The notes beneath the pieces were generated by a model. It searched no databases and had not been told where the DNA came from. It saw only the letters and a list, made by a program, of their open reading frames with translations. Source: Alphaproteobacteria bacterium (GTDB lineage Bacteria > Pseudomonadota > Alphaproteobacteria > Caulobacterales > Maricaulaceae). Taken from it: a stretch of 64,000 nucleotides of DNA. The translations under genes and the position numbers were made by a program. The DNA lies in the NCBI GenBank assembly GCA_016124675.1, contig WGNG01000021.1, positions 62,001 to 126,000 on the forward strand, read 5' to 3'. Shown piece after piece: positions 1 to 64,000 of the stretch; position 1 is the stretch's first letter, and each line of letters starts with the position of its first letter.

Positions 1-1
1 G

Positions 2-418
2 TTCGTCTTCGACGGCGACCACACGCTCCTGCAGCGCCGGGCGGCGGGCAAGTACCACTGCGCCGGTCTGTGGGCGAACGCCTGCTGCACCCATCCTGAC
101 TGGGGCGAAGACGCTGCGGCCAGCGCACGCCGGCGCCTGGGCGAAGAGCTGGGCATGGATAGGGAGCTCACCGAGTTTGCGCAGACGACCTACCGCGCTG
201 ATGTCGGCAGCGGTCTGATCGAGCATGAGCGGGTGCGCCTGTTCCGCGCGGATGTGGACCGGCGCACGCTGGCTTTCGATCTCAATCCTCTGGAAGTCGC
301 CGAAGTGCGCTGGGTCAGCCGCGCGGCGCTGCTGCGCGAGAGGGCGCAGACGCCCGAACGTCTCGCCCCCTGGCTGCGCATCTATCTCGATCGCTGGAAC
401 GCGCTCGGCCTCGGCTGA
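2..418 (+). CDS. idi: isopentenyl-diphosphate delta-isomerase, type 1 (5' truncated)
   Basis: The gene is cut by the left edge; 138 residues of its C-terminal part remain, open in frame from base 2. The type 1 (Nudix) IPP isomerase signature is visible: a KYHCAGLWANACCTHP segment near the start of the visible part, which holds the catalytic Cys and metal-binding His positions of the family, followed by a Nudix-like RRLGEELG helix. The enzyme interconverts IPP and DMAPP in the cytosol and would feed crtE and phytol supply. It converges on the puf operon, with a hairpin terminator between them. Its location beside the photosynthesis cluster suggests a role in pigment isoprenoid supply. Confidence 0.9.
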   Translation, partial: FVFDGDHTLLQRRAAGKYHCAGLWANACCTHPDWGEDAAASARRRLGEELGMDRELTEFAQTTYRADVGSGLIEHERVRLFRADVDRRTLAFDLNPLEVAEVRWVSRAALLRERAQTPERLAPWLRIYLDRWNALGLG

Positions 419-430
419 GCTTGCGGCCCA

Positions 431-475
431 AGAAAAAGGCCCCCGGGTGGCGCCTGAGTGCGCCGCCCGGAGGCC
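431..475 (-). terminator. intrinsic terminator closing the puf operon
   Basis: A 16-bp stem with two mismatches pairs 438-453 with 460-475 around a 6-base loop. Read leftward it is followed by a run of five T (433-437 on the minus strand), the classic layout for termination of pufM transcripts. It may also stop idi transcripts coming from the other side. Confidence 0.8.
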
Positions 476-507
476 TGTGTATACGCCCCTGAGCAGGGCT
501 GCGGGGT

Positions 508-1437
508 TTAGCCGAGCGGACGGGCGATCCCGTTCTCGCTGGCCCAGATGAACCAGTTGTCCACCAGCGTGCCTGTGATCAGGATGCCGATGCCGCCCGT
601 CAGGGTGGTCAGCACCGCGAACCACCACGCCCAGCGATGGATGGACTCCATGGTTGCATTGAAGCCCATGGTCCAGCGCCAGAACAGCGCGGCCCGCTCG
701 GTGGCGGTCCCGCGGTCGGTGATCTGCTCGATCTCGCGGTCCCCGCCAAACCGGCCCACCGCCAGGATCGTCGCGCCGTGCATGGCGAACAGCAGGGCTG
801 AACCATACAGGAATGCGATCGAGAGCATATGGAACGGGTTGTAGAAGAGGTTCCCGTAGACGAGCGAGAAGTTATTGGTCCAGTCAAGGTGGCTGAAAAT
901 GCCGAACGGCACCGCCTGGGACCAGTCATTCATCAGCATGGGCCGGATGAATCCCAGCACCAGGTAGAGCCAGATCGCCGAGGCGAACGCCCAGGCCACG
1001 TGGGTTCCAAGGCCAAGCTGGATGGCGCGCCGGTAGGTGCGCACCCACCACAGGATGATCGAGGCGGTCAGGAAGAAGCCGGCCAGGATGTACCACCCGC
1101 CCTCGTTGAGGGGCACGAAGGGCTGGAAGCCGTACTCAGGTCCCGGCGGGTCCAGGGTCAGCCAGAAGAACTCCCGCCCGAAGGCGAGGGGATCCCAGTT
1201 GACCGAGGCCAGCATGTTCAGGCCGATGATCTCGATGGCGATGAAGCCGCAGATCAGCGAGGCGACACCGGTGAAGCCGAGATAGATCGGGCCGATCTGG
1301 GCGTTGCCGATCCGGCCGAGCAGGTGACTGAAGAAGCCTCCGCCATAGCGGGGCTCGTCGCCGGCGGGCAGGTGCACGCCTTGCTCGACCGGGCCGCGGA
1401 CCTGAACCTGGGTGAAGATGTTCTGGTAGGTTGTCAT
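508..1437 (-). CDS. pufM: photosynthetic reaction centre M subunit
   Basis: This 309-residue protein is the M core subunit of the purple-bacterial type II reaction centre. It has five membrane helices and binds bacteriochlorophyll, bacteriopheophytin, quinone and non-haem iron. The N-terminus [13 protein letters not shown], the [18 protein letters not shown] segment, the His of the [13 protein letters not shown] helix and the [10 protein letters not shown] segment are family hallmarks, and the length is normal for PufM. It starts 13 bp after pufL and is the last gene before a terminator, so neither pufC (bound tetrahaem cytochrome) nor pufX follows. Electron donation to the reaction centre therefore probably uses a soluble or separately encoded cytochrome. 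Confidence 0.98.
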
Positions 1438-1450
1438 GATGTGTCTCCCC

Positions 1451-2272
1451 TCAGCTCCAGATCGGCAGCTCGCGCCACCAATTCCACCAATCCGGCCATG
1501 ACCGGATCCACGGTCCCGAAATGATGATGCAGACCGCGCTCCAGAAACCGGCCGACAGGGCCAGGAACAGGCCCAGGCGGTGGATCCCCAGCGGGCCGAT
1601 GGAATAGCCCAGGATGTCCCGGAAGAAGGTATCCTCGTGGTCAGGCGTCTTTACGGTCTTGCCCTTGCCGGGATTGGTCGCCGACAGCACCAGGGCGCCG
1701 TGGAGGCCCAGGGCGAAAGTCGTGATGAAGAAGAAGCTCACCGCGATCATGTGCGCCGGGTTGTAGTGGAAGTTCACGTAGGCGTAGCCGACATTGGACA
1801 CCCAATCGAGGTGGCTCATGATGCCGTAGGGGAAGCCTTCCCCCCAGGCGCCCAGAAGCATGGGCCGGAAGACGTTGAGGGTCACAAAGGCGAAGATCGC
1901 CACCCCGAAGGCGAAGGGCACGTGGTAGCCGATGCCCAGCTTGCGGCAGATTTCAACCTCCCGAAGCGCCCATGAGATAAACGCCCCCGTGGCGCAGATC
2001 GTGATGATCTGCCACAGACCGCCTTCCCGCATCGGCGCCAGGGCCAGCCCGTAGCTGACGTCGGGCGGCTGGATGTCGATCAGCCAGGGGTTCCAGGTGT
2101 CGCCGAGCGAGGCGGCGAAGATGATGAGCCCTGTGCCCAGCACCGTGAAGAAAATCGTGGTCACGCCGAAGAAGCCGACAAAGAACGGACCGACCCAGAA
2201 ATCAAACAGATCACCGCCGATCAGCGTTCCGCCGCGGACCCGATATTTGCGCTCGTAACTCAATAATGCCAT
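1451..2272 (-). CDS. pufL: photosynthetic reaction centre L subunit
   Basis: This 273-residue protein is the L core subunit of the type II reaction centre and pairs with PufM in the cytoplasmic or intracytoplasmic membrane. The start [15 protein letters not shown], the [14 protein letters not shown] segment, the [20 protein letters not shown] stretch and the [19 protein letters not shown] helix are diagnostic, and the length is standard. It lies 144 bp downstream of pufA, separated by two stem-loops, and 13 bp upstream of pufM. Confidence 0.98.
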
Positions 2273-2305
2273 TGCGCTGTCTCCGTTATCGGTCGTCCGG
2301 GCGGC

Positions 2306-2399
2306 GCCGGGCGCATCGCGCCCGGCCCCGCTGTACGGCCGTCAGCATTGACCGGAACACACACACGCGTCCGGTTTGCCGCCCCAGGACGGGGCGGCA
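2306..2399 (-). promoter_or_regulatory. two stem-loops between pufA and pufL
   Basis: Two perfect hairpins lie just downstream of pufA on the minus strand. The first pairs 2377-2385 with 2391-2399 (9 bp, 5-base loop) and the second pairs 2306-2314 with 2318-2326 (9 bp, 3-base loop). Neither is followed by a T-run, so they look like mRNA-stabilising or attenuating structures rather than full terminators. In Rhodobacter, intercistronic hairpins at this position protect the pufBA message and raise the ratio of light-harvesting 1 to reaction centre; the same role here is inferred. Confidence 0.75.
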
Positions 2400-2416
2400 T
2401 CAAGATGCCCAACCTG

Positions 2417-2605
2417 CTAGAGGTTGACGACTTCAACGTCCTGGCTCAGTGACGCCGAAGCGCCACCGCCCGCTGCACCATCAATCCAGTTGTACCTGTC
2501 ACTTGAGAGCAGGATGAAATGGATAAGCACGGCGAGCGTGAACAGAAAGACCGCAAGCGCGATCATCACGCGGCGCGGATCAAACAGAAGCCAAACTCTC
2601 CACAT
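2417..2605 (-). CDS. pufA: light-harvesting 1 (B870) alpha polypeptide
   Basis: This 62-residue protein is the LH1 antenna alpha chain. The N-terminus [12 protein letters not shown] is the family signature, followed by a single membrane helix that contains the bacteriochlorophyll-binding His in [12 protein letters not shown], and a short periplasmic tail (RYNWIDG) ending in a Gly/Ala/Ser-rich stretch. It lies 27 bp downstream of pufB and heads pufLM, with hairpins in between. Its partner is PufB, and together they form the ring around the reaction centre. Confidence 0.97.
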
Positions 2606-2632
2606 TGTCTCGATTCCTTTTGTTGTGTGACT

Positions 2633-2785
2633 CTAGAACGAGAGCCAAGGCTTATAGAGCCACAGTGAAACGTGGGCGAGGAACGGGAAGAGGGACATGA
2701 GGATCGCACTTTTCACAAAATAGCGATGAATCTCCTGCGCCTCTCCGTGGGTGAGTCCCGAGAGGGACTCTCTATCTGAAGCCAT
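2633..2785 (-). CDS. pufB: light-harvesting 1 (B870) beta polypeptide
   Basis: This short 50-residue gene encodes the LH1 beta chain. It begins MASDRESLSGLTHGEAQEIH, continues with the conserved polar region and a single membrane helix, and carries the bacteriochlorophyll-ligating His in FPFLAHVSLW followed by LYKPWL, the typical beta-chain end. The start ATG at 2785 is preceded by GGGAGG about eight bases upstream. It is the first puf gene: the 221 bp up to the end of bchZ contain no convincing pufQ, and transcription may come both from the bchCXYZ superoperon and from a local promoter I could not identify. Confidence 0.96.
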   Translation of the reverse strand: MASDRESLSGLTHGEAQEIHRYFVKSAILMSLFPFLAHVSLWLYKPWLSF

Positions 2786-3006
2786 AGCAATGACCTCCCT
2801 TTTGCCTGTCGGCGGTTACCGCGCAGAACCCTCGCGGCAAGGGCGCCAGATCAAGTCAGGATCCGGCTCATCCGCACCAGAGGTCAGGTTCTGGTGTGAA
2901 ATGTTCTTTGGAGCGGGTGTGGCCGCATGCCCCGGCGCGGCCCGATTGGCTGCTGGCGCGGAGATCCAGGTTTCACTCGCATGATGCGTGAGATGTGTGG
3001 CCGGGG

Positions 3007-4461
3007 TCATGCGGGACTCCCTGCCTTCAAGGCCTGCCCGGTCCTGGCCACACGGGTGGTGGACACCCGGGTCTCGCCGGCGGCGCGTGCGTCGTGTTCG
3101 GCTGCGTCGCGCAGCTGCTTGGCGGCTGATATGCGCACCAGGATGGGTTCGCGCGAAACCAGCTCGTCCAGCAGGGCGCGCGCGTCGCTGTCCCAGGCGA
3201 GCTCGCGGGCGAGGCGGGCCGGGGTGGCGGGCGCGCGGTCCATGTCCGTGCCCAGGGGCAGGATGTGGAACAGCGCGTCAAACAGCGCGTTGCAGGTTTC
3301 CTGGATGATGTAGGTGGCGCCCGAATAGCCCATGAAGGGCGTGCCGGTGTGGCGCCGGATCACCGCGCCCGGGAAAGAGGCCGGGATGAAGCGCGAGCGG
3401 CCGCCGGTCTCGGCCAGATACATGCGCTCATTGAAGCTGCCGAACATGATGAAGGGCGGGGTGTCCTTGATCGCCTGACGCACGGCGGCATTGTCGGGCT
3501 TCACCCCGGCCCGCCGCGAGAAGGCGAAGGTGCACGGCAGGCCCATCTCTTCGTGCAGGAAGTGCTTGAGGCCCCGCGCATAGGTCTCGTTGGCGACCAC
3601 GGCGAAGCTTGCCGTGCCGAAGAAATCCTGGGTCACCGAGCGCCACAGATCCCACAGCGGCTTGATCGTGGTGTGGCGCTCGCGCTCGATGAAGGGCTCG
3701 GCGTCCAGCTCCAGCAGTTCAGCCAGCTTGCGCAGGAATTTGGTGGTGGAGTGCAGGCCGATGGGCGCCTGCAGGTAGGGCGTATCGAGGGCTTCGCACA
3801 GCAGGCGGCCGAACTCGCGATACATGCAGATATTGACGTCGGCGTCGACCAGGCGCGGGGCGTTGGCCAGATGGCTGCCCAGCGGGAAGACCATGTTCAC
3901 TTCCGCGCCGATGCCTTCGACCAGGCGGCGGATTTCAGCCAGATCCGAGGGCATGTTGAACATGCCATAGGCCGGACCGATGATGTTCACGCGCGGCTTG
4001 GCGCCCTCGGCGCGCTTCTTGGCCTTGGGCCGCTTGCCATGCTTGGCGCCGTATTCGGTCCACAGCCACAGGAGGGCGCGATCGGCGCTCTGCCACTGAT
4101 CCTCGTCGATCGTGCGCGGCAGGAAGCGGTGAATATTCATCCCTTCGGGCGTCACGCCGCCGCCGATCATCTCGGCGATGGAGCCGGTGACGACCACGGC
4201 GGGCAGGTCGGTTTCGAGCACGGCGTGGGCGCGCTTCATCGCCTCTTCGGTGCCCGCGCCCATCTCGTCTTCGCTCAGGCCCGTGACCACGATGGGCAGC
4301 TCATGGGGCGGCAGCGCGTCGGTATAGTGCAGCACCGAGGTGACAGGCAGGTTCTCGCAGCCCACCGGCCCGTCGATGATGACCTGCAGGCCCTTGACGG
4401 CGGTGAACACATACACCGCGCCCCAATAGCCGCCCGCCCTGTCGTGATCGAGCACTAGCAT
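3007..4461 (-). CDS. bchZ: chlorophyllide a reductase subunit Z
   Basis: This 484-residue protein is the beta-type catalytic subunit of chlorophyllide a oxidoreductase (COR), a nitrogenase-like enzyme that reduces ring B to give the bacteriochlorin. The start ATG at 4461 gives [19 protein letters not shown], the normal BchZ beginning, and it overlaps the bchY stop in an ATGCTAG arrangement, so translation is probably coupled. The [16 protein letters not shown] and [20 protein letters not shown] segments match the family. It acts with BchY and BchX in the cytosol. A longer in-frame extension upstream is not needed. Confidence 0.97.
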
Positions 4462-6116
4462 CCTGTGGGCGCCTCGATCGCTTTTTCGCGGGCCTTTTCG
4501 GCGCTGAAGCGCTTGCGCGCTTCCTTCATGCGGAAGGTGCGGCTGTCTTCGGGCGTATCTTCCCAAACCCCGGCCGCATGGCCGGCGCCGACGCCTTCAA
4601 AGAAGTCGCGCATGGTGTCGAAGCGGTGTTTGGAGCCCATGGCGGCGTTGACCACTTCGGCCAGCGAGCCCGCGCCCGCCGCGCCCATCAGGGGCCGGGC
4701 GGAAATGAGATTGGTGAAGTAAAGCGACGGCGTGCCAGTCTCTTTCACCGCCTGCACCACCGGCGTCGTGCCGATGGCGAGATCCGGCTTGAATTCACGG
4801 AACGCCGCCATGTCCTGCTCCAGCGAGGCGCGGAACTGGACGTGGACGCCCTTGGCCTCCAGCCAGTCGCGGTCATCCGCCGACCAGGGCGTTTTGGGAC
4901 AGGCGGTGCCGACATAACGCACGTCCGCGCCGCTTTCGACCAGCAGGCGCGCGACGAGCAGCTCCGAGCCTTCATAACCTGACAGGGTGATGCGGCCCTG
5001 GATCGGGCGGGCTTTCAGCGCGGCCTCGATGGCGGGCAGGACGGCCTGCTTGGCCGCCTCGATCCTGTCATTGGAGACGTTCGCCGCCGCGCCGATGGCT
5101 TCAAGCCAGGCTGCGGTGCCGTCGCGGCCTACGGGCGCAGAGCCGACAATGGCGCGCCCCGCGGCTTTGAACTCGCGGATGGAGGCGGTGTAGAAGGGGT
5201 GGATGGCGCCGACAACCTGGCTATCGAGCGCGGCATAGAGCTCGCGCCATTCGCGCGTCGGGACCACGGGACCAGCGCCCAGACCCAGGGGCTCCAGCAG
5301 GCGGCCGATCACGACCGGGTCAGCGGGGAACATCTCGCCCAGCAGCGTCACGGTGGGCCGCTCGCCGCGCGGACGGTCGGGCGCCTGGACGGGGCCGAGC
5401 TCGGCTTCGGTACGGGCATAGTTGAGCATGGCGCCGGCCAGAACGTCCTTGGCCTCGGCATGGGTCGGCACCCCAAAGCCCGGCACGTCAATGCCGATGA
5501 TGCGCACGCCGTTGATGTCCTTGGGCAGAAGACGCAGCGGCACGCCGGACGCGGTGGGCACGCACAGATTGGTGATCACGATGGCGTCGTAATTGGCCGG
5601 GTCGGCCATGTCGTAGACGGCGTCGCGGATGTCCTCAAACAGCTTGCCGGTGACCAGGGTCTCCGAATTGAACGGGACATAGCCCACTGTCCGGCGCGCG
5701 CCGTAGAAATGCGAGGTGAAGGTCAGCCCGTACACGCAGCAGGCCGAGCCCGACAGGATGGTCGCGGTGCGGCGCATGCGCAGGCCCACGCGCAGCGAGC
5801 CGAAGGCCGGGCACATCGATTGCGGCTGGTCGTGGGGGCCTTTGGGATAGTCTTTCTCGTACTGCTCGAGAATTTCCGACGCGCCCGAGGCTTTCGCCTG
5901 GGCGCGCATTTTCTCCGCGCCGGCGTGGCAGCCAGACCCGTCGCCGGCATCCGCCGCCGGCCGCGCATCCGAGCGCGGCGCAATGTGAGGCGCTTGAGCC
6001 GCAGGCGACGCCGGCGCCTTGGCGACGGCGTCGTTCAACACCGTCTCGCCCGCGCCGTCATAGCGCACTTCGGCGCCGGCGCGGGAGCTGATGAGGGTGA
6101 TGGAGTCCTTCGCCAT
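4455..6116 (-). CDS. bchY: chlorophyllide a reductase subunit Y
   Basis: This 553-residue protein is the alpha-type subunit of COR, partner of BchZ. Recognisable parts are the [20 protein letters not shown] region with an Fe-S ligand Cys, the [18 protein letters not shown] segment with further Cys, and the [17 protein letters not shown] region. The start [11 protein letters not shown] at 6116 sits 10 bp after bchX behind a GAGGGCGG-like ribosome site. An Ala/Pro-rich N-terminal stretch of about 60 residues precedes the conserved core. The end overlaps bchZ by 7 bp. Confidence 0.97.
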
Positions 6117-6126
6117 GGAGCCGCCC

Positions 6127-7131
6127 TCAGACTTCGTCGTACACGACTTCAAGGGAGGGCTTCTCGACATGATTGAGCCCGCACATGTCCGCGGTGGTGG
6201 CGGGCGTCATGGAGAAGCCTTCGGCCTCTTCGGAGTCGAACAGGGCCAGAAGCTGGTCCTGGCTCAGCGGGCTGGGCTGGACCGGGGGCGCCTCGGCGAC
6301 ATTGATCCCGAGCTCCTCAAACAGCGCCGCCCAGGGCGAGCCCGGCTTGCCGATGATCTCGTAATTGGCGCTCTTCTTGCGGATGTCGTCATCGGCCGGA
6401 ATGGCGGCCAGAACCGGAATGCCCACCGCCTTGGCGAAGGCCTGCGCCTCGCCGGTGCCGTCATCCTTGTTGATGACCAGTCCGGCCACGCCGACATTGC
6501 CGCCGAGCTTGCGGAAATACTCCACCGCCGAGCAGACATTGTTGGCCACATAGAGCGATTGCAGGTCGTTGGAGCCGACCACGATCACCTTCTGGCACAT
6601 GTCGCGCGCGATCGGCAGGCCGAACCCGCCGCACACCACGTCGCCCAGGAAGTCCAGGAGGACGTAGTCGAAATCCCACTCGTGAAAGCCGAGGCTTTCG
6701 AGCAGTTCAAACCCGTGAATGATGCCGCGCCCGCCGCAGCCGCGGCCGACTTCCGGCCCGCCCAGCTCCATGGCGAACACGCCGTCACGCTTGAAGCAGA
6801 CATCGCCGATGGCCACGGCCTCGCCGGCCAGTTTTTTCTTGGAGGAGGTTTCGATGATGGTGGGGCAGGCGCGCCCGCCAAACAGAAGGGAGGTGGTGTC
6901 GCTCTTGGGATCGCAGCCGATGAGCAGGACCTTCTTGCCCAGCTGCGCCATCATATAGCTGAGATTGGACAGGGTGAACGACTTGCCGATCCCGCCCTTG
7001 CCATAGATCGCGATAACCTGGGTGGCTTTCTTGACCGGTCCGGTGTGAACCGCGTCGGGCTCGATCGCCGCTTCGCGCCGCAGTGCGTCAGCGCTGCCCG
7101 AACCGGTGTCATGCTTGAATTCGCCGTCCAT
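6127..7131 (-). CDS. bchX: chlorophyllide a reductase iron protein subunit X
   Basis: This 334-residue protein is the NifH-like ATP-dependent reductase that delivers electrons to BchYZ. The P-loop IYGKGGIGKSFTLSN, the switch segment LIGCDPKSDTT and the two 4Fe-4S ligand regions (GPEVGRGCGGRG and FLGDVVCGGFG) are all present. The start ATG at 7131 is chosen because it overlaps the bchC stop codon as TAATG, which indicates translational coupling. The first 35 or so residues are a family-typical, poorly conserved extension. Order and strand match the classic bchCXYZ operon. Confidence 0.98.
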   Translation of the reverse strand: MDGEFKHDTGSGSADALRREAAIEPDAVHTGPVKKATQVIAIYGKGGIGKSFTLSNLSYMMAQLGKKVLLIGCDPKSDTTSLLFGGRACPTIIETSSKKKLAGEAVAIGDVCFKRDGVFAMELGGPEVGRGCGGRGIIHGFELLESLGFHEWDFDYVLLDFLGDVVCGGFGLPIARDMCQKVIVVGSNDLQSLYVANNVCSAVEYFRKLGGNVGVAGLVINKDDGTGEAQAFAKAVGIPVLAAIPADDDIRKKSANYEIIGKPGSPWAALFEELGINVAEAPPVQPSPLSQDQLLALFDSEEAEGFSMTPATTADMCGLNHVEKPSLEVVYDEV

Positions 7132-8093
7132 TAATGGGCACTCCAATCGATGATCATCTTCAGGCAGCTGGCGTCGGAAAAGGCGGTTTCATACGCGTCT
7201 CCCGCCTGCCCGGGCGCGCTGTGATGGGTGATCAGCCCATCCAGTGACAGTGCGCCGCTATTGAGAAGGCGCCCGACGCCCTCGAGGTCGCCGGGATTGA
7301 ATTCCGCCGCGATGCGCAGGCGGGCTTCCTTCATGAAGGCGGGCGCGAAATTGAAGCTGAGGCGCTCGGCGTAGAAGCCGGCCAGAACGATCTCGCCGCC
7401 CCTGGCCAGGCGGCCCACGAGCGAATCGAGCAGGGCGGAATCGCCGCTGACGTCATAGATTGCGCGATAGTCGCGGCGGGCATCGTCCTCGGGGCGCACG
7501 ACCGGATAGCCGTGCGCGCCGTCCATGCGCATCGGGTTGATTTCCCACACGGTCGGCGCAGGCCCGCCCGAGGCGACAGCAATGCGCGCCAGCAGGCGGC
7601 CAAGCGCGCCATGGCCGATGATCAGATCCGGCGCGGCGCTCGCGCCCGCCATGGCATGCCAGGCGGTGGCGGCCAGCGCCAGCAGCACGCCGCGCTCGCC
7701 GAGATTTTCATCCACCGGGGTCACGCGCGCGCCGGGCAGGGTGACCCGCGAGGCGGAGCCGCCAAACAGGCCGCGCACCGCGCCAAAGCATTGCGCGCCG
7801 GGCACAAACACCCAGTCGCCTTCAGCCCGCCCCGAAGCGGGGCCTGCCTGCACAACCCGTCCAATGGATTCGTAACCGGGGACCAGCGGATAGCCCATGC
7901 CGGGGAAGGCTGGCATCGTGCCGGACCAGAGCAGGCGCTCGGTGCCCGTGCTCACGCCGGACCAGGCGATCTCGACCACCACGTCCTGCTCGCCGGGCGC
8001 GGCGATATCGAGCCTGTTGAGCGCAATGCGCCTGGGCTCTTCGAGAACAATGGCGCGGGCGTCCAAGTTTTGCCTCCCCAGGCTTGTGGCCAC
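7131..8093 (-). CDS. bchC: bacteriochlorophyllide a dehydrogenase (3-hydroxyethyl oxidation)
   Basis: This 320-residue protein belongs to the zinc-type alcohol dehydrogenase superfamily. BchC oxidises the C3 hydroxyethyl group of the bacteriochlorophyllide intermediate to acetyl. Supporting segments are ARAIVLEEPRRIAL, SGVSTGTERLLWSG, GYPLVPGYESIGRV and a Rossmann region LIIGHGALGRLLARIA. The classical catalytic-zinc Cys/His set is largely absent, as is usual for BchC. It is the first gene of bchCXYZ and lies downstream of a perfect PpsR-type box, so it probably has its own oxygen-controlled promoter in addition to read-through from crtEF. Confidence 0.96.
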   Translation of the reverse strand: MATSLGRQNLDARAIVLEEPRRIALNRLDIAAPGEQDVVVEIAWSGVSTGTERLLWSGTMPAFPGMGYPLVPGYESIGRVVQAGPASGRAEGDWVFVPGAQCFGAVRGLFGGSASRVTLPGARVTPVDENLGERGVLLALAATAWHAMAGASAAPDLIIGHGALGRLLARIAVASGGPAPTVWEINPMRMDGAHGYPVVRPEDDARRDYRAIYDVSGDSALLDSLVGRLARGGEIVLAGFYAERLSFNFAPAFMKEARLRIAAEFNPGDLEGVGRLLNSGALSLDGLITHHSAPGQAGDAYETAFSDASCLKMIIDWSAH

Positions 8094-8107
8094 ATTACAA
8101 CGTCATA

Positions 8108-8125
8108 TGTCAGTTTACATTGACA
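8108..8125 (-). promoter_or_regulatory. PpsR/CrtJ-type operator upstream of bchC
   Basis: The sequence is TGT, twelve bases, ACA, and it extends to the longer palindrome TGTCA-N8-TGACA. It lies 15 bp upstream of the bchC start codon. TGT-N12-ACA is the established target of the aerobic photosynthesis repressor PpsR/CrtJ. Similar boxes at 10175 and 24378 support the assignment. Confidence 0.85.
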
Positions 8126-8146
8126 CTGCGCGCAGTCAATTCTGAT

Positions 8147-9250
8147 TTACGCTTTTGCGGCCCGGGCGGTCATCACACTGGCGATCAAGGGGATTTGCGA
8201 TTTGTGGGTGCGTATGCGGGCGAAGCCCGCCTCGCCCAGCATGCGGGCCAACCGGGCAGCGTTTCGCGGCCGGCCGCTGCCCATGGCCGCCAGATAGAAT
8301 CCGAAATACGCGTCTCCCATCGGCGCGGCGCCGGGCGCATCGGCCATGGGTTCGGCCACCAGAAGCGTTCCGCCGGGCGCAATCGATTCGCGGCACGCAC
8401 GCAGGAGGCGCATGGCGTCTTCGTCGCTGTGATCGTGGATGATGCGCACCAGCGAGATAAGGTCCGCGCCTTGCGGCAGGGTGTCCGTAAGGAAACTGCC
8501 GCCATGGACCTCGGCGCGTTCGGCCAGTCCGGCTTCACCAAGGCGCTGGCGCGCCCGCGCCGCGACGGGGGGCAGGTCGAACAGGGCCAGCGACAGCCGC
8601 GGGGCGGCGCGGGCGGCCTCCTTGAGGAACGCCCCTTCCCCGCCGCCTACATCGAGAAGCTTCCTGTATTTCCTGAGGTCCACCGCAGCGAACACTTCCT
8701 CGGCGACCATGGGCAGGGTGGCGGCCATCAGCTCTGAATAGGCGTCCGGGCGCCCTGAAGCGCCATCGTCCCGCCCATAGCCCCAGAAGTCGGCAAGCTG
8801 GCCGGATCTTTGCCCGCGCAGCACAGCCATGGGGTCGATGAGATCGTGATAGAGCAGGCGGTGATGCCGGATCATGGCCACCAGGCCAGGTTCGCCGATC
8901 AGCGCTGCGCCCAGCGGGCCAAGCGCGAAGCGGCCGGCGCTGCGCGGTTCTAGAAGCTTGAGAGACGCCGCAGCGCGCGCCAGCAGCACGGCGCCATCCA
9001 GGGGCAGGCCGGCATGGGCGGCGATCGCCTCGACCGGCCGGGGACCGTCCTTGAGACAGGCGAACAGGTCGGCCTCGACACAGGCCAGGACAGTCTGGGA
9101 GTATACGAATCCGGCAAAAAGGTCGAAGAGCGAGCGCGCACTGGCCCTGGCGCTGCCGCGCGTGGCCGGGAAGGCCTTGGCCCACCGCCGGAAGCCCGGC
9201 TGCGACACCAGCCGGTTGCGAAAATCACCCAGAGCGGACCGCCAGCCCAT
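8147..9250 (-). CDS. crtF: demethylspheroidene/hydroxyneurosporene O-methyltransferase
   Basis: This 367-residue SAM-dependent O-methyltransferase methylates the C1 hydroxyl of acyclic carotenoids after CrtC/CrtD action. Its dimerisation-type N-terminal domain includes LFAGFVYSQTVLACVEADLF. Its catalytic domain shows the SAM loop LLDVGGGEGAFLKEAA and the catalytic His region SLVRIIHDHSDEDA. It starts 8 bp after the crtE stop, so crtE-crtF form one unit leading into bchCXYZ, as in other purple bacteria. Together with crtC and crtD it implies spirilloxanthin- or spheroidene-type methoxycarotenoids. Confidence 0.93.
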   Translation of the reverse strand: MGWRSALGDFRNRLVSQPGFRRWAKAFPATRGSARASARSLFDLFAGFVYSQTVLACVEADLFACLKDGPRPVEAIAAHAGLPLDGAVLLARAAASLKLLEPRSAGRFALGPLGAALIGEPGLVAMIRHHRLLYHDLIDPMAVLRGQRSGQLADFWGYGRDDGASGRPDAYSELMAATLPMVAEEVFAAVDLRKYRKLLDVGGGEGAFLKEAARAAPRLSLALFDLPPVAARARQRLGEAGLAERAEVHGGSFLTDTLPQGADLISLVRIIHDHSDEDAMRLLRACRESIAPGGTLLVAEPMADAPGAAPMGDAYFGFYLAAMGSGRPRNAARLARMLGEAGFARIRTHKSQIPLIASVMTARAAKA

Positions 9251-9258
9251 GTGCGGCC

Positions 9259-10125
9259 CTACTCTGCGGGCACGGCTATGTTCTTGGGTACAAGCCGATG
9301 AGCCTGGGCGGTGACGATCTGGCGCAACCGGTCGGCGCCATTGACGTTGGGAATTGACGCGACGGCTTCGGACACGCGCGCCTTCAGCCGGCCAATCGCC
9401 CCGTCCATGCCGAGCTCGTGAACGCAGTTGGGCCGGCAGAGCTGGGCATCCTTTCCGGCTCCCTTGCCCGCTTCGCCGCCGCCTGCAGCATCCATGATAT
9501 CGTCAGCGATCTGATAGGCCTCACCGATCTTCTGACCCAGGGTCCGCCAGCGTTCCGGGTTCCCGCCTGCCACCAGCGCCCCGCCCATGGTTGCGGCGAC
9601 GAAGAGCGCACCGGTCTTGGCGCGGTGATATTGCTCCAGCGGTATCGCCGGTTCGCTCTCCCAAGCCTGGCCGGCCGAGATTCCGTTCGGCGCGCCGATG
9701 GAGCGGGCAATCAAGGCGGTCAGGGCCGGCAGGCGCGAGGGGTCCGGCGCCCTGGCCACCGCGATCGTTTCAAAGGCCAGCGCGATCAGCGCATCGCCCG
9801 TGAGAATCGCCAGAGGTTGCCCGAATACGGCGTGCACGGTGGGTTTTCCGCGGCGCAGGCTGGCGTCGTCAAAGGCCGGAAGGTCATCATGAACCAGCGA
9901 CGCGCAATGCAAGAGCTCAAGTGCGGCGGCGGCCGAATCGGCCAGATCCGGCGCAGGGTCGCCACAGGCGGCCGCCACAGCGAGCAAAAGCTGCGGCCTG
10001 ACCCGAGCGCCGCCCGGAAACACCGCATAAGCCAGCGCTTCGGAAAAGCGGGGCGGGCATCCCTTGCCGCCAGCCCGCTCGATTGCGGCGTGAAGCCTGG
10101 CCTCAATGCGTGCGTCCGCGTCCAT
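9259..10125 (-). CDS. crtE: geranylgeranyl diphosphate synthase
   Basis: This 288-residue trans-prenyltransferase makes GGPP for carotenoids and for the phytyl tail of bacteriochlorophyll. The first Asp-rich motif is in VHDDLPAFDD, followed by RRGKPT, and the second is AYQIADDIMD. The start at 10125 (MDADARIEARL) is preferred over one 30 bp upstream because GAGGAG lies at ribosome-binding distance. The longer reading frame would run back toward the PpsR box shared with divergent crtD. It is followed closely by crtF. Confidence 0.94.
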   Translation of the reverse strand: MDADARIEARLHAAIERAGGKGCPPRFSEALAYAVFPGGARVRPQLLLAVAAACGDPAPDLADSAAAALELLHCASLVHDDLPAFDDASLRRGKPTVHAVFGQPLAILTGDALIALAFETIAVARAPDPSRLPALTALIARSIGAPNGISAGQAWESEPAIPLEQYHRAKTGALFVAATMGGALVAGGNPERWRTLGQKIGEAYQIADDIMDAAGGGEAGKGAGKDAQLCRPNCVHELGMDGAIGRLKARVSEAVASIPNVNGADRLRQIVTAQAHRLVPKNIAVPAE

Positions 10126-10174
10126 GTCCCGCTCCTCATCGCTTGCGAGCGTCAAGAATACCTGTCACTTTAAG

Positions 10175-10192
10175 TGTTATGATGATTGGACA
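10175..10192. promoter_or_regulatory. PpsR/CrtJ-type operator between crtE and crtD
   Basis: A TGT-N12-ACA box lies in the 85-bp divergent region between crtE (start 10125) and crtD (start 10211). A nearby CACTTTAAGTG palindrome (10166-10176) overlaps its left edge. One site could control both directions. Confidence 0.8.
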
Positions 10193-10210
10193 CTTCAGCC
10201 TGGGCTGTCA

Positions 10211-11779
10211 ATGATGCGGACGCGGTCCGAGCACGGCGCGGTGATTATCGGCGCCGGCGTCGGCGGGCTGGCGGCCGCGATCGACCTGTCGTCGCGCGGC
10301 TTGCCGGTGACCCTTGTCGAGCGGGCTGACGGCCCCGGCGGGAAGATGCGCGCGCTCCATGTAGGCGGGCAGGACATTGACGCCGGTCCGACCGTGATGA
10401 CGCTTCGAAGCGCCTTTGACCGCCTGTTTGAGGAGGCCGGGTCGGCATTTGAAGACTATGTTGGCCTCATCCCGGCCGAGCGCCTGGCCCGCCATGCCTG
10501 GGATGCAGAGGACACGTTCGACCTGTTTGCAGATCCCGAGCGCTCCATTGATGAGGTGGGCCGCTTTTGCGGTGCGCGGCAAGCTGCCCTGTTCCGCCGT
10601 TTCCTGTCGGATGGTTGCAGGCTCTATGAGGCTCTGGACAGGAACTTCATGCAAATGCCCCAGTCGTCGCCGGTCGGCCTGGCCGGCCGCATGCTGCGTC
10701 ATAATCCGCGCGGCGCGCTGACGCTGAGGCCCTTCTCCAGCCTCTGGAGTGCGTTGGGGGATTATTTTCCGGATCCCCGGCTGCGCCAGCTGTTCGGCCG
10801 GTACGCCACCTATTGCGGGGCGTCGCCCTATCAGGCGCCGGCCACGCTCATGATGATCGCCGAGCTGGAGCAGCGCGGCGTCTGGTACGTCAAAGGCGGC
10901 ATGAGCCGGCTGGCGCACGGCATGGCCGCCTTTGCGGCCCGGCTGGGATGTGACATCCGCTATGGAGAGGCCGTCGATCAGGTCCTTGTCGAGGGCGGGC
11001 GGGCCTGCGGGGTCAGGCTGAGCTCCGGTGAGGTTCTGGCTGCGCGCGCGGTCGTGTCCAATGCCGATCCCGACGCCCTGCGCCAGGGCCTGCTTGGCCA
11101 GGCGGCGGTCCCGGCTCTGGGTGCGGTGCGGTTGCCGCGCAGCCTGTCGGCGCTGGTGTGGACGGCCACAGGGCGCCCCAGGGGCTTCGCGCTTGATCGG
11201 CATAATGTTGTTTTCTCAAGCAATTATGCCGCCGAGTTTGACGCCTTGTTTGCGCAAGGCCGCATCCCTGATGATCCGACAGTCTATGTTTGCGCGCAGG
11301 ATCGCGGCGCAGGTCCGCCGCCTGACGGCCCCGAACGGTTTCTGATTCTGATCAATGCGCCCGCGGATGGCGATGCGCGCACATATACGGCCCGGGAGAC
11401 GGATGCATGGCTCGATCTGACGCTCAACCAGTTGCGGGCGCGCGGTCTCGACCTCGACCTCGAAAGCATCGCCACAACAGCGCCGGACGGTTTCGCCAGG
11501 CTCTGCCCCGGGTCCGGCGGGGCCATATACGGCAGAGCCCTGCACGGATGGCGGGCGGCGTTTCTCAGGCCGGGAGCGCGCACCCGCCTGCCGGGCCTGT
11601 ATCTGGCGGGGGGCGGCGTACATCCGGGTCCGGGCGTGCCCACGGCGATGCTGTCGGGCCGGATCGCGGCGCGCTCGATCTGGGACGATTTGGCTTCGAC
11701 GCGGCGCCTGCGCCCGGCGGCTACCGCTGGGTCTATGCGGACGCCGTCAGCGGGGACGGACGTTACGCCCTCGTCCTGA
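10211..11779 (+). CDS. crtD: 1-hydroxycarotenoid 3,4-desaturase (methoxyneurosporene dehydrogenase)
   Basis: This 522-residue FAD-dependent carotenoid desaturase of the CrtI family introduces the 3,4 double bond in hydroxylated acyclic carotenoids. The dinucleotide-binding motif AVIIGAGVGGLAAAIDLSSRG begins near residue 9, and the C-terminal family motif appears as LYLAGGGVHPGPGVPTAMLSG. The start at 10211 is the first Met after the PpsR box; an ATG three bases later is equally possible and no strong ribosome site is seen. The family-like sequence ends near SIWDDL, and the final 28 or so residues are out-of-family and overlap crtC in another frame. Confidence 0.93.
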   Translation: MMRTRSEHGAVIIGAGVGGLAAAIDLSSRGLPVTLVERADGPGGKMRALHVGGQDIDAGPTVMTLRSAFDRLFEEAGSAFEDYVGLIPAERLARHAWDAEDTFDLFADPERSIDEVGRFCGARQAALFRRFLSDGCRLYEALDRNFMQMPQSSPVGLAGRMLRHNPRGALTLRPFSSLWSALGDYFPDPRLRQLFGRYATYCGASPYQAPATLMMIAELEQRGVWYVKGGMSRLAHGMAAFAARLGCDIRYGEAVDQVLVEGGRACGVRLSSGEVLAARAVVSNADPDALRQGLLGQAAVPALGAVRLPRSLSALVWTATGRPRGFALDRHNVVFSSNYAAEFDALFAQGRIPDDPTVYVCAQDRGAGPPPDGPERFLILINAPADGDARTYTARETDAWLDLTLNQLRARGLDLDLESIATTAPDGFARLCPGSGGAIYGRALHGWRAAFLRPGARTRLPGLYLAGGGVHPGPGVPTAMLSGRIAARSIWDDLASTRRLRPAATAGSMRTPSAGTDVTPSS

Positions 11780-12603
11780 TCGCGCTTCTGGGCAGCGTGT
11801 TCTCTCCCTACTATGCCTGGTCCGGACGCGGCGATCCGCTCAATCATTGCGCCCTCAATGTCTGCCTCTACGGCCCCGGCGTGCGGCGCTGGGCCATGAC
11901 CGAGCGGCGGCGCGGCGCGGTGGAGGCGAACGCCGACAGTCTGGCCCTGGGTCCCAGCCAGGTCCGCTTCGAGGACGGGGCGCTGATCTACGACATTGCA
12001 GAGTACGGCGCGCCCTTGCCCAAGGGCGTGCGCGGCCGGGTGGTGATCCGGCCCGAGGTGGAGCAGGGCGAGACTTTCACGCTGGACGGGGCCGGCCGCC
12101 ATGTCTGGCGCCCGGTCTGGCCACGCGCCCGGGTGGAGGCGCGGTTCGACGCGCCGGAGCTGACATTCTCAGGCGATGGCTATGTGGACATGAATGCGGG
12201 CAGCGAACCGCTGGAGGCCGGCTTCCGGTCCTGGAACTGGGCGCGCACGCCGACGCACGACGGCGCGGCCGTCCTGTATGACTCGGTCTGGGCGGACGGG
12301 GGCAGGCGGTCGCTGGCCCTGCGCATCGACGGCGCCGGGCGGGCGGAGGGCTTTGACGCGCCCGTCGAGCAGGCTTTGCCAAAGACCGGCTGGCGGGTGG
12401 ATCGCGCCGTCCGTTCGGATGGCCGGGCGCGGGTGATCACAACGCTCGAAGATACTCCCTTCTACTCGCGCTCCCTGATCGAGACAGGATTGCTGGGTGC
12501 GCGCCGGACATGGATGCATGAAAGCCTCGACCTGACGCGGTTTTCCTCGCCGGTGGTCAAGATGATGCTGCCCTTCCGCATGCCGCGGGCGTACTGGCGC
12601 TGA
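11548..12603 (+). CDS. crtC: carotenoid 1,2-hydratase (hydroxyneurosporene synthase)
   Basis: This enzyme adds water to the terminal 1,2 double bond of acyclic carotenoids, the step before CrtD and CrtF. Family segments are FDAAPAPGGYRWVYADAVS, IALLGSVFSPYYAWSGRG, FTLDGAGRHVWRPVWPRARV and WNWARTPTHDGAAVLYDS. The 5' end is uncertain. Family similarity begins near base 11704, inside the crtD tail, but the only ATG codons in frame before it are at 11548 and 11407, both deep inside crtD and without a ribosome site. The true start may be a rare codon or may depend on coupling with crtD termination. The 351-residue call is therefore an upper estimate. Confidence 0.85.
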   Translation: MAGGVSQAGSAHPPAGPVSGGGRRTSGSGRAHGDAVGPDRGALDLGRFGFDAAPAPGGYRWVYADAVSGDGRYALVLIALLGSVFSPYYAWSGRGDPLNHCALNVCLYGPGVRRWAMTERRRGAVEANADSLALGPSQVRFEDGALIYDIAEYGAPLPKGVRGRVVIRPEVEQGETFTLDGAGRHVWRPVWPRARVEARFDAPELTFSGDGYVDMNAGSEPLEAGFRSWNWARTPTHDGAAVLYDSVWADGGRRSLALRIDGAGRAEGFDAPVEQALPKTGWRVDRAVRSDGRARVITTLEDTPFYSRSLIETGLLGARRTWMHESLDLTRFSSPVVKMMLPFRMPRAYWR

Positions 12604-12643
12604 ACAGGCGGCGGTTGGCCCGGACGCGCCGAACAGGCCCGCG

Positions 12644-13108
12644 TCATGACCTGGTCCTGTTCAGCCGCACGATCTCAAGATTGAGCGTGGCGGCGATGGA
12701 GACCCAGACCAGATAGGGCGCCAACAGCCAGCCGGCGATGGCGTCGATCTGGGCGAAGGCGTAGAGATTGGCCGTCACAGCGAGCCAGAGCAGGATCACT
12801 TCGGCCAGCGCCAGACCCGGCTTGCGCATACCGAAGAACACCGCCGACCAGAGCGCGTTGAGCCCCAGCTGCAAGGCCCATAGGGCGAGCGCGGGATGCC
12901 ATCCGGCAAGGCCCCAAACCCGCCAGGCCGCTATGGCCATTGCGATGTAGAGGGTGGACCATACGATCGGAAAAACGATGTCCGGCGGGGTCCAGCCGGG
13001 CTTGTTCAGAGCCTTGTACCAGGCGCCCGGACGAAAGATCGCCCCGGTCAGGGACGCAAGGAACACTGCGGCGAGAAACGGCAGAAGGGTCCAATAGGGG
13101 GCGTCCAT
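12644..13108 (-). CDS. tspO: TspO/MBR family tryptophan-rich sensory protein
   Basis: This 154-residue membrane protein has five predicted helices. The WYKALNKPGWTPPDIVFPIVWSTLY region and the ALNALWS-like LNALWSAVFFG helix are TspO hallmarks. In Rhodobacter, TspO (formerly CrtK) sits between crtB and crtC and modulates photosynthesis gene expression through tetrapyrrole handling. The same position is kept here. The ATG at 13108 overlaps the stop of the preceding 39-residue ORF (TGATG), so the two are probably translated together; a GTG one codon upstream is an alternative. Confidence 0.95.
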   Translation of the reverse strand: MDAPYWTLLPFLAAVFLASLTGAIFRPGAWYKALNKPGWTPPDIVFPIVWSTLYIAMAIAAWRVWGLAGWHPALALWALQLGLNALWSAVFFGMRKPGLALAEVILLWLAVTANLYAFAQIDAIAGWLLAPYLVWVSIAATLNLEIVRLNRTRS

Positions 13109-13227
13109 CACTCCCCGTTACTCTCTTTGACATTCTTGCGCTTCATGCGGCGAAGCTCGCGCACGCCCCAGATGATGACCACCAGAGCCAGCAAGGCCTC
13201 CAGGGCGAAGAATACATAGTGGATCAT
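13108..13227 (-). CDS. 39-residue single-helix membrane protein between crtB and tspO
   Basis: This ORF begins MIHYVFFALEALLALVVIIW, a single hydrophobic helix, and ends with a strongly basic tail (VRELRRMKRKNVKES). A GGAGGAG ribosome site lies eight or nine bases before the ATG, and the TGA overlaps the tspO start, which argues strongly that it is translated. It resembles the small subunit-like membrane proteins that often sit in this place in photosynthesis clusters, but I do not recognise a named family. It could stabilise TspO or another membrane complex; that is inference. Confidence 0.75.
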   Translation of the reverse strand: MIHYVFFALEALLALVVIIWGVRELRRMKRKNVKESNGE

Positions 13228-13257
13228 GCTCGCAGCTCCTCCGGGTCTTCGGCCGCA

Positions 13258-14289
13258 TCAGCCGCCGGCCGCCCTGTCTCTCATCTTAACATCATGCAGG
13301 ATTCCGATCACCCGCCCCCACTCCTCATCCACGCGCCACCAGGGCGGCGGCGTGTCCGGGGCCGGCGCGTCCGGGGCGGCATCGACGAGAAAACGCGTTT
13401 CGGCCAGCGGTCCCTCGGCTGCGGCGGTGGAGGCGAACACGGCATCAAGCACGGCGGCGCCCGCCAGGCCCAGCTTGCGCAAGGTTGACGTGGTCGCGCG
13501 GCGATTGACTGTATCGAAGCGGTTACGCCCGGCCTCGACGCCAATCTCCCGGTAGATCCGCGCCGCGGCGTGAATGGCGGGCCGGCACCGGGACGGGAGA
13601 AAGGCAATGCCCGGGCGCGCGCGCCGGTACAGCCGGTCAGCCTCCGTCAGCAATCGCTGGACGCAGGCGGCGATATGCGCGTCGAAGCGCGGCTCGGCCA
13701 GCCACGCATCCGGGTCGCGGCCCGCTTCGGCAAACCAGGCGCGCGGCAGGTACAGGCGGCCCACCCGGGCGTCCTCGCCCACATCCCGTGCGATATTGGT
13801 CAGCTGCATGGCCACGCCCAGATCGCAAGCGCGCGCCAGGGCCTCGGCGCTGCGGGCGCCCATGACCAGCGACATCATCGCTCCGACCGAGCTCGCCACC
13901 CGGGCGCCATAGGCGCGCACGTCCGACAGCGTCTCATACTGGCGGCCGGTCGCATCCCAGGCAAAACCCTCGATGAGGGCGTCGGGCAAGGCTTGTGGTA
14001 TGTCGCATTGGCGCACCACATCACTGAAGGCGCGGTCGATCGGGCTGTCGGCCGGTTGGCCGGCGTAAATCATCGCCAGGCGCCGGGTGACCAGGCTGCA
14101 GGCCGCCGCGGCGTCCTCGCCCTGATCGACCGTATCGTCCGCCCACCGGCAGAATCCGTACAGCGCGAAGGCCCTGTCACGCGCCTCGCGAGGCAACAGA
14201 AACGAGGCGGCAAAAAAACTCTTCGACCCTCCCCTGATCGCTGCGCGGCAGGCCTGGATATCCTGCGGGCTGGCAAACGGTTCAGCCAT
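13258..14289 (-). CDS. crtB: 15-cis-phytoene synthase
   Basis: This 343-residue squalene/phytoene synthase family enzyme condenses two GGPP to phytoene. The motifs GGSKSFFAASFLLP, LYGFCRWADDTVDQGED (first Asp-rich motif) and AMQLTNIARDVGEDARVGRLYLP (second Asp-rich motif) are all intact. The start at 14289 gives MAEPFASPQDIQACR and overlaps the crtI stop as ATGGCTGA, a coupled arrangement. The C-terminal tail after the conserved domain is Ala/Pro-rich. The crtI-crtB order is standard. Confidence 0.96.
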   Translation of the reverse strand: MAEPFASPQDIQACRAAIRGGSKSFFAASFLLPREARDRAFALYGFCRWADDTVDQGEDAAAACSLVTRRLAMIYAGQPADSPIDRAFSDVVRQCDIPQALPDALIEGFAWDATGRQYETLSDVRAYGARVASSVGAMMSLVMGARSAEALARACDLGVAMQLTNIARDVGEDARVGRLYLPRAWFAEAGRDPDAWLAEPRFDAHIAACVQRLLTEADRLYRRARPGIAFLPSRCRPAIHAAARIYREIGVEAGRNRFDTVNRRATTSTLRKLGLAGAAVLDAVFASTAAAEGPLAETRFLVDAAPDAPAPDTPPPWWRVDEEWGRVIGILHDVKMRDRAAGG

Positions 14290-15805
14290 AGGCGGCGGCA
14301 TCCGGCACGATGGCGTCAAGCACGCGTGCGGACGACAGAACGCCCGGAACGCCTGCTCCGGGGTGCGTGCCTGCGCCGACCAGGTAAAGCCCCTCGACCT
14401 CCTCGCTCTTGTTGTGGGCCCGGAACCAGGCTGACTGGGTGAGCAGGGGCTCCAGCCCGAAGGCGGCGCCGTGAACCGAGTTCAGACGGTCGCGAAAGTC
14501 CAGGGGGGTCATGACCCGCGAGACCTCAACGGAGTCTTTCAGGCCGGGCAGCAAAGTCTCTTCAAGCCGCTGCTCCACCGCCTGGCGGTAGGGCTCGGCC
14601 ATCTTTGCCCAGTCGGTGTCGCCGGTCAGATTGGGAACCGGAGACAGCACATAGAACGCCTCGCATCCCGGCGGCGCCATGGAGGGGTCTGTGGCTGTCG
14701 GGCGGTGAAGGTACAGGCTGAAATCCTCCGCCAGGCGCTTCTTCTCAAAGATATCGCTGAGCAGCCCCCGGTAACGCGGACCCAGCAGAATTGTATGATG
14801 ATCCACGTCCGGGTACAGCTTTCTTGTCCCGAAATACCACAGGAACAGGCTCATGGAGTAGCGGGCCGTGTCAACCTTCCGGTCCGTCCATCGCTTGCGC
14901 CGCACGCCGGACATGAGATGCTTGTAGGTGTGTCCGACTTCGGCGTTGGACACGATCACCTGCGCCGGGATATGGCGCCCGCCAGCCAGCTCCACGCCCG
15001 TGGCCCGGCCATTCTCCACCGTGATCTGACGCACTTCGCTGTTGCACAGCACCTCTCCGCCCTGGCCCCGGATCAGGTCAACCACACCCTCCACAAGCCG
15101 GCCCGTCCCGCCCATGACGAAGTGAACGCCCCACTGACGCTCCAGGTGGGAGATGAGGCAATAGAAGGAGCTGGCGGCGAACGGGTTTCCGCCCACGAGC
15201 AGGGGATGAAAGCTCAGGGCGACCTGGAGCTGCGGATTCTTGATATACTTGGAAACAAGCTGGTGCACGGTCCGATAGGAGGACAGGCGGATCAGGTCCG
15301 GTGTCGCCCGCGCCATGGATGACAGCGTGTGGAACGGCGCATGCGCCAGCTCCTTGAAGCCGACCTCGAAGATATCCTTGCTCTTGCGCAAGAAGCGCTC
15401 ATAGCCCTCGAGATCGTCCGGGGCCACCCGCATGACTTCCGCCCGCATGGCGTCGGCGTCGCGCGGGCAGTGAATGACGCTGCCGTCGTCAAACCGGATG
15501 GCGTAGAACGGATCGATCTCGCGCAGATCGATCTCGTCCTCGAATGTGCGCCCGGCCAGCCGCCACAATTCCTCCAGCAGGAACGGGGCGGTAATGATGG
15601 TGGGCCCGGCATCGAACACATAGCCGCTGTCCTTGAACACGTAGGCCCGGCCCCCGGGCGCATCGAGCTTCTCGAGCACGGTCACCCGATACCCGCGCGC
15701 GCCGAGCCGGACGGCCGCCGCCAGCCCGCCAAAGCCCGCTCCGATCACGATCGCATGGGGCCTTCCCGGCTGCTGGGCGGGAGTGTCATCGGTGCGTTCG
15801 AGCAT
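14282..15805 (-). CDS. crtI: phytoene desaturase
   Basis: This 507-residue FAD-dependent desaturase converts phytoene to neurosporene or lycopene in the membrane. The N-terminal FAD motif AIVIGAGFGGLAAAVRLGARG and the C-terminal GLYLVGAGTHPGAGVPGVL signature are intact. The start at 15805 (MLERTDD) is preferred because GGAGG lies five bases upstream; an alternative GTG at 15847 lacks a site. Whether it performs three or four desaturations cannot be read from the sequence. It overlaps crtB by 8 bp. A degenerate TGT-N12-TGA sequence (15849-15866) lies upstream on the same strand. Confidence 0.96.
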   Translation of the reverse strand: MLERTDDTPAQQPGRPHAIVIGAGFGGLAAAVRLGARGYRVTVLEKLDAPGGRAYVFKDSGYVFDAGPTIITAPFLLEELWRLAGRTFEDEIDLREIDPFYAIRFDDGSVIHCPRDADAMRAEVMRVAPDDLEGYERFLRKSKDIFEVGFKELAHAPFHTLSSMARATPDLIRLSSYRTVHQLVSKYIKNPQLQVALSFHPLLVGGNPFAASSFYCLISHLERQWGVHFVMGGTGRLVEGVVDLIRGQGGEVLCNSEVRQITVENGRATGVELAGGRHIPAQVIVSNAEVGHTYKHLMSGVRRKRWTDRKVDTARYSMSLFLWYFGTRKLYPDVDHHTILLGPRYRGLLSDIFEKKRLAEDFSLYLHRPTATDPSMAPPGCEAFYVLSPVPNLTGDTDWAKMAEPYRQAVEQRLEETLLPGLKDSVEVSRVMTPLDFRDRLNSVHGAAFGLEPLLTQSAWFRAHNKSEEVEGLYLVGAGTHPGAGVPGVLSSARVLDAIVPDAAAYG

Positions 15806-16010
15806 GGCAGCCTCCATCCGCGCATCGTTCAGCTTCGGCGCAGTCACTTCAGTATCTATATTGACACGCCCAGCCTTGCCAGCCCGGCCGTGCGCGGTGA
15901 GGTACAGCCGCTGCGCGGCCTGCGCCGGGTGAATTCATGTTGCCGAGCGGTGACTAATTTGTTTCAATTTTGCCGCTGGGCCAGTCGGCCCGGACGAATC
16001 GGCGGTGGAC

Positions 16011-17195
16011 ATGGGCAAGACCATTCTGTTGACCCTGGGGCGGTTGCCGAAAGGGTTGGAATTGGCGCGATGCCTGCACGGGGCCGGCAACCGGGTGATC
16101 ATTGCGGACCCCTTCGCCCTGCATCTTTCGAAGCCGTCCAGAGCTGTCGCGCGCTGCGTGAGGACGCCGGCGCCGGCGTCAGACCCTGAAGCCTATCTGG
16201 ACGCCCTGTGCCGGATCATCCGCGAGGAGGCGGTGGATCTGGTCATTCCCGTGTCCGAGGAAGTCATGCATGTGGCCGCTCTGGCCGGCCGTCTGCCCGC
16301 GACGGCCGAGCTCCTGTGCGAACCGTTCGAGCGCATCCTGACGCTGCATGACAAATTCGAGTTCATGGAGACTGTCGCCGGGGCGGGCTTGCGGGCGCCG
16401 CCGACCTGCCTGGGCGACAGCGCCGGGGCGGCGGCGCTGGCGGAGTCTGGCGAAACGGTCGTGAAGGCGCGCTTTGGATGCGCGGGATCGGGACTGCACT
16501 TTCTGAGCGCCGGCCAGATCCTGCCCGATCAGCTCAGGTCTGCAGACTGGGTGGTGCAGCGCCGGATCAGGGGGCGGGAGTACAGCACGCAATCTCTCTG
16601 CCGCAACGGCGAGGTGCTGGCGCATGTCAACTATCGTGGTCTCATTTTCTCCGGAACTGTCGCGGTGTGCTTTGAGCAAGTGGCGCTTCCGGCCATTGAT
16701 GAGTGGGTTTCAAGGTTTGCCGGGCAAACCGGGTTCACAGGGTTTGTCGCCTTTGATTTCATCGTTGACGCGGATGGAACGCCCTGGCCCCTGGAGTGCA
16801 ACCCGCGCCTGACCAGTGGCCTGCATTTCCTGCGCCATGATGACCTCGCGGCGGTGATCATGGGACAGCCCATCGGCCATCGCGTGCGCCTGAAAGCCCA
16901 GCCACGCTTCCAGGAAAGCCATACCGCGCTGACCCGGGCCTACAGCCAGGCGCTCAGGCCCGCCGCCTTCTGGCGCATGTTGAAGACCATGGCCAGCGCC
17001 CGCGATGTGCTCTGGTCAGCTGCCGATCCCTGGGTGTTTCCGCTGATGACGCCCATGTCATGGCCGGTCCTGAAGCAGGTGATCTTCCAGGGGCGCAGTT
17101 TCGGCGACGCGGCGACGCTGGACATCCAGTGGCATCCTGCGGGGCCCGTCCCGCCCCAGTCCGGCGCGCCGGCGCATCAGGCGGCTGCGTTGTGA
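16011..17195 (+). CDS. ATP-grasp domain protein in the crtA position
   Basis: This 394-residue protein resembles carbamoyl-phosphate-synthase-type ATP-grasp ligases. An N-terminal Rossmann-like pre-ATP-grasp domain (TILLTLGRLPKGLELARCL) is followed by LVIPVSEEVMHVAALAG, a HDKFEFMETVAGAGLRAPPT linker, a KARFGCAGSG nucleotide loop and the metal-binding WPLECNPRLTSGLHFL motif. ATP-grasp enzymes join a carboxylate to an amine, thiol or other nucleophile through an acyl phosphate. The substrate is unknown. The gene lies divergent from crtI and overlaps the convergent P450 gene by 19 bp at the 3' ends. A GTG at 16005 is an alternative start. A role in carotenoid or pigment tailoring is inferred from position only. 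Confidence 0.8.
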   Translation: MGKTILLTLGRLPKGLELARCLHGAGNRVIIADPFALHLSKPSRAVARCVRTPAPASDPEAYLDALCRIIREEAVDLVIPVSEEVMHVAALAGRLPATAELLCEPFERILTLHDKFEFMETVAGAGLRAPPTCLGDSAGAAALAESGETVVKARFGCAGSGLHFLSAGQILPDQLRSADWVVQRRIRGREYSTQSLCRNGEVLAHVNYRGLIFSGTVAVCFEQVALPAIDEWVSRFAGQTGFTGFVAFDFIVDADGTPWPLECNPRLTSGLHFLRHDDLAAVIMGQPIGHRVRLKAQPRFQESHTALTRAYSQALRPAAFWRMLKTMASARDVLWSAADPWVFPLMTPMSWPVLKQVIFQGRSFGDAATLDIQWHPAGPVPPQSGAPAHQAAAL

Positions 17196-18562
17196 CGCCT
17201 CACCCGTACACGGATCTGCTCAGCAGGGCGCGTCGTAAGGCGGGCGGAGGGGCGCACCTTGTCGCGCGCCAGGACGTCAAAATCAAACTGCTGCGCCAGG
17301 GTCGCCAGAATCAGCACCGCTTCCAGCGTGGCGAACCCGGCTCCGACGCAGGTGTGCGGACCGGAGCCGAAGGGGATGTAGGCGTGGGGGTTTATCTCGG
17401 CCTCCCGGCCAGGCATGAAGCGATCCGGATCGAAATGATCGGGCCGGGGCCAGTATTGCCGGTGGCGCTGCAGCGTCCAGGGCGAAATCATCAGCAGCGC
17501 CCCTTTGCGAACGGCGTAGGGGCCTATTCGCCCTGCCCGCATGGCCACCCGCGGCATGAAGGTGATCGGCGGGTACAGGCGAAGGGTTTCACGAAACACG
17601 CTGCGCGTGAACAGCAATGTGCGCACGGCCTCGAAGCTGAGGGCGCCGCCGCCGGACACGGCGCTGACCTCCCCACGCAACCGAGCCAGGATATCGGGCT
17701 GGATGGCCAGCAGGTAAAACGCCCAGGTGAGCGCGCTGGCCGTGGTTTCATGTCCGGCCAGGAAGAAGACGCCCAGCTGGTCGATCAGCTCCTCTCGGTC
17801 AAAGGGTTGGCCGGTATCGTTGTCGCGCGCCGCGATCACCGCGCTGGCGATGTCGTCAAAGGCGCCGTCCCCGGCCTCCAGATGGGTGTCGATCAAGGCG
17901 CCCAGGTGCTTGCGAATCCGGGTGCAGGCCGCCAGCACATCCGGATCCTGCTGCGCCCTTGTCCAGGCCGGGTCAACGATAAGCCGCCATATCTTCACCT
18001 GAGCGACGCCCCGTTCGAAGATCGAAAAATCTTCAAACACGTCCCGCGAGATCTGGGAGTCGAGCGAAATGGAGAAAACCGTACGGCATATGATGTCGGC
18101 GGTGAGCTCGCTCATGATCTGATCGAGGGAGAGTGTTGCGCCCGTCTCGGCGGCCGCGCCGAGGCGTTCGCAGCAATCCGCCGCTGCCGCCTGCATGGCG
18201 CCGAAAGCCAGGTTGAGGCGCATCTTGGAGAAGGCCGGATCGATCATGGCGCGCTGGCGCCGCCATTTGGGACCGTCCGAAACGAAAATGGAATCGCCGA
18301 TGAGCGGCTCCAGCGCTCCCACCATCAGGTCGCTCTTGGGATAAAGCCCGTCCGTTTCATGGAGAATCTGACGCACCAGGTCGGGATCATTGAAAAGCTT
18401 GATGGAGCGGCGCGAAAAACCGAGCTCGCCGGCCTTCATGGAGAACGCTTCGCCGGGAAGCAGGCTGAGCAGGTCGCCGTCCCCGTGCCATACAGTGCGC
18501 ATCAGCGACAGGATTGCCGGGAGCCGCGAGGGCCGCGGCGGCCTGAAATCTCCTGCTGGCAT
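17177..18562 (-). CDS. cytochrome P450 in the photosynthesis cluster
   Basis: This 461-residue P450 has all key motifs: I-helix oxygen-activation motif AGHETTASALTW, the ExxR motif in FRETLRLYPP, the DHFDPDRFMPGR segment and the haem-binding loop FGSGPHTCVGAGFA with the thiolate Cys. It has no N-terminal membrane anchor, so it is a soluble class I enzyme that needs a ferredoxin, none of which is encoded nearby. A GGAGG lies about nine bases before the ATG. It lies between crtI and bchODI, where other purple bacteria have the carotenoid monooxygenase gene crtA. Carotenoid oxidation is therefore the leading hypothesis, not proven. Its 3' end overlaps the ATP-grasp gene. Confidence 0.92.
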   Translation of the reverse strand: MPAGDFRPPRPSRLPAILSLMRTVWHGDGDLLSLLPGEAFSMKAGELGFSRRSIKLFNDPDLVRQILHETDGLYPKSDLMVGALEPLIGDSIFVSDGPKWRRQRAMIDPAFSKMRLNLAFGAMQAAAADCCERLGAAAETGATLSLDQIMSELTADIICRTVFSISLDSQISRDVFEDFSIFERGVAQVKIWRLIVDPAWTRAQQDPDVLAACTRIRKHLGALIDTHLEAGDGAFDDIASAVIAARDNDTGQPFDREELIDQLGVFFLAGHETTASALTWAFYLLAIQPDILARLRGEVSAVSGGGALSFEAVRTLLFTRSVFRETLRLYPPITFMPRVAMRAGRIGPYAVRKGALLMISPWTLQRHRQYWPRPDHFDPDRFMPGREAEINPHAYIPFGSGPHTCVGAGFATLEAVLILATLAQQFDFDVLARDKVRPSARLTTRPAEQIRVRVRRHNAAA

Positions 18563-18614
18563 GCCTGTCGCCTCCGTCCAGATACGAACATTTCAACCGG
18601 GTGGTGCTAAATCC

Positions 18615-19376
18615 ATGTCTGCACATGACATCTTCGTTGTCTTCATCGTCCTTCACATCATCACGGGCGCGCCGGGCCTGATCGCCTTCTGGGTGCCCGT
18701 CGCCGCCCGTAAGGGCGGCAGGCTTCATCGCCTGTCGGGCCGGTTTTTCGCCATCGCGATGCTCATAACCGCGCTGGCCGCGACCAGCATGTCAAGCCTG
18801 ACCTTGTGGCAGCCCATGGAGACCCACCCCCACCTGGCCGAGCATGCGGAGTTTTCCGATCCCGCCCTGGTGCGGGGGATATTTGGCTGGATGATGCTTT
18901 ACCTGTCCATCCTGACCATCAATCTGGCCTGGTATGGCTGGCGGGCCGCCGTCAACAAGCATGATCACGCGCGCAATCGCGACTGGGTCAACGGCGTGCT
19001 GCAACTGGCCTTGCTTGTCGCGTCCGTCCAGTGCGCCCTGCAGGGGTTCGGTCTGGGTCAGCCGATGATGATCGGGATGTCGCTGGTGGGATTCGCCACT
19101 GTAGGCACAAATCTCTGGTTTCTTCTCAGGAGAAGCCCCGGCCCGGTCGAGTGGTTGCTGGAACACATAAAGGCCATCGTCGGAACGGGGATATCGGTCT
19201 ATACGGCCTTCTTTGCCTTTGGCGCCGTGCGGCTGGTTCCCGAACTGGCGCTTGCCCCTGTGCTCTGGGCCGTGCCCTTGCTGATCGGGCTGGGCCTGAT
19301 CCTGTACTACCGCCGCCAGGTCAGCCGCCGGTTCAGGGCCGGCCACGCATCAAGACTGGCGCCGCACGCACATTGA
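18615..19376 (+). CDS. polytopic membrane protein, DUF2306-like
   Basis: This 253-residue protein has about seven hydrophobic segments. The start MSAHDIFVVFIVLHIITGAPG and the region GRLHRLSGRFFAIAMLITALAA, with a His at the end of a helix, are typical of DUF2306-like membrane proteins, which resemble small haem-b-like bundles. The start at 18615 is 52 bp from the divergent P450 start. The function is unknown. A partnership with the P450 is suggested by the shared promoter region only. It ends 14 bp before the convergent DUF3422 gene. Confidence 0.7.
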   Translation: MSAHDIFVVFIVLHIITGAPGLIAFWVPVAARKGGRLHRLSGRFFAIAMLITALAATSMSSLTLWQPMETHPHLAEHAEFSDPALVRGIFGWMMLYLSILTINLAWYGWRAAVNKHDHARNRDWVNGVLQLALLVASVQCALQGFGLGQPMMIGMSLVGFATVGTNLWFLLRRSPGPVEWLLEHIKAIVGTGISVYTAFFAFGAVRLVPELALAPVLWAVPLLIGLGLILYYRRQVSRRFRAGHASRLAPHAH

Positions 19377-19390
19377 GCGGCTCCAGCGCG

Positions 19391-20695
19391 TCAATCCTCC
19401 TGCACCGACTTGCCGAACCCGCCGCGCACGCGCCGCAGGCCCAGAATCAGCGCCAGCGCGACCAGGGGAACGGCGGCGGCGGTGATGATGGCCGCGTCCA
19501 GCGGCAGGCCGAGCACCTCGGTGCCCTTGGCGAAATAGGCGATCAGCCCGACCAGGTAATAGGTGATGGCGGCGATCGAGAGACCTTCCACCGTGCGCTG
19601 CAGGCGCAGCTGGATCTTGGCGCGCCGCGCCATGGCGGCGAGAAGCTTGCGGTTGTCCTGCTGCTGGGTCAGGGCGACGCGGGTGGACAGCAATTGCGTC
19701 ACCCGCGCCAGGTGCTCCGACATGGACTCCAGCCGGTCGGAGACGGCGTCGAGCGTGCTCATCGCGGGCGCAAGGCGGCGCTCCACGAACTCGGCGAAGG
19801 TTTGCAGGCCTTCCAGGCGCTCCTCGCGCAGCTCCTCGATGCGCGCCTGGACGATGCCGTAATAGGCCGCCGAAGCGCCGAACCGGTAGCGGTGCTGGGA
19901 GTGCCGGCGTTCAATGTCCGACTGCAGGCGCGTGATCCGGTCGAGAAGCTTGCTTTCGTCGGAGCGCACATCATCGGCCATTTCATGGGTGATGGCCGCC
20001 AGCTCCTGCTCGCGCGCGGTCATGATCCGTCCCAGATCGCGCGCGGCGGGCAGGCCGAGCAGCGCCATCATGCGGTAGGTGTCCATCTCCAGGAGGCTGC
20101 GCATCAGGCGGCCGGCCTGGATCGGCGACAGGCTGCGATTGCGGATGAGATAGCGGTTGAACCCGTCGCCATGGGCGCGGAAGCTGGTCAGCGCCACGGC
20201 GCCGCCGGACGCAAGCCTCGAGCCGACGAGCTCGGCGTCGCCGAACAGATGCCGGGCCAGCTCGTCATCGCCTGCCGCGTCATCGGGCGTGTTCACCATC
20301 AGGACATGGGCGGCGAAAATCACCTGGCCCGGCAGGCCGGCGAGCCAGTCGGCGGGCGCCTCCGCGATGGGCGGATTGTCGAAGGGCGAGCGCACATCGC
20401 CGTTCTGGCGGATGAAGGTGTAGCGGGTGAACTCGGTATGGCGCTCCCAGATCACGCGCACGGGACCGAGATGCGCATTGTAATGATTGGCGCCGTCGGC
20501 AGGCAGGGCGGCGCTGAAGCGCGCCGCCAGCGCGGCGATGGCCGCGCGGTCGGCGGCCTGCTCCTCCGGGCCGGTGTAGAGCACCAGATAGGATGCGCTC
20601 AAAGGCGCAGTGAGCGCCTGGGGCGGGCGGGCGTGAACCTCCTCGCTCAGTTCAACCCGGCGCGGATGGTTGGCAGGCAAGGTGAGGGCAGGCAT
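19391..20695 (-). CDS. DUF3422 family membrane protein in the bchIDO operon
   Basis: This 434-residue protein matches the DUF3422 family layout. It begins with HPRRVELSEEVHARPP, has a soluble domain with the YTFIRQNGDVRSPFDNPP segment, then a long helical stretch rich in Arg, Glu and Leu (about residues 235-350) and two C-terminal membrane helices (ITYYLVGLIAYFAKG and a second before the tail). The family has no established function. The start overlaps the bchO stop by one base, so it is the last gene of the bchI-bchD-bchO unit and probably shares its regulation. Confidence 0.8.
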   Translation of the reverse strand: MPALTLPANHPRRVELSEEVHARPPQALTAPLSASYLVLYTGPEEQAADRAAIAALAARFSAALPADGANHYNAHLGPVRVIWERHTEFTRYTFIRQNGDVRSPFDNPPIAEAPADWLAGLPGQVIFAAHVLMVNTPDDAAGDDELARHLFGDAELVGSRLASGGAVALTSFRAHGDGFNRYLIRNRSLSPIQAGRLMRSLLEMDTYRMMALLGLPAARDLGRIMTAREQELAAITHEMADDVRSDESKLLDRITRLQSDIERRHSQHRYRFGASAAYYGIVQARIEELREERLEGLQTFAEFVERRLAPAMSTLDAVSDRLESMSEHLARVTQLLSTRVALTQQQDNRKLLAAMARRAKIQLRLQRTVEGLSIAAITYYLVGLIAYFAKGTEVLGLPLDAAIITAAAVPLVALALILGLRRVRGGFGKSVQED

Positions 20696-21597
20696 CAGTT
20701 TCCTCCGGCCAGGCGGTGCGCTGGCTCACGGACCCTTGTATCAAGCCCGGCGGCTTGCGCCGCAAGCCGTATGATGCCGGCGGCGCGGACAGGGTCTTCT
20801 TCATGGGCGAGATGGCCAAGGCCGGGCAGGCGGATCGCCTGACACCCGGGAATGCGGCGCGCCGCGGCCCAGGCGTCCTGCGCGGGCGTGGCGCGGTCGT
20901 TCTCTCCCAGCACCACGGTCACGGAGGCCGTCACCCGGCACAGATCGGCCAGAAGCGGGCGCAGCTTCCAGTGCGCCATCAGGCGCAGCGTCCCCGCGAT
21001 GTGGCCGGGCTGCCGCAGCAACTGGCGATACAGCGCCACGCCGGACGCGTCTAGATGCGAGCCGGTGCGCGCCATGAGGCGGGCGATGCTCTGGTCATTG
21101 GCGCGCATCGCCACGAGGCGCGGGGTGAGCGGGTTGAGCATGGCGAGCCGCGCCATTTTCGAGGCGAGCCCGTCAGCCGCGCCGCCATAGGGCTGCAGCG
21201 CCGGCGCAAAACCGATGAGCGCACGCGGCCGGATCAGTCCGTCGAGCGTCATGCGCAGCGCGACAGCCGCGCCGGCCGAATGGCCCGCGGCGATGGCGGG
21301 GGCCACGCCGATGCGCGCCAGAAGCGCGCCGAGCGCCTGGGCGACCAGGGGCAGTTCGGGCGCCTCCATGGGGCCGGAGAATCCGTGGCCGGGCAGGTCG
21401 GCCATGACGATGGTGAACTCGCTGGCGAGGGCGCGCGCCAGGTGCTCGAACGAGTGGGTTGACGCCCCGGCGCCGTGAATGAGCAGCAGGGCCGGCCCCG
21501 AGCCGAAGCGCTGGACATGCCAGCTCACCCCGCCAGCGGACACGATCTCGCTGGCGTCGCGCCAGGGCCAGTCAGCCGGGATGCGCGCCAGCGTCAT
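20695..21597 (-). CDS. bchO: magnesium-chelatase-associated alpha/beta hydrolase BchO
   Basis: This 300-residue alpha/beta hydrolase follows bchD with an ATGA overlap. It shows the oxyanion segment LLIHGAGAST, the nucleophile elbow AAGHSAGAAVALR and the catalytic His in LPGLGHLAHEEDP; an Asp in VLGENDRATP completes the likely triad. BchO is consistently linked to bchID in purple bacteria and is thought to help magnesium insertion into protoporphyrin IX, though its reaction is not established. Confidence 0.92.
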   Translation of the reverse strand: MTLARIPADWPWRDASEIVSAGGVSWHVQRFGSGPALLLIHGAGASTHSFEHLARALASEFTIVMADLPGHGFSGPMEAPELPLVAQALGALLARIGVAPAIAAGHSAGAAVALRMTLDGLIRPRALIGFAPALQPYGGAADGLASKMARLAMLNPLTPRLVAMRANDQSIARLMARTGSHLDASGVALYRQLLRQPGHIAGTLRLMAHWKLRPLLADLCRVTASVTVVLGENDRATPAQDAWAAARRIPGCQAIRLPGLGHLAHEEDPVRAAGIIRLAAQAAGLDTRVREPAHRLAGGN

Positions 21598-23342
21598 GCG
21601 GCCGCCTTTCGCGCCAGATCGGCGAGCGCGCCGGGATTGCCTGCGGGCAGCCGCACATAGCGCGCGGCCATGGCCTGCGCGACCGAGCGGGCAGTGTCCG
21701 CGCCGCGCCTGGATACGTCGACGATGATGGCGCCATGGCCCGCCGCGCGCAGGCGCCTTGCCGCGTCATGCGCTTCGGCCTGGGCGATGTCGCGCCCGCT
21801 GGTTCCGGCGCGCGTGACATTGGCCGCGCCGTCCGTGAGGAAGACCAGCGTCACGGTGCGCCCCTGACGCGCGGCGCCGTGGGCGAGCGCTTCGGCCGCG
21901 TCGATCGCGGTGGCCAGCGGCGTGCCGCCGCCGCCAGGCAGGGCGGCGAGGCTTTTCTTGGCGCGGGTGAGCGAGCGGGTTGGCGGAAGCAGGGTCTCGG
22001 CGGTGCTGCCGCGAAAGGCGATGAGCGCCACCTGGTCGCGCCGCACATATGATTCCGCCAGCATCAGCTCCACCGCGCCCTTGGCTTCGGCCAGGCGGTT
22101 CAGCGCCAGGGAGCCTGACGCGTCCACGACGAAGATCGTCAGCGTCTCGGCCTTCTGCTTGAAATGCTTGATGCGGAAATCCTCACGGCGGACCTCCAGC
22201 GCCGGACCGGATTTCAGCCGGTCCCAGCCGCGCCGGCGCATGCGGCCCCAGGGCGCAGCGGCGCGCAGCGTCGCCAGCACGTCAAGCTTGCGCCCCTCGC
22301 CCGGATCGCCGCGGCGCGTGCCGGCGGGACGTCCACGCTGGCCGCTCCTGCGCGTGGCGCCCGCCCGACCGCCTGCGCCGGAGCCGCGCGGCGGGGCGCC
22401 GGCTTCCAGCCGCGCCAGCAAGCCCGCAGGCATGGCGGCCTTCGCGGCCTCGGTGGTGATTTCGGTCAGATCGTCGGGCGTCTGAACCGTGTCGGGATCC
22501 GGGTCAGGCTCGTGATTGTCGTGCTGCGCGTCCTGATCCTGCGGCGGGGCGTCAGGCGGCTCGCCGGGCGCGGGATCGTCCTCAGCCTGGTCCTGATGGG
22601 GCAGGTGCAGGGCGCGCGGCGCCAGCACCAGCCGGGCCGCCAGCGCAGCCTGCGCCTCGCCGATCTCATCCAGCCCGTCCAGCGCCGCCGCGGCGCGCGC
22701 GGCGCGCAGCGCCAGAAGCGGCGGGCGCAGGGAGGTGATCCCCAAGGCGGCGGCGGTCCGGGTCAGCGCGCGGTCAGCATCGCCGTTCTCGACATAGGGC
22801 AGGCGCACGCGCGCCATCGCCACGGCCTCGCGGTCATGCTCCGCCTGGGCTTCGCTCAGATCGCTCAAGGCCACGCCCGACAGATCGAGATGGAAGGCGA
22901 GGCGTTCGGTCAGCGCGCCGGGCGCGCCGTCATCGGGGTCCGCGCTTTCATCCAGCGCGATGATCATCGGCGCCGGGGCGGCGTCGAGCGCCAGGGCGAG
23001 GCGCGCCGCCAGCCCGGCCCCGGCGCGTTCGGCCATGGCCAGCACGCCGACACCGTTCCTGATGTCATCGAGCAAGCCTGCGCGATGCACGGCGCGCCCG
23101 GCTTTCAAGGTCCCGGCGAGATCGACGCCGCCCAGCAGCGCTTCGTCGCCGACCCCTGCCGGGATGCGCCGCCAGGGCGCGGCTTCGTTGACAAGGTTGC
23201 GCAAGGCCTCCAGCCAGGCGTCGCGCGCCGGGCCGGCGCGGGCCTTGAGCATGGCGCCGCCAAGTCCGGGATCGACCGCCAGCAGCGCGGCGGCCAGGCG
23301 CGCCTGCGCCCAGCCGCCCCGCGTATCGGCGGGCGCGCTCAC
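21594..23342 (-). CDS. bchD: magnesium chelatase subunit D
   Basis: This 582-residue protein is the AAA+-plus-integrin-I subunit of Mg-chelatase, which works with BchI and BchH to insert magnesium into protoporphyrin IX. An ATPase-like N-terminal half with degenerate nucleotide motifs is followed by an acidic Pro/Asp/Gln-rich linker (about residues 250-300), a basic Gly/Arg segment and a C-terminal von Willebrand A domain with the MIDAS motif in FVVDASGSLALNR and a FLTDGAANV strand. It overlaps bchI upstream and bchO downstream, each as ATGA. Confidence 0.96.
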   Translation of the reverse strand: MSAPADTRGGWAQARLAAALLAVDPGLGGAMLKARAGPARDAWLEALRNLVNEAAPWRRIPAGVGDEALLGGVDLAGTLKAGRAVHRAGLLDDIRNGVGVLAMAERAGAGLAARLALALDAAPAPMIIALDESADPDDGAPGALTERLAFHLDLSGVALSDLSEAQAEHDREAVAMARVRLPYVENGDADRALTRTAAALGITSLRPPLLALRAARAAAALDGLDEIGEAQAALAARLVLAPRALHLPHQDQAEDDPAPGEPPDAPPQDQDAQHDNHEPDPDPDTVQTPDDLTEITTEAAKAAMPAGLLARLEAGAPPRGSGAGGRAGATRRSGQRGRPAGTRRGDPGEGRKLDVLATLRAAAPWGRMRRRGWDRLKSGPALEVRREDFRIKHFKQKAETLTIFVVDASGSLALNRLAEAKGAVELMLAESYVRRDQVALIAFRGSTAETLLPPTRSLTRAKKSLAALPGGGGTPLATAIDAAEALAHGAARQGRTVTLVFLTDGAANVTRAGTSGRDIAQAEAHDAARRLRAAGHGAIIVDVSRRGADTARSVAQAMAARYVRLPAGNPGALADLARKAAA

Positions 23343-24346
23343 GCGGCGAAGGCCTCGGCGAGCCCGCGTTCAATGCGGACCGACGAGCCGGCCTCGTCGA
23401 GGGGATCGCGGCGCAAGCGGTGGCGCAGGGCGGCCGGCGCCACGGCGCGCAAATGCTCCAGCGACATCGCCGCGCAGCCTTCAAGGGCGGCTTGCGCGCG
23501 GGCGGCGCGGATGAGGGTGAGTTCGCCGCGCAGGCCGTCGGCGCCCAGAGCCATGCAGATTTCCGAGGCGCGCCGCAGCACTGCGTCGGTCGTTTCGATT
23601 TTCGCCACCAGTGTCTGGGCCTTGGCGATGCGCGCGCGCAGCTCGCCGACCGCCTCCTCCCAGCGCGCGCAGAAGGCCACGGGATCGCGCTCGAAAGCAT
23701 CGCGCCGCCGCACCACTTCGATGCGGTCCTCGATATCGCGCGGGGTGGAGACTTCAACCGACAGGCCGAACCGGTCGAGCAATTGCGGGCGCAGCTCGCC
23801 TTCCTCCGGGTTGCCGCTGCCCACCAGCACGAATTTGGCCGGATGGCGCACGCTCAGCCCGTCGCGCTCGACCACGTTTTCGCCCGTGGCCGCCACGTCC
23901 AGCAGCAGATCGACGATGTGATCCTCCAGAAGATTGACCTCGTCGATATAGAGAAAACCCCGATTGGCGCGCGCCAGCAAGCCCGGCTCGAACGCCTTTT
24001 CGCCCTTGCGCAGCGCCTTTTCGATGTCGAGCGCGCCCACTACCCGGTCCTCGGTCACGCCCAGCGGCAGATCGACCACGGGCGTGGGCTTGCGCACCTG
24101 ATGTCCGCGCGCCCTGGCGTCGCCGCCAATCGGATCGGAGCCCGGCGCGCTGTTATAGGGGCAGTGCTCGTAGGTCTCGATCTCGGGCAGAAGGCCGGCC
24201 AGAGCGCGCACGGCGGTGGATTTGGCGGTGCCGCGATCGCCGAAGATCAGCACCCCGCCGACCCTCGGCTCGACGCAAGCGATCAGCAGGGCCTGCTTCA
24301 TCTCTTCCTGCCCGACAATGGCGGGGAAGGGAAAGTTCAGTGTCAT
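23339..24346 (-). CDS. bchI: magnesium chelatase ATPase subunit I
   Basis: This 335-residue AAA+ ATPase has FPFPAIVGQEEMKQALLIA at its start, the Walker A loop LIFGDRGTAKSTAVRAL, a Walker B region in GFLYIDEVNLLEDHIVDLLLD and sensor motif LVGSGNPEEGELRPQLLDRFG. The start at 24346 (MTLNFPFP) is chosen over much longer in-frame extensions because the family begins there. A PpsR-type box lies 31 bp upstream. It leads the bchI-bchD-bchO-DUF3422 operon. Confidence 0.97.
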   Translation of the reverse strand: MTLNFPFPAIVGQEEMKQALLIACVEPRVGGVLIFGDRGTAKSTAVRALAGLLPEIETYEHCPYNSAPGSDPIGGDARARGHQVRKPTPVVDLPLGVTEDRVVGALDIEKALRKGEKAFEPGLLARANRGFLYIDEVNLLEDHIVDLLLDVAATGENVVERDGLSVRHPAKFVLVGSGNPEEGELRPQLLDRFGLSVEVSTPRDIEDRIEVVRRRDAFERDPVAFCARWEEAVGELRARIAKAQTLVAKIETTDAVLRRASEICMALGADGLRGELTLIRAARAQAALEGCAAMSLEHLRAVAPAALRHRLRRDPLDEAGSSVRIERGLAEAFAA

Positions 24347-24377
24347 GGAGGCGCCTCGGTTCGTCACAAGCGTGAAG

Positions 24378-24395
24378 TGTCTAGCAAATTGGACA
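24378..24395 (-). promoter_or_regulatory. PpsR/CrtJ-type operator upstream of bchI
   Basis: A third TGT-N12-ACA box (TGT, CTAGCAAATTGG, ACA on the plus strand) lies 31 bp upstream of the bchI start. An eight-T run follows at 24405-24412. The box should place bchI, bchD, bchO and the DUF3422 gene under the same oxygen/light repression as bchC and crtE/crtD. Confidence 0.85.
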
Positions 24396-24546
24396 CTCGC
24401 ACAATTTTTTTCGTCTGGCACCGCCGTCCGTGACGTTTTTCCACCGTGGCGCTGACCGCGCTTGCGCGCGTCCGGGGCGGGCGCACCAGGGCTTGACCCT
24501 GGCACCCAACGCCATGATCCTCGCGCATCATCAAGGGGCGGAGATC

Positions 24547-25962
24547 ATGAGCAGGCTTATTCTCGGCGCGGCCGGTATTGCGATTGCGGCGATCGGCGCA
24601 GGCGCGATTTACGTCAATACATCGGCTCTGGGCCGGATCTATCTGCCCAGCGGAACCGGCATCACCGCCAAGCAGGTGTGTTCGCTGGTGTTCGTGTCGG
24701 GCCTTGATCGGCAGCGGGCCCAGGCGCTCTACACCGATCCCTTGCTCGGGCCCGCCCTGCCGCTGGTCAGCGTGAGCGTGAACGAGGCCGCCCGCGAGGC
24801 GCAGGCGAGCGTGCTCGGCCTCGCCTGGCGCCAGCGCGCGGTTTACCGCGAGGGCCTGGGCTGCACGCTGGTGCATGGATCGGGCGCGTTCGACGCGGCC
24901 CTCGCCCTGCCCGCCCGGCCCGCGGACACGGCGCAGCCTGACGCCGCCCACCGGGAGGCTCATTTCGACGCTGCGGCGCTGGACGCAGCCCTTGACGGCG
25001 CCTTCACCGGGGATGGCCGCAACACGCTGGCGGTCGTGGTGATGCATCAGGGCCGGATCGTCGCCGAACGCTATGCCGACGGGATCACCCACGAGACGGC
25101 GCTGCACGGCTGGTCGATGACCAAATCGCTGGCGGCGACCATGGCGGGCGTGCTCGTCCAGCGCGGCCTCATCGACATTCACGCACCGGGCCAGGTTTCC
25201 GCGCTCGCCGCCGCCGGCCGGCCGGAGATCACGGTCGATCATCTCCTGCGCATGACGGGCGGGCTCGCCGGGTATGAAGGCAATGACGGCACGGACCCCA
25301 CGTCTGAGATGCTGTTCACGCAAAGCGACATGGCGATGTTCGCAGCGACGCGCGAACAGATCGCCGCTCCGGGAGAGCGGTGGGACTATCAGTCGGGCAA
25401 CACGATTCTCGCCGGCTCTGCGCTGGAGCCGTATCTGGGCGATACGCCTGCTGACGAGATCGCGACCATCCGCGAATGGCTGTTCGAGCCGCTGTCGATG
25501 AACACGGCCATTCTTGAAGCGGACGAGTCCGGGACCCAGAAATGGTCCAGCTACATGTACGCCAGCGCCCGCGACTGGGCGCGGCTGGGCCAGCTCTATC
25601 TCAATGGCGGGCGCGCGCCGGACGGCACACAGATCATTCCGGAAAGCTGGGCGGACTATGTGTCCGAACCGACGCCCGGCTCGGACGGCCATTATGGATC
25701 GGGCTTCTGGATGTTCGAGTCCGACCTGCCAGACGGCCATATGAGCATGAACGGGTTCCAGGGCCAGTTCGCGTTCATCATTCCGGGGGAAGACCTGGTG
25801 GTGGTGCGCCTGGGCGCCACCAATTCCCGGAGCACCGGCGCGCTCGATCTCGCCCTGGCGGTGGTGGCGGCGCGGCGTGCGTCCGCGCCGACGGACCCCG
25901 TGCCGGAAGGCGATGGCGAGGCCAGCGAGCCGGCTGAGCCGGATGCGCCCGGCGCGCCGTGA
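24547..25962 (+). CDS. beta-lactamase-family serine hydrolase, membrane anchored
   Basis: This 471-residue protein starts with a signal-anchor helix (MSRLILGAAGIAIAAIGAGA) behind a GGGGCGGAG ribosome site. The class C beta-lactamase/penicillin-binding fold is shown by the SxxK motif in GWSMTKSLAA (catalytic Ser and Lys) and the YQSGN element (the YxN motif). Such proteins are esterases, D-aminopeptidases or 6-aminohexanoate-dimer-hydrolase-like enzymes; substrate cannot be assigned. The final 40 or so residues are Pro/Glu/Ala-rich and likely disordered. It is divergent from bchI but does not belong to the photosynthesis set by family. Confidence 0.85.
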   Translation: MSRLILGAAGIAIAAIGAGAIYVNTSALGRIYLPSGTGITAKQVCSLVFVSGLDRQRAQALYTDPLLGPALPLVSVSVNEAAREAQASVLGLAWRQRAVYREGLGCTLVHGSGAFDAALALPARPADTAQPDAAHREAHFDAAALDAALDGAFTGDGRNTLAVVVMHQGRIVAERYADGITHETALHGWSMTKSLAATMAGVLVQRGLIDIHAPGQVSALAAAGRPEITVDHLLRMTGGLAGYEGNDGTDPTSEMLFTQSDMAMFAATREQIAAPGERWDYQSGNTILAGSALEPYLGDTPADEIATIREWLFEPLSMNTAILEADESGTQKWSSYMYASARDWARLGQLYLNGGRAPDGTQIIPESWADYVSEPTPGSDGHYGSGFWMFESDLPDGHMSMNGFQGQFAFIIPGEDLVVVRLGATNSRSTGALDLALAVVAARRASAPTDPVPEGDGEASEPAEPDAPGAP

Positions 25963-26016
25963 TCACGGGTTTGCAGGCGCTTTGCGGACGGCGGCGTCTG
26001 GGCGCCTGTCCCTTGC

Positions 26017-26637
26017 TCAAGGATGCAGGGCGTCGAAGGACAGGGCGAAGTTGGAGCCGCCGAATTCCTTCATCAGGCGGGCGTGCTCGGCCTCGCTGAT
26101 GCGCTGGATCTCGCACAGGCACCAGATATCGCCATCCCAGGTGAAGTGCGGGGTGTCCAGCGTCTTGATGTACGCGGTGCGGCCGGGGCTTTCGATGCGA
26201 TTGAGCGAGACGGTCATGGCGAGCTCGCCCTGGAAAATGCCGGTGCTTTCCCAACGCTCGGTGACGCAATCGACGTCCGGGCCGAACAGTCCGTAAATGC
26301 TGCGCCCGCGCAGATCGCTGGCTTCAACGCCGATCTCGCTCAGGGCGCGGGCGTTGAACTCGATGAACACCGCGCCCGGCCCCACCAGCGAGGCGGGCCA
26401 CAGCGCATTGCGCACCCGGGCGCGCGCCACCAGGTCCTGCTTGCCGGCCGCGCGCTGACGGTAGAGGTCGCGGATGCGCTGGCGCAGCCTGAAGGCGGGC
26501 GCATCCTGTCCGCGCTCCCAGCGCGACACCGTCGTCTGGTCCACACCCAGCCAGGACGCCAGCGCCGCCTGGGTCAGGTTTTCGCGCGCCCGCACGCTCT
26601 TGATGAGGCGCGGCCAGTAGCTTTCGCCCTCGATCAT
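26017..26637 (-). CDS. HTH (XRE-type) regulator with C-terminal PAS-like domain
   Basis: This 206-residue protein has an XRE helix-turn-helix at about residues 18-50 (LTQAALASWLGVDQTTVSRW) followed by a domain with PAS-like character (FIEFNARALSEIGVEASDLRG and IYGLFGPDVD). The start at 26637 is favoured by AAGGAG six bases upstream; another ATG lies nine codons earlier. It is divergent from a TonB receptor gene, with direct repeats between them, so it probably controls that receptor and itself in response to a small ligand. The ligand is unknown. Confidence 0.75.
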   Translation of the reverse strand: MIEGESYWPRLIKSVRARENLTQAALASWLGVDQTTVSRWERGQDAPAFRLRQRIRDLYRQRAAGKQDLVARARVRNALWPASLVGPGAVFIEFNARALSEIGVEASDLRGRSIYGLFGPDVDCVTERWESTGIFQGELAMTVSLNRIESPGRTAYIKTLDTPHFTWDGDIWCLCEIQRISEAEHARLMKEFGGSNFALSFDALHP

Positions 26638-26679
26638 CGAGGTCTCCTTGCTCTCCTCGCCCATTGTCCGCCCATCGTA

Positions 26680-26757
26680 TGACAGGTTCGTGACAGCCAG
26701 TTCCGGCCTGCGGTGCGCGGCTGTGCCGGTTTCCGGCTTTCAGGCGCTTTCAGGCGC
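26680..26757. promoter_or_regulatory. direct repeats in the regulator/TonB-receptor divergent region
   Basis: TGACAG occurs at 26680 and 26691 with an 11-base period, and TTTCAGGCGC occurs in tandem at 26738-26747 and 26748-26757. Spacings of one helical turn suggest operator half-sites for the adjacent HTH regulator. No cobalamin-riboswitch consensus was seen despite the BtuB-like receptor downstream. Confidence 0.4.
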
Positions 26758-26845
26758 TTGCGTTACGGAAAGTTTTCAGCGCCTTGGCGCCGGTGTCACA
26801 TCAATGATGCAAACCCTGCAGGCCATTTGGCCCAGGAGGGGACCC

Positions 26846-28861
26846 ATGACCCGTTTCAAGACCGCGATCCGTCTCGCCAGCTGTCTCATCGCCGTGAGCG
26901 CGCTCGCTCCGGCGGCCCATGCCGCATCGGAGGCCGGGCTCACCGCCGCCGGCCAGCAGGCGCAGGACGCCCAGACCGAGGCGCAGCGTAATGCGCGCGA
27001 GGCTGACACCATAACGGTCTACAGCCGCGTGCCCCAGCGGATCGACCAGGTGGGCTCGGCCGCCAGCCTGTTCACGGCCGAAGATATCGAGCTGCAGGAT
27101 TTGCGGGTGCTGGACGACGTGCTGCAGCGCCTGCCGGGGGTGGCGATCACGCGCTCGGGCGGGTTCGGCCAGAACACCCAGGTGCGCATGCGCGGCTTCA
27201 CCACCAAGCACACCCTGATCCTGGTGGACGGCGTGCGGATGAATAACCCGTCCGAGTTCTCCAACCAGTTCGGCATCTCCCACGTCATGCTGGACATGAT
27301 CGAGCGTGTCGAAGTGCTGCGCGGCCCGCAATCGGGCCTTTACGGCGCCGAGGCGGTGGCCGGCGTGATCTCGATCACCACGCGGCGCGGGCGCGGCGAG
27401 CCGGACTTCCGCCTGATGGGCGGCTATGGCACGCACAATACGGTGCAGGCTGGGCTCGGCTCCCAGGGCGAGATCGGCGATTTCGGCTATGCGGCGTCGC
27501 TCTCCCACATCGAGACCGACGGCATCTCCATCGCCAGCCGCGCGCCGGGCAATGTGGAGGATGACGGCTATCGCAACACCACGGCCTCGTTGAATCTGGA
27601 CTATCGCCCGCGCGAAGGTCTGGAGCTGCGCAGCGGCGTGCGCTTCTCCCAGGCCGTCAACGAAACCGACAATGCCTTCCTGTTCGGCAATCCGGTGCTG
27701 CCCAACTTCCTGTTCCAGGACTCAGCGGGCTATATCGACAGCGATCAGCTCATCCTGAACGCCGGCTTCAGGGCGGATTCGCTGGGCGGACGGCTCCTGC
27801 ATGACGGCCAGATCGCCTATACCCGCCTCGACAGCCTGAGCGAGGCGCCCAACAGCGCGTCTGACAGCGTGGGCGAGCGGCGTGAGCTGCAATACTTCGC
27901 CACCTGGCAGTTCGAAGGCGACAGCCGGTATCTCGGGCCGGACTCCTTCTTCCTCGCCGGGATCAATCATACCCGGGACAGCGCCCAGTTCCGCAGCCTG
28001 CGCGGCGCGCCGTTCGCGGCGATCGACGAAAGCGTGGAGAATCTCGGCGTCTACGCCAATTTCAACTGGCAGCTGGCGCAAGACCTGTTCATCTCGCTCA
28101 CCGGGCGTCATGACGAGAACGAGCTGTTCGGCGGCGTGCAAACAGGCCGCGCGGCCGTGTCCTGGGGCGTGCCGGAGACCCTGACCGGGCCGGTCAGCGT
28201 GCGCCTGCGCGGCTCCTACGGCACAGGCCGCGAGGCGCCGAGCCTGCGCCAGCTTCTGGGTCAGTCGGCGACCTTCCGGGGCAATCCGGATCTGCAGCCG
28301 GAGGAAACCTGGATGGTGGACGCCGGCATCGACCTGGTCTCGGCGGGCGGCGGCTATTCGCTGTCGGTGACGGGGTATCTGGGTGAAGCCGACAGAGGCA
28401 TCTTCTCGGTGTTCAATCCGGCGCTCGGCGTCAGCCAGCCGCAGAACATCGCCAGCGTGGTGGAGATGGACGGGATCGAGGTGGAGGCTGGCGCGCAACT
28501 GACCGGCTGGCTGGATCTGACCATGGCCTACACCAATGCGCGCTCGGTGGTCGCGGCGACCGGCGTGCAGCTGTTCGGCCGTCCCGAGCACGAGTTCAGC
28601 TTCGCCTTCACCGCCCGCCCGGCCGAGCGGGTGAGCCTGACCTTTGACGGCTATGCGCGCAGCGACTTCCTGTCGGACTTCCCCTCGACCTTCGCGATGC
28701 CGGGCTTTGAGCTGTTCAACGCCGCGGCGCGTTATCAGCTCACCGACGCGGTCACCCTGCAGGGCGCGGTGAAGAATATTCTCGACACCGAGTATGAGTA
28801 CAAGCTGGGCGACGGCGCCTACGGGCGCACATTCGATGTGCGCATCTCGGTGCGGTTCTAG
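26846..28861 (+). CDS. TonB-dependent receptor, BtuB-like
   Basis: This 671-residue outer-membrane receptor begins with a signal peptide (cleavage likely after SALAPAAHA) behind an AGGAGG site. The TonB-box region EADTITVYSRVP, a plug domain (LDDVLQRLPGVAITRSGG and LILVDGVRMNNP) and the plug end VLRGPQSGLYGAEAVAGVI are clear, followed by a beta barrel that ends in an aromatic residue (DVRISVRF). Size and plug resemble BtuB/siderophore-type receptors. The substrate is not evident. The downstream phosphodiesterase genes suggest an organophosphate, the BtuB likeness a corrinoid. Confidence 0.9.
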   Translation: MTRFKTAIRLASCLIAVSALAPAAHAASEAGLTAAGQQAQDAQTEAQRNAREADTITVYSRVPQRIDQVGSAASLFTAEDIELQDLRVLDDVLQRLPGVAITRSGGFGQNTQVRMRGFTTKHTLILVDGVRMNNPSEFSNQFGISHVMLDMIERVEVLRGPQSGLYGAEAVAGVISITTRRGRGEPDFRLMGGYGTHNTVQAGLGSQGEIGDFGYAASLSHIETDGISIASRAPGNVEDDGYRNTTASLNLDYRPREGLELRSGVRFSQAVNETDNAFLFGNPVLPNFLFQDSAGYIDSDQLILNAGFRADSLGGRLLHDGQIAYTRLDSLSEAPNSASDSVGERRELQYFATWQFEGDSRYLGPDSFFLAGINHTRDSAQFRSLRGAPFAAIDESVENLGVYANFNWQLAQDLFISLTGRHDENELFGGVQTGRAAVSWGVPETLTGPVSVRLRGSYGTGREAPSLRQLLGQSATFRGNPDLQPEETWMVDAGIDLVSAGGGYSLSVTGYLGEADRGIFSVFNPALGVSQPQNIASVVEMDGIEVEAGAQLTGWLDLTMAYTNARSVVAATGVQLFGRPEHEFSFAFTARPAERVSLTFDGYARSDFLSDFPSTFAMPGFELFNAAARYQLTDAVTLQGAVKNILDTEYEYKLGDGAYGRTFDVRISVRF

Positions 28862-28904
28862 TTCTGACCGACTGCAGACCAGAAGCCAGAGACAGGATGA
28901 TCCG

Positions 28905-29948
28905 ATGAAGACGACCCTTTTGGCGTCCGCCGCCGTCACCTGCCTCTGGCTTGCCGCCTGTTCGGCGCCGCAAGACGCGCCTGAAGCGCCCCCGCCGTCC
29001 GAACCGGAGGCGGCGTCGCCGCAGGGCGCCGCGTCCGCGCCGGACGTCCCGTCTTCGCCGGAGCAGTCCGCCCGCGCGGCCCTGCCCGAGCCGCTGATCC
29101 TGGCGGTGGCGCCGGAAGGCCAGATCATACCGGACGTGCTGCGCTGCCTGCATGACCAGGGCGCGGCGCTGATCAGCGCCCATCGCGGTGGCTGGGGGCC
29201 GGGCTATCCGGAGAACGCCATCGAGACGGCTGCGCACACCCTGTCGCGCGGGCCGATGATCCTGGAGATTGATGTCAGGCGCACGGCCGACGGGGTGATC
29301 ATCGCGCTGCATGACGATACGCTGGAGCGCACGACCACCGGCGAAGGCGTTGTGAGCGAGATGAATTTCGCTGATCTTGCGGATGTGCGGCTTGTTGATG
29401 AAGACGGGGCCGTGACCGGTTTTGCCATTCCCTCCCTTGAAGAGGTTCTGGACTGGGCGCGCGGACGCGCCTTCGTGCAGCTGGACGTGAAATCCACCGT
29501 GCCGGTGGAAGAGGTGGCCGCCGCCGTGGTGGCGGCTGACGCCATCGGCTACGCGGCGGTGATCGTCTACACCGGTAAAGAGGCGATCCGGGCTGCGGGT
29601 GTTGATCCGCGTGTCGCCATTTCGGTGGAAATCCAGGATCGCGAGCGGCTTGACGCCCTGATGGCCGCCGGCGTGGCGCCGCAGCGGCTGATGGCGTGGA
29701 CCGGGGTGCATCGCGCACCGGTTCCGGATATCTGGGACATGCTGCACGCGGCCGACATCCCGGTCGCGTTTGGCGCGCTCTGGTATATCGACGCAGACGT
29801 GCGCGCGAGCGGCGACGCCTCCATATATCGCGAGATCGCCGATGGCGGCGTGGCGGTGATCGCCACCGACATACACTGGACCGCGTATGAGGCGCTCAGT
29901 GAACGCCAGGACACGATCGCTGCGTTCCGGGCCTGCACGGCGGGGTGA
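28905..29948 (+). CDS. glycerophosphodiester phosphodiesterase family lipoprotein
   Basis: This 347-residue protein has a lipobox at LWLAACSAP and a Pro/Glu/Ala-rich linker, then a GDPD TIM-barrel domain. Catalytic and metal-binding elements are visible: SAHRGGWGPGYPENAIETA, ILEIDVRRTADGVIIALHDD and LERTTTGEG. It should hydrolyse glycerophosphodiesters to glycerol-3-phosphate and an alcohol at the cell surface or periplasm. It follows the TonB receptor by 43 bp in the same direction, so joint expression is likely. The lipid anchor lets it act near imported substrates. Confidence 0.9.
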   Translation: MKTTLLASAAVTCLWLAACSAPQDAPEAPPPSEPEAASPQGAASAPDVPSSPEQSARAALPEPLILAVAPEGQIIPDVLRCLHDQGAALISAHRGGWGPGYPENAIETAAHTLSRGPMILEIDVRRTADGVIIALHDDTLERTTTGEGVVSEMNFADLADVRLVDEDGAVTGFAIPSLEEVLDWARGRAFVQLDVKSTVPVEEVAAAVVAADAIGYAAVIVYTGKEAIRAAGVDPRVAISVEIQDRERLDALMAAGVAPQRLMAWTGVHRAPVPDIWDMLHAADIPVAFGALWYIDADVRASGDASIYREIADGGVAVIATDIHWTAYEALSERQDTIAAFRACTAG

Positions 29949-30118
29949 GCCGACGGGCGCAGGCAGCGCAGCGGCGGCAAAATTGTCGCGCTGCACGATC
30001 AACCGCTTGCGCCGAATTTGGCGGTGCGGCGCGTAAAATCGCCCGGAGCGGCCTTCTGTTTTCCGCGCCGATGGGGTATGGCGCAGGCATCATCGCCCTT
30101 GCAACGAAGAGCCCCCAC

Positions 30119-31135
30119 ATGACCTGCAGACGTCCCATGCCGTGGATTCACGCCGGTAGCGCGCTCGCCGCCGCCTTGCTCATCGCCTGCTCGCCGGAAG
30201 CGGCGGCGCCTGAAACGTCCGCAGAGCCGGCCCCGGTCAGCCAGGACGCGCCCGCCGGCCAGGACGCCCCGGCCCCGGAAACAGCCCCCGAGCCTGCGCC
30301 CGCTGAAGCCGCCCAGCCCACCGGCGGGGAGGCTGTGGCCGGGAGCGACATCGCCGTGCGCTTTGCGGTGCTGGGCGACGCCGAGCCCAAGCCGTGCGCG
30401 CTGTTCCCCGGCGTGGAAGCGGCGGTGCTGGACGTGAACGCGCTGGCGCAAGCGGGCCGGATCGATTTTGTCCTGGGCGTCGGCGATCTCGCCCACAAGG
30501 GCACCGAGATCCAGTACGAGAACGTCACCCCCGCCCTGCAGTCGCTGACTGCGCCCTTCTATCCCATCATGGGCAATGAGGAGCATGGCGACACGGTGGA
30601 GCGCTATCTGGAGTTCGCCGGCCAGTGGAACCCGGAGGTGACCGAGGTCAGCTATACGCTGGAGCGCGGCCCGGTGACCTTCGTGATGGCCTCGCCCGAT
30701 TTCAGCCGCCAGTTCAGTGATGAAGGCATTGACTGGATCCTGGAGCAGGTGCGCGCGGCCGCGCCCCGCCCGGTCTTCCTGGTGGTGCACAGCGCGCAGA
30801 TGGGCGTCTATTCGGCCGAGCCGGACAAGGGCGTTGAGAACCCGCGCTTCCTCGAGATCGTGGCCGAGCCCAATCTGGCGGCGGTGATTTCCGGCGATCT
30901 GCACATGGACATGAACCGGGTGGAGCATTCGCTGGAGATCGACGGCGTGCACTATCTGCACATCCCGGGTCTCGAGCGCACCAAAATTCCTGACGAGACC
31001 ACCCACACGCCGATGTTCCGCGTGTTCACGATCACCAATGAGGGCGAGGTTCTGGTGGATACGTATGAGACCGGCGTGTCCGGGCCGCTGGAGCGTCACG
31101 CCTACAGCTTCTCCCTGAGCGACGGCGCGCGCTAG
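30119..31135 (+). CDS. calcineurin-like metallophosphoesterase lipoprotein
   Basis: This 338-residue protein has a signal with lipobox LLIACSPE and a long Ala/Pro/Glu linker, then a metallophosphoesterase domain. Metal-site segments are AVLGDAEPKP, FVLGVGDLAHKG, PIMGNEEHGD, LVVHSAQMG and ISGDLHMD. The GNH and GHxH motifs of the family are altered (GNEEH, GDLH), so activity or metal preference may differ. It lies downstream of the GDPD gene and may work with it in phosphorus scavenging. The start could also be at 30137. Confidence 0.8.
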   Translation: MTCRRPMPWIHAGSALAAALLIACSPEAAAPETSAEPAPVSQDAPAGQDAPAPETAPEPAPAEAAQPTGGEAVAGSDIAVRFAVLGDAEPKPCALFPGVEAAVLDVNALAQAGRIDFVLGVGDLAHKGTEIQYENVTPALQSLTAPFYPIMGNEEHGDTVERYLEFAGQWNPEVTEVSYTLERGPVTFVMASPDFSRQFSDEGIDWILEQVRAAAPRPVFLVVHSAQMGVYSAEPDKGVENPRFLEIVAEPNLAAVISGDLHMDMNRVEHSLEIDGVHYLHIPGLERTKIPDETTHTPMFRVFTITNEGEVLVDTYETGVSGPLERHAYSFSLSDGAR

Positions 31136-31362
31136 ACGCGTCGGCCTCAGACGGCCTCCCTGACAGCCCTGTGCGCCTTGGATCACATCCGGCGCGCGGG
31201 GCTTTCTTGTGGACCGGGCGCGGGCCTCAGATACGGTCTGTCTTTCCCTGCCGCGCCGCGTTTTGTTCATCGATCCGTCACGGACGTGAAGCGGTGCTGT
31301 CAAATTCACGGAATAACGTTGAAGCCCATCGGGTGCGTTGGGCGCCCTGTACGGGGGCATTC

Positions 31363-34182
31363 ATGACACGATTTGCACACATGCTCGGAGCCGCGTCTGT
31401 GCTGGCGCTGGCGGCCGCCGCGGCCGCGAACGCTGCAGAGATTACGGGGCGGGTCACCGAAGCGACCGGAACGATTGGCCTTCAAGGCGCGATCGTGCGG
31501 ATCGTCGAGACCGGCCAGACCGCCACCACGAACCAGGACGGAACCTACCGCTTCGCCAATGTCCGCCCGGGCGACTACACCGTGCGCGTGAGCTATCTGG
31601 GCGCAGAGGACATGGTGCGCGGCGTGGTGCTCTCGAGCGAAAGCGAAACCGTCGAGACCAGCTTCCGCATCGGCGCCGATCTGTCGGTCACTGACAACGT
31701 GCTGGTGATCGGCCAGCGCGGCCAGCTGACCAGCGCGATCAACCGTCAGCGCTCAGCCGATTCGGTGCTGACGGTTCTGTCGGCTGACGCCATCGGCGCC
31801 ATCCCGGACGAAAACGTCGCCGAAGCGGCGCGCCGCGCGCCGGGCGTCAACGTGCTCAATGATCAGGGGGAGGGCCGCTTCGTCTCGATCCGCGGCCTGG
31901 ATCCGAATTTCGTGACGTCAAGCTTCAACGGCGTGCGCCTGCCTTCGCCGGAGGCGGGCGACCGCCAGGTGCCGCTGGACGTGATCGATTCCGAGGTGCT
32001 GGCCGCCATCGCCATCTCCAAGACGCTGACGCCGGACATGAATGGCGACACGGTGGGCGGCAATATCGAGATCGAGACCCTGTCAGGCCTCAGCCGTGCC
32101 GAGCGCCTGGCGCGCCTTAACCTGGCCGGGATCTACACCGACCTCGTTGAGGAGACCGGGTACCGCGGCTCGCTGACCTTCGCTGACCAGTTCGCTGACG
32201 GCCGGTTCGGCCTCGCCGTCTCGCTGGCTCACCAGAACCGCCCCTTCGGTTCGGACAATCTGGAGACCGGGGCGGAGTGGGAGACGAGCCCCGCCTTCTA
32301 TCCGCTGGAAGTGGAGCTGCGCGACTATCTGGTCGAGCGGGAGCGCACCACGCTGGCGCTCAATCTCGACTTTGCGCCGGATGACAACACCCGGCTCTAT
32401 ATCCGCTCTCTTTTTTCTGACTTCTCCGACCAGGAATACCGCACCACGGCGGTGATTCCGTTCGAAGACGGCGTTCTGGACCCGTCAAGCGCAGGCAACA
32501 ACGCGATCATCCGCGCGGAACCCGGCGATGAGATCGAAATCGAGCGCGAGCTGAAAGACCGGCTTGAAATCCAGCGCATCTACTCGGTCGCGGTCGGCGG
32601 CGAGCGCACGGCGGGCCTGTGGACCTTCAATGCCCAGGGCGCCTACTCCCAGGCCGAGGAGATCGAGGACAACGCCCTTTACAGCGTGTTCGTGCAGGAA
32701 TTCGACACCGGGGCCTTCACCATCGATTCCAGCGATGGCGAGCTGCCGCGGATTTCTCTCGACGGCGCGGCTGCGGGCCTGTGGAATGACGCGTCCGGCT
32801 ACGAATTTGACGGATTCGAACTGGTCGATGGCGTCAGCCGCGACGAGGAGTGGACGTTCGATTTCGACGCCGAGCGCGAAATCTCCCTGTTCGGCGGCTC
32901 CGGCTTCATCAAGTTCGGCGCTGCAGCGCGCCTGCGCGAGAAGGGCTACGAGGCGGATGTGACCTTCTTTGAGGATTTCGCGGGCGGCGACCTGTTCCTG
33001 TCCCAGTTCCTCGGAGAGGTGGACTATTCGCTGGCGACGTTCGGCCCGGCGGTCGACGGCCCGGCGATGCGCACCTTCTTCAACAATAATCGCGGCCAGT
33101 TCGATATCGACGATATCGACACCGCGATCGACAGCAATGCCGAGACCTACTCCGCCCAGGAAGACGTGTTCGCCGGCTATCTGATGCACACGCTTGATCG
33201 CGATGCGCTGACCGTCGTGTACGGGGTGCGCGTGGAGCACACCGATTTCACCTCGACCGGCAATCAGGTTGACATCATTGAAGGCGGTGAGACGGTCAAT
33301 GGCGTGTTCTATGCCGATGACACGGTGCTGGTATCGCAGATCAATGCGTCCAACCAGTACACCGACTGGCTGCCCAGCGTGAATGTCCGATACGAGTTTA
33401 ATGACCGGCTGATCGGGCGCGCCGCCTATTTCGCCTCTATCGTGCGTCCGAACCCGGAACAGGCGACGGCGCGGGTTGCGATCGAGCGCTCGGGCGGCGA
33501 TGTCGAGGGCGAGGCCGGCAATCCCGATCTGGTGCGGGCGCAGGCGGACAATTTCGATCTGGCGATTGAATACTATCCCAATAACGACTCCGTGCTCTCG
33601 GCAAACCTGTTCTACAAGCGCATAGAGAACTTCATCGGCGAGACCACGTTTGACAATACGGTGGTCAATGGCGTCTTGTTCGACGAAGTGTCCACCTTCA
33701 TCAATCTCGATGACGCCGAGCTAATGGGCATCGAGCTCAATTACCAGCAGGCGCTGACCATGCTGCCGGGGCTGTTGTCCGATCTGATCGTCTCGGCGAA
33801 CTATACCTATGTCGACTCCGAAGTGACCCTGCCCGACGGACGCACCATCACCGTCCCGGGCCAGGCGCAGAACGTCGCGAGCCTGATCCTGGGCTACGAG
33901 AACGGGCCGGTGGATTTGCGTGCCGCGCTGACCTATCGCGACCGTTTCCTGGACGGCATCAATGAAGGCGGCGACGGCGTCGACCGCTTCGCGCAGGATC
34001 ATCTCGGCCTCGACCTGGCGCTCGGGCTCCGTTTCAGCGAGCAGCTGCGCGCCTTCCTGGAGTTCAAGAATCTGCGCGACGAACCTTTCGTCGCCGTGGT
34101 GAACCAGGGCGGCCGCAATCTGAACTCCCAGTACGAGGAATATGGCTGGTCCGCCCTGTTCGGGGTCCAGCTCACCTACTAG
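31363..34182 (+). CDS. large TonB-dependent receptor with N-terminal regulatory-like domain
   Basis: This 939-residue receptor has a signal peptide (cleaved near ANAAE), then a carboxypeptidase-regulatory-like domain (EITGRVTEATGTIGLQGAIV, about residues 25-105), a TonB-box-like VLVIGQRGQL, a plug with VAEAARRAPGVNVLNDQGEG and RGLDPNFVTSSFNGVRLP, and a barrel ending in FGVQLTY. This architecture is common in Caulobacter-like oligotrophs for polysaccharide or oligomer uptake. A strong terminator follows. Substrate unknown. A phosphorylated or peptide-like substrate is possible given its neighbours. Confidence 0.9.
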   Translation: MTRFAHMLGAASVLALAAAAAANAAEITGRVTEATGTIGLQGAIVRIVETGQTATTNQDGTYRFANVRPGDYTVRVSYLGAEDMVRGVVLSSESETVETSFRIGADLSVTDNVLVIGQRGQLTSAINRQRSADSVLTVLSADAIGAIPDENVAEAARRAPGVNVLNDQGEGRFVSIRGLDPNFVTSSFNGVRLPSPEAGDRQVPLDVIDSEVLAAIAISKTLTPDMNGDTVGGNIEIETLSGLSRAERLARLNLAGIYTDLVEETGYRGSLTFADQFADGRFGLAVSLAHQNRPFGSDNLETGAEWETSPAFYPLEVELRDYLVERERTTLALNLDFAPDDNTRLYIRSLFSDFSDQEYRTTAVIPFEDGVLDPSSAGNNAIIRAEPGDEIEIERELKDRLEIQRIYSVAVGGERTAGLWTFNAQGAYSQAEEIEDNALYSVFVQEFDTGAFTIDSSDGELPRISLDGAAAGLWNDASGYEFDGFELVDGVSRDEEWTFDFDAEREISLFGGSGFIKFGAAARLREKGYEADVTFFEDFAGGDLFLSQFLGEVDYSLATFGPAVDGPAMRTFFNNNRGQFDIDDIDTAIDSNAETYSAQEDVFAGYLMHTLDRDALTVVYGVRVEHTDFTSTGNQVDIIEGGETVNGVFYADDTVLVSQINASNQYTDWLPSVNVRYEFNDRLIGRAAYFASIVRPNPEQATARVAIERSGGDVEGEAGNPDLVRAQADNFDLAIEYYPNNDSVLSANLFYKRIENFIGETTFDNTVVNGVLFDEVSTFINLDDAELMGIELNYQQALTMLPGLLSDLIVSANYTYVDSEVTLPDGRTITVPGQAQNVASLILGYENGPVDLRAALTYRDRFLDGINEGGDGVDRFAQDHLGLDLALGLRFSEQLRAFLEFKNLRDEPFVAVVNQGGRNLNSQYEEYGWSALFGVQLTY

Positions 34183-34206
34183 GCTGGCTTGCCGTCACTG
34201 GCCTGC

Positions 34207-34240
34207 AATGCCCCCCGGAACCTCAATTCCGGGGGGCATT
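34207..34240 (+). terminator. strong hairpin terminator after the TonB receptor gene
   Basis: A perfect 14-bp stem (34207-34220 with 34227-34240, six-base loop) lies 24 bp after the receptor stop. The T-run is short. It separates the receptor from the peptide-binding lipoprotein gene. Confidence 0.8.
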
Positions 34241-34347
34241 TGCGATAGGCAGATTTCGGCGCATCTGCGGTGGCCGGGCGCCGCCGCGGACACGCGCCCT
34301 TGCTGCTCCGAGGCGCCGCGTCCAATCTGGCGCGAAGGGAACATGTG

Positions 34348-35952
34348 ATGAAGACCGGCTGGACCTTGCGTTTCACCGTCGCCGCCATCTGCCTGGCGCT
34401 CGCCGCCTGCGGGGCGCCGGCCCGCGATGACGGGCGCGTCCTGCATCGCGGCAATTCCATTGAACCGGGGACGCTCGATCCGCACCGGGCGCTGATCTCC
34501 AACGAGCAGGCGATCATCTATGATCTCTTCCTCGGCCTCGCCCAGCCCGGTCCGGACGGCCGGCCGATCCCCGGTCTCGCGGACAGCTGGACGGTCAGCG
34601 AGGACGGGCTCGAATGGGTGTTTCATTTGCGTGAGGCGAGCTGGTCGGACGGTCAGCCCATCACGGCCGATGACGTGGTCGGCAGCCTGCGCCGCACGCT
34701 GGATGCAGCCACCCTCAACCCGTTTCCCGCCTTGCTGTTTTCAATCGAGAACGCCGCCGCAGTGAATGCCGGCGAGGCCCCGCCCGAGGCGCTGGGCGCG
34801 CAGGCGCTGGACCCGCGCACCGTGCGGCTGACGCTGGCTTATCCCGCGCCGTATCTGCTGGACGTGCTGATGCAGAGCACGGCCGTTCCAGTGCCGCTGC
34901 ACGTCATCGAAGAGCATGGCGCGCAGTGGACGCAGCCCGACACCATGGTGGTGAGCGGACCCTACAGGCTGGCGCAGTGGCGCTCGTTTGAGCATATCCG
35001 CCTGGTGCGTAATGAGGCCTTCCATGCGGCGGACGGCGTCTGCATTGACACGGTATATTACTACCCCACCACAGACACCGCCGCCGCCGAGCGCCGGGTG
35101 CGCAATGGCGAGCTCGACCTCAACACAGACTATCTCGCCAGCAATGACGCCTTCCTGCGGCGCGAGGCGCCGGATCTGGTGCGCACCGTTCCGGGCCGGG
35201 TGTTGCGCATGCTGACGCTCAATACCGCCCGCCCGCCCTTTGATGATGTGCGCGCGCGCCGCGCGGTCGCCATGGCGATCGACCGCGATTTCATCGCCCG
35301 GGAGGTGCTGGACGGCGCCGATGCCGCCGCAGTGCAGTTCATGCCTGGCGATGTGCCCGGCCGCACCGGACCGGCGCAGATGGCTTTCGCGGACGAACAC
35401 ATGCCGGCGCGCCGCGCCGCGGCCCGCGATCTGCTCATCGAGGCCGGCTACGGCCCGGACAATCCCTTGCGGCTCACCTTCGCCCATCAGCCCGCGGCGA
35501 GCTGGCCGCGCCTGGCCCCGGTGATCCAGGCCGATCTCACCGCCATCGCGCCCTGGGTGAGCGTGGAGATCGAGACCGCCGACACGCCGATCCATTACGC
35601 CGGGATGCAGGCGGGCAATTTCGACATCGCCAGCGATGGCTGGGCGCCCTATTTCGACGACGCCTACGGCTATCTCATGGTCACCGAAAGCGCGGCGGGC
35701 GAGTATAATTATTCCCGCTGGACCGATCCGGCCTATGACGCGCTACTCACCCGATCCCATTTCGAGCTGGATCCGGGCGCGCGCGGCGCGCTGCTCGCTG
35801 AGGCCGAGCAGATGCTGCTCGACAGCGCCCACTACATCCCGGTCTTCTTCGAAAACCAGCGCGCCCTGGTCGGCCCGCGCGTCGAGGGCTGGACCGCCCA
35901 CGCCTCGCTGATCAACCCGACGCGGTGGCTGTGTGTGGGGGAGGAGGGATGA
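34348..35952 (+). CDS. oligopeptide-type ABC transporter substrate-binding lipoprotein
   Basis: This 534-residue protein has a lipobox at LALAACGAP and the extracellular solute-binding family 5 fold: GNSIEPGTLDPHRALISNEQ near residue 36, WVFHLREASWSDGQPITADDVV, and DVRARRAVAMAIDRDFIAREVL. These proteins bind peptides, nickel or opines for OppBCDF-type importers. No permease or ATPase gene follows, so it is an orphan component here. It lies between two terminators, so it is probably transcribed alone. Confidence 0.88.
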   Translation: MKTGWTLRFTVAAICLALAACGAPARDDGRVLHRGNSIEPGTLDPHRALISNEQAIIYDLFLGLAQPGPDGRPIPGLADSWTVSEDGLEWVFHLREASWSDGQPITADDVVGSLRRTLDAATLNPFPALLFSIENAAAVNAGEAPPEALGAQALDPRTVRLTLAYPAPYLLDVLMQSTAVPVPLHVIEEHGAQWTQPDTMVVSGPYRLAQWRSFEHIRLVRNEAFHAADGVCIDTVYYYPTTDTAAAERRVRNGELDLNTDYLASNDAFLRREAPDLVRTVPGRVLRMLTLNTARPPFDDVRARRAVAMAIDRDFIAREVLDGADAAAVQFMPGDVPGRTGPAQMAFADEHMPARRAAARDLLIEAGYGPDNPLRLTFAHQPAASWPRLAPVIQADLTAIAPWVSVEIETADTPIHYAGMQAGNFDIASDGWAPYFDDAYGYLMVTESAAGEYNYSRWTDPAYDALLTRSHFELDPGARGALLAEAEQMLLDSAHYIPVFFENQRALVGPRVEGWTAHASLINPTRWLCVGEEG

Positions 35953-35960
35953 GGAGTGAG

Positions 35961-35990
35961 GGCGGGCGCGCCATGGGAGGCGCGCCCGCC
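35961..35990. terminator. bidirectional terminator between convergent genes
   Basis: A perfect 12-bp GC-rich stem (35961-35972 with 35979-35990, six-base loop) lies between the solute-binding protein gene and the convergent adhesin gene. It has no clear T-run on either side, so its strength is uncertain. Confidence 0.65.
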
Positions 35991-36005
35991 GGATAGACGC
36001 CTGTT

Positions 36006-39000
36006 CTACCAGCCGAAGCGCAGGCCTGCGCGTGCGCCGAACTTGCCGGTGTCGGCCCCGACGCCTACCGCGCCGTTGAACGAGACCTGGGAGTTGATGC
36101 GCGCCGCGCCGGAGAAGGCAAACGCGTTGGCGCTGTCATAGAAGCCCCAGTTGGCGCTGACCGCATAGCGCTCACCCGATTCCAGATGGGTGACGCCGGC
36201 CATGGCCATGGCGATGGCCGCGCCGTCCACGGCGGTGCGGATGCGCGAGTCGAGCTCGCCGACGCGGGTGTTGAGCTGGTCCACATCGGTGCGCAAGAGC
36301 GAGATATTGCCCTCAATGCCCTGGAAGCGGGCTTCCGCCGCCGGGGTGATGGCTGGGCTCATGGAGGCATAGGCGAAGTCCGATTGGGAGGGCGCAACTG
36401 CGCGAACGCCCGGCGTTCCCGCCGCGTAGGCCACGACCTCTTCGCTCGCGCCAGGCTGGCTGGCGTCCGCCGTATTGCGCAGGTCCGAGGCCGGCACATC
36501 CGAGCCGCCCGGCGCCGGAGCATCCGCCTGCGCCAGCAGCGCCGAGGCATCGCCGCCATTCTGCATCATCGCCATCATCTGGCTCTGCATGGCCTGCATC
36601 TGCGCCATCTGGGCCTCCAGCGCCTGAACGCGGCTATTCAGGATCTGATTTTCAGCGGTCACGGTTTCATTCTGCGCGCGAAGCGCCGCTACCTCTGCAG
36701 ACGCGCCCGTTGCCGGTCCCGCCGGCGCTGTGCCGCCCATGGCCGTGGACGCGCCGCTTGAAGGAGCACCGGCAGACACCGACATGCCCGCGCTGGCGGC
36801 GAAGTTGGTCACATGCATCCGTTTAAGCGACCCAGTCCCGTCGGCGACCACCAGCCATTCGGCGCTGGTGACCGTGTTGTGCGCCGACAACAGGCCCGGG
36901 AAGGTGTAGCGCGACGCCGCAACGCCGAACATAAATTGCTGCGCCATGGAGGTCACGGCGCCGCGCCCAATCGCGACAGAGCCATTGTGCTCGGCCACCG
37001 CTTCGAAACCGATGGCGATCGCCCCGGTGCCCTGGGCGCGGCTGGACCGGCCGAGCGCGGTCGCGCCCGATCCATTGGCGTTGGAGAAATAGCCAAGCGC
37101 GGTCGCTCCGAAGCCGCTGGAGACCGCCTGGCGACCGAAAGACATGGCTCCGCCCGTCGTGGCTTGAGCCTCAAGTCCGAAGGCGATTGCGCCAAGGCCG
37201 TTCGCCAAGGCATTTCGGCCGAACGCCACCGAACCGCCAAGATTGGCCGTGGTCCCAAGCCCGAGCGCAATGCTGCCGTCGCCAGTCGACGACGCTTGTT
37301 CACCGATGGCGACCGCGCTCGCGGCGCTGGCTTGCGCGTTGCCGCCCAGCGCCACCGAATTGGCCCCTGTAGCCTGAGCGGCCGCCAGAAGCGCTGTGTC
37401 GTCAACCGCAAGATAAAGAAGGCCACTGAGCGCCGCATTCATCTGGCGCAAGGTGACGGCATCCCGCGCATCCACCCCGTCATCGAGATTGGTGATGCGC
37501 CGGTACAGGTCCTCGGCGGCGTTGCCCACCGACACAGTGAAGGCGGCGCCCGTCAGCGAGTTGGCGCCCAGCGCGACGGCGCGAGTGTGGGCAGAGCCAA
37601 CATTAGCACCGCGGCCGAGAGCGATGCTGGCCTCGCCTGCAGCCGAGGCATTGTAGCCCAAGGCGGTGCTCCAGTCGCCCGCAGCCGAGGCTCTGAAGCC
37701 CAACGCGGTGCTTAGGTAACCCGCAGCTGAGGCGTCTGCGCCCAAGGCGGTGCTCCAGTCGCCCGCAGCCGAGGCTTTGTAGCCCAACGCGGTACCTTCC
37801 AAACCCGCAGCGAAGGCGCCAAAGCCCATGGCGATGCTGGCCCGGCCCGCAGCGGAGGCTTGGAAGCCCAAGGCGATGCCCCCTGTGCCCGTAGAAGAAG
37901 CGAAATCGCCCAAGGCTATGCTGCTACCCGCCTGAGCTGAGGCGAATGCGCCCAAGGCGGTGCTGCCACCCGCCGCCGAGGCGTCGCGGCCCACAGCGGT
38001 GCCGCCACCCCCCCCCACGGCGTTGTGGCCCAGAGCTGTGCCCCCGCTCGTCGATGAGGCATTGTAGCCCACGGCGGTACCCCCAGGCGACCACCCAGCC
38101 GAGGCTCTGAAGCCCAACGCCGTGCCACGATCACTCATAGCCAAAGCGCCGCCGCCCAAGGCAACGGAATCCCCACCCGTAGCCCGGGCCGCCCTTGGAT
38201 TGTCGGTCGCATTGAATGCCAAGAAGCCGAAGCCACCGGCGCTCACATTGCTGAGCGCAGCGTTCATCTGACGCAGCGTCACCGCGTCACGGGCATCCAC
38301 GCCGTCGTTGAGATTGGTGATCCGGCGGAAAAGACCGGTGCTGGCACTGCCCACCGACACGGTGAAGGATGTCCCCGTTCTAGACGAATGGCCCAGCGCT
38401 ATGGATCCTTCGTGCTCCGCAATGGCGCCAGCACCCAAGGCAATGCTTTGACTGCGCGTAGCCTGAGCCGCTCGGCCTAAGGCGATGCTCGAGGCGCCCG
38501 CAGCCGAGGCTAATGCGCCCAAGGCAGTGCTGTCGTGCACCGCCCAGGCATCACGGCCCACAGCGGTGCTGTTATCGCCTGCCGCCGAGGCGAATGCGCC
38601 CAAGGCGGTGCGGTTTTCGCCTGCCGCCGAGGCGAATGCGCCCAAGGCGGTGCTCCCGTCGCCCGAAGCCGAGGCCTCGCGGCCCACAGCGGTGCTGTTT
38701 TCGCCTGCCGCCGAGGCGAATGCGCCCAAGGCGTTGCTTGAAGTGCCCGAAGCTGAAGCGTCTGCGCCCAAGGCGGTGCTCCAGCCGCCCACAGCCGAGG
38801 CGCCAAAGCCAACGGCAGTGCTGCGCAAGCCCCTTGCTGAGGCCTTGGCACCCAACGCGGTGCCGAGGATGAGAGCTGTCGCGTCGGCACCCAGTGCTGT
38901 GCCGTCCGAAAACGCAGCGGAGGCGTTGAAGCCTATGGCGGTGCCGTAGTGTCCAGCCCAGGCATCGCGGCCCACAGCGGTGCTGTTTTCGCCTACCGCA

Positions 39001-39485
39001 CGGGCGAATGCGCCCAAGGCGGTGCTATTATTAGACGCAGCCCAGGTATCACTCCCCACGGCGGTCGAAAAAAATCCTTCTGCATTAGCGCCATCACCAC
39101 ACTGCAAGCGTTTGGCGTCGTTGCTGTTGCGCTGACAGGCTGGGCCTGTATCTGCGGAAAGCGGCATGGCGGCTGTGTGAACCGCGTCTGCACTGATAAA
39201 ATACCCGCTCAGCAATCCGGACAGATTGAAGCTGAAAGCCTCTGCGTCCTGTGCGTCATCGTCCTGCAGACGCGCGCGTGTAATCGTCAGGTCTGGGAAT
39301 AGCCCGTTACGCCCAACCCTGCTGGATTCAGTAGGCGCCGTACGGCTTGGGCCAGCGGCATCCTGTGCGGCGCTCCCGGCTTCGGCGTCATCACGGGCAT
39401 AGCCCGCCGCCGGAGACAGCACCGTGATGGCGGCGTACGCAAGAATGGCGCAGCCCGACATGAGCATGGATTTGGTGACAGACAT
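36006..39485 (-). CDS. trimeric autotransporter adhesin (YadA family)
   Basis: This 1159-residue surface protein has a signal peptide (cleavage near AAGYARD), a head made of many 14-residue left-handed beta-roll repeats of the ALGxxASAxG type, and two YadA stalk/neck motifs (ITNLNDGVDARDAVTLRQMN and its variant with DDG). A coiled coil rich in Gln and Met follows (EVAALRAQNETVTAENQIL, MAQMQAMQSQMMAMM), and a C-terminal four-strand YadA anchor ends FGARAGLRFGW. It would trimerise in the outer membrane and mediate adhesion or aggregation. The start at 39485 follows GGGGGA. A G9 tract lies inside the head. Confidence 0.95.
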   Translation of the reverse strand: MSVTKSMLMSGCAILAYAAITVLSPAAGYARDDAEAGSAAQDAAGPSRTAPTESSRVGRNGLFPDLTITRARLQDDDAQDAEAFSFNLSGLLSGYFISADAVHTAAMPLSADTGPACQRNSNDAKRLQCGDGANAEGFFSTAVGSDTWAASNNSTALGAFARAVGENSTAVGRDAWAGHYGTAIGFNASAAFSDGTALGADATALILGTALGAKASARGLRSTAVGFGASAVGGWSTALGADASASGTSSNALGAFASAAGENSTAVGREASASGDGSTALGAFASAAGENRTALGAFASAAGDNSTAVGRDAWAVHDSTALGALASAAGASSIALGRAAQATRSQSIALGAGAIAEHEGSIALGHSSRTGTSFTVSVGSASTGLFRRITNLNDGVDARDAVTLRQMNAALSNVSAGGFGFLAFNATDNPRAARATGGDSVALGGGALAMSDRGTALGFRASAGWSPGGTAVGYNASSTSGGTALGHNAVGGGGGTAVGRDASAAGGSTALGAFASAQAGSSIALGDFASSTGTGGIALGFQASAAGRASIAMGFGAFAAGLEGTALGYKASAAGDWSTALGADASAAGYLSTALGFRASAAGDWSTALGYNASAAGEASIALGRGANVGSAHTRAVALGANSLTGAAFTVSVGNAAEDLYRRITNLDDGVDARDAVTLRQMNAALSGLLYLAVDDTALLAAAQATGANSVALGGNAQASAASAVAIGEQASSTGDGSIALGLGTTANLGGSVAFGRNALANGLGAIAFGLEAQATTGGAMSFGRQAVSSGFGATALGYFSNANGSGATALGRSSRAQGTGAIAIGFEAVAEHNGSVAIGRGAVTSMAQQFMFGVAASRYTFPGLLSAHNTVTSAEWLVVADGTGSLKRMHVTNFAASAGMSVSAGAPSSGASTAMGGTAPAGPATGASAEVAALRAQNETVTAENQILNSRVQALEAQMAQMQAMQSQMMAMMQNGGDASALLAQADAPAPGGSDVPASDLRNTADASQPGASEEVVAYAAGTPGVRAVAPSQSDFAYASMSPAITPAAEARFQGIEGNISLLRTDVDQLNTRVGELDSRIRTAVDGAAIAMAMAGVTHLESGERYAVSANWGFYDSANAFAFSGAARINSQVSFNGAVGVGADTGKFGARAGLRFGW
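37610..39060 (-). repeat. two blocks of 42-bp repeats encoding the adhesin head
   Basis: The head is encoded by a degenerate 42-bp (14-residue) repeat, with near-identical units starting at 38577, 38619 and 38703 (spacings of 42 and 84). One block spans about 38450-39060 and a second about 37610-38130, separated by a stalk motif. Boundaries are approximate. Homologous recombination between units could change head length. Confidence 0.8.
38008..38016 (-). repeat. nine-G homopolymer inside the adhesin coding region
   Basis: Nine consecutive C on the plus strand read as G9 on the coding strand and encode part of a Gly run in the adhesin head. Slippage by one base would shift the frame, a classic mechanism for phase-variable surface proteins. 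In the given sequence the frame is intact. Confidence 0.9.
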
Positions 39486-39912
39486 GGCATCCCCCGTTGA
39501 CTGAATTGCAGGCGGCTCCCGCCGCCTGAGGCGCAAAGCTTCAAAAGCTCAAACAGCAATCCACCATCGTGGAAAATTCTGGTTGCAACAAGCGAAACTG
39601 GGCCGGGCCGGGGATTGGTGCCAGCCTACACCTCCTTAAGCGCGCCAGCGTGGGTGGGCCGGGGGTTCGGGATAAGGGACCCCTTATGCTGCCGATAACT
39701 TATAGACCGGTGCGCGGTATGGATCAGCTTCAAAGGTGAGGCTAATGCCCCGGATCACGCCTGAGGCGCAGGGCTAGCTGGCCCCGAAATCATTCGATCC
39801 GTGGCTTCATTTAACCAAGGCCAGCGGAGCGCCTATGATGGATTTTTTGATGGATACGCCGAGGGCGGATTTACAGGAAAGCGTTATATATCAGTGCGTT
39901 GCGAGAAAACTC
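39486..39912. other. intergenic region upstream of the adhesin gene
   Basis: This 427-bp stretch between the adhesin start and tRNA-Leu has no convincing gene. It should carry the adhesin promoter on its left part. A perfect palindrome ATAAGGG-AC-CCCTTAT lies at 39672-39687 and could be an operator. An open frame running into the tRNA region is a shadow. Confidence 0.6.
39672..39687. promoter_or_regulatory. ATAAGGG palindrome, candidate operator
   Basis: Two perfect 7-bp arms are separated by two bases, about 190 bp upstream of the adhesin start. The stem is too short and too exposed for a terminator and has no T-run, so a dimeric regulator site is more likely. The cognate regulator is unknown. 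Confidence 0.35.
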
Positions 39913-39999
<87 letters not shown>

Positions 40000-40288
40000 A
40001 AGGCAACAGAGGCCGCGGGTGATACGGCGCGCGCGGCGGGGTGTCAACGCCTGTGCGCCCATGCCGGGGCAGGCTTCAGCACATGGGGCGCGGTTGAGGG
40101 CGGGGCAGGCGGGGCGGCGCGCGCCCCGGCGGCGGCGGGGTGTTGTGTGTCCGGCCGCGCGAGGCGCCGGTGTGTCTGCAGGCCGCATGGACAGGCGCGG
40201 TGATTTTTGGTCTATCGCGGGGAGATCGGTTTCAGAACCCAGACGCGCGCCGGTTTGGCCGCAGCGCGCGCTGCCGGGAGGTCAGGCG

Positions 40289-41272
40289 ATGCAATTGCGC
40301 GACGATATGATCACGGTGTTCGGCGCCTCCGGCTTCATCGGCCGGTATGTGGTGCGCCGCCTGGCCAAGGCGGGCTACCGGGTGCGCGCGGCGACGCGGC
40401 GCCCGCATCTGGCCCATGAGCTCAAGCCCATGGGCGTGGTGGGGCAGATCCAGCTGGTGCAGGCCAATCTGCGCGATTCCGCCTCGGTGTCGCGGGCCAT
40501 CGACGGCGCCCAGGGCGTGGTCAATCTGGTGGGCATTCTGGCCGAGGGCGGGCGCCAGACCTTCCAGTCCCTGCAGGCCGATGGCGCGGGGCTGATCGCA
40601 GAGACCGCCAGACGGGCCGGGATCGGTCGTTTTGTGCAGGTGTCGGCCATCGGCGCGGACGCGCACAGCAAGTCGCGCTATGCGCGCACCAAGGCGCAAG
40701 GCGAGGCCGCAGTGCTGGCCTCGATGCCCGGCGCGGTGGTGCTGCGCCCGTCCATCGTGTTCGGGCCCGAGGACGGGTTCTTCAACCGCTTCGCCGACAT
40801 GGCGCGCTTTGCGCCCGCCCTGCCGCTGATCGGCGGAGGGGTGACGAAATTCCAGCCGGTCTATTGCGATGACGTGGCCCTGTGCGTGGTGCGGGCGCTG
40901 GAGATGGACGCGGCGTGCGGCCGGGTGTTCGAGCTGGGCGGGCCGTCTGTCTACTCCTTCCGCGAGCTGATGGAATACATCCTCAAGACGATCGACCGTC
41001 AGCGCCTGCTGATCCCCGTGCCGTTCCCGATCGCGTCGCTGATGGGGCTGGGCGGCGAGATCGCCGGGGCGCTGCCCTTCGTCGAGCCCTTCCTGACGCG
41101 CGACCAGGTCACCCTGCTGCGCCGCGACAACGTCGCCGGCGCAGGCGGGACAGATATGGGGCTGATCGACGCGTTCGGCGTGACGCCGGAATCGGTCGAG
41201 GCGATCGTGCCGAGCTATCTGGCGCGCTATCGCAAGGGCGGACAGTTCGCCGGGAAGCGCAAGGGCGCATGA
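40289..41272 (+). CDS. NDUFA9-like NAD(P)-binding protein (atypical SDR)
   Basis: This 327-residue protein is an extended or atypical short-chain dehydrogenase with the Rossmann motif [22 protein letters not shown] at the start and a family-typical [12 protein letters not shown] and [24 protein letters not shown] region. Homologues in Alphaproteobacteria match the complex I accessory subunit NDUFA9. A GGGAGG site lies seven bases before the ATG. The stop overlaps the hslV start as ATGA, so both are translated together. A role in complex I assembly or quinone/lipid metabolism is inferred. Confidence 0.88.
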
Positions 41273-41820
41273 GCGAGGCGCAAACTTTCCCCGGCTGGCG
41301 CGGCACTACCATCGTGTGCGTGCGCAAGGGATCGCGCGTCTGCCTGGCGGGCGACGGGCAGGTGTCCATCGGCAATACGGTGATCAAGTCGCGCGCGCGC
41401 AAGGTGCGCCCCCTGGCGGGCGGGTCGGTCATCGCCGGGTTCGCCGGCGCCACGGCGGACGCGTTCGCCCTGTTCGAACGGCTGGAAGCCAGGCTGGAAC
41501 AGTATCCCGGCCAGCTGGCGCGCGCCTGTGTCGAGCTCGCCAAGGACTGGCGCACGGACCGGTATCTGCGAAGGCTGGAGGCCATGCTGATCGTCGCCGA
41601 CGCCAGGGAGAGCTTCGTGCTGACGGGTGCGGGCGATGTGCTGGAGCCTGAACACGGCATCGCCGCCATCGGATCGGGCGGACATTTCGCCATGGCGGCG
41701 GCCCGCGCGCTGATGGATCATCTCGATGATCCCGAGGCCATCGCCCGGCGCGCGATGGAGATCGCGTCGGAGATCTGCGTGTTCTCCAATAATAATCTGA
41801 CGGTGGAGACGCTGGGTTAG
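41269..41820 (+). CDS. hslV: ATP-dependent protease subunit HslV (ClpQ)
   Basis: This 183-residue protein is the proteasome-like peptidase of the HslUV complex. A short leader ([12 protein letters not shown]) precedes the TTIVCVRKG segment. The mature N-terminal Thr nucleophile is exposed after processing, as in other alphaproteobacterial HslV. Conserved parts are [45 protein letters not shown] and [16 protein letters not shown]. The ATPase partner hslU is not adjacent and not seen in the window. The gene overlaps the upstream NDUFA9-like gene by 4 bp. Confidence 0.97.
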
Positions 41821-41848
41821 GGGGTGCGCCTGAACAGGCCCTATCCAT

Positions 41849-41937
41849 CCCCCCAAGCGTTTTCCCGGCGCAAGCCGGCATCCAGAATCGCCAGCGCAAC
41901 GGGGCCCCGGCGTGCGCCGGGGAAACGCTGGAGGGGG
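41849..41937. repeat. REP-like palindromic intergenic element
   Basis: Imperfect inverted arms of about 30 bp (41849-41878 and 41905-41937) share AGCGTTT-CCC-GGCGCA and flank a core containing CATCCAGAATCGCCAGCG. Translated on the minus strand it gives the HAG...MPACAG peptide that is well known from spurious ORFs over dispersed bacterial repeats. It lies between hslV and a methyltransferase gene. Only one copy was noticed in this window. Confidence 0.65.
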
Positions 41938-42034
41938 AGAGAGCTGATGGGTTCCCCCCAAAAAATCCCACTGGCAGATTGCGTGCGCGCGCTCTACATG
42001 CGCGCTGAGACCGAACTCTCACCATGGACCGATC

Positions 42035-42985
42035 ATGAGCCCGTACGGGTTTTCTTCCGGCGACCCCCAGGCGGACCGCCGGTTTGCGTTCGCCGGGGCG
42101 CTGGCCGCGTCCGGCGAGATGGGGCCCGCCATCGAGGTGCTGACCTCGGCGCTCGACCTGGCGCCGGACTGGGCTGCGGGCTGGTATCAGCTGGGCGACT
42201 GGCATGCGGCGGCGGGTCAGAATGAGGCGGCCGGCGCCGCCTGGCGGCGCGTGCTGGCGCTCGACGCCAGCGATGCGCTGGGGGCCGGCGCGCGGATCGA
42301 TCTTCTGGGCGGCCAGCCGGTCTCGGAAAGCCTGCCGCCGGCGTTTGTCGAGACGCTGTTCGACCAGTTCGCCCCGCGCTTTGACGAAGCCCTCACAGCC
42401 AGGCTCGGCTATCGCGCGCCGCAGCTGATCCTCGAGGCGCTCGACAGGGCCGGGTTCGAGCGGGCGGCGCGGGCGATGGATCTCGGCTGCGGCACCGGGC
42501 TGATGGGCGAGGTGCTGCGCGGGCGGTGCGGCTGGCTGGGCGGGGTCGATCTGTCGGCGGGCATGCTGGCGAGAGCTGAGGGCAAGGGGCTGTATGACCA
42601 GCTCGCCAAGGCCGACATCAATACGCTGGAGATTGACGGCGCGGGCTATGACCTCATCGTCGCGGCCGATGTCTTCACCTATGTGGGCGCGCTGGAGCGC
42701 GTCATCGCCTGGTGCGCGGGCTCGCTGACGCCGCGCGGCCGGCTTGCCTTTGCGGTGGAGGCGGGCGAGGCCGGCGTGGCGCTGCGCGACAGCCGGCGCT
42801 TCGCCCATGGGCGCGGCTATCTCGCCGAGCTCCTGGCGGCGGCCGGACTTGAGGGCGTCAGCCTGACCGATTGCGTGCTGAGACAGGACCGCGGCGCGGA
42901 TATCGAGGGCTTCATCATCGTGTGCTGCGCGCCCGAAGCGGGCCGGGACCGCGAAGGCGACGGCGCGCTGGCGGCGATCATCTGA
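42035..42985 (+). CDS. TPR-containing SAM-dependent methyltransferase
   Basis: This 316-residue protein has an N-terminal tetratricopeptide-like region (AIEVLTSALDLAPDWAAGWYQLGDWH) and a class I methyltransferase domain with the SAM loop AMDLGCGTGLMGEVLRG, acidic loop GGVDLSAGMLARAE and YDLIVAADVFTYVGAL. The substrate is unknown. It resembles alphaproteobacterial methyltransferases annotated as contractile- or TPR-type but no specific target is evident. It starts 214 bp after hslV, beyond the REP-like element. Confidence 0.85.
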   Translation: MSPYGFSSGDPQADRRFAFAGALAASGEMGPAIEVLTSALDLAPDWAAGWYQLGDWHAAAGQNEAAGAAWRRVLALDASDALGAGARIDLLGGQPVSESLPPAFVETLFDQFAPRFDEALTARLGYRAPQLILEALDRAGFERAARAMDLGCGTGLMGEVLRGRCGWLGGVDLSAGMLARAEGKGLYDQLAKADINTLEIDGAGYDLIVAADVFTYVGALERVIAWCAGSLTPRGRLAFAVEAGEAGVALRDSRRFAHGRGYLAELLAAAGLEGVSLTDCVLRQDRGADIEGFIIVCCAPEAGRDREGDGALAAII

Positions 42986-43108
42986 AACACCCGCCGCCGC
43001 CTGTCAGGCGCGGCATCCTGAGCGGAGGCTGCGTGTGCAATCCGCCTTTCAAAGGCGCACCAAGGCGCGCTAAGAGAGCCGCATGGCGCGCCGGCACAGA
43101 AACCTGAC

Positions 43109-44185
43109 ATGACCACCACCCTTGTTACAGGCGGGCTCGGCTTCATCGGTTCGGCGATGGTGCGCCGGCTGGTGCGCGAGACGCAGGACCATGTCGTCGT
43201 GCTGGACGCCCAGACCTATGCCGCCTCGCCGGAGGCGGTGGCCGAGTGCGCCGGATCAGGGCGCTACCGGCTGGAACCGGGTGATATCCGCGATGCGGCG
43301 CGGGTGCGCGCAGTCTTCGAGACGCACCGGCCGGACCGGGTTCTGCATCTGGCGGCCGAGACCCATGTCGACCGCTCCATCGACGGTCCGCGCGCCTTCG
43401 TCGACACCAATATCAACGGCACCTACACGCTGCTGCAGGCGGCGCGGGCGCATTACGAGCAGATGACCGGCGACGCCCGCGCGCGCTTTCGCTTTTTGCA
43501 TGTGTCGACCGACGAAGTGTATGGCAGTCTCGGACCGGACGATCCGGCGTTCAATGAGACGGCGCCCTATGATCCGCGGTCGCCCTATGCGGCGTCCAAG
43601 GCGGCGGCGGACCATCTGGCGCGCGCCTGGTGCGAAACGTTCGGCCTGCCGGTGATCGTGTCGAACTGTTCGAACAATTACGGACCGTGGCAGCATCCTG
43701 AAAAACTCATCCCGCACATGATCGCGCGCGGCGCGGACGCGCTGAGCCTGCCAGTCTACGGCCAGGGCGCGAATGTGCGCGACTGGCTGCATGTGGACGA
43801 CCATGCCGAAGCGCTGCAGCTCATCCTGGACCGCGCCCGGCCCGGGCAAAGCTTCTGCATTGGCGGCGGGGCGGAGCGCACGAATCTGCAGGTGGTGGAG
43901 GCGATTTGCGCCATCCTGGATGCGCGAAAGCCCGGCGGCGCGCCACATGCGGACCGCATCGCCTTCGTGACGGACCGCCCCGGCCATGACTTTCGCTACG
44001 CCATGGACTACACGGCGCTTCGCCGCGCGCTAGGCTGGTCGCCGCGGCGCCGGTTCGAGGACGGGCTGAAGGCCACCGTGGACTGGTATCTCGCGCACGA
44101 GGCATGGTGGCGCGCGCTGCTGGCGCGGACGGGCGGGACACGCCGGCTCGGCCTGGGGACGCCAGCGGCCGGGGAGGGGACATGA
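43109..44185 (+). CDS. rfbB: dTDP-glucose 4,6-dehydratase
   Basis: This 358-residue extended SDR enzyme converts dTDP-glucose to dTDP-4-keto-6-deoxyglucose for surface sugars. Motifs are [19 protein letters not shown] (NAD binding), [27 protein letters not shown] and [15 protein letters not shown] (catalytic Tyr and Lys), followed by [20 protein letters not shown]. The stop overlaps rfbA as ATGA. rfbC and rfbD are not adjacent. Confidence 0.96.
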
Positions 44186-45069
44186 AGGGGATCATATTGG
44201 CGGGCGGCGCGGGCACGCGCCTGCACCCGGTGACGCTGGCGGTCTCCAAACAGCTCCTGCCGGTCTATGACAAGCCGATGATCTATTATCCGCTGTCGCT
44301 GCTGATGCTCGCGGGCGTGCGCGAAATTCTGGTCATCACCACGCCGCGCGACAGCGATGTGTTCCGCCTGCTGCTGGGCGATGGGTCGCGCTTCGGGGTG
44401 TCGCTCAGCTATGCCGTGCAGCCCGAGCCGGACGGCATCGCCCAGGCCTTCCTCATCGGGCGCGATTTCATCGGGACCGATCCGGTGGCGCTGGTGCTGG
44501 GCGACAATATTCTCTACGGCCATGCGCTGAAGGAGATCCTTTCGGGCGCCGCTGCGCGGCGGTCCGGCGCAACGGTGTTCGGCTATCAGGTGGCCGAGCC
44601 TGGACGGTACGGCGTTGTGGCGTTTGATGGCGAGGGCCGCCCGGCGTCCATCGAGGAGAAACCGAAAAAGCCCAAATCCAATATCGCCGTCATCGGGCTG
44701 TACTTCTACGGTAATGACGTGGTCGACATCGCCGCCAGCCTGAAGCCGTCCCGCCGGGGCGAGCTGGAGATCACCGAGGTCAACCAGATCTATCTCAAGC
44801 GGGGTGCGCTGACGGTGGAGCGCTTCGGCCGCGGCTATGCCTGGTTCGACGCCGGCACGCACGGCTCTCTTCTCGATGCGGGCAATTTCGTCGCCAGCCT
44901 GACCGAACGCCAGGGCGTGTCGATCTGCGCGCCCGAAGAAGTGGCGTGGCGCAATGGATGGCTCACGGATGCGCAGCTGGCCGCATCAGCGCGCGCGTTC
45001 GGGCGCAGCAGCTATGGCGCCTATCTCACCGCCCTGGTCAAGGCGGGTCATGCGGCCGAGGCGCCTTGA
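44182..45069 (+). CDS. rfbA: glucose-1-phosphate thymidylyltransferase
   Basis: This 295-residue nucleotidyltransferase makes dTDP-glucose from glucose-1-phosphate and dTTP, the step before RfbB. The start [20 protein letters not shown] carries the GGxGTRL signature, and [20 protein letters not shown] and LALVLGDNI-like [10 protein letters not shown] follow. A GGGGAGGGG ribosome site lies within the rfbB end. The pair probably supplies an activated deoxysugar for LPS or exopolysaccharide; later enzymes must be elsewhere. Confidence 0.96.
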
Positions 45070-45236
45070 GCCGCGTCAGCGGAACATGAGCACCGGACGG
45101 AACAGGGGACGGGTTCCTGGTGACGGGTGTGCAAGGATAATCGCACCTGCATAACCTTTTCATCGCCAGCATGACGATTCAGGGACGACGCTCCACGCCC
45201 GGATCAGGATCGAGCGGTCAAGCTTGCCGGAGCACG

Positions 45237-46580
45237 TCACGTAGGCTTGAAAAACACAAGGGAGAAGACGGCCCCGCCGCACGGCGCGTCTTCAATGACC
45301 AGCTTTCCGCCATGGGCCTTCATGATGCGACTGACGATCGACAGTCCCAGCCCTGCGCCTTGCCCGTCACCAAATGTCTGTCGGGAGAAGCGCCTGACAA
45401 TTTCGGCCCGGCGGGCCGGTGCGATGCCCGGTCCCTGATCGATCACGCTGACGCGTCGGTTCGAATCCGCGACCAGCCGGACGACGCCATTTGGCGGCGA
45501 CGCCTTGATGGCGTTGTCGGTGAGATTGCGCAAGGCGTGGGCGATCGCGTCCGGATCCGCCACCACCAGGATCGCACCATCGGGTGTCTGGGCTTCGATC
45601 TCGATCCCGCCCTCGAGCGCCAAAGGCGCCATGTCGGCAGCGATGGACCGGGTCACAGACCCAAGATCGACCCTTGAATCGGGCGCCACGACCAGCCGCT
45701 CTGCGGCTGCAGACGCCAACAATTGTCCTGCCAGCCTCGACAGTTCATCGATCTCTTTGACGAGCGCACCGGCGAGATGGTGTGATGCGCTTGTCTCTAG
45801 TCGCGCTTTCAACGCAGCAAGCGGTGTCCGCAGGGCGTGGGCGGCGTCGAGCACGAACTCCCGCTCCCTGTTGGAAGCCTCCTTGACGCGTTTGATTGCG
45901 CCGTTGAGCGCCACGATCAGGGTTTGGATTTCGGATGGTGCATCGCTCACCTGCAAGATCGAGGCGCTCTCCATCGTCCGGATCGCTCGCGCCTGCTGCG
46001 CTGCGATTTCAACCGGTTTGAGAGTCTGTCGAACAATGGGCAGGCCAAGCAGAATGACGAGCAGTGCGAACGGCGCGAGGGGGAGCACGACGTGCACCAG
46101 CACTTCGCCGGCGATCAGGCGGGCGAGCAGTCCGGCCGGGTCCGATCTTGCTTCAACGATGATGTAGCCAGTAACGCCGCCGGCTAATGCCAGCCGCACG
46201 CCGGCGGTCCAGCCGACCATGTCTGAATAGCTGGTCCACTCCGGGGGTGGCGGCCATGGCATGTCAGAAGCCGACGCCGGCTCTCCGCCGACCGAGGCTG
46301 CCAGCAGATCGCCCGCGCTTGAGTAAAGCGCCCAGCGATAAGCTTCGGGATGATCTGAAAAGATTCTCCCATCTGCCGCCTCTGCGACCGGGAACCCGTT
46401 TTCAGCATGGGCGGCCAGACGTTCGGCGAGTTCCAGCACCTTGCGCTGGCTGAGATCATCTGCGTCGACGCCATAGTGCAGCGCAACAACAATGCCGGTG
46501 AGCAGTGTCGACAAGAGAGTGGCCAGCAGCAGCCGTGCGGTCAGCCGGCGTGTGATCGACCAGGAACCGGCCTTCCTCAC
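45237..46580 (-). CDS. two-component sensor histidine kinase (QseC/TctE-like)
   Basis: This 447-residue membrane kinase has two transmembrane helices (about residues 15-37 and 165-185) around a periplasmic domain, a HAMP-like linker, an H-box in LDAAHALRTPLAALKARLE and an ATPase domain with LRNLTDNAIKASPPNG (N-box), VIDQGPGIAP (G1) and GAGLGLSIVSRIMKAHGG (G2). The H-box has Ala where most kinases have Glu after His (HALRTP). Its start overlaps the regulator stop as ATGA, so the pair forms one operon. The signal is unknown. Confidence 0.93.
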   Translation of the reverse strand: MRKAGSWSITRRLTARLLLATLLSTLLTGIVVALHYGVDADDLSQRKVLELAERLAAHAENGFPVAEAADGRIFSDHPEAYRWALYSSAGDLLAASVGGEPASASDMPWPPPPEWTSYSDMVGWTAGVRLALAGGVTGYIIVEARSDPAGLLARLIAGEVLVHVVLPLAPFALLVILLGLPIVRQTLKPVEIAAQQARAIRTMESASILQVSDAPSEIQTLIVALNGAIKRVKEASNREREFVLDAAHALRTPLAALKARLETSASHHLAGALVKEIDELSRLAGQLLASAAAERLVVAPDSRVDLGSVTRSIAADMAPLALEGGIEIEAQTPDGAILVVADPDAIAHALRNLTDNAIKASPPNGVVRLVADSNRRVSVIDQGPGIAPARRAEIVRRFSRQTFGDGQGAGLGLSIVSRIMKAHGGKLVIEDAPCGGAVFSLVFFKPT

Positions 46581-47254
46581 GACATATCCTCTTTCAGCAT
46601 GTACCCGACGCCGCGCACCGCCACCACCAGAAACCCGGCCTGGGCATTTGCAAGCGCGTTTCGCAGCCTTGAGGCGGTGACTTCGAGTGCGTTCGGACCG
46701 ACGGCTTCATCACCGCTATACATGGCGGCCTCGAGCCGGTCCCGCGTCACGACACGCCCGGCACGGACCGCCAGTGCGCACAGGAGCTGGGTCTCGCGCC
46801 TGCCCAGGCCGAGCGGAAGCCCGTTCAAGCTGACCTCATGGCACAGCGGATCAATGTCGAGCAGGCCGAGCGTAATGCGGTTCGGTGAACGGTCAGCCGG
46901 GCGGCGCAGCAGGGCGCGGCACCGGGCCAGCAGCTCCTCCATGGCGAAAGGCTTCACAAGATAGTCGTCGGCCCCTGCGTCCAGACCGGCAACCTTGTCG
47001 TTGAGGCCGCCGCGTGCGGTCAGAACCAGAACGGGCGTTGTGTTTTCGCCCCGACGCCAGCGCTCCAGCAAATCAAGCCCGTCCGCGTCCGGCAGACCCA
47101 GATCGAGAAGACACAGATCGTATGGTCGCATGCACCTGAAATCTTCGGCGTCAGCGGCGCAGCGCGCCCAGTCGACCGTGAAGCCCGCCTTGGTCAACGC
47201 ATTTCGGATACTGTCGCCCAGGCTCGGGTGATCTTCCGTCAGAAGTACACGCAT
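46577..47254 (-). CDS. two-component response regulator, OmpR/PhoB family
   Basis: This 225-residue protein has a receiver domain with acidic residues in LLTEDHPSLGDSI, the phosphoacceptor Asp in LLDLGLPDADGLDLL and the Lys in DDYLVKPFAMEELLAR, followed by a winged-helix DNA-binding domain (LNGLPLGLGRRETQLLCAL to VRGVGYMLKED). The start at 47254 (MRVLLTEDHP) is the family start. It is divergent from the methyltransferase at 47324, with a 69-bp gap. It is coupled to the histidine kinase. Confidence 0.94.
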   Translation of the reverse strand: MRVLLTEDHPSLGDSIRNALTKAGFTVDWARCAADAEDFRCMRPYDLCLLDLGLPDADGLDLLERWRRGENTTPVLVLTARGGLNDKVAGLDAGADDYLVKPFAMEELLARCRALLRRPADRSPNRITLGLLDIDPLCHEVSLNGLPLGLGRRETQLLCALAVRAGRVVTRDRLEAAMYSGDEAVGPNALEVTASRLRNALANAQAGFLVVAVRGVGYMLKEDMS

Positions 47255-47323
47255 TCCCGCTCCGACAGGTTCATGCAAGCTTTGCGCTATATCGCTTCGG
47301 TCCCCTGTTCTGGAGGAGCGCCG

Positions 47324-48280
47324 ATGCTTTCGCAATTGATTCCGTTTACCTCCTATCCCTATTCCGGAGAAGCGCTCCCTTGCGACCTTTGCGGCGGCTT
47401 CCAGACCGTATTGTTGTCCGAGACAGACAGGCGCTGGAAGAAACTGACCACAGTGGCGTGCGCCGACTGCGGGCTTATACGCACCGATCCGATGCCGACC
47501 GAAGCCGAGCTCGAGCGGTATTACGCCCAGGAATACCGGGCCGACTATCAACTGGCCGGCCGTGAACCACCAAAGTTCCACCGCGTCCGGTCCATGCGCG
47601 AAGCCAGGGCGCGGATAGAGCGCCTGAAGCCCCATTTGAAGCCTGGCGCGCGCGTGCTCGACATTGGCTGCGGCAGCGGCGAATTTCTGCATCTGGCTCA
47701 AGAACTGGGCTGTGACGTTCTGGGCATCGAGCCCGGCGCCGACTATGCGGCCTTTGCCCGCAAAGCCTATGGCATTCAAGTTCTGGCAACGGGATGGTCG
47801 CACACCGGACTGGCTGATGGATCATTCGACGTGATCACGTCACATCATGTCATCGAGCACTTGCGTCAGCCTGTCACAGCCCTGAGGACGTTCTCCGTTT
47901 GGCTTAAACCTGCCGGTCACGTCTATCTTTCGGTGCCTGACATGAGGCCTAACGCAAAACCTGCATTCGAGCGTTTTCATTTCGCTCATGTTCATGGGTT
48001 CACGCCCCAAACCCTGGAAGCCGCCTGCCTCGTGGCCGGCCTGGTTTCTATTGACGGCATGCTGAACGAGACGACCGGAGTGTTCCGCAAAGCGACGCAA
48101 GCCGAGCTGTCCGAGGCGCGCCTGGCCGAATCGATCATCGCCCCGGAGCGTGCGGACGCCTTGCAGTCGGGCTATCCTAGGCAAAGCGTTCTCGGCTATG
48201 TGGCCGGCGGCGGCTATTTCAGGGATATGGGTCGCCGTTTTGGAAAGTGGCGGCGCGACACATTCGCAGCCAAGCCCTGA
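47324..48280 (+). CDS. class I SAM methyltransferase with N-terminal zinc ribbon
   Basis: This 318-residue protein has a CDLCGG...CADCG zinc-ribbon pair in its first 55 residues, then a methyltransferase domain (VLDIGCGSGEFLHLAQELG, VLGIEPGADYAAFARK, FDVITSHHVIEHLRQP) typical of sugar- or polysaccharide-linked C-methyltransferases. The start at 47324 follows a strong GGAGGAG site. The rfbBA genes nearby support a role in surface sugar modification, but the substrate is not known. Confidence 0.88.
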   Translation: MLSQLIPFTSYPYSGEALPCDLCGGFQTVLLSETDRRWKKLTTVACADCGLIRTDPMPTEAELERYYAQEYRADYQLAGREPPKFHRVRSMREARARIERLKPHLKPGARVLDIGCGSGEFLHLAQELGCDVLGIEPGADYAAFARKAYGIQVLATGWSHTGLADGSFDVITSHHVIEHLRQPVTALRTFSVWLKPAGHVYLSVPDMRPNAKPAFERFHFAHVHGFTPQTLEAACLVAGLVSIDGMLNETTGVFRKATQAELSEARLAESIIAPERADALQSGYPRQSVLGYVAGGGYFRDMGRRFGKWRRDTFAAKP

Positions 48281-48387
48281 CGGATTCGTACGCAGCCTCA
48301 TGGCCATCCAGACGTGCAGCCAGGAGGGTCCATCCTCGCCACTGCCGCCGGAATGGGGACTCGATGGGGCATTGGAAGCCTGAATTC

Positions 48388-48464
48388 TGGCGTCCCCGAC
48401 AGGATTCGAACCTGTGGCCCCCAGATTAGGAATCTGGTGCTCTATCCTGCTGAGCTACGGGGAC
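48388..48464 (-). tRNA. tRNA-Arg (anticodon CCU)
   Basis: The minus strand reads a standard cloverleaf. The acceptor stem pairs GTCCCCG with CGGGGAC, followed by GCCA with encoded CCA. The D-arm is GCTCAGCAGGATAGAGC, the anticodon stem-loop holds TTCCTAA (anticodon CCT) and the T-arm is GGTTCGAATCC. It is 77 bases long. Confidence 0.97.
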
Positions 48465-48855
48465 GCAGCCAGCGCCGTATAGCGCGGGAGGGCCATTTTG
48501 GCGAGAGGGCAGTTGGCGCTGTGCAGGCGCACACGGCACGCCGGTTCTTTTGATTGTTGCCGCCAGGGCACACTGTCCAGGTAATCGCGCGGCGCTGCGC
48601 CATCAGGTGAACAACGCGTTGGCCAGGCGATTAGGCTAACATGCAATGCACGGCTCTCGGCAAATCAGGCAGGTCGCGTTGTGCGCGTCGGGCGCAGCGA
48701 CGCGGTTCGCACGCCTGACACATAAGCGCAGAAATACTGTCATGGCGCCGTGATCGCCCTGTCACAAAATCCGGCCATCTAGCCAAAGATCGGCCAGCGC
48801 CCTTCCTTTGAATCGGCCGCTGTGGGCTGAGGGTTTCACAAACGGGGGCTTTCCT
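48465..48855. other. intergenic region before the third TonB receptor
   Basis: This 391-bp stretch between tRNA-Arg(CCU) and the receptor gene shows no supported gene. It should contain the receptor promoter, but I see no clear box or repeat. Confidence 0.6.
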
Positions 48856-51627
48856 ATGACGTTTCATGCCATGCTGCTCGGTGCAGCGTCCTCTTTGGCG
48901 CTGTGCGCCGCTACCGGGGCGGCCTACGCCCAGCATCCTGTCTCGGGCGTCATCCTGGACGAGCGCGGCGCGCCGCTTCCCGGCGCGCAGGTGCGCGTGC
49001 GCGAGCTTGGCCTGACCACGGCGACCAACCGCCAGGGCGAGTTCACCTTCCTGTCCCTGCCTGCGGGCGAGACGCAGCTGGAAATCAGCTATCTGGGCCT
49101 GCCCACCGGCGTGCGCGACATCACGGTGTCGGCCACGGATGCGAACTTCATCACCTTCACCCTCGCTGACAGCCAGGGCGAAGACCGCATCATCATCACC
49201 GGCCAGATCCTCGACTCCACGGCGCGCGCCCTGAACCAGCAGCGCACCAATGACGCCACGACCAACATCATCTCCGCTGACACGATCGGCCGCTTCCCGG
49301 ACGCCAACATCGCCGAAGCGCTGCAGCGCGTGCCGGGCTTCGCGGTGGCGCGCGACCAGGGCGAAGGCCGCTTCATCAATCTGCGCGGCGCGCCGGGCGA
49401 CTTCACCGGCATCACCGTGGACGGCGTGGCCGTGGGCTCGCCCGATCCGGAAACCCGCGCGGTGGATCTGGACACCATCCCGTCCGACATCGTCGCGGCG
49501 CTGGAAGTGTCCAAGACGCTGCTGCCCAACCAGGACGCCGACTCCATCGCCGGTTCGGTCAACCTCGTCACCCGTTCGCCGTTCGACCGGCCGGGCTTCA
49601 ACGTCACCGGCCAGGGCGGCGTGAGCTATAACGAGTTCGGCGGCGGCAATGACCGTCGCGCCTCGGGTACGGTGTCCAACACGTCCGCGGACGGCCGCTT
49701 CGGCGCCCTGCTCTCGGCCAGCTATTCGCGCACCGACCGTCAGGTTGACAATATCGAGTCGGCCTGGACGATCGAGGATATCGGCGGCCAGGACGTGTTC
49801 ATCGTCGAAAGCCAGGAATTCAAGGACTATGACACGGTGCGCGAGCGTTCGGCTCTGACCGGCGCGCTGGAATTCCGCCCTGATGACGCCACCCGCTTCT
49901 TCATCAATGGCAGCTATTCGCGCTTCCGCGATGACGAGTTCCGCAACACGCTGCTGGTGCTTTACGCCGATGGCGATCTGGAGCCGGGCGCGACCAACGG
50001 AAACGCCACCTGGAGCGACACCCGCATCGAGAAGGAGTGGCGCAACCGTATCGTGCAGAACGAGATCACCACGATCCAGGCGGGCGGCGAGCACTTGATT
50101 GGCGGCGGCGAGCTGGACTACTCGCTGTCCTACTCGCGCTCGGAGCAGTTCAACCCGCGCCGCGCCCAGTTCCTGTTCCGCTCCACGCTGCGTCCGACGC
50201 TGAGCTATGACTTCGCTGACTCGGACAATCCGGCCCTGTCGCTGTTCACCACCAACGAGCACCTCGACGCGGCCCGCTATAACTTCCGCGAGAACGTGTT
50301 CCGCGGCCAGACCACCGAGCAGGACGAGATCGCCGCGCGCATCAACTATGCCTTCAACGGCTCGCTGTTCGCCAATCCGGCCGAATTCCGCACCGGTGCG
50401 TCGGTGCGTGATCGTGACGTGACCAACGATAATGAGCAGTATCGCGACCGCCGCGGCGTCGCCAACCCGGGCCAGCCGCTCTCGGCCTTCCTGAGCGATG
50501 AGCGCTCGCAGAACTTCGGATACTTCCTCGGCCAGAAATACGATCCGGCCCGTGTGACCGCCTATCTGAACGGCATCGAGGCGACTTCCACCCAGGCTGA
50601 TGTGCGCCGCGTGCCGCAATCGACCACGGCCGATTATGACGCCGCAGAGCGCATCTACGCCGTCTACGGCATGGCGACGGTGGAAGCGGGCGCCACGCGC
50701 GTGGTGGCGGGCCTGCGCGTCGAGCACACCGAGTTTGAAGGCTCGGCGCCGTTCATCGATGACAATGAAGACATCCGCATCAATTCGATCAGCCGCGACT
50801 ACACCAACTGGTTCCCGAACCTGACGGTGCGTCACGAGTTCTCGGACAATTTCATTGGCCGCGTCGCCCTGACCCGCGCCATCAGCCGTCCGCGCTATCA
50901 GGATGTCGTGCCGCGGGTGGAAGAGGGCGACCGCACCTCGCTGCCGGTGGAAGTCAATCGCGGCAATCCGGACCTGCGCGAAACCCTGTCGAACAATTTC
51001 GACGCGGGCCTGGAGTACTACTTCACGCCGCTGGGCCTGGCCGCTGTCAACGTGTTCTACAAGGATCTGGAGGACTACGAGTTCACCCTGGTCCGCGACG
51101 GCACCTATGAAGGCCTGCCGGCGGAAATCACCACGGCGGAGAACGCGCCCGAGGGCTTTATCCGCGGGATCGAGCTGACCTATCAGCAGCAGTTCGTGAA
51201 CCTGCCGGGCTTCCTGTCCAATACCGGCGTGTTCGCCAACTACACCTGGACCGATGCGGAAATCACGCTGGCCGCTCCGATCGCCGGCAGCGACACCCGC
51301 ATCCTGCCGGGCCAGTCTGACACGATCCTGAACCTCGCCGTGTTCTACGAGACCGACCGCTTCAGCGCCCGTCTGTCGTGGAATGACCGCTCCGACTATC
51401 TGCAGGAAGTGGACGGGTCGGACTCCCGTCTCGACACCTTCTGGGAAGGCCGCAAGCAGCTGGACTTCACGGCCAGCTACGACGTGACCGACCGTCTGGG
51501 CGTGTTCTTCGAAGCCAAGAACCTGACCAATACCGAGGGTGTGCGTTACGTGGGCGACCGCAGCCGCGTGATCGAACGCGAAGCGTTCGGCTACACCCTG
51601 TTCGGCGGCCTGCGCTTCGACTTCTAA
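48856..51627 (+). CDS. large TonB-dependent receptor with N-terminal regulatory-like domain
   Basis: This 923-residue receptor has a signal peptide (cleaved near GAAYAQH), a carboxypeptidase-regulatory-like domain (HPVSGVILDERGAPLPGAQV), a TonB-box-like DRIIITGQIL, a plug with IAEALQRVPGFAVARDQGEG and RGAPGDFTGITVDGVAVG, and a barrel ending FGGLRFDF. It is a close architectural relative of the receptor at 31363. Such receptors take up oligosaccharides or other large nutrients in Caulobacter-like bacteria. A hairpin follows. Confidence 0.92.
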   Translation: MTFHAMLLGAASSLALCAATGAAYAQHPVSGVILDERGAPLPGAQVRVRELGLTTATNRQGEFTFLSLPAGETQLEISYLGLPTGVRDITVSATDANFITFTLADSQGEDRIIITGQILDSTARALNQQRTNDATTNIISADTIGRFPDANIAEALQRVPGFAVARDQGEGRFINLRGAPGDFTGITVDGVAVGSPDPETRAVDLDTIPSDIVAALEVSKTLLPNQDADSIAGSVNLVTRSPFDRPGFNVTGQGGVSYNEFGGGNDRRASGTVSNTSADGRFGALLSASYSRTDRQVDNIESAWTIEDIGGQDVFIVESQEFKDYDTVRERSALTGALEFRPDDATRFFINGSYSRFRDDEFRNTLLVLYADGDLEPGATNGNATWSDTRIEKEWRNRIVQNEITTIQAGGEHLIGGGELDYSLSYSRSEQFNPRRAQFLFRSTLRPTLSYDFADSDNPALSLFTTNEHLDAARYNFRENVFRGQTTEQDEIAARINYAFNGSLFANPAEFRTGASVRDRDVTNDNEQYRDRRGVANPGQPLSAFLSDERSQNFGYFLGQKYDPARVTAYLNGIEATSTQADVRRVPQSTTADYDAAERIYAVYGMATVEAGATRVVAGLRVEHTEFEGSAPFIDDNEDIRINSISRDYTNWFPNLTVRHEFSDNFIGRVALTRAISRPRYQDVVPRVEEGDRTSLPVEVNRGNPDLRETLSNNFDAGLEYYFTPLGLAAVNVFYKDLEDYEFTLVRDGTYEGLPAEITTAENAPEGFIRGIELTYQQQFVNLPGFLSNTGVFANYTWTDAEITLAAPIAGSDTRILPGQSDTILNLAVFYETDRFSARLSWNDRSDYLQEVDGSDSRLDTFWEGRKQLDFTASYDVTDRLGVFFEAKNLTNTEGVRYVGDRSRVIEREAFGYTLFGGLRFDF

Positions 51628-51658
51628 AGCCGCCTGTCACACCTGTGTTCTGCCAGCG

Positions 51659-51686
51659 GGGCGCGGAGGGGAAACCTTCCGCGCCC
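51659..51686 (+). terminator. hairpin after the TonB receptor gene
   Basis: A 12-bp stem with one mismatch (51659-51670 with 51675-51686) closes on a GAAA tetraloop 32 bp after the receptor stop. The T-run is poor, so its strength is uncertain, though the tetraloop makes the hairpin stable. Confidence 0.65.
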
Positions 51687-51755
51687 TGTCTGCGTTCGGG
51701 CGTCACGCATGTGTGAGCGCGCATGGCTTTCGCGGCGCGGCCTTTGGGCGTATGA

Positions 51756-52100
51756 ATGAGGCCGATGCGTTGGTTCATGTCCCTTCTGGCGGTGCTGGTC
51801 CTGGTTGAGGCTGGCGCGCGCTTCTGCCCCGGCATGCTGGGCGGCCAGGCCCATGCCCATGCGGGTGAGCAGGCTGTTGCGGTCGCCGACTGCCATGGCG
51901 CGCCGGCGCATGCGTCTGACGCCGATGCCGGCATCGATTGCTCCGGCGGCGCGGCGTGCGGGACCTGCGTCCTGCTGGCCGGCCTTGAGACGGCGGCTGG
52001 TGGATTGACTGCTTTCGAGGCCGCCCCGGGCCACTTATTCGCCCCTCAGGCCGGGCCGTCCGTCCTGCGCCTCACCGATCCGCCCCCGCCGAAACGCTGA
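51756..52100 (+). CDS. small secreted Cys/His-rich protein of a metal-handling cluster
   Basis: This 114-residue protein has an N-terminal signal helix (MRWFMSLLAVLVLVEAGA) and a mature part with His and Cys clusters (AHAHAGEQ, ADCHGAPAHAS, IDCSGG, AACGTCVLLAG). Such composition fits extracytoplasmic metal binding, as in small copper-related periplasmic proteins, but no family is certain. It heads a run of four genes in one direction that include an HMA protein and a MerT-like membrane protein. A second ATG lies nine bases downstream. Confidence 0.6.
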   Translation: MRPMRWFMSLLAVLVLVEAGARFCPGMLGGQAHAHAGEQAVAVADCHGAPAHASDADAGIDCSGGAACGTCVLLAGLETAAGGLTAFEAAPGHLFAPQAGPSVLRLTDPPPPKR

Positions 52101-52157
52101 CCGCGACACGAGTTTTCGCGTTCTTCGTTGACCCGGCAAGGGAGCGTATGACATCTC

Positions 52158-52796
52158 ATGCGACACGTACTGACGGCCTGCGCGTGTATCGCGCTGGGCG
52201 CTGGGGCGGCTGACGCCCGCCCGGTGTCCTATGAAGGGGGATGGACCACCATCGCCCAGTCAGACCGGATGAATACCGGTCTTCTGATCCACTACACCCC
52301 GCGTTTTGACTACTCCATCGGCCTCAAGACCGAATGGGACCGGACCGACGATCTGTTGTTCACCGGCGGCCAGGCGACCTGGCTCGCCAGGCGCTGGTTC
52401 GGGCAGGACTATCAGGCCAATCTCTACGCCTTTGCCGTCGCCGGGGCAGCTCAGGGCATCAACGACAATGATCGCGGCGCGCGTGGCGCGGGCTATGCCG
52501 GCATCATGGCCGACTGGGAAACCCGGCGCTGGTTCGTGTCCTACATGGGCCGGGTCAGCGATATGGGCGAGGGCGCCCACGCCATGCAGTCGGCCCGCGC
52601 CGGGGTTGCGCCCTATGTCGCGGGCTTTGGCGAGTTGCACACCTGGCTGATGGTCGAGGTCGATCACCATCCCGAAGACGCCACGCCCGTGGCGGTGACG
52701 CCGCTGGTGCGCTTCTTCCGGGGGCCCGCCCTCCTGGAGCTGGGCTACACCGCGGCCGTCGACGAAGCCATGTTCACCTTCATGTACCGTTTCTGA
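52158..52796 (+). CDS. outer-membrane beta-barrel-like protein
   Basis: This 212-residue protein has a signal peptide (cleaved near DARP) and alternating polar/hydrophobic strands typical of a small barrel (GLLIHYTPRFDYSIGLK, TFMYRF end with a terminal Phe). Similar proteins are often found beside metal-resistance genes. No enzyme motif is seen. It ends 23 bp before the HMA-protein start. Confidence 0.65.
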   Translation: MRHVLTACACIALGAGAADARPVSYEGGWTTIAQSDRMNTGLLIHYTPRFDYSIGLKTEWDRTDDLLFTGGQATWLARRWFGQDYQANLYAFAVAGAAQGINDNDRGARGAGYAGIMADWETRRWFVSYMGRVSDMGEGAHAMQSARAGVAPYVAGFGELHTWLMVEVDHHPEDATPVAVTPLVRFFRGPALLELGYTAAVDEAMFTFMYRF

Positions 52797-52819
52797 TGAT
52801 CCTCAAAAGGAGAGATCCC

Positions 52820-53182
52820 ATGTTTCGCAGCCTGATCGCGGCCATCGCCGCCCTGTCTTTTTCCACCCTGGCGCTGGCGCCCGCCGCCATGGCGGATGAC
52901 CATGCCTACGCCACCCCTGAGCTGGCCGCCGCCGTTGAGGAAGGCGGCACGCTGGTCAGCGCCGAGATCCTCGGCATGGTGTGTGATTTCTGCGCCATCG
53001 CCATGACCCGCACCTTCGGGCGCCGGGCCGAGGTGGCCGCCGTGCATATCGATCTCGACGACAAGACGCTGCAGCTGGTGGTGCGTGAGGGCCAGACCCT
53101 GGACGACGCGACCATCACAGATCTGGTGCGCCGCTCGGGCTATCAGCTCACCGGTGACATCCGCCGCGGGGACGGCGCCTGA
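52820..53182 (+). CDS. periplasmic heavy-metal-associated (HMA) domain protein
   Basis: This 120-residue protein has a signal peptide (cleavage near AAMADD) and an HMA fold with the GMxCxxC metal motif in EILGMVCDFCAIAM. It resembles MerP or copper chaperones exposed to the periplasm. The start at 52820 follows GGAGAG. The stop TGA overlaps the next ATG (TGATG), so it is coupled to the MerT-like gene. Confidence 0.85.
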   Translation: MFRSLIAAIAALSFSTLALAPAAMADDHAYATPELAAAVEEGGTLVSAEILGMVCDFCAIAMTRTFGRRAEVAAVHIDLDDKTLQLVVREGQTLDDATITDLVRRSGYQLTGDIRRGDGA

Positions 53183-53565
53183 TGCGGCTCGCCTTGCGGG
53201 AAACCGCAGCTCCGGCGCTGGCGCTCTTCGCCAGCGCCGGCACGCTGGTCTGCTGCGCCCTGCCGGCGCTGCTGGTCACCATCGGGGCGGGCGCCGTGAT
53301 GGCGGGTCTGGCCTCCAGTGCGCCAGGCCTGATTGTCCTGTCTGCCAACAAGGAATGGGTGTTCGCCATCGCGGCCCTCGTCCTGGCGGCGGCCTTCGCC
53401 CTGCGCTGGGTCACGCGCAACGCGCCGTGTCCCGCTGATCCCGCCCAGGCCAGGGCGTGTGCGCGGATGCGGCGGATCGGGGGATGGGCGCTGTGGTCAG
53501 CGCTGGTGCTGCTTCTCACCGGCGGCTTTTTCGCTTTCTTCGCGGCAGACGTGTTGCTTCGATAG
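53182..53565 (+). CDS. MerT-like membrane transport protein
   Basis: This 127-residue protein has three or four membrane helices. The first contains a vicinal Cys pair (TLVCCALPALL), like the mercury-accepting pair of MerT, and a loop carries two more Cys (APCPADPAQARAC). With the upstream HMA protein it matches a MerPT-like import pair. Without MerA or MerR here, the metal could be mercury, copper or another soft metal. Confidence 0.75.
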   Translation: MRLALRETAAPALALFASAGTLVCCALPALLVTIGAGAVMAGLASSAPGLIVLSANKEWVFAIAALVLAAAFALRWVTRNAPCPADPAQARACARMRRIGGWALWSALVLLLTGGFFAFFAADVLLR

Positions 53566-53570
53566 GCCAT

Positions 53571-53615
53571 TCCCCTGAAGCGGGTTTTACGGCATGATAT
53601 TCCCCTTTCAGGGGA
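53571..53615 (+). promoter_or_regulatory. alternative hairpins over the ribosome site of the next gene
   Basis: The sequence AGGGGA (53610-53615), within the ribosome site of the gene at 53623, can pair with TCCCCT at 53601-53606 (6 bp, 3-base loop). Alternatively, TTCAGGGGA (53607-53615) can pair with TCCCCTGAA at 53571-53579 (9 bp). The two folds exclude each other and both hide the ribosome site. A translational control element is possible. Confidence 0.4.
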
Positions 53616-53622
53616 GTGCGTC

Positions 53623-54483
53623 ATGATGAAGAGCGGGCGGATGGGTGCGGCGCTGGCGCTGGCGGTGGTGATGCTGGCGGCGTGCGGGGAGCGGACCGGG
53701 GATGCGGCGGTTCCGGCCGGGTCAGCGTCGGCGGCGCCGGTTCTGGTGCGCGGCGCGGGCGAGGTGGAATCGGCCCATGCTTTCACCGTCCCGGGCGGGA
53801 CCGGCGCCGGGACAAGGGTGATCCTGGCCGGTGTCGCCACGCCGCGCGCCGAAGCCGCGCCCGAAGCTGCCGCGCTGGCGCGCGCGCATCTCGACGCGCT
53901 GCTGGGCGAGGCCGGGACCGGCCTGTCCATCGTCCCGGCGGCGCAGGGCGACAGCCTCGACCGCTTTGGCCGGGTGCAGGCGCGCGCGGTGTTCACGCGC
54001 GGCGAGCAGGAATTGGACGTGGGCGCAGACCTGATCGGGCACGGCTGGGGCGTGGTGTGGCCGCGCGACGGTTTCGATCTGCCGCTGGAGGAGTTCCTCG
54101 CGCGCGAGGCGCAGGCCCGCGAGGGCGGCCTCGGGGCCTGGGGGCTTGGCGTGTTTGCGATCCGTGATCCCGATCCCGACCGTCTCGCCCAGCATTTCGA
54201 CAGCGCGCAGATCGTGGAAGGGCGCGTGGTCAGCACTGGCGAGGCGCGCAATGGCCGGGTGTTTCTCAATTTCGGCGCCGACTGGCGCACCGATTTCACC
54301 GCCAGCGCCAGCCGCGATGTCCGCAACCGGTTCGAGGCGGCGGGCGTGCAGCTCGAAACGCTGGAGGGTGCGCAGGTGCGCGTGCGCGGCTGGCTGCAGG
54401 ACGAAAACGGCCCGATGATCTTCCTCACACATCCCGCCCAGCTGGAGATCCTCGACGCGCCCGAGCCGCGCACGCTGCGCTGA
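53623..54483 (+). CDS. thermonuclease (SNase-like) lipoprotein
   Basis: This 286-residue protein has a lipobox (VVMLAACGER) and a staphylococcal-nuclease-like domain (ARAVFTRGEQELDVGADLIGHG, FLAREAQAREGGLGAWG). The catalytic Arg/Glu positions are degenerate, so nuclease activity is uncertain. It could be a binding-only SNase homologue in the outer membrane or periplasm. It lies downstream of the metal cluster but after a gap with hairpins. Confidence 0.75.
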   Translation: MMKSGRMGAALALAVVMLAACGERTGDAAVPAGSASAAPVLVRGAGEVESAHAFTVPGGTGAGTRVILAGVATPRAEAAPEAAALARAHLDALLGEAGTGLSIVPAAQGDSLDRFGRVQARAVFTRGEQELDVGADLIGHGWGVVWPRDGFDLPLEEFLAREAQAREGGLGAWGLGVFAIRDPDPDRLAQHFDSAQIVEGRVVSTGEARNGRVFLNFGADWRTDFTASASRDVRNRFEAAGVQLETLEGAQVRVRGWLQDENGPMIFLTHPAQLEILDAPEPRTLR

Positions 54484-54554
54484 GGCCTTCACCCGACGTC
54501 GACCCGGCGCGCCGGGGAGATTAGTGTGCGCGCCGCAAGAACAAGGAGCGCGCC

Positions 54555-55241
54555 ATGGCTGACCCCCGTCTCATCACCGCGCTGGACCTGGCGTCCGTCG
54601 CCGAGGCTGAAGCGCTGGTGGAGCGGCTGGGGCCCGCCTGCAGCCATTACAAGATCGGGCTCCAGCTTCTGCCCGTGGGCGGGATGGCGCTGGCGGCGGG
54701 GCTTAAAAGCCGGGGCGCGCAGGTGTTTCTGGACTACAAGCTCCACGACATCCCCGCCACGGTGGAGAAAGCCGTGCGCTCCATCACCACCGCGCGCGCC
54801 GACCTGCTGACCGTCCACGCCGAGCCGCCGGTGATGCGCGCCGCGGCGGACGGCCGGGCGGGCTCGGACCTCAAGATTCTCGCCGTCACCGTGCTTACCG
54901 CCTATGACGACGCCATGCTGGCGCAGATGGGCTATGGCATGGGCGCGCGCGATCTGGTGCTGCGCCGGGTGGATCAGGCGATTGAATGCGGCATGGACGG
55001 CGTGGTCGCCTCGCCCCAGGAAGCCGCCGAGATCGCCGCGCGCGTCCCCGAAGGCTTCCTGATCGTGACGCCCGGCGTGCGTCCGGCCGGGTCAGACAAG
55101 GGCGATCAGATTCGCACCGCCGCCCCCGCGCAGGCCCTGCGCGCCGGCGCCACCCATCTGGTGGTCGGCCGCCCCATCAGCGCTGCCCCCGATCCGCGCA
55201 CAGCGGCGGAAGCGATTGCGGCAGAGATGGCGGAAGTTTGA
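54555..55241 (+). CDS. pyrF: orotidine 5'-phosphate decarboxylase
   Basis: This 228-residue TIM-barrel enzyme makes UMP, the last step of pyrimidine synthesis. The catalytic Lys-Asp segment is in VFLDYKLHDIPATVEKA, and the phosphate loop in IVTPGVRPAGSDKGDQIRTA. The start MADPRLITALD is standard behind AAGGAG. It converges on the transporter gene with 4 bp between the stops. Confidence 0.97.
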   Translation: MADPRLITALDLASVAEAEALVERLGPACSHYKIGLQLLPVGGMALAAGLKSRGAQVFLDYKLHDIPATVEKAVRSITTARADLLTVHAEPPVMRAAADGRAGSDLKILAVTVLTAYDDAMLAQMGYGMGARDLVLRRVDQAIECGMDGVVASPQEAAEIAARVPEGFLIVTPGVRPAGSDKGDQIRTAAPAQALRAGATHLVVGRPISAAPDPRTAAEAIAAEMAEV

Positions 55242-55245
55242 TCCA

Positions 55246-56766
55246 TCACCCGCCAAACACCAGCGGCGTCAGAAGCGTCGCCAGCAGGGCGATCAGCGGG
55301 GCGATGACGATATTGATGCGCAGGCCCGCGCGGATCATCTGGCTCATGCTGGCCGCGCCCGAGGCGTAGACGATGGCGTTGGGCGCGGTGGCCACAGGCA
55401 GCATGAAGGCGCAGCTCGCCGCCAGCGCCAGCGGGACGATCAGGTGGGCGGGCGGCACGCCGGCCTCCACGGCGATCGCCGCCAGCACGGGCAGGAAGCC
55501 GGACACCGTGGCGACGTTGGAGGTGAGCTCGGTCAGGAAAATGACCATGAACACCAGGATCAGCACGGTGAGGGGCAGGGGCAGGGCGGCGACCCAGCTC
55601 AACTGCCCGCCAATCCAGCCCGCGAGGCCCGTCGCCTGGATCGCCGCGGCGAGCGACAAACCCCCGCCGAACAGGATCACCGCCGCCCAGGGCAGGCGCT
55701 GGACCGTGTCCCAGTCCATCAGCGCCTGGCCCTTGCTGGCCTCGCCGCCGCCCGCGGGAATGAGGAACACCGCCACCGCGCCCATAATGGCGATCTGGGC
55801 GTCGGACAGGGCCAGGCGCACCGGCAGGGCCAGAGCCTCCGACACCCAGGCCAGAAGCGGGTTCCAGCCAAAGCTGATATCAGGCTGAAAGATCAGCGCG
55901 CCGGGCAGCTCACGCCCCATCCACAACACCGCCACCGTGCCGAAGGCCAGCGCCACGCGCCATTCGGGCGTGGTCATGCGCCCCAGCGCGCGCTTCTGGC
56001 GCAGCACTTCCTCATGGCCCGCCGCATTGGGCGCGCTGGCGCTGACCTTGAAGCTGAAGCGGGTGAGGATGATCCACATCACCGGCAGGATCACCGCCAC
56101 GGCCGGCACGCCCAGCATCATCCATTCGACAAAGGTGATGGAGGCGGCGAACTCGCGTTCCAGAAACCCGATGGCGATCAGATTGGTGGGCGTGCCCACC
56201 GGCGTGGCGAGACCGCCGACGCTGGCCGAATACGCGACCGCCAGCGCCAGCGCCGGCGCGAGCATTTTCACGTCCACGCCTTCGTCGGCCATCTTCTCGG
56301 CGACTTTCAGGGCGATGGGGATCATCATCAGCGTGGTGGCGGTGTTGGAGATCCACATCGACAACAACGCCGTGGCCAGCATGAAGCCGAGCACCAGCAG
56401 GGCCGGCCTGCCGCCGAATCGCGCCACCACGTTGAGCGCGATGCGCGCATGCAGATTCCAGCGCTCGATGGCCAGTGCGACGATGAACCCGCCCAGCAGG
56501 AGCATGACGATGGGATCGGCATAGGGCTCGGCTGCATCGCGGGTCGACAGAACGCCAAACACCGGAAGCAGGGCCAGCGGGATGAAGGCGGTGGCCGCGA
56601 TGGGGATGGCCTCGGTGGCCCACCAGCACGCCATCAGCACGGCGATGGAGGCGACAATCCAGGCTTCACGCGAGACGCCCTCGGGGACGGGCAGAAGCTG
56701 GATGATCAGGGCGAGAACCAGGCCCAGGATCAGGCCGATCCGCTTTGACGTCCACAATCCGGTCAT
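55246..56766 (-). CDS. DASS/SLC13 family anion:sodium symporter
   Basis: This 506-residue transporter has about eleven to thirteen membrane helices. The family SNT signatures are ISNTATTLMMIPIA (substrate- and sodium-binding) and a second half TELTSNVATVSGFLP, with TAPNAIVYASG later. Members carry dicarboxylates, citrate or sulfate, and the specific substrate is not evident. Confidence 0.93.
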   Translation of the reverse strand: MTGLWTSKRIGLILGLVLALIIQLLPVPEGVSREAWIVASIAVLMACWWATEAIPIAATAFIPLALLPVFGVLSTRDAAEPYADPIVMLLLGGFIVALAIERWNLHARIALNVVARFGGRPALLVLGFMLATALLSMWISNTATTLMMIPIALKVAEKMADEGVDVKMLAPALALAVAYSASVGGLATPVGTPTNLIAIGFLEREFAASITFVEWMMLGVPAVAVILPVMWIILTRFSFKVSASAPNAAGHEEVLRQKRALGRMTTPEWRVALAFGTVAVLWMGRELPGALIFQPDISFGWNPLLAWVSEALALPVRLALSDAQIAIMGAVAVFLIPAGGGEASKGQALMDWDTVQRLPWAAVILFGGGLSLAAAIQATGLAGWIGGQLSWVAALPLPLTVLILVFMVIFLTELTSNVATVSGFLPVLAAIAVEAGVPPAHLIVPLALAASCAFMLPVATAPNAIVYASGAASMSQMIRAGLRINIVIAPLIALLATLLTPLVFGG

Positions 56767-56880
56767 GCGTGCGCGCCCCCCGCTCCTTCGCTCTGCGGCG
56801 ATCAGGGCCGCGCAGGGGCTGATTGTGGCGGCCAGGCCGCGCGGGTCAACCGCATTGGGGGTGGCGCGGGCAGGAGAGCG

Positions 56881-57093
56881 TCAGGCGGCGGCTGCGCCCG
56901 GATCGTCCCTAGAGCCCTGCAGCACGAAGCGGCGGTCGCAATAGCCGCACTCCACGCACGTGTCCGTCCCCATATCATACCAGACCCGCGGATGGCCCAG
57001 CGCCCCGCCGCCGCCATCGCACATCACGCGCTTGGACGTCACCACGATAACCTCGGGCGGCGGGAAGGCGGGGGTCTGGGGCCGGGCCTGCAT
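56881..57093 (-). CDS. zinc-finger zf-CHCC (NDUFS6-like) protein
   Basis: This 70-residue protein contains the zf-CHCC pattern: VMCDGGGGALGHPRVW followed by CVECGYCDRRFVL (Cys-His-Cys-Cys zinc site). It is related to the complex I subunit NDUFS6. It is a common small alphaproteobacterial protein. With the NDUFA9-like gene at 40289 it makes two complex-I-accessory-like genes in the window. Confidence 0.92.
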   Translation of the reverse strand: MQARPQTPAFPPPEVIVVTSKRVMCDGGGGALGHPRVWYDMGTDTCVECGYCDRRFVLQGSRDDPGAAAA

Positions 57094-57249
57094 GGTTGAA
57101 ACGGGGCTCCGCTTGGGGCCGCGCGGCGTTCCGGCGTGGACGCGCCGGGCAGCGCGGGTCTAGTTTGCATCCATCCGTACCTAGGCGCGCGGCGCGCTGG
57201 CGTCAATCGCGCGTCACGCCCGCCATGCCCTGACCCACCGGGACCGCCC

Positions 57250-58206
57250 ATGACCCAGCATCTCCCCGACTACGCCCTGCAAGCCGAAGCGCTGGAGAAG
57301 ATCTATCCGGCCAGAAAGAACAGCCCGGCCAAGCACGCGCTGCGCGGGGTCGATCTGGCGATCCCGCGCGGGTCGATCTTCGGCCTGCTGGGGCCCAACG
57401 GGGCGGGCAAGTCGACCTTCATCAACATCTTCGCCGGCCTGGTGACCAAGACCGCCGGGCGCGGCGCGATCTGGGGCGTCGATATCGACAAGCGGCCGCG
57501 TGAAGCCCGCGCCGCCATCGGCGTGGTGCCCCAGGAACTGGCCATGGACGTGTTCTTCACCCCGTTCGAGACGCTGGAGCTGATGGCCGGCTTCTATGGC
57601 GTGCCGAAATCAGAACGCCGCACCCTCGAGATTCTCGACATCATGGGACTGGCCGACAAGCGCGACGCCTATGTGCGCCAGCTGTCGGGCGGCATGAAGC
57701 GGCGCCTGCTGGTTGCCAAGGCTCTGGTTCACAATCCGCCGCTCCTGGTGCTGGACGAGCCCACCGCCGGGGTGGACATCGAACTGCGCCGCCAGCTGTG
57801 GGAGTATGTGGTGCGACTCAACGAGGCTGGCGTGACCATTGTGCTGACCACGCACTATCTCGAAGAAGCCCAGGAGTTGTGCGGCCAGATCGCCATCGTC
57901 AATCACGGCGAGGTCGTGGCGTGCGAATCCAAGGACCAGCTGCTCAAACGCCTCAACACCAAAACGCTGGTGATCGAGCCGGGCGAGCCCCTGTGCGCCG
58001 TGCCGCCGGGCTTCGAGCATGCCGACGCGGTGATCCGCAAGGACGGTGCGCTGGCCATCACCTACAAGGTGGGCCAGGCCTCGGTGGCGCGCCTGATCGA
58101 GATTTATCACGCCTCGGGGGGACGCATCGCGGACCTGCGCACCGAGGAGCCGGATCTGGAAGACGTCTTCCTGGCGCTGACCTATGCGGCAGACAGCGCG
58201 GCGTGA
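57250..58206 (+). CDS. ABC transporter ATP-binding protein (ABC-2 type)
   Basis: This 318-residue ATPase has Walker A GLLGPNGAGKSTFINIF, Q-loop VVPQELAMD, signature LSGGMKRRLLVAKAL, Walker B LLVLDEPTAGVD and H-loop LTTHYLEEAQ. The long C-terminal part fits ABC-2 drug- or polysaccharide-type exporters. No ABC-2 permease gene follows, so it is an orphan here; the next gene is a small membrane protein, not a permease. Confidence 0.94.
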   Translation: MTQHLPDYALQAEALEKIYPARKNSPAKHALRGVDLAIPRGSIFGLLGPNGAGKSTFINIFAGLVTKTAGRGAIWGVDIDKRPREARAAIGVVPQELAMDVFFTPFETLELMAGFYGVPKSERRTLEILDIMGLADKRDAYVRQLSGGMKRRLLVAKALVHNPPLLVLDEPTAGVDIELRRQLWEYVVRLNEAGVTIVLTTHYLEEAQELCGQIAIVNHGEVVACESKDQLLKRLNTKTLVIEPGEPLCAVPPGFEHADAVIRKDGALAITYKVGQASVARLIEIYHASGGRIADLRTEEPDLEDVFLALTYAADSAA

Positions 58207-58259
58207 CGGAGTGGCGTCACGGGCCGTCACTTCGCCGCATTTCTGGATATCATCTCCCC

Positions 58260-58550
58260 ATGACCTTCATCGCGCGCCTGTTCACCCGGTTTCTTGCGCT
58301 GATCCTGGCGCTGAGCGTGCTGGGCGGCGCGCTCTGGCTCGCCATTTACATGCATCCCGAAAGCGCCGGTGGATGGGTTTTGCGCCTTGCCGTCCCGCTG
58401 ATGGGCGCGCTCGGGGCGTTCCTCGTCTATCGCGGGCTGATGCGGGCGACCGGCTTTGGCGCCCCCCATGCAGAGCGCACCGGGGCGGGCCTGCTGATGG
58501 GGCTGGGCTATCGCTCGCGCCAGGACGAGGGGGATCAGCTTGATCTGTAA
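58260..58550 (+). CDS. small membrane protein, unknown function
   Basis: This 96-residue protein has two hydrophobic helices (MTFIARLFTRFLALILALSV and LRLAVPLMGALGAFLVYRGL) and a polar C-terminus. It starts 53 bp after the ABC ATPase. I recognise no family. Its codon use looks like the neighbours. Confidence 0.65.
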   Translation: MTFIARLFTRFLALILALSVLGGALWLAIYMHPESAGGWVLRLAVPLMGALGAFLVYRGLMRATGFGAPHAERTGAGLLMGLGYRSRQDEGDQLDL

Positions 58551-58602
58551 GGCGCTCCGCCTGCACGCCTGCATCAGGCGCGGCGCCATAGGTCCGGGAT
58601 TA

Positions 58603-58615
58603 AATGTTGTACATT
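58603..58615. promoter_or_regulatory. AATGT-N3-ACATT palindrome upstream of the XRE gene
   Basis: Two 5-bp arms around three bases lie in the AT-richer promoter region about 110 bp before the XRE regulator start. It may be an autoregulatory operator, but this is based on symmetry only. Confidence 0.3.
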
Positions 58616-58723
58616 CGCAATAAATTGATTGCGCTCTCAAACGATCACCCTTAGACACGGTATCCAGGACGCGTCACCGCCGGGATGTCCGGCGCGGCGC
58701 GAAACGACCCGGAGCCGTCCCGC

Positions 58724-58978
58724 GTGAGCGATACTGCGATCATATACAACCGCCTGCCTGTGCTGCGCGCCGAGCGCGGCCTGTCGCGCAAGGCGCTCGC
58801 CGAGGCGCTCGGGGTCAATTACCAGACCGTCGGCTATCTGGAGCGGGGCGATTACAACCCGTCGCTGGAGCTGGCGCTGAAGCTGGCGGCGTATTTCGAG
58901 CTGCCGGTGGAAATGATCTTCTCCCTGCAACCCTTCACGCCGCTCTCGCGCCTGGCGGCGTCCGGCCAAGGCGACTGA
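58724..58978 (+). CDS. small XRE family transcriptional regulator
   Basis: This 84-residue protein is nearly all helix-turn-helix domain: YNRLPVLRAERGLSRKALAE, LGVNYQTVGYLERGDYNPSL and ALKLAAYFELPVEMIFSL. The GTG start at 58724 follows GGAG at a good distance; an ATG 39 bases upstream is an alternative. It is followed, one base after its stop, by a membrane-protein gene, a common pair in which the membrane protein may control the regulator. Confidence 0.85.
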   Translation: MSDTAIIYNRLPVLRAERGLSRKALAEALGVNYQTVGYLERGDYNPSLELALKLAAYFELPVEMIFSLQPFTPLSRLAASGQGD

Positions 58979-58979
58979 C

Positions 58980-59573
58980 ATGTCCTTTTACATCCGCATG
59001 GCTTCGGGCCGAATTCCCTACCGGTCGCGCCGGTCTTTGTGCGGCGCCGTCATCCTGGTCCTCGCCGGCTATCCGGCCGGCTGCCTCCTCCAGCTTGCAG
59101 GCGGCGGACCGGCCCCTGACCTGATCGGCCTCGCCCTGGTTGTGGTGTCGGCGGCCGCCTTCTTCTGGCTCGCCACCTCCCATGTCCAGCGCATTGCGGG
59201 CGAGCAGGCGAGCGAGCTCGATGATCTCGAACGCGATCTGCGCCGGCGCGCCTTCGCCTTCTCCTATCAGGTCTTCACCGCCCTGATGGCGGCGGGCGTG
59301 TTCTATCTGGCGGTGGCCAATGACGACACCCGCCTGACCCTGTGGGCGCCTCAGACCTATGCCCACTGGAACGCGATCTTCTGGGGGGTGCTGCTCTACA
59401 GCTTCACCCTGCCGTCGGCCTGGCTCGCCTTTACCTTGCCCGCGCCCGATGACGAGGATCAGGACGCCGGCGCCGCGCCCGGCCGCAAACCCCATACGCG
59501 CTGGTGGCTGTGGGCGCTGATCACCGTGGGATTGCTCGCCGGCTTCATCCTGGCGCGCGTCATCACGCCGTGA
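58980..59573 (+). CDS. membrane protein coupled to the XRE regulator
   Basis: This 197-residue protein has about five hydrophobic helices (including AVILVLAGYPAGCLLQLAGG and WWLWALITVGLLAGFILARV). The start is one base after the regulator stop, so the two are co-translated. The function is unknown; the pair layout is common in Proteobacteria. Confidence 0.7.
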   Translation: MSFYIRMASGRIPYRSRRSLCGAVILVLAGYPAGCLLQLAGGGPAPDLIGLALVVVSAAAFFWLATSHVQRIAGEQASELDDLERDLRRRAFAFSYQVFTALMAAGVFYLAVANDDTRLTLWAPQTYAHWNAIFWGVLLYSFTLPSAWLAFTLPAPDDEDQDAGAAPGRKPHTRWWLWALITVGLLAGFILARVITP

Positions 59574-59670
59574 CCGGCGGCGCCAGCGGCGCGGCGGCCC
59601 GCGCCTGCCGCCGCCCGCGCGACACGATTGAACCGGCCGCCCGCCTCCTGTATGCACCTCATCTGGCCGA

Positions 59671-61240
<1,570 letters not shown>

Positions 61241-61263
<23 letters not shown>

Positions 61264-61573
61264 GGGTGGTCTCACGGGGGTTAGGGTTGTACGGCTGCGC
61301 GCTGTCTGACGTTTCGCCCTCCAGCGCGTTCAATTCGTTGCCGGGCAGGCTAACACGGCGGACCTGATCCGCCGATGCTTGAAAACGACGGCGCGCGTCG
61401 GTCACCAGCTGCACATCGTTGATTCCGAACGCCATGTCGGTGAAGTGCTGCATCATCGCAAAGACGATTGCGATCATCTCGTCCTTGCGCGCTTCAGGAA
61501 CATCGACCGAGGCGACAATCGCCCGATAACGCTCCAAATCCGATGCCGGAATATTCGACACCACGACACTCAC
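61241..61573 (-). CDS. small protein overlapping the recombinase start
   Basis: This protein of about 110 residues has no recognised family. It includes ASDLERYRAIVASVDVPEARKD and a helix rich in Met and Phe (MIAIVFAMMQHFTDMAFGIND). It overlaps the recombinase start by 23 bases and is probably co-translated. The start is uncertain (GTG at 61573 or TTG at 61597). It might be a recombination directionality factor or regulator, by position only. Confidence 0.55.
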
Positions 61574-61597
61574 TTTCCGCCGCCACGTGCGGCGCAA

Positions 61598-61811
61598 CTA
61601 CGGTTCCATGAGCGTCTGTTTTACTAGTCCTTCCCCGAGCGGTTGGGGGAAACTCACATCCGCTCATGCCCGTCGCCAAAATAAACGAATCAAACATAAA
61701 CAGAGTAATTCACGGCGAATCATTGGAAAACATATATATTCACTCCACTACTCTTAATTGTATTATAGCAATTCTGTGGATAACTGCAATTAATACATAT
61801 GTTGCAGATGC
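61598..61811. other. AT-rich intergenic region in the element
   Basis: This 214-bp stretch is far more AT-rich than the flanks, notably 61680-61805 with tracts such as ACATATATATTCAC and CTTAATTGTATTATAGC. It holds no supported gene. It may contain promoters for the recombinase module or a transfer origin, but I see no clear inverted repeat. Confidence 0.6.
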
Positions 61812-63347
61812 TTAGATTTTGGGCGTTTCACCCGCGTGCAGGGTACGCACATCGCGAATTTGATTCCTCCACGGATCGACCGCGTAGTAGGGAACACGGT
61901 CGCACACAAACAGATGCGGCACGCCCGCAACCTTGATGATTTGTCGCCCGTTGCCGATTGCGCGAATATCCTCGCTTTGCAGGACCGTGCGGCGGCTTTC
62001 GCCCAGATTGGCGGACGCGGCTTCAACCACGCCGCCGCTGTGGTTCACGCCGCGCGTCAAAACCGTGGTGTTGCCGGACCAGCGTTCAATGTCGGCGATT
62101 ACGCCCGGCTCTTCCACACCGGTGGTGTTCAGGATGCTGGCCTGATCCTCAAACTCCTTTACCGCTTCGCGGCTCCAGCGTTCCTCCATCGAATAGCGTC
62201 CCTGGGAAAAGAACCAGAGCTGAATCCCCTTGCCGCGATACAGCCGCAGCGCCTTCATCGTTGCGGGCGTGCGCGGCAGCTGCGGGAATTCATCAAGCAG
62301 GAACGTGGTGCGCAGGCCGCCGCGTTCCTTGGCGACCGCTTCGATGATGAGGTTGAGCACAAGGCTCACCCACGGCGCAGCGACCGTGAGCTTGTCACTC
62401 GGGGCCATCAGATAAACCGTGTGCGGTGTATGTTTGAGGGCCGTGAAGTCAAAGTCATTCGCCGCCGTCGCGCGCGCCAGCGTTTTGCCCGGCTCAAACG
62501 CGCTCAGCGCGTCAATCGCTTCGGAGCGATAGGCTTCAAACTGCTTCGGCGCATCCTTGAAGGTCAGGAACAAGGCGTCGGCGCGCCGCGCAATCCCCTC
62601 CCGCCCGCATTCGGCCATAAGGCGGAAGGTCAAATGCGTGTCATCCTCCCCCGCGTTCACAAACGACCAAAGCCCTTCGAGCGTGCAGCGTTCAGGGTCG
62701 AACGTCGCCAGATATTCCATGCGCAGCGCCAGCAAACGGATCGCGCCGCGCCGCACCCATCCGCCGGACTTATCGTGCGCATCCGGCGGCACCAGGATTT
62801 GCACGATTTCATCGGCCTGCGTGTCGATCGCTTCGCCCCGGCGCATCACATCGATCAGGATATGCAACGGGTTCACCCGCGTATTCGGCAAACCCAGAAT
62901 GCCAAAGGGGTTCAGAAAGATGCAGGTCTGCCCCAGACCCTCGGCCCGGTGTGCATGGGATGCGAAGGCCAGCTCCCCATCCTTCACATCAATTGCCACG
63001 ACGCTGCGATTGCGGATATGCGCCAGGTTCGGCAGCACCAGATCGCGGCCCTTGCCCGCGCCGGTGCGGGCATAGGTCAGCAAATGCCCATCACCCGAAA
63101 AGAACATCATCCGCCCATCCATTGCGCCAAGGAACAGACCGCGCGGATCAAGCAGATCGGCCCCCGCCGCGTCATCTAAACCGGCCAGGCGACCGCGCCC
63201 GAAAACCCCGGACGGACGCGCATTACGCATCTGAGTTTGCAGGTTTTCGGCGCGTTCGCGTGACGCGCGTTCATACGCCCGTTGTTCAAAACGTGCGTGC
63301 AGAGCCAGAAGACCCTGCACGCTGGAAAACAGACGACCGCGATTCAT
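61812..63347 (-). CDS. type IV secretion coupling protein (VirD4/TraG family)
   Basis: This 511-residue ATPase has Walker A in TYARTGAGKGRDLVLPNL, VVAIDVKDGELA, a Walker-B-like region LRTTFLLDEFPQLPR and IQLWFFSQGRYSM, all typical of VirD4/TraG conjugation coupling proteins. The N-terminal helices usual in full VirD4 are missing or shortened: the protein begins with a soluble Arg-rich segment. It links relaxosome DNA to the secretion channel. It supports a conjugative or mobilisable element. Confidence 0.9.
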   Translation of the reverse strand: MNRGRLFSSVQGLLALHARFEQRAYERASRERAENLQTQMRNARPSGVFGRGRLAGLDDAAGADLLDPRGLFLGAMDGRMMFFSGDGHLLTYARTGAGKGRDLVLPNLAHIRNRSVVAIDVKDGELAFASHAHRAEGLGQTCIFLNPFGILGLPNTRVNPLHILIDVMRRGEAIDTQADEIVQILVPPDAHDKSGGWVRRGAIRLLALRMEYLATFDPERCTLEGLWSFVNAGEDDTHLTFRLMAECGREGIARRADALFLTFKDAPKQFEAYRSEAIDALSAFEPGKTLARATAANDFDFTALKHTPHTVYLMAPSDKLTVAAPWVSLVLNLIIEAVAKERGGLRTTFLLDEFPQLPRTPATMKALRLYRGKGIQLWFFSQGRYSMEERWSREAVKEFEDQASILNTTGVEEPGVIADIERWSGNTTVLTRGVNHSGGVVEAASANLGESRRTVLQSEDIRAIGNGRQIIKVAGVPHLFVCDRVPYYAVDPWRNQIRDVRTLHAGETPKI

Positions 63348-63353
63348 GGCCGC

Positions 63354-64000
63354 TTATTCGCTCGATGGCGCGGCCCGTCCGGTGAATACCGGCGGAACGG
63401 GCATCGGCTGGGGCGCAAGGCGCGCGATGGCCGATTGCACCTCAAGCGGTGAGGGAAGGCCGGTGTTCCACCCATCGACCGAAATCGCGCGCCCGCTCGA
63501 CGCGGCATAGTCCAGTTCGGAATAAACCTGATCGGACAACGCATCGCTGTAGCGCATGAAAGACTCGCCCGATCCGGGCTCCAGCGCATTCATCCCCAGA
63601 CCGAACAGGCGCGCCAGGTTCGACATCCCGATTTCCGGCGCGCGCATCTGCCCGGCGGTCGCAATCCGGGCCTGCACCAATTCCGCCTGCATGCGCGCCG
63701 TGGCTTCGGCATATACGCGGCTACGATCATAACTGGCTTGATAATAGGCCGCGACCGAACCGGCGACAGCGCGGTATTGCTCCAGGTTCTGGGCATTGAC
63801 CAGGCGCACCTGTTCAACCCAGGCGTCGAAAACGGCCTGTTGCTCCAGCTTGGCGGCGGCGACTTCGCCCTCGACTTGGGATGCAACTTCGGCTTCGTAC
63901 TGTCCGATCAGATGCGATGGCCGCCAATCACGCGGCGCGAATTTCTCCGCGCTGAAAAACCCCGCCGCCACCAGTGCGGCGGCCAAAAGCGTTTGGAAAA
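63354..64000 (-). CDS. element protein with N-terminal membrane helix, cut by the window edge
   Basis: At least 215 residues remain open to the right edge. A hydrophobic segment (AAALVAAGFFSAEKF) is followed by a long helical region rich in Gln, Ala and Glu (EVASQVEGEVAAAKLEQQAV). The end lies 6 bp before the coupling-protein start, so they are co-transcribed. It resembles accessory proteins beside VirD4 in integrative conjugative elements, but no family is certain. Confidence 0.6.
   Translation of the reverse strand, partial: FQTLLAAALVAAGFFSAEKFAPRDWRPSHLIGQYEAEVASQVEGEVAAAKLEQQAVFDAWVEQVRLVNAQNLEQYRAVAGSVAAYYQASYDRSRVYAEATARMQAELVQARIATAGQMRAPEIGMSNLARLFGLGMNALEPGSGESFMRYSDALSDQVYSELDYAASSGRAISVDGWNTGLPSPLEVQSAIARLAPQPMPVPPVFTGRAAPSSE

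Follow-up and report, generated by a model that had tools for sequence, protein, structure and literature searches.

A conserved ATP-grasp, cytochrome P450 and DUF2306-like gene unit linked to photosynthesis clusters, with a possible role in carotenoid tailoring

Gene content of the locus

The window, by which we mean the whole stretch of 64,000 nucleotides analyzed here, carries a cassette of three genes that encode an ATP-grasp ligase-like protein, a cytochrome P450 and a DUF2306-like membrane protein (Table 1). An earlier note on this DNA had placed this set between crtI and the bch operon, and checks of ORFs and families bore this out for all three genes, with the flanking crtI, bchO, bchD and bchI identified by NCBIfam. 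The layout needed two corrections, in that the P450 gene lies on the strand opposite to that of the other two and a DUF3422 gene intervenes before bchO. The ATP-grasp and P450 genes converge and overlap by 19 bp, and the P450 and DUF2306-like genes diverge. The nearby genes of the acyclic carotenoid pathway were assigned from ORFs and NCBIfam; crtD and tspO scored over their equivalog cut-offs, and crtC, crtB, crtE and crtF were identified from their best sub-cut-off matches together with gene order.

Table 1. Features of the cassette and its surroundings (window positions)
Feature	Position	Strand	Details
crtF, crtE, crtD, crtC, tspO, crtB (acyclic carotenoid pathway)	8147..14319		no crtA
crtI phytoene desaturase, left neighbor	14282..15847	-	TIGR02734, 615.3 bits
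ATP-grasp ligase-like protein, cassette gene 1	16005..17195	+	396 aa; GTG 16005, likely start ATG 16011; PF02655
Cytochrome P450, cassette gene 2	17177..18562	-	461 aa; ATG start; PF00067
P450/DUF2306-like divergent intergenic region	18563..18614		52 bp
DUF2306-like membrane protein, cassette gene 3	18615..19376	+	253 aa; PF10067 below cut-off; seven hydrophobic segments
DUF3422 gene, between cassette and bchO	19391..20695	-	PF11902, 508.8 bits
bchI-bchD-bchO	20695..24505	-	bchI 23339-24505 (TIGR02030), bchD 21594-23342 (NF009943), bchO 20695-21597 (TIGR03056), all over cut-off

The ATP-grasp protein scored 37.7 bits against ATP-grasp_3 (PF02655; cut-off, 23.2) and has intact motifs, with K154 present and ECNPR at 264; K154, E264, N266 and R268 are invariant across 12 aligned sequences. 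The PDB folds nearest to its AlphaFold model (pLDDT 83.9) include PurK (Foldseek E 1.5e-17), L-amino acid ligase and PylC, and the model resembles carboxylate-amine ligases and likewise further members of the ATP-grasp superfamily, biotin carboxylases among them. By Pfam match, catalytic-type residues and fold alike, the product of cassette gene 1 is of the ATP-grasp ligase type. It is also similar over nearly its full length to PRK06849-type proteins, scoring 256.2 bits with the equivalog model NF005315 (named only “hypothetical protein”), which is below the cut-off of 406 and places it outside that family. Proteins of this type that are 32 to 39% identical to it are encoded on plasmids of Rhizobium, Shinella and Roseateles, in a gene neighborhood unlike that of the cassette, where each gene is convergent with that of a Rieske protein. 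Among 385 genomes, a cassette-type ATP-grasp protein (805 bits) was found only in the window's own genome, the next best match scoring 143 bits.

The P450 belongs to its superfamily by a wide score (PF00067, 237.2 bits; cut-off, 22.8), and its motifs are intact: AGHET at 269, ETLR (ExxR) at 325 and FGSGPHTCVG at 398. The ORF of the third gene spans 18390-19376 on the plus strand, and we take ATG 18615 as its likely start because homologues align from there. PF10067 (DUF2306) gave 19.5 bits with the window protein (cut-off, 31.6) and matched 10 of 13 aligned members at E values of up to 0.1 (best, 3.9e-4); since the match stays under the cut-off, we call the protein “DUF2306-like.” H14, H38, H71 and H184 are invariant in the 13 aligned sequences. 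The model of this protein (pLDDT 80.1) had no PDB match at an E value of 0.001 or better (best, 0.11), and an identification by fold was rejected. Scores of more than 390 bits occurred in only 2 of 289 genomes, the window's and G264, and a P450 gene adjoins in both; a more distant relative, in G281, showed no linkage to carotenoid genes.

We also considered a PpsR-type TGT-N12-ACA site as an element common to the fronts of the cassette. It was absent from both window regions tested, including the 52-bp P450/DUF2306-like gap, and, beyond the window, from all 15 P450/DUF2306 regions, which come from 14 loci, L073 being represented twice. It was present in 3 of 11 ATP-grasp upstream regions elsewhere (L028, L056 and L057), in one of which (L028) it is common to bchI. 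We therefore did not adopt the site as a shared feature of the cassette.

Conservation and linkage to photosynthesis genes

The three genes occur together in 20 of the 24 neighborhoods read around P450s of this group (7 loci in the genus were found via the ATP-grasp gene and the other 17 neighborhoods via the P450; L049, L050, L051 and L058 duplicate the contigs of G095, G092, G091 and G087, respectively, and each contig was counted once). Because all 20 loci have one and the same arrangement, the observation exceeds chance, and the cassette is a conserved three-gene unit. Its hosts include Oceanicaulis-type Maricaulaceae, Labrenzia/Roseibium, Anderseniella and others. The remaining neighborhoods are partial, with the P450 and the DUF2306-like gene in G264 and only the P450 in G232, G241 and G545.

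A search for the cassette beside photosynthesis clusters elsewhere, which the earlier note had suggested as a check, found the linkage to hold widely: crt or bch genes lie no more than about 10 kb away in 14 of the 20 loci, and tspO directly adjoins the cassette in 4 more. Within the genus, the cassette occupies the crtI/DUF3422 gap, lies beside bchI in either orientation or lies about 25 kb from bchI. Four genomes carry it off the cluster, three of them on the same contig, 27 to 29 kb from pufLM and 41 to 43 kb from the crtI match, and the fourth on another contig. These positions bear on whether the module might act on some other lipid of the photosynthetic membrane, such as a bacteriochlorophyll side chain, a quinone, a hopanoid or a free polyprenol. 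The cassette adjoins bchI and not crt genes in genus members G087 and G092, tspO is the only such gene found beside it in four genomes, and neither the P450 nor the ATP-grasp family is carotenoid specific, all of which would suit such a substrate. However, the nearest flanking photosynthesis gene is crtI, crtD or crtB on at least one side in 12 of the 20 loci (the window's, G093, G094, L052 to L057, L059, L114 and L115), and this, together with the crtA-linked P450 relatives described below, leads us to regard a noncarotenoid lipid as unlikely.

The P450 is nearly confined to phototrophs. In the class sample, a P450 scoring more than 500 bits was present in 4 of 26 phototroph genomes versus 0 of 359 others, and in the Roseibium family one scoring more than 750 bits was present in 12 of 18 phototroph genomes versus 0 of 69 others, both contrasts being assessed by Fisher tests that ignore the relatedness of the genomes. 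(Neighborhoods were read for all of these 12 Roseibium-family genomes except G561, G589 and G590.) The exception is G545, in which reaction-center genes and crtI are absent and whose 609-bit P450, 46% identical to that of the window, falls outside the cassette clade and inside the larger group. Among genomes with lower-scoring P450s, crtI_fam over the cut-off was absent from seven nonphototrophs with a G541-type P450 (435 to 474 bits, A6 model) and from 7 of 8 second-tier class-sample genomes (292 to 355 bits, A1 model), the eighth of which, G388, is a phototroph. By its recurrent crt/bch linkage and the absence of its P450 from nonphototrophs, G545 excepted, the cassette ranks as a photosynthesis-cluster accessory. 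It is also dispensable for phototrophy, since 3 of 10 genus phototrophs have no cassette (sought via the ATP-grasp gene) and 6 of 18 Roseibium-family phototrophs have no P450 scoring more than 750 bits.

A contrary view would make the cassette a passenger, in the form of a small island for natural-product synthesis or detoxification that travels along with photosynthesis clusters and is metabolically untied to them. It shows signs of horizontal movement, and distant ATP-grasp relatives lie in the unrelated, Rieske-adjoining gene cluster mentioned above. We nevertheless consider this highly improbable, given the near absence of the P450 subfamily outside phototrophs, the insertion of the cassette at several different places in the cluster and the crtA link of the P450 relatives.

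The P450, its relatives and CrtA

The 17 cassette P450s included in our tree form one clade (support, 98/99). A first tree contained an outlier row, G000_P450b, with an end branch of 10, and was rebuilt without it and five other distant rows (20 of 26 kept); the final tree, of 27 rows, was made by adding other rows to the rebuilt set. The G087 P450, which aligned in two frames, was omitted from alignments A1 and A6 and from the trees, its locus still being counted, and G094, L054 and L058 were also omitted from the trees. In two other phototrophs, a relative of the cassette P450s immediately follows crtA, the ORFs overlapping by 8 bp in G241 and being separated by 5 bp in G232, which makes a carotenoid substrate plausible. 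The ~260-amino-acid gene before the P450 in L074 and L075, considered as a diverged DUF2306-like protein, proved on testing to encode CrtA.

The resemblance of the P450 to CYP97 enzymes was rejected as a sign of a carotenoid substrate. With a 14-sequence P450 profile, the best solved relative was LUT5 (237.7 bits), and carotene epsilon-monooxygenase (6l8h) scored 173.5 bits; with the window P450 alone, the uncharacterized “putative cytochrome P450” 7wzl (178.6 bits) ranked above LUT5 (173.5 bits). LUT5 (CYP97A3) and CYP97C1 are plant carotenoid hydroxylases that act on cyclic carotenoids, and such substrates are not expected here. Control P450s from three genomes without crtI over the cut-off scored 182.0, 144.9 and 154.9 bits with LUT5, so that the window P450 does not stand out from them as closer to CYP97, and because LUT5 and 7wzl were again their top solved relatives, the likeness is uninformative on substrate.

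The earlier note had suggested that the P450 might have replaced CrtA, the carotenoid ketolase, as terminal carotenoid oxidase at the crtA position. A search with NF045923 at an E value of 1e-15 found no CrtA in the window's genome, in any of 14 genus genomes (a 15th, G088, was left out) or in any of 12 distinct cassette genomes, comprising 7 of the genus and those behind L051 to L053, L055, L057 and L059, L051 leading by a second path to the genus genome G091 (the genomes of L054, L056 and L112 to L117 lay outside this search). The lack of CrtA in 12 of 12 cassette genomes would fit a replacement, but CrtA is also missing from 22 of the 26 class-sample phototrophs and from the cassette-less genus phototrophs G085, G090 and G097, in which the aligned segment of crtI lies less than 0.25 kb from that of DUF3422 or bchO. 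Moreover, G241 and G232 have both crtA and a P450 of this group, and the cassette varies in position and orientation. A gene table for Dinoroseobacter shibae in PMC6052148 puts crtA next to bchI, unlike the window cassette, which faces the bchO end of the bch operon. We therefore rejected the notion of a “crtA position” and consider replacement of CrtA very unlikely; what stands of the earlier interpretation is the cluster linkage and the plausibility of a carotenoid substrate. Spheroidene monooxygenase CrtA is alike in being encoded in the photosynthesis cluster and in acting late in O2-dependent carotenoid tailoring, and it differs in not being a P450, as stated in PMC10604819.

A possible role in carotenoid tailoring

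We propose, at roughly even odds, that the three genes form a horizontally spread, O2-dependent module for tailoring the acyclic (spirilloxanthin-type) carotenoids of anoxygenic phototrophs. The hosts of the module have an acyclic carotenoid pathway, and none of the 12 distinct cassette genomes searched yielded CrtA. The products of crtEBICDF would make a spirilloxanthin-type carotenoid, near the acyclic end of which the P450, with electrons from a ferredoxin encoded elsewhere, would insert oxygen from O2. The DUF2306-like protein, with its four invariant histidines, might act with the P450 in the membrane, speculatively as a second oxidase or as a factor that presents the carotenoid. The ATP-grasp enzyme could then, more speculatively than the oxidation, use ATP to couple an amine to the oxidized group, which would most simply be a carboxylate.

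We count in favor of carotenoid tailoring the arrangement, the crt/bch linkage, the near confinement to phototrophs, the restricted occurrence of cassette-type ATP-grasp and DUF2306-like proteins, the lack of crtI_fam matches in genomes with lower-scoring P450s, the crtA-linked relatives, the likeness of the ATP-grasp model and the fungal protein PraC. We count against it G545, the cassette-less phototrophs, the off-cluster cassettes, the uninformative CYP97 likeness, the sub-cut-off DUF2306 match, the G281 relative and the Maricaulaceae carotenoid peaks noted below. PraC, a DUF2306 protein of pramanicin biosynthesis, is described in PMC12895699 as required for an epoxidation in vivo; like the cassette protein as pictured here, it is a DUF2306-type membrane protein encoded with oxidative enzymes and needed to oxidize a hydrophobic substrate. 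It is fungal, its substrate is a polyketide-peptide, and the likeness to the cassette protein, which is sub-cut-off for DUF2306, is one of description.

According to PMC3176799, these clusters have crtAIBKCDEFJ as their standard carotenoid gene set, and the literature searched contained no description of the three-gene module. Beyond that set, a minority of lineages has an extra conserved module, apparently moving between orders, that combines a P450 and a ligase with a membrane protein of possibly oxidative function. Such a module implies an undescribed modification of a pigment or membrane lipid tied to phototrophy with oxygen present. A bolder reading, which we offer tentatively and think somewhat unlikely, is of a new pigment class, in which the P450, aided by the DUF2306-like protein as membrane co-oxidase, oxidizes a photosynthetic acyclic carotenoid and the ATP-grasp enzyme then couples the product to an amino acid or some other amine, the trait having been passed between orders as a three-gene unit. 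A Maricaulaceae phototroph reported in PMC13029026, a strain that may or may not carry the cassette, has in vivo carotenoid peaks at 484, 517 and 553 nm. For the little-known membrane proteins of the DUF2306 type, the cassette may also provide a test case in bacteria, and a strain available in culture, Roseibium denhamense JCM 10543, carries it (L055).

Layout and linkage of the cassette

In the left part of the window, which comes from a 2.88-Mb genome, we found a portion of a photosynthesis gene cluster with the order pufM, pufL, bchZ, bchY, bchX, bchC, crtF, crtE, crtD, crtC, tspO, crtB, crtI, three-gene cassette, DUF3422, bchO, bchD and bchI (several of the genes from crtF to crtI were named by gene order and best matches below the equivalog cut-off). 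The cassette, whose presence in the cluster was confirmed, comprises genes for an ATP-grasp protein (+ strand), a cytochrome P450 (−) and a DUF2306-like membrane protein (+). The convergent ATP-grasp and P450 genes overlap by 19 bp, 52 bp separate the divergent P450 and DUF2306-like genes, and the gaps to crtI and DUF3422 are 157 bp and 14 bp, respectively; the motifs of the P450 and the ATP-grasp protein are intact. The DUF3422 gene also occupies the crtI-bchO gap in G085 and G090, two relatives that have the cluster without the cassette. PpsR-type TGT-N12-ACA sequences occur in the window, with none in the cassette regions tested.

Positions of features in the window and in other loci (L numbers, with genomes as G numbers)
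Feature	Locus	Position	Remark
PpsR-type sequence	window	8108	between bchC and crtF
PpsR-type sequence	window	10175	near crtE and crtD starts
PpsR-type sequence	window	24378	near bchI start
DUF3422 gene	window	19391-20695	within crtI-bchO gap
Trimeric autotransporter-like protein, 1176 aa	window	36006-39536	YadA head and stalk matches, T7 tail-fibre-like segment
P450 (G087)	L027	7799-9182	alignment split over two frames, from a frameshift or an assembly error
ATP-grasp (G600)	L113	5563-6706	alignment split over two frames, from a frameshift or an assembly error
crtA then P450 (G232)	L074	8883-11107	alphaproteobacterial phototroph
crtA then P450 (G241)	L075	8697-10863	alphaproteobacterial phototroph
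P450 (G545)	L110	9820-11229	solitary
Next-tier P450	L094	7825-10406	with upstream 405-440 aa protein
Next-tier P450	L095	9431-12057	with upstream 405-440 aa protein
Next-tier P450	L096	8156-10956	with upstream 405-440 aa protein
Next-tier P450	L076	9317-11934	with upstream 405-440 aa protein
ATP-grasp/Rieske pair	L126	9566-11742	

Among 136 sampled genomes of the family, bchI (E 1e-80) was found in 10, all within the 15 genomes of the window's genus. Seven of these 15 (the window's genome G000, G087 and G091 to G095) have a close ATP-grasp homologue (63-100% identity); all seven have bchI, and in each the three cassette genes lie together in identical order and orientation. The cassette is located between crtI and DUF3422-bchODI in G000, G093 and G094, adjoins bchI in opposite orientations in G087 and G092, lies ~25 kb from bchI in G091, and in G095 stands on an 8.9-kb contig on which no further photosynthesis genes were found. 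The photosynthesis clusters of G085, G090 and G097 lack the cassette, with <0.25 kb from the aligned part of crtI to that of DUF3422 or bchO.

A P450 search extending beyond the genus gave 11 loci, four of them genus loci already counted and seven additional (Labrenzia sp. R4_2, an uncultured Labrenzia, AO1-B, Roseibium denhamense, two Anderseniella MAGs and MAG RI_46), every one with all three genes arranged as in the window. In AO1-B and the Labrenzia/Roseibium group the cassette lies between crtI and bchO but is inverted compared with that of the window; in Anderseniella it lies between crtI-crtD and crtB, and in RI_46 it adjoins crtD. Six further loci were read from the Roseibium family (the 87-genome family of R. 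denhamense): two were crtI-cassette-bchO, and in four the cassette adjoined tspO, the 12-20 kb of sequence inspected there giving no match to crt or bch genes at E 1e-6. All 20 complete three-gene loci share a single arrangement, and 14 have crt or bch genes within ~10 kb. Linkage to photosynthesis clusters is stronger than the earlier note could have known. The three-gene set is incomplete around the related P450s of G264, G232, G241 and G545.

No description of the cassette was found by literature searches or in passages of PMC3176799, PMC10604819, PMC6052148, PMC10008586, PMC12654162, PMC13029026, PMC12700997, PMC7844134 or PMC3338782, and the searched terms were absent from PMC12817894; a figure legend in PMC3338782 includes a P450 among genes drawn for Citromicrobium. 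Within the literature searched (main-text passages, mostly outside subscription journals), the cassette is undescribed.

Association with phototrophy

In a class-wide sample of 385 genomes, 26 were scored as phototrophs by their reaction-centre genes (PF00124). P450 matches above 500 bits occurred in four genomes (G000, G232, G241 and G264), each a phototroph (Fisher p = 1.7e-5, relatedness ignored), and the next tier scored 292-355 bits. Furthermore, 12 Roseibium-family genomes had P450s above 750 bits, all among the 18 with reaction-centre genes (p = 1e-10, relatedness again ignored). There were counter-examples: G545 has a 609-bit P450 yet neither a reaction centre nor crtI, possibly as a remnant of lost phototrophy or through a different use of the enzyme, and seven non-phototrophs without crtI have P450s of 435-474 bits. 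The cassette-type ATP-grasp protein (805 bits) was found in one of the 385 genomes, the runner-up scoring 143 bits. The DUF2306-like protein was found in three of 289 genomes: G000, G264, where its gene adjoins the P450 gene, and the phototroph G281 (201 bits, 35% identical), where its neighbours are a Crp-type regulator and conjugation genes. The protein upstream of the next-tier P450 in L094 gave weak alpha/beta-hydrolase matches, and that in L076 no match in a Pfam search.

Substrate and history of the P450

The earlier note had proposed that the P450 replaced the carotenoid ketolase CrtA. This is unsupported, as P450s of the group coexist with crtA in G241 and G232. CrtA was identified with NF045923 (cut-off, 300 bits), G241 scoring 307.6 bits and G232, just below the cut-off, 294.6 bits. 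The G241 order is bchI, crtA, P450, ACT-domain gene, GMC oxidoreductase, zinc alcohol dehydrogenase, crtI, crtB and tspO, with an 8-bp overlap of the crtA and P450 ORFs; in G232 the two are 5 bp apart, histidine-degradation genes adjoin, and no crt or bch match besides crtA was found in the 20 kb read. This crtA linkage is the best clue to substrate: because these relatives lie directly downstream of crtA, P450s of this group probably share the acyclic carotenoid substrates of CrtA and work alongside it, not in its place. Similarity to CYP97 was uninformative about substrate after a control comparison.

In the P450 tree, 17 cassette P450s formed one clade (support 98/99), with the G264 P450 as its sister (91/97). 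In G264 the P450 and DUF2306-like genes lie next to bchI, and no ATP-grasp match was found in the 16 kb read or genome-wide at E 1e-40. The P450s of G232 and G241 (crtA-linked), G545 and G541 fell outside this pair and inside a larger group (100/99), in a branching order that the tree does not settle, long branches being flagged. Because rooting was by midpoint, we only infer an order of assembly: with the root outside, the module could have arisen stepwise, from a P450 with CrtA to a P450 with the DUF2306-like protein and then by addition of the ATP-grasp protein. The P450 of Labrenzia R4_2 is 73% identical to that of the window and 65% to that of G606, from its own family, whereas crtI and bchI of R4_2 and the window are 55% and 57% identical; these identities would fit spread of the module by horizontal transfer. 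The cassette is most likely a mobile oxidative tailoring module with acyclic carotenoids as putative substrate.

The ATP-grasp and DUF2306-like proteins

The structures closest to the predicted ATP-grasp model (pLDDT 83.9) were PurK, the L-amino acid ligase BL00235, PylC and biotin carboxylases, at query TM-scores of ~0.5-0.6, and carboxylate-amine ligation is therefore our default guess from the model for its chemistry. In the DUF2306-like protein we found seven hydrophobic segments and four invariant histidines; its predicted model (pLDDT 80.1) had no match in the PDB. According to PMC12895699, PraC, a fungal DUF2306 protein, is needed in vivo for pramanicin epoxidation; the authors do not settle whether PraC catalyses this step.

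An ATP-grasp gene also belongs to an unnamed conserved cluster on Paraburkholderia, Rhizobium, Roseateles and Shinella plasmids (L118-L121), together with KAS III-like, NAD(P)-dependent oxidoreductase, MBL-fold hydrolase, CoF/F390 synthetase-like and GNAT genes. Two of these genes are annotated only as hypothetical in Roseateles, and three of the four plasmids encode a Rieske protein.
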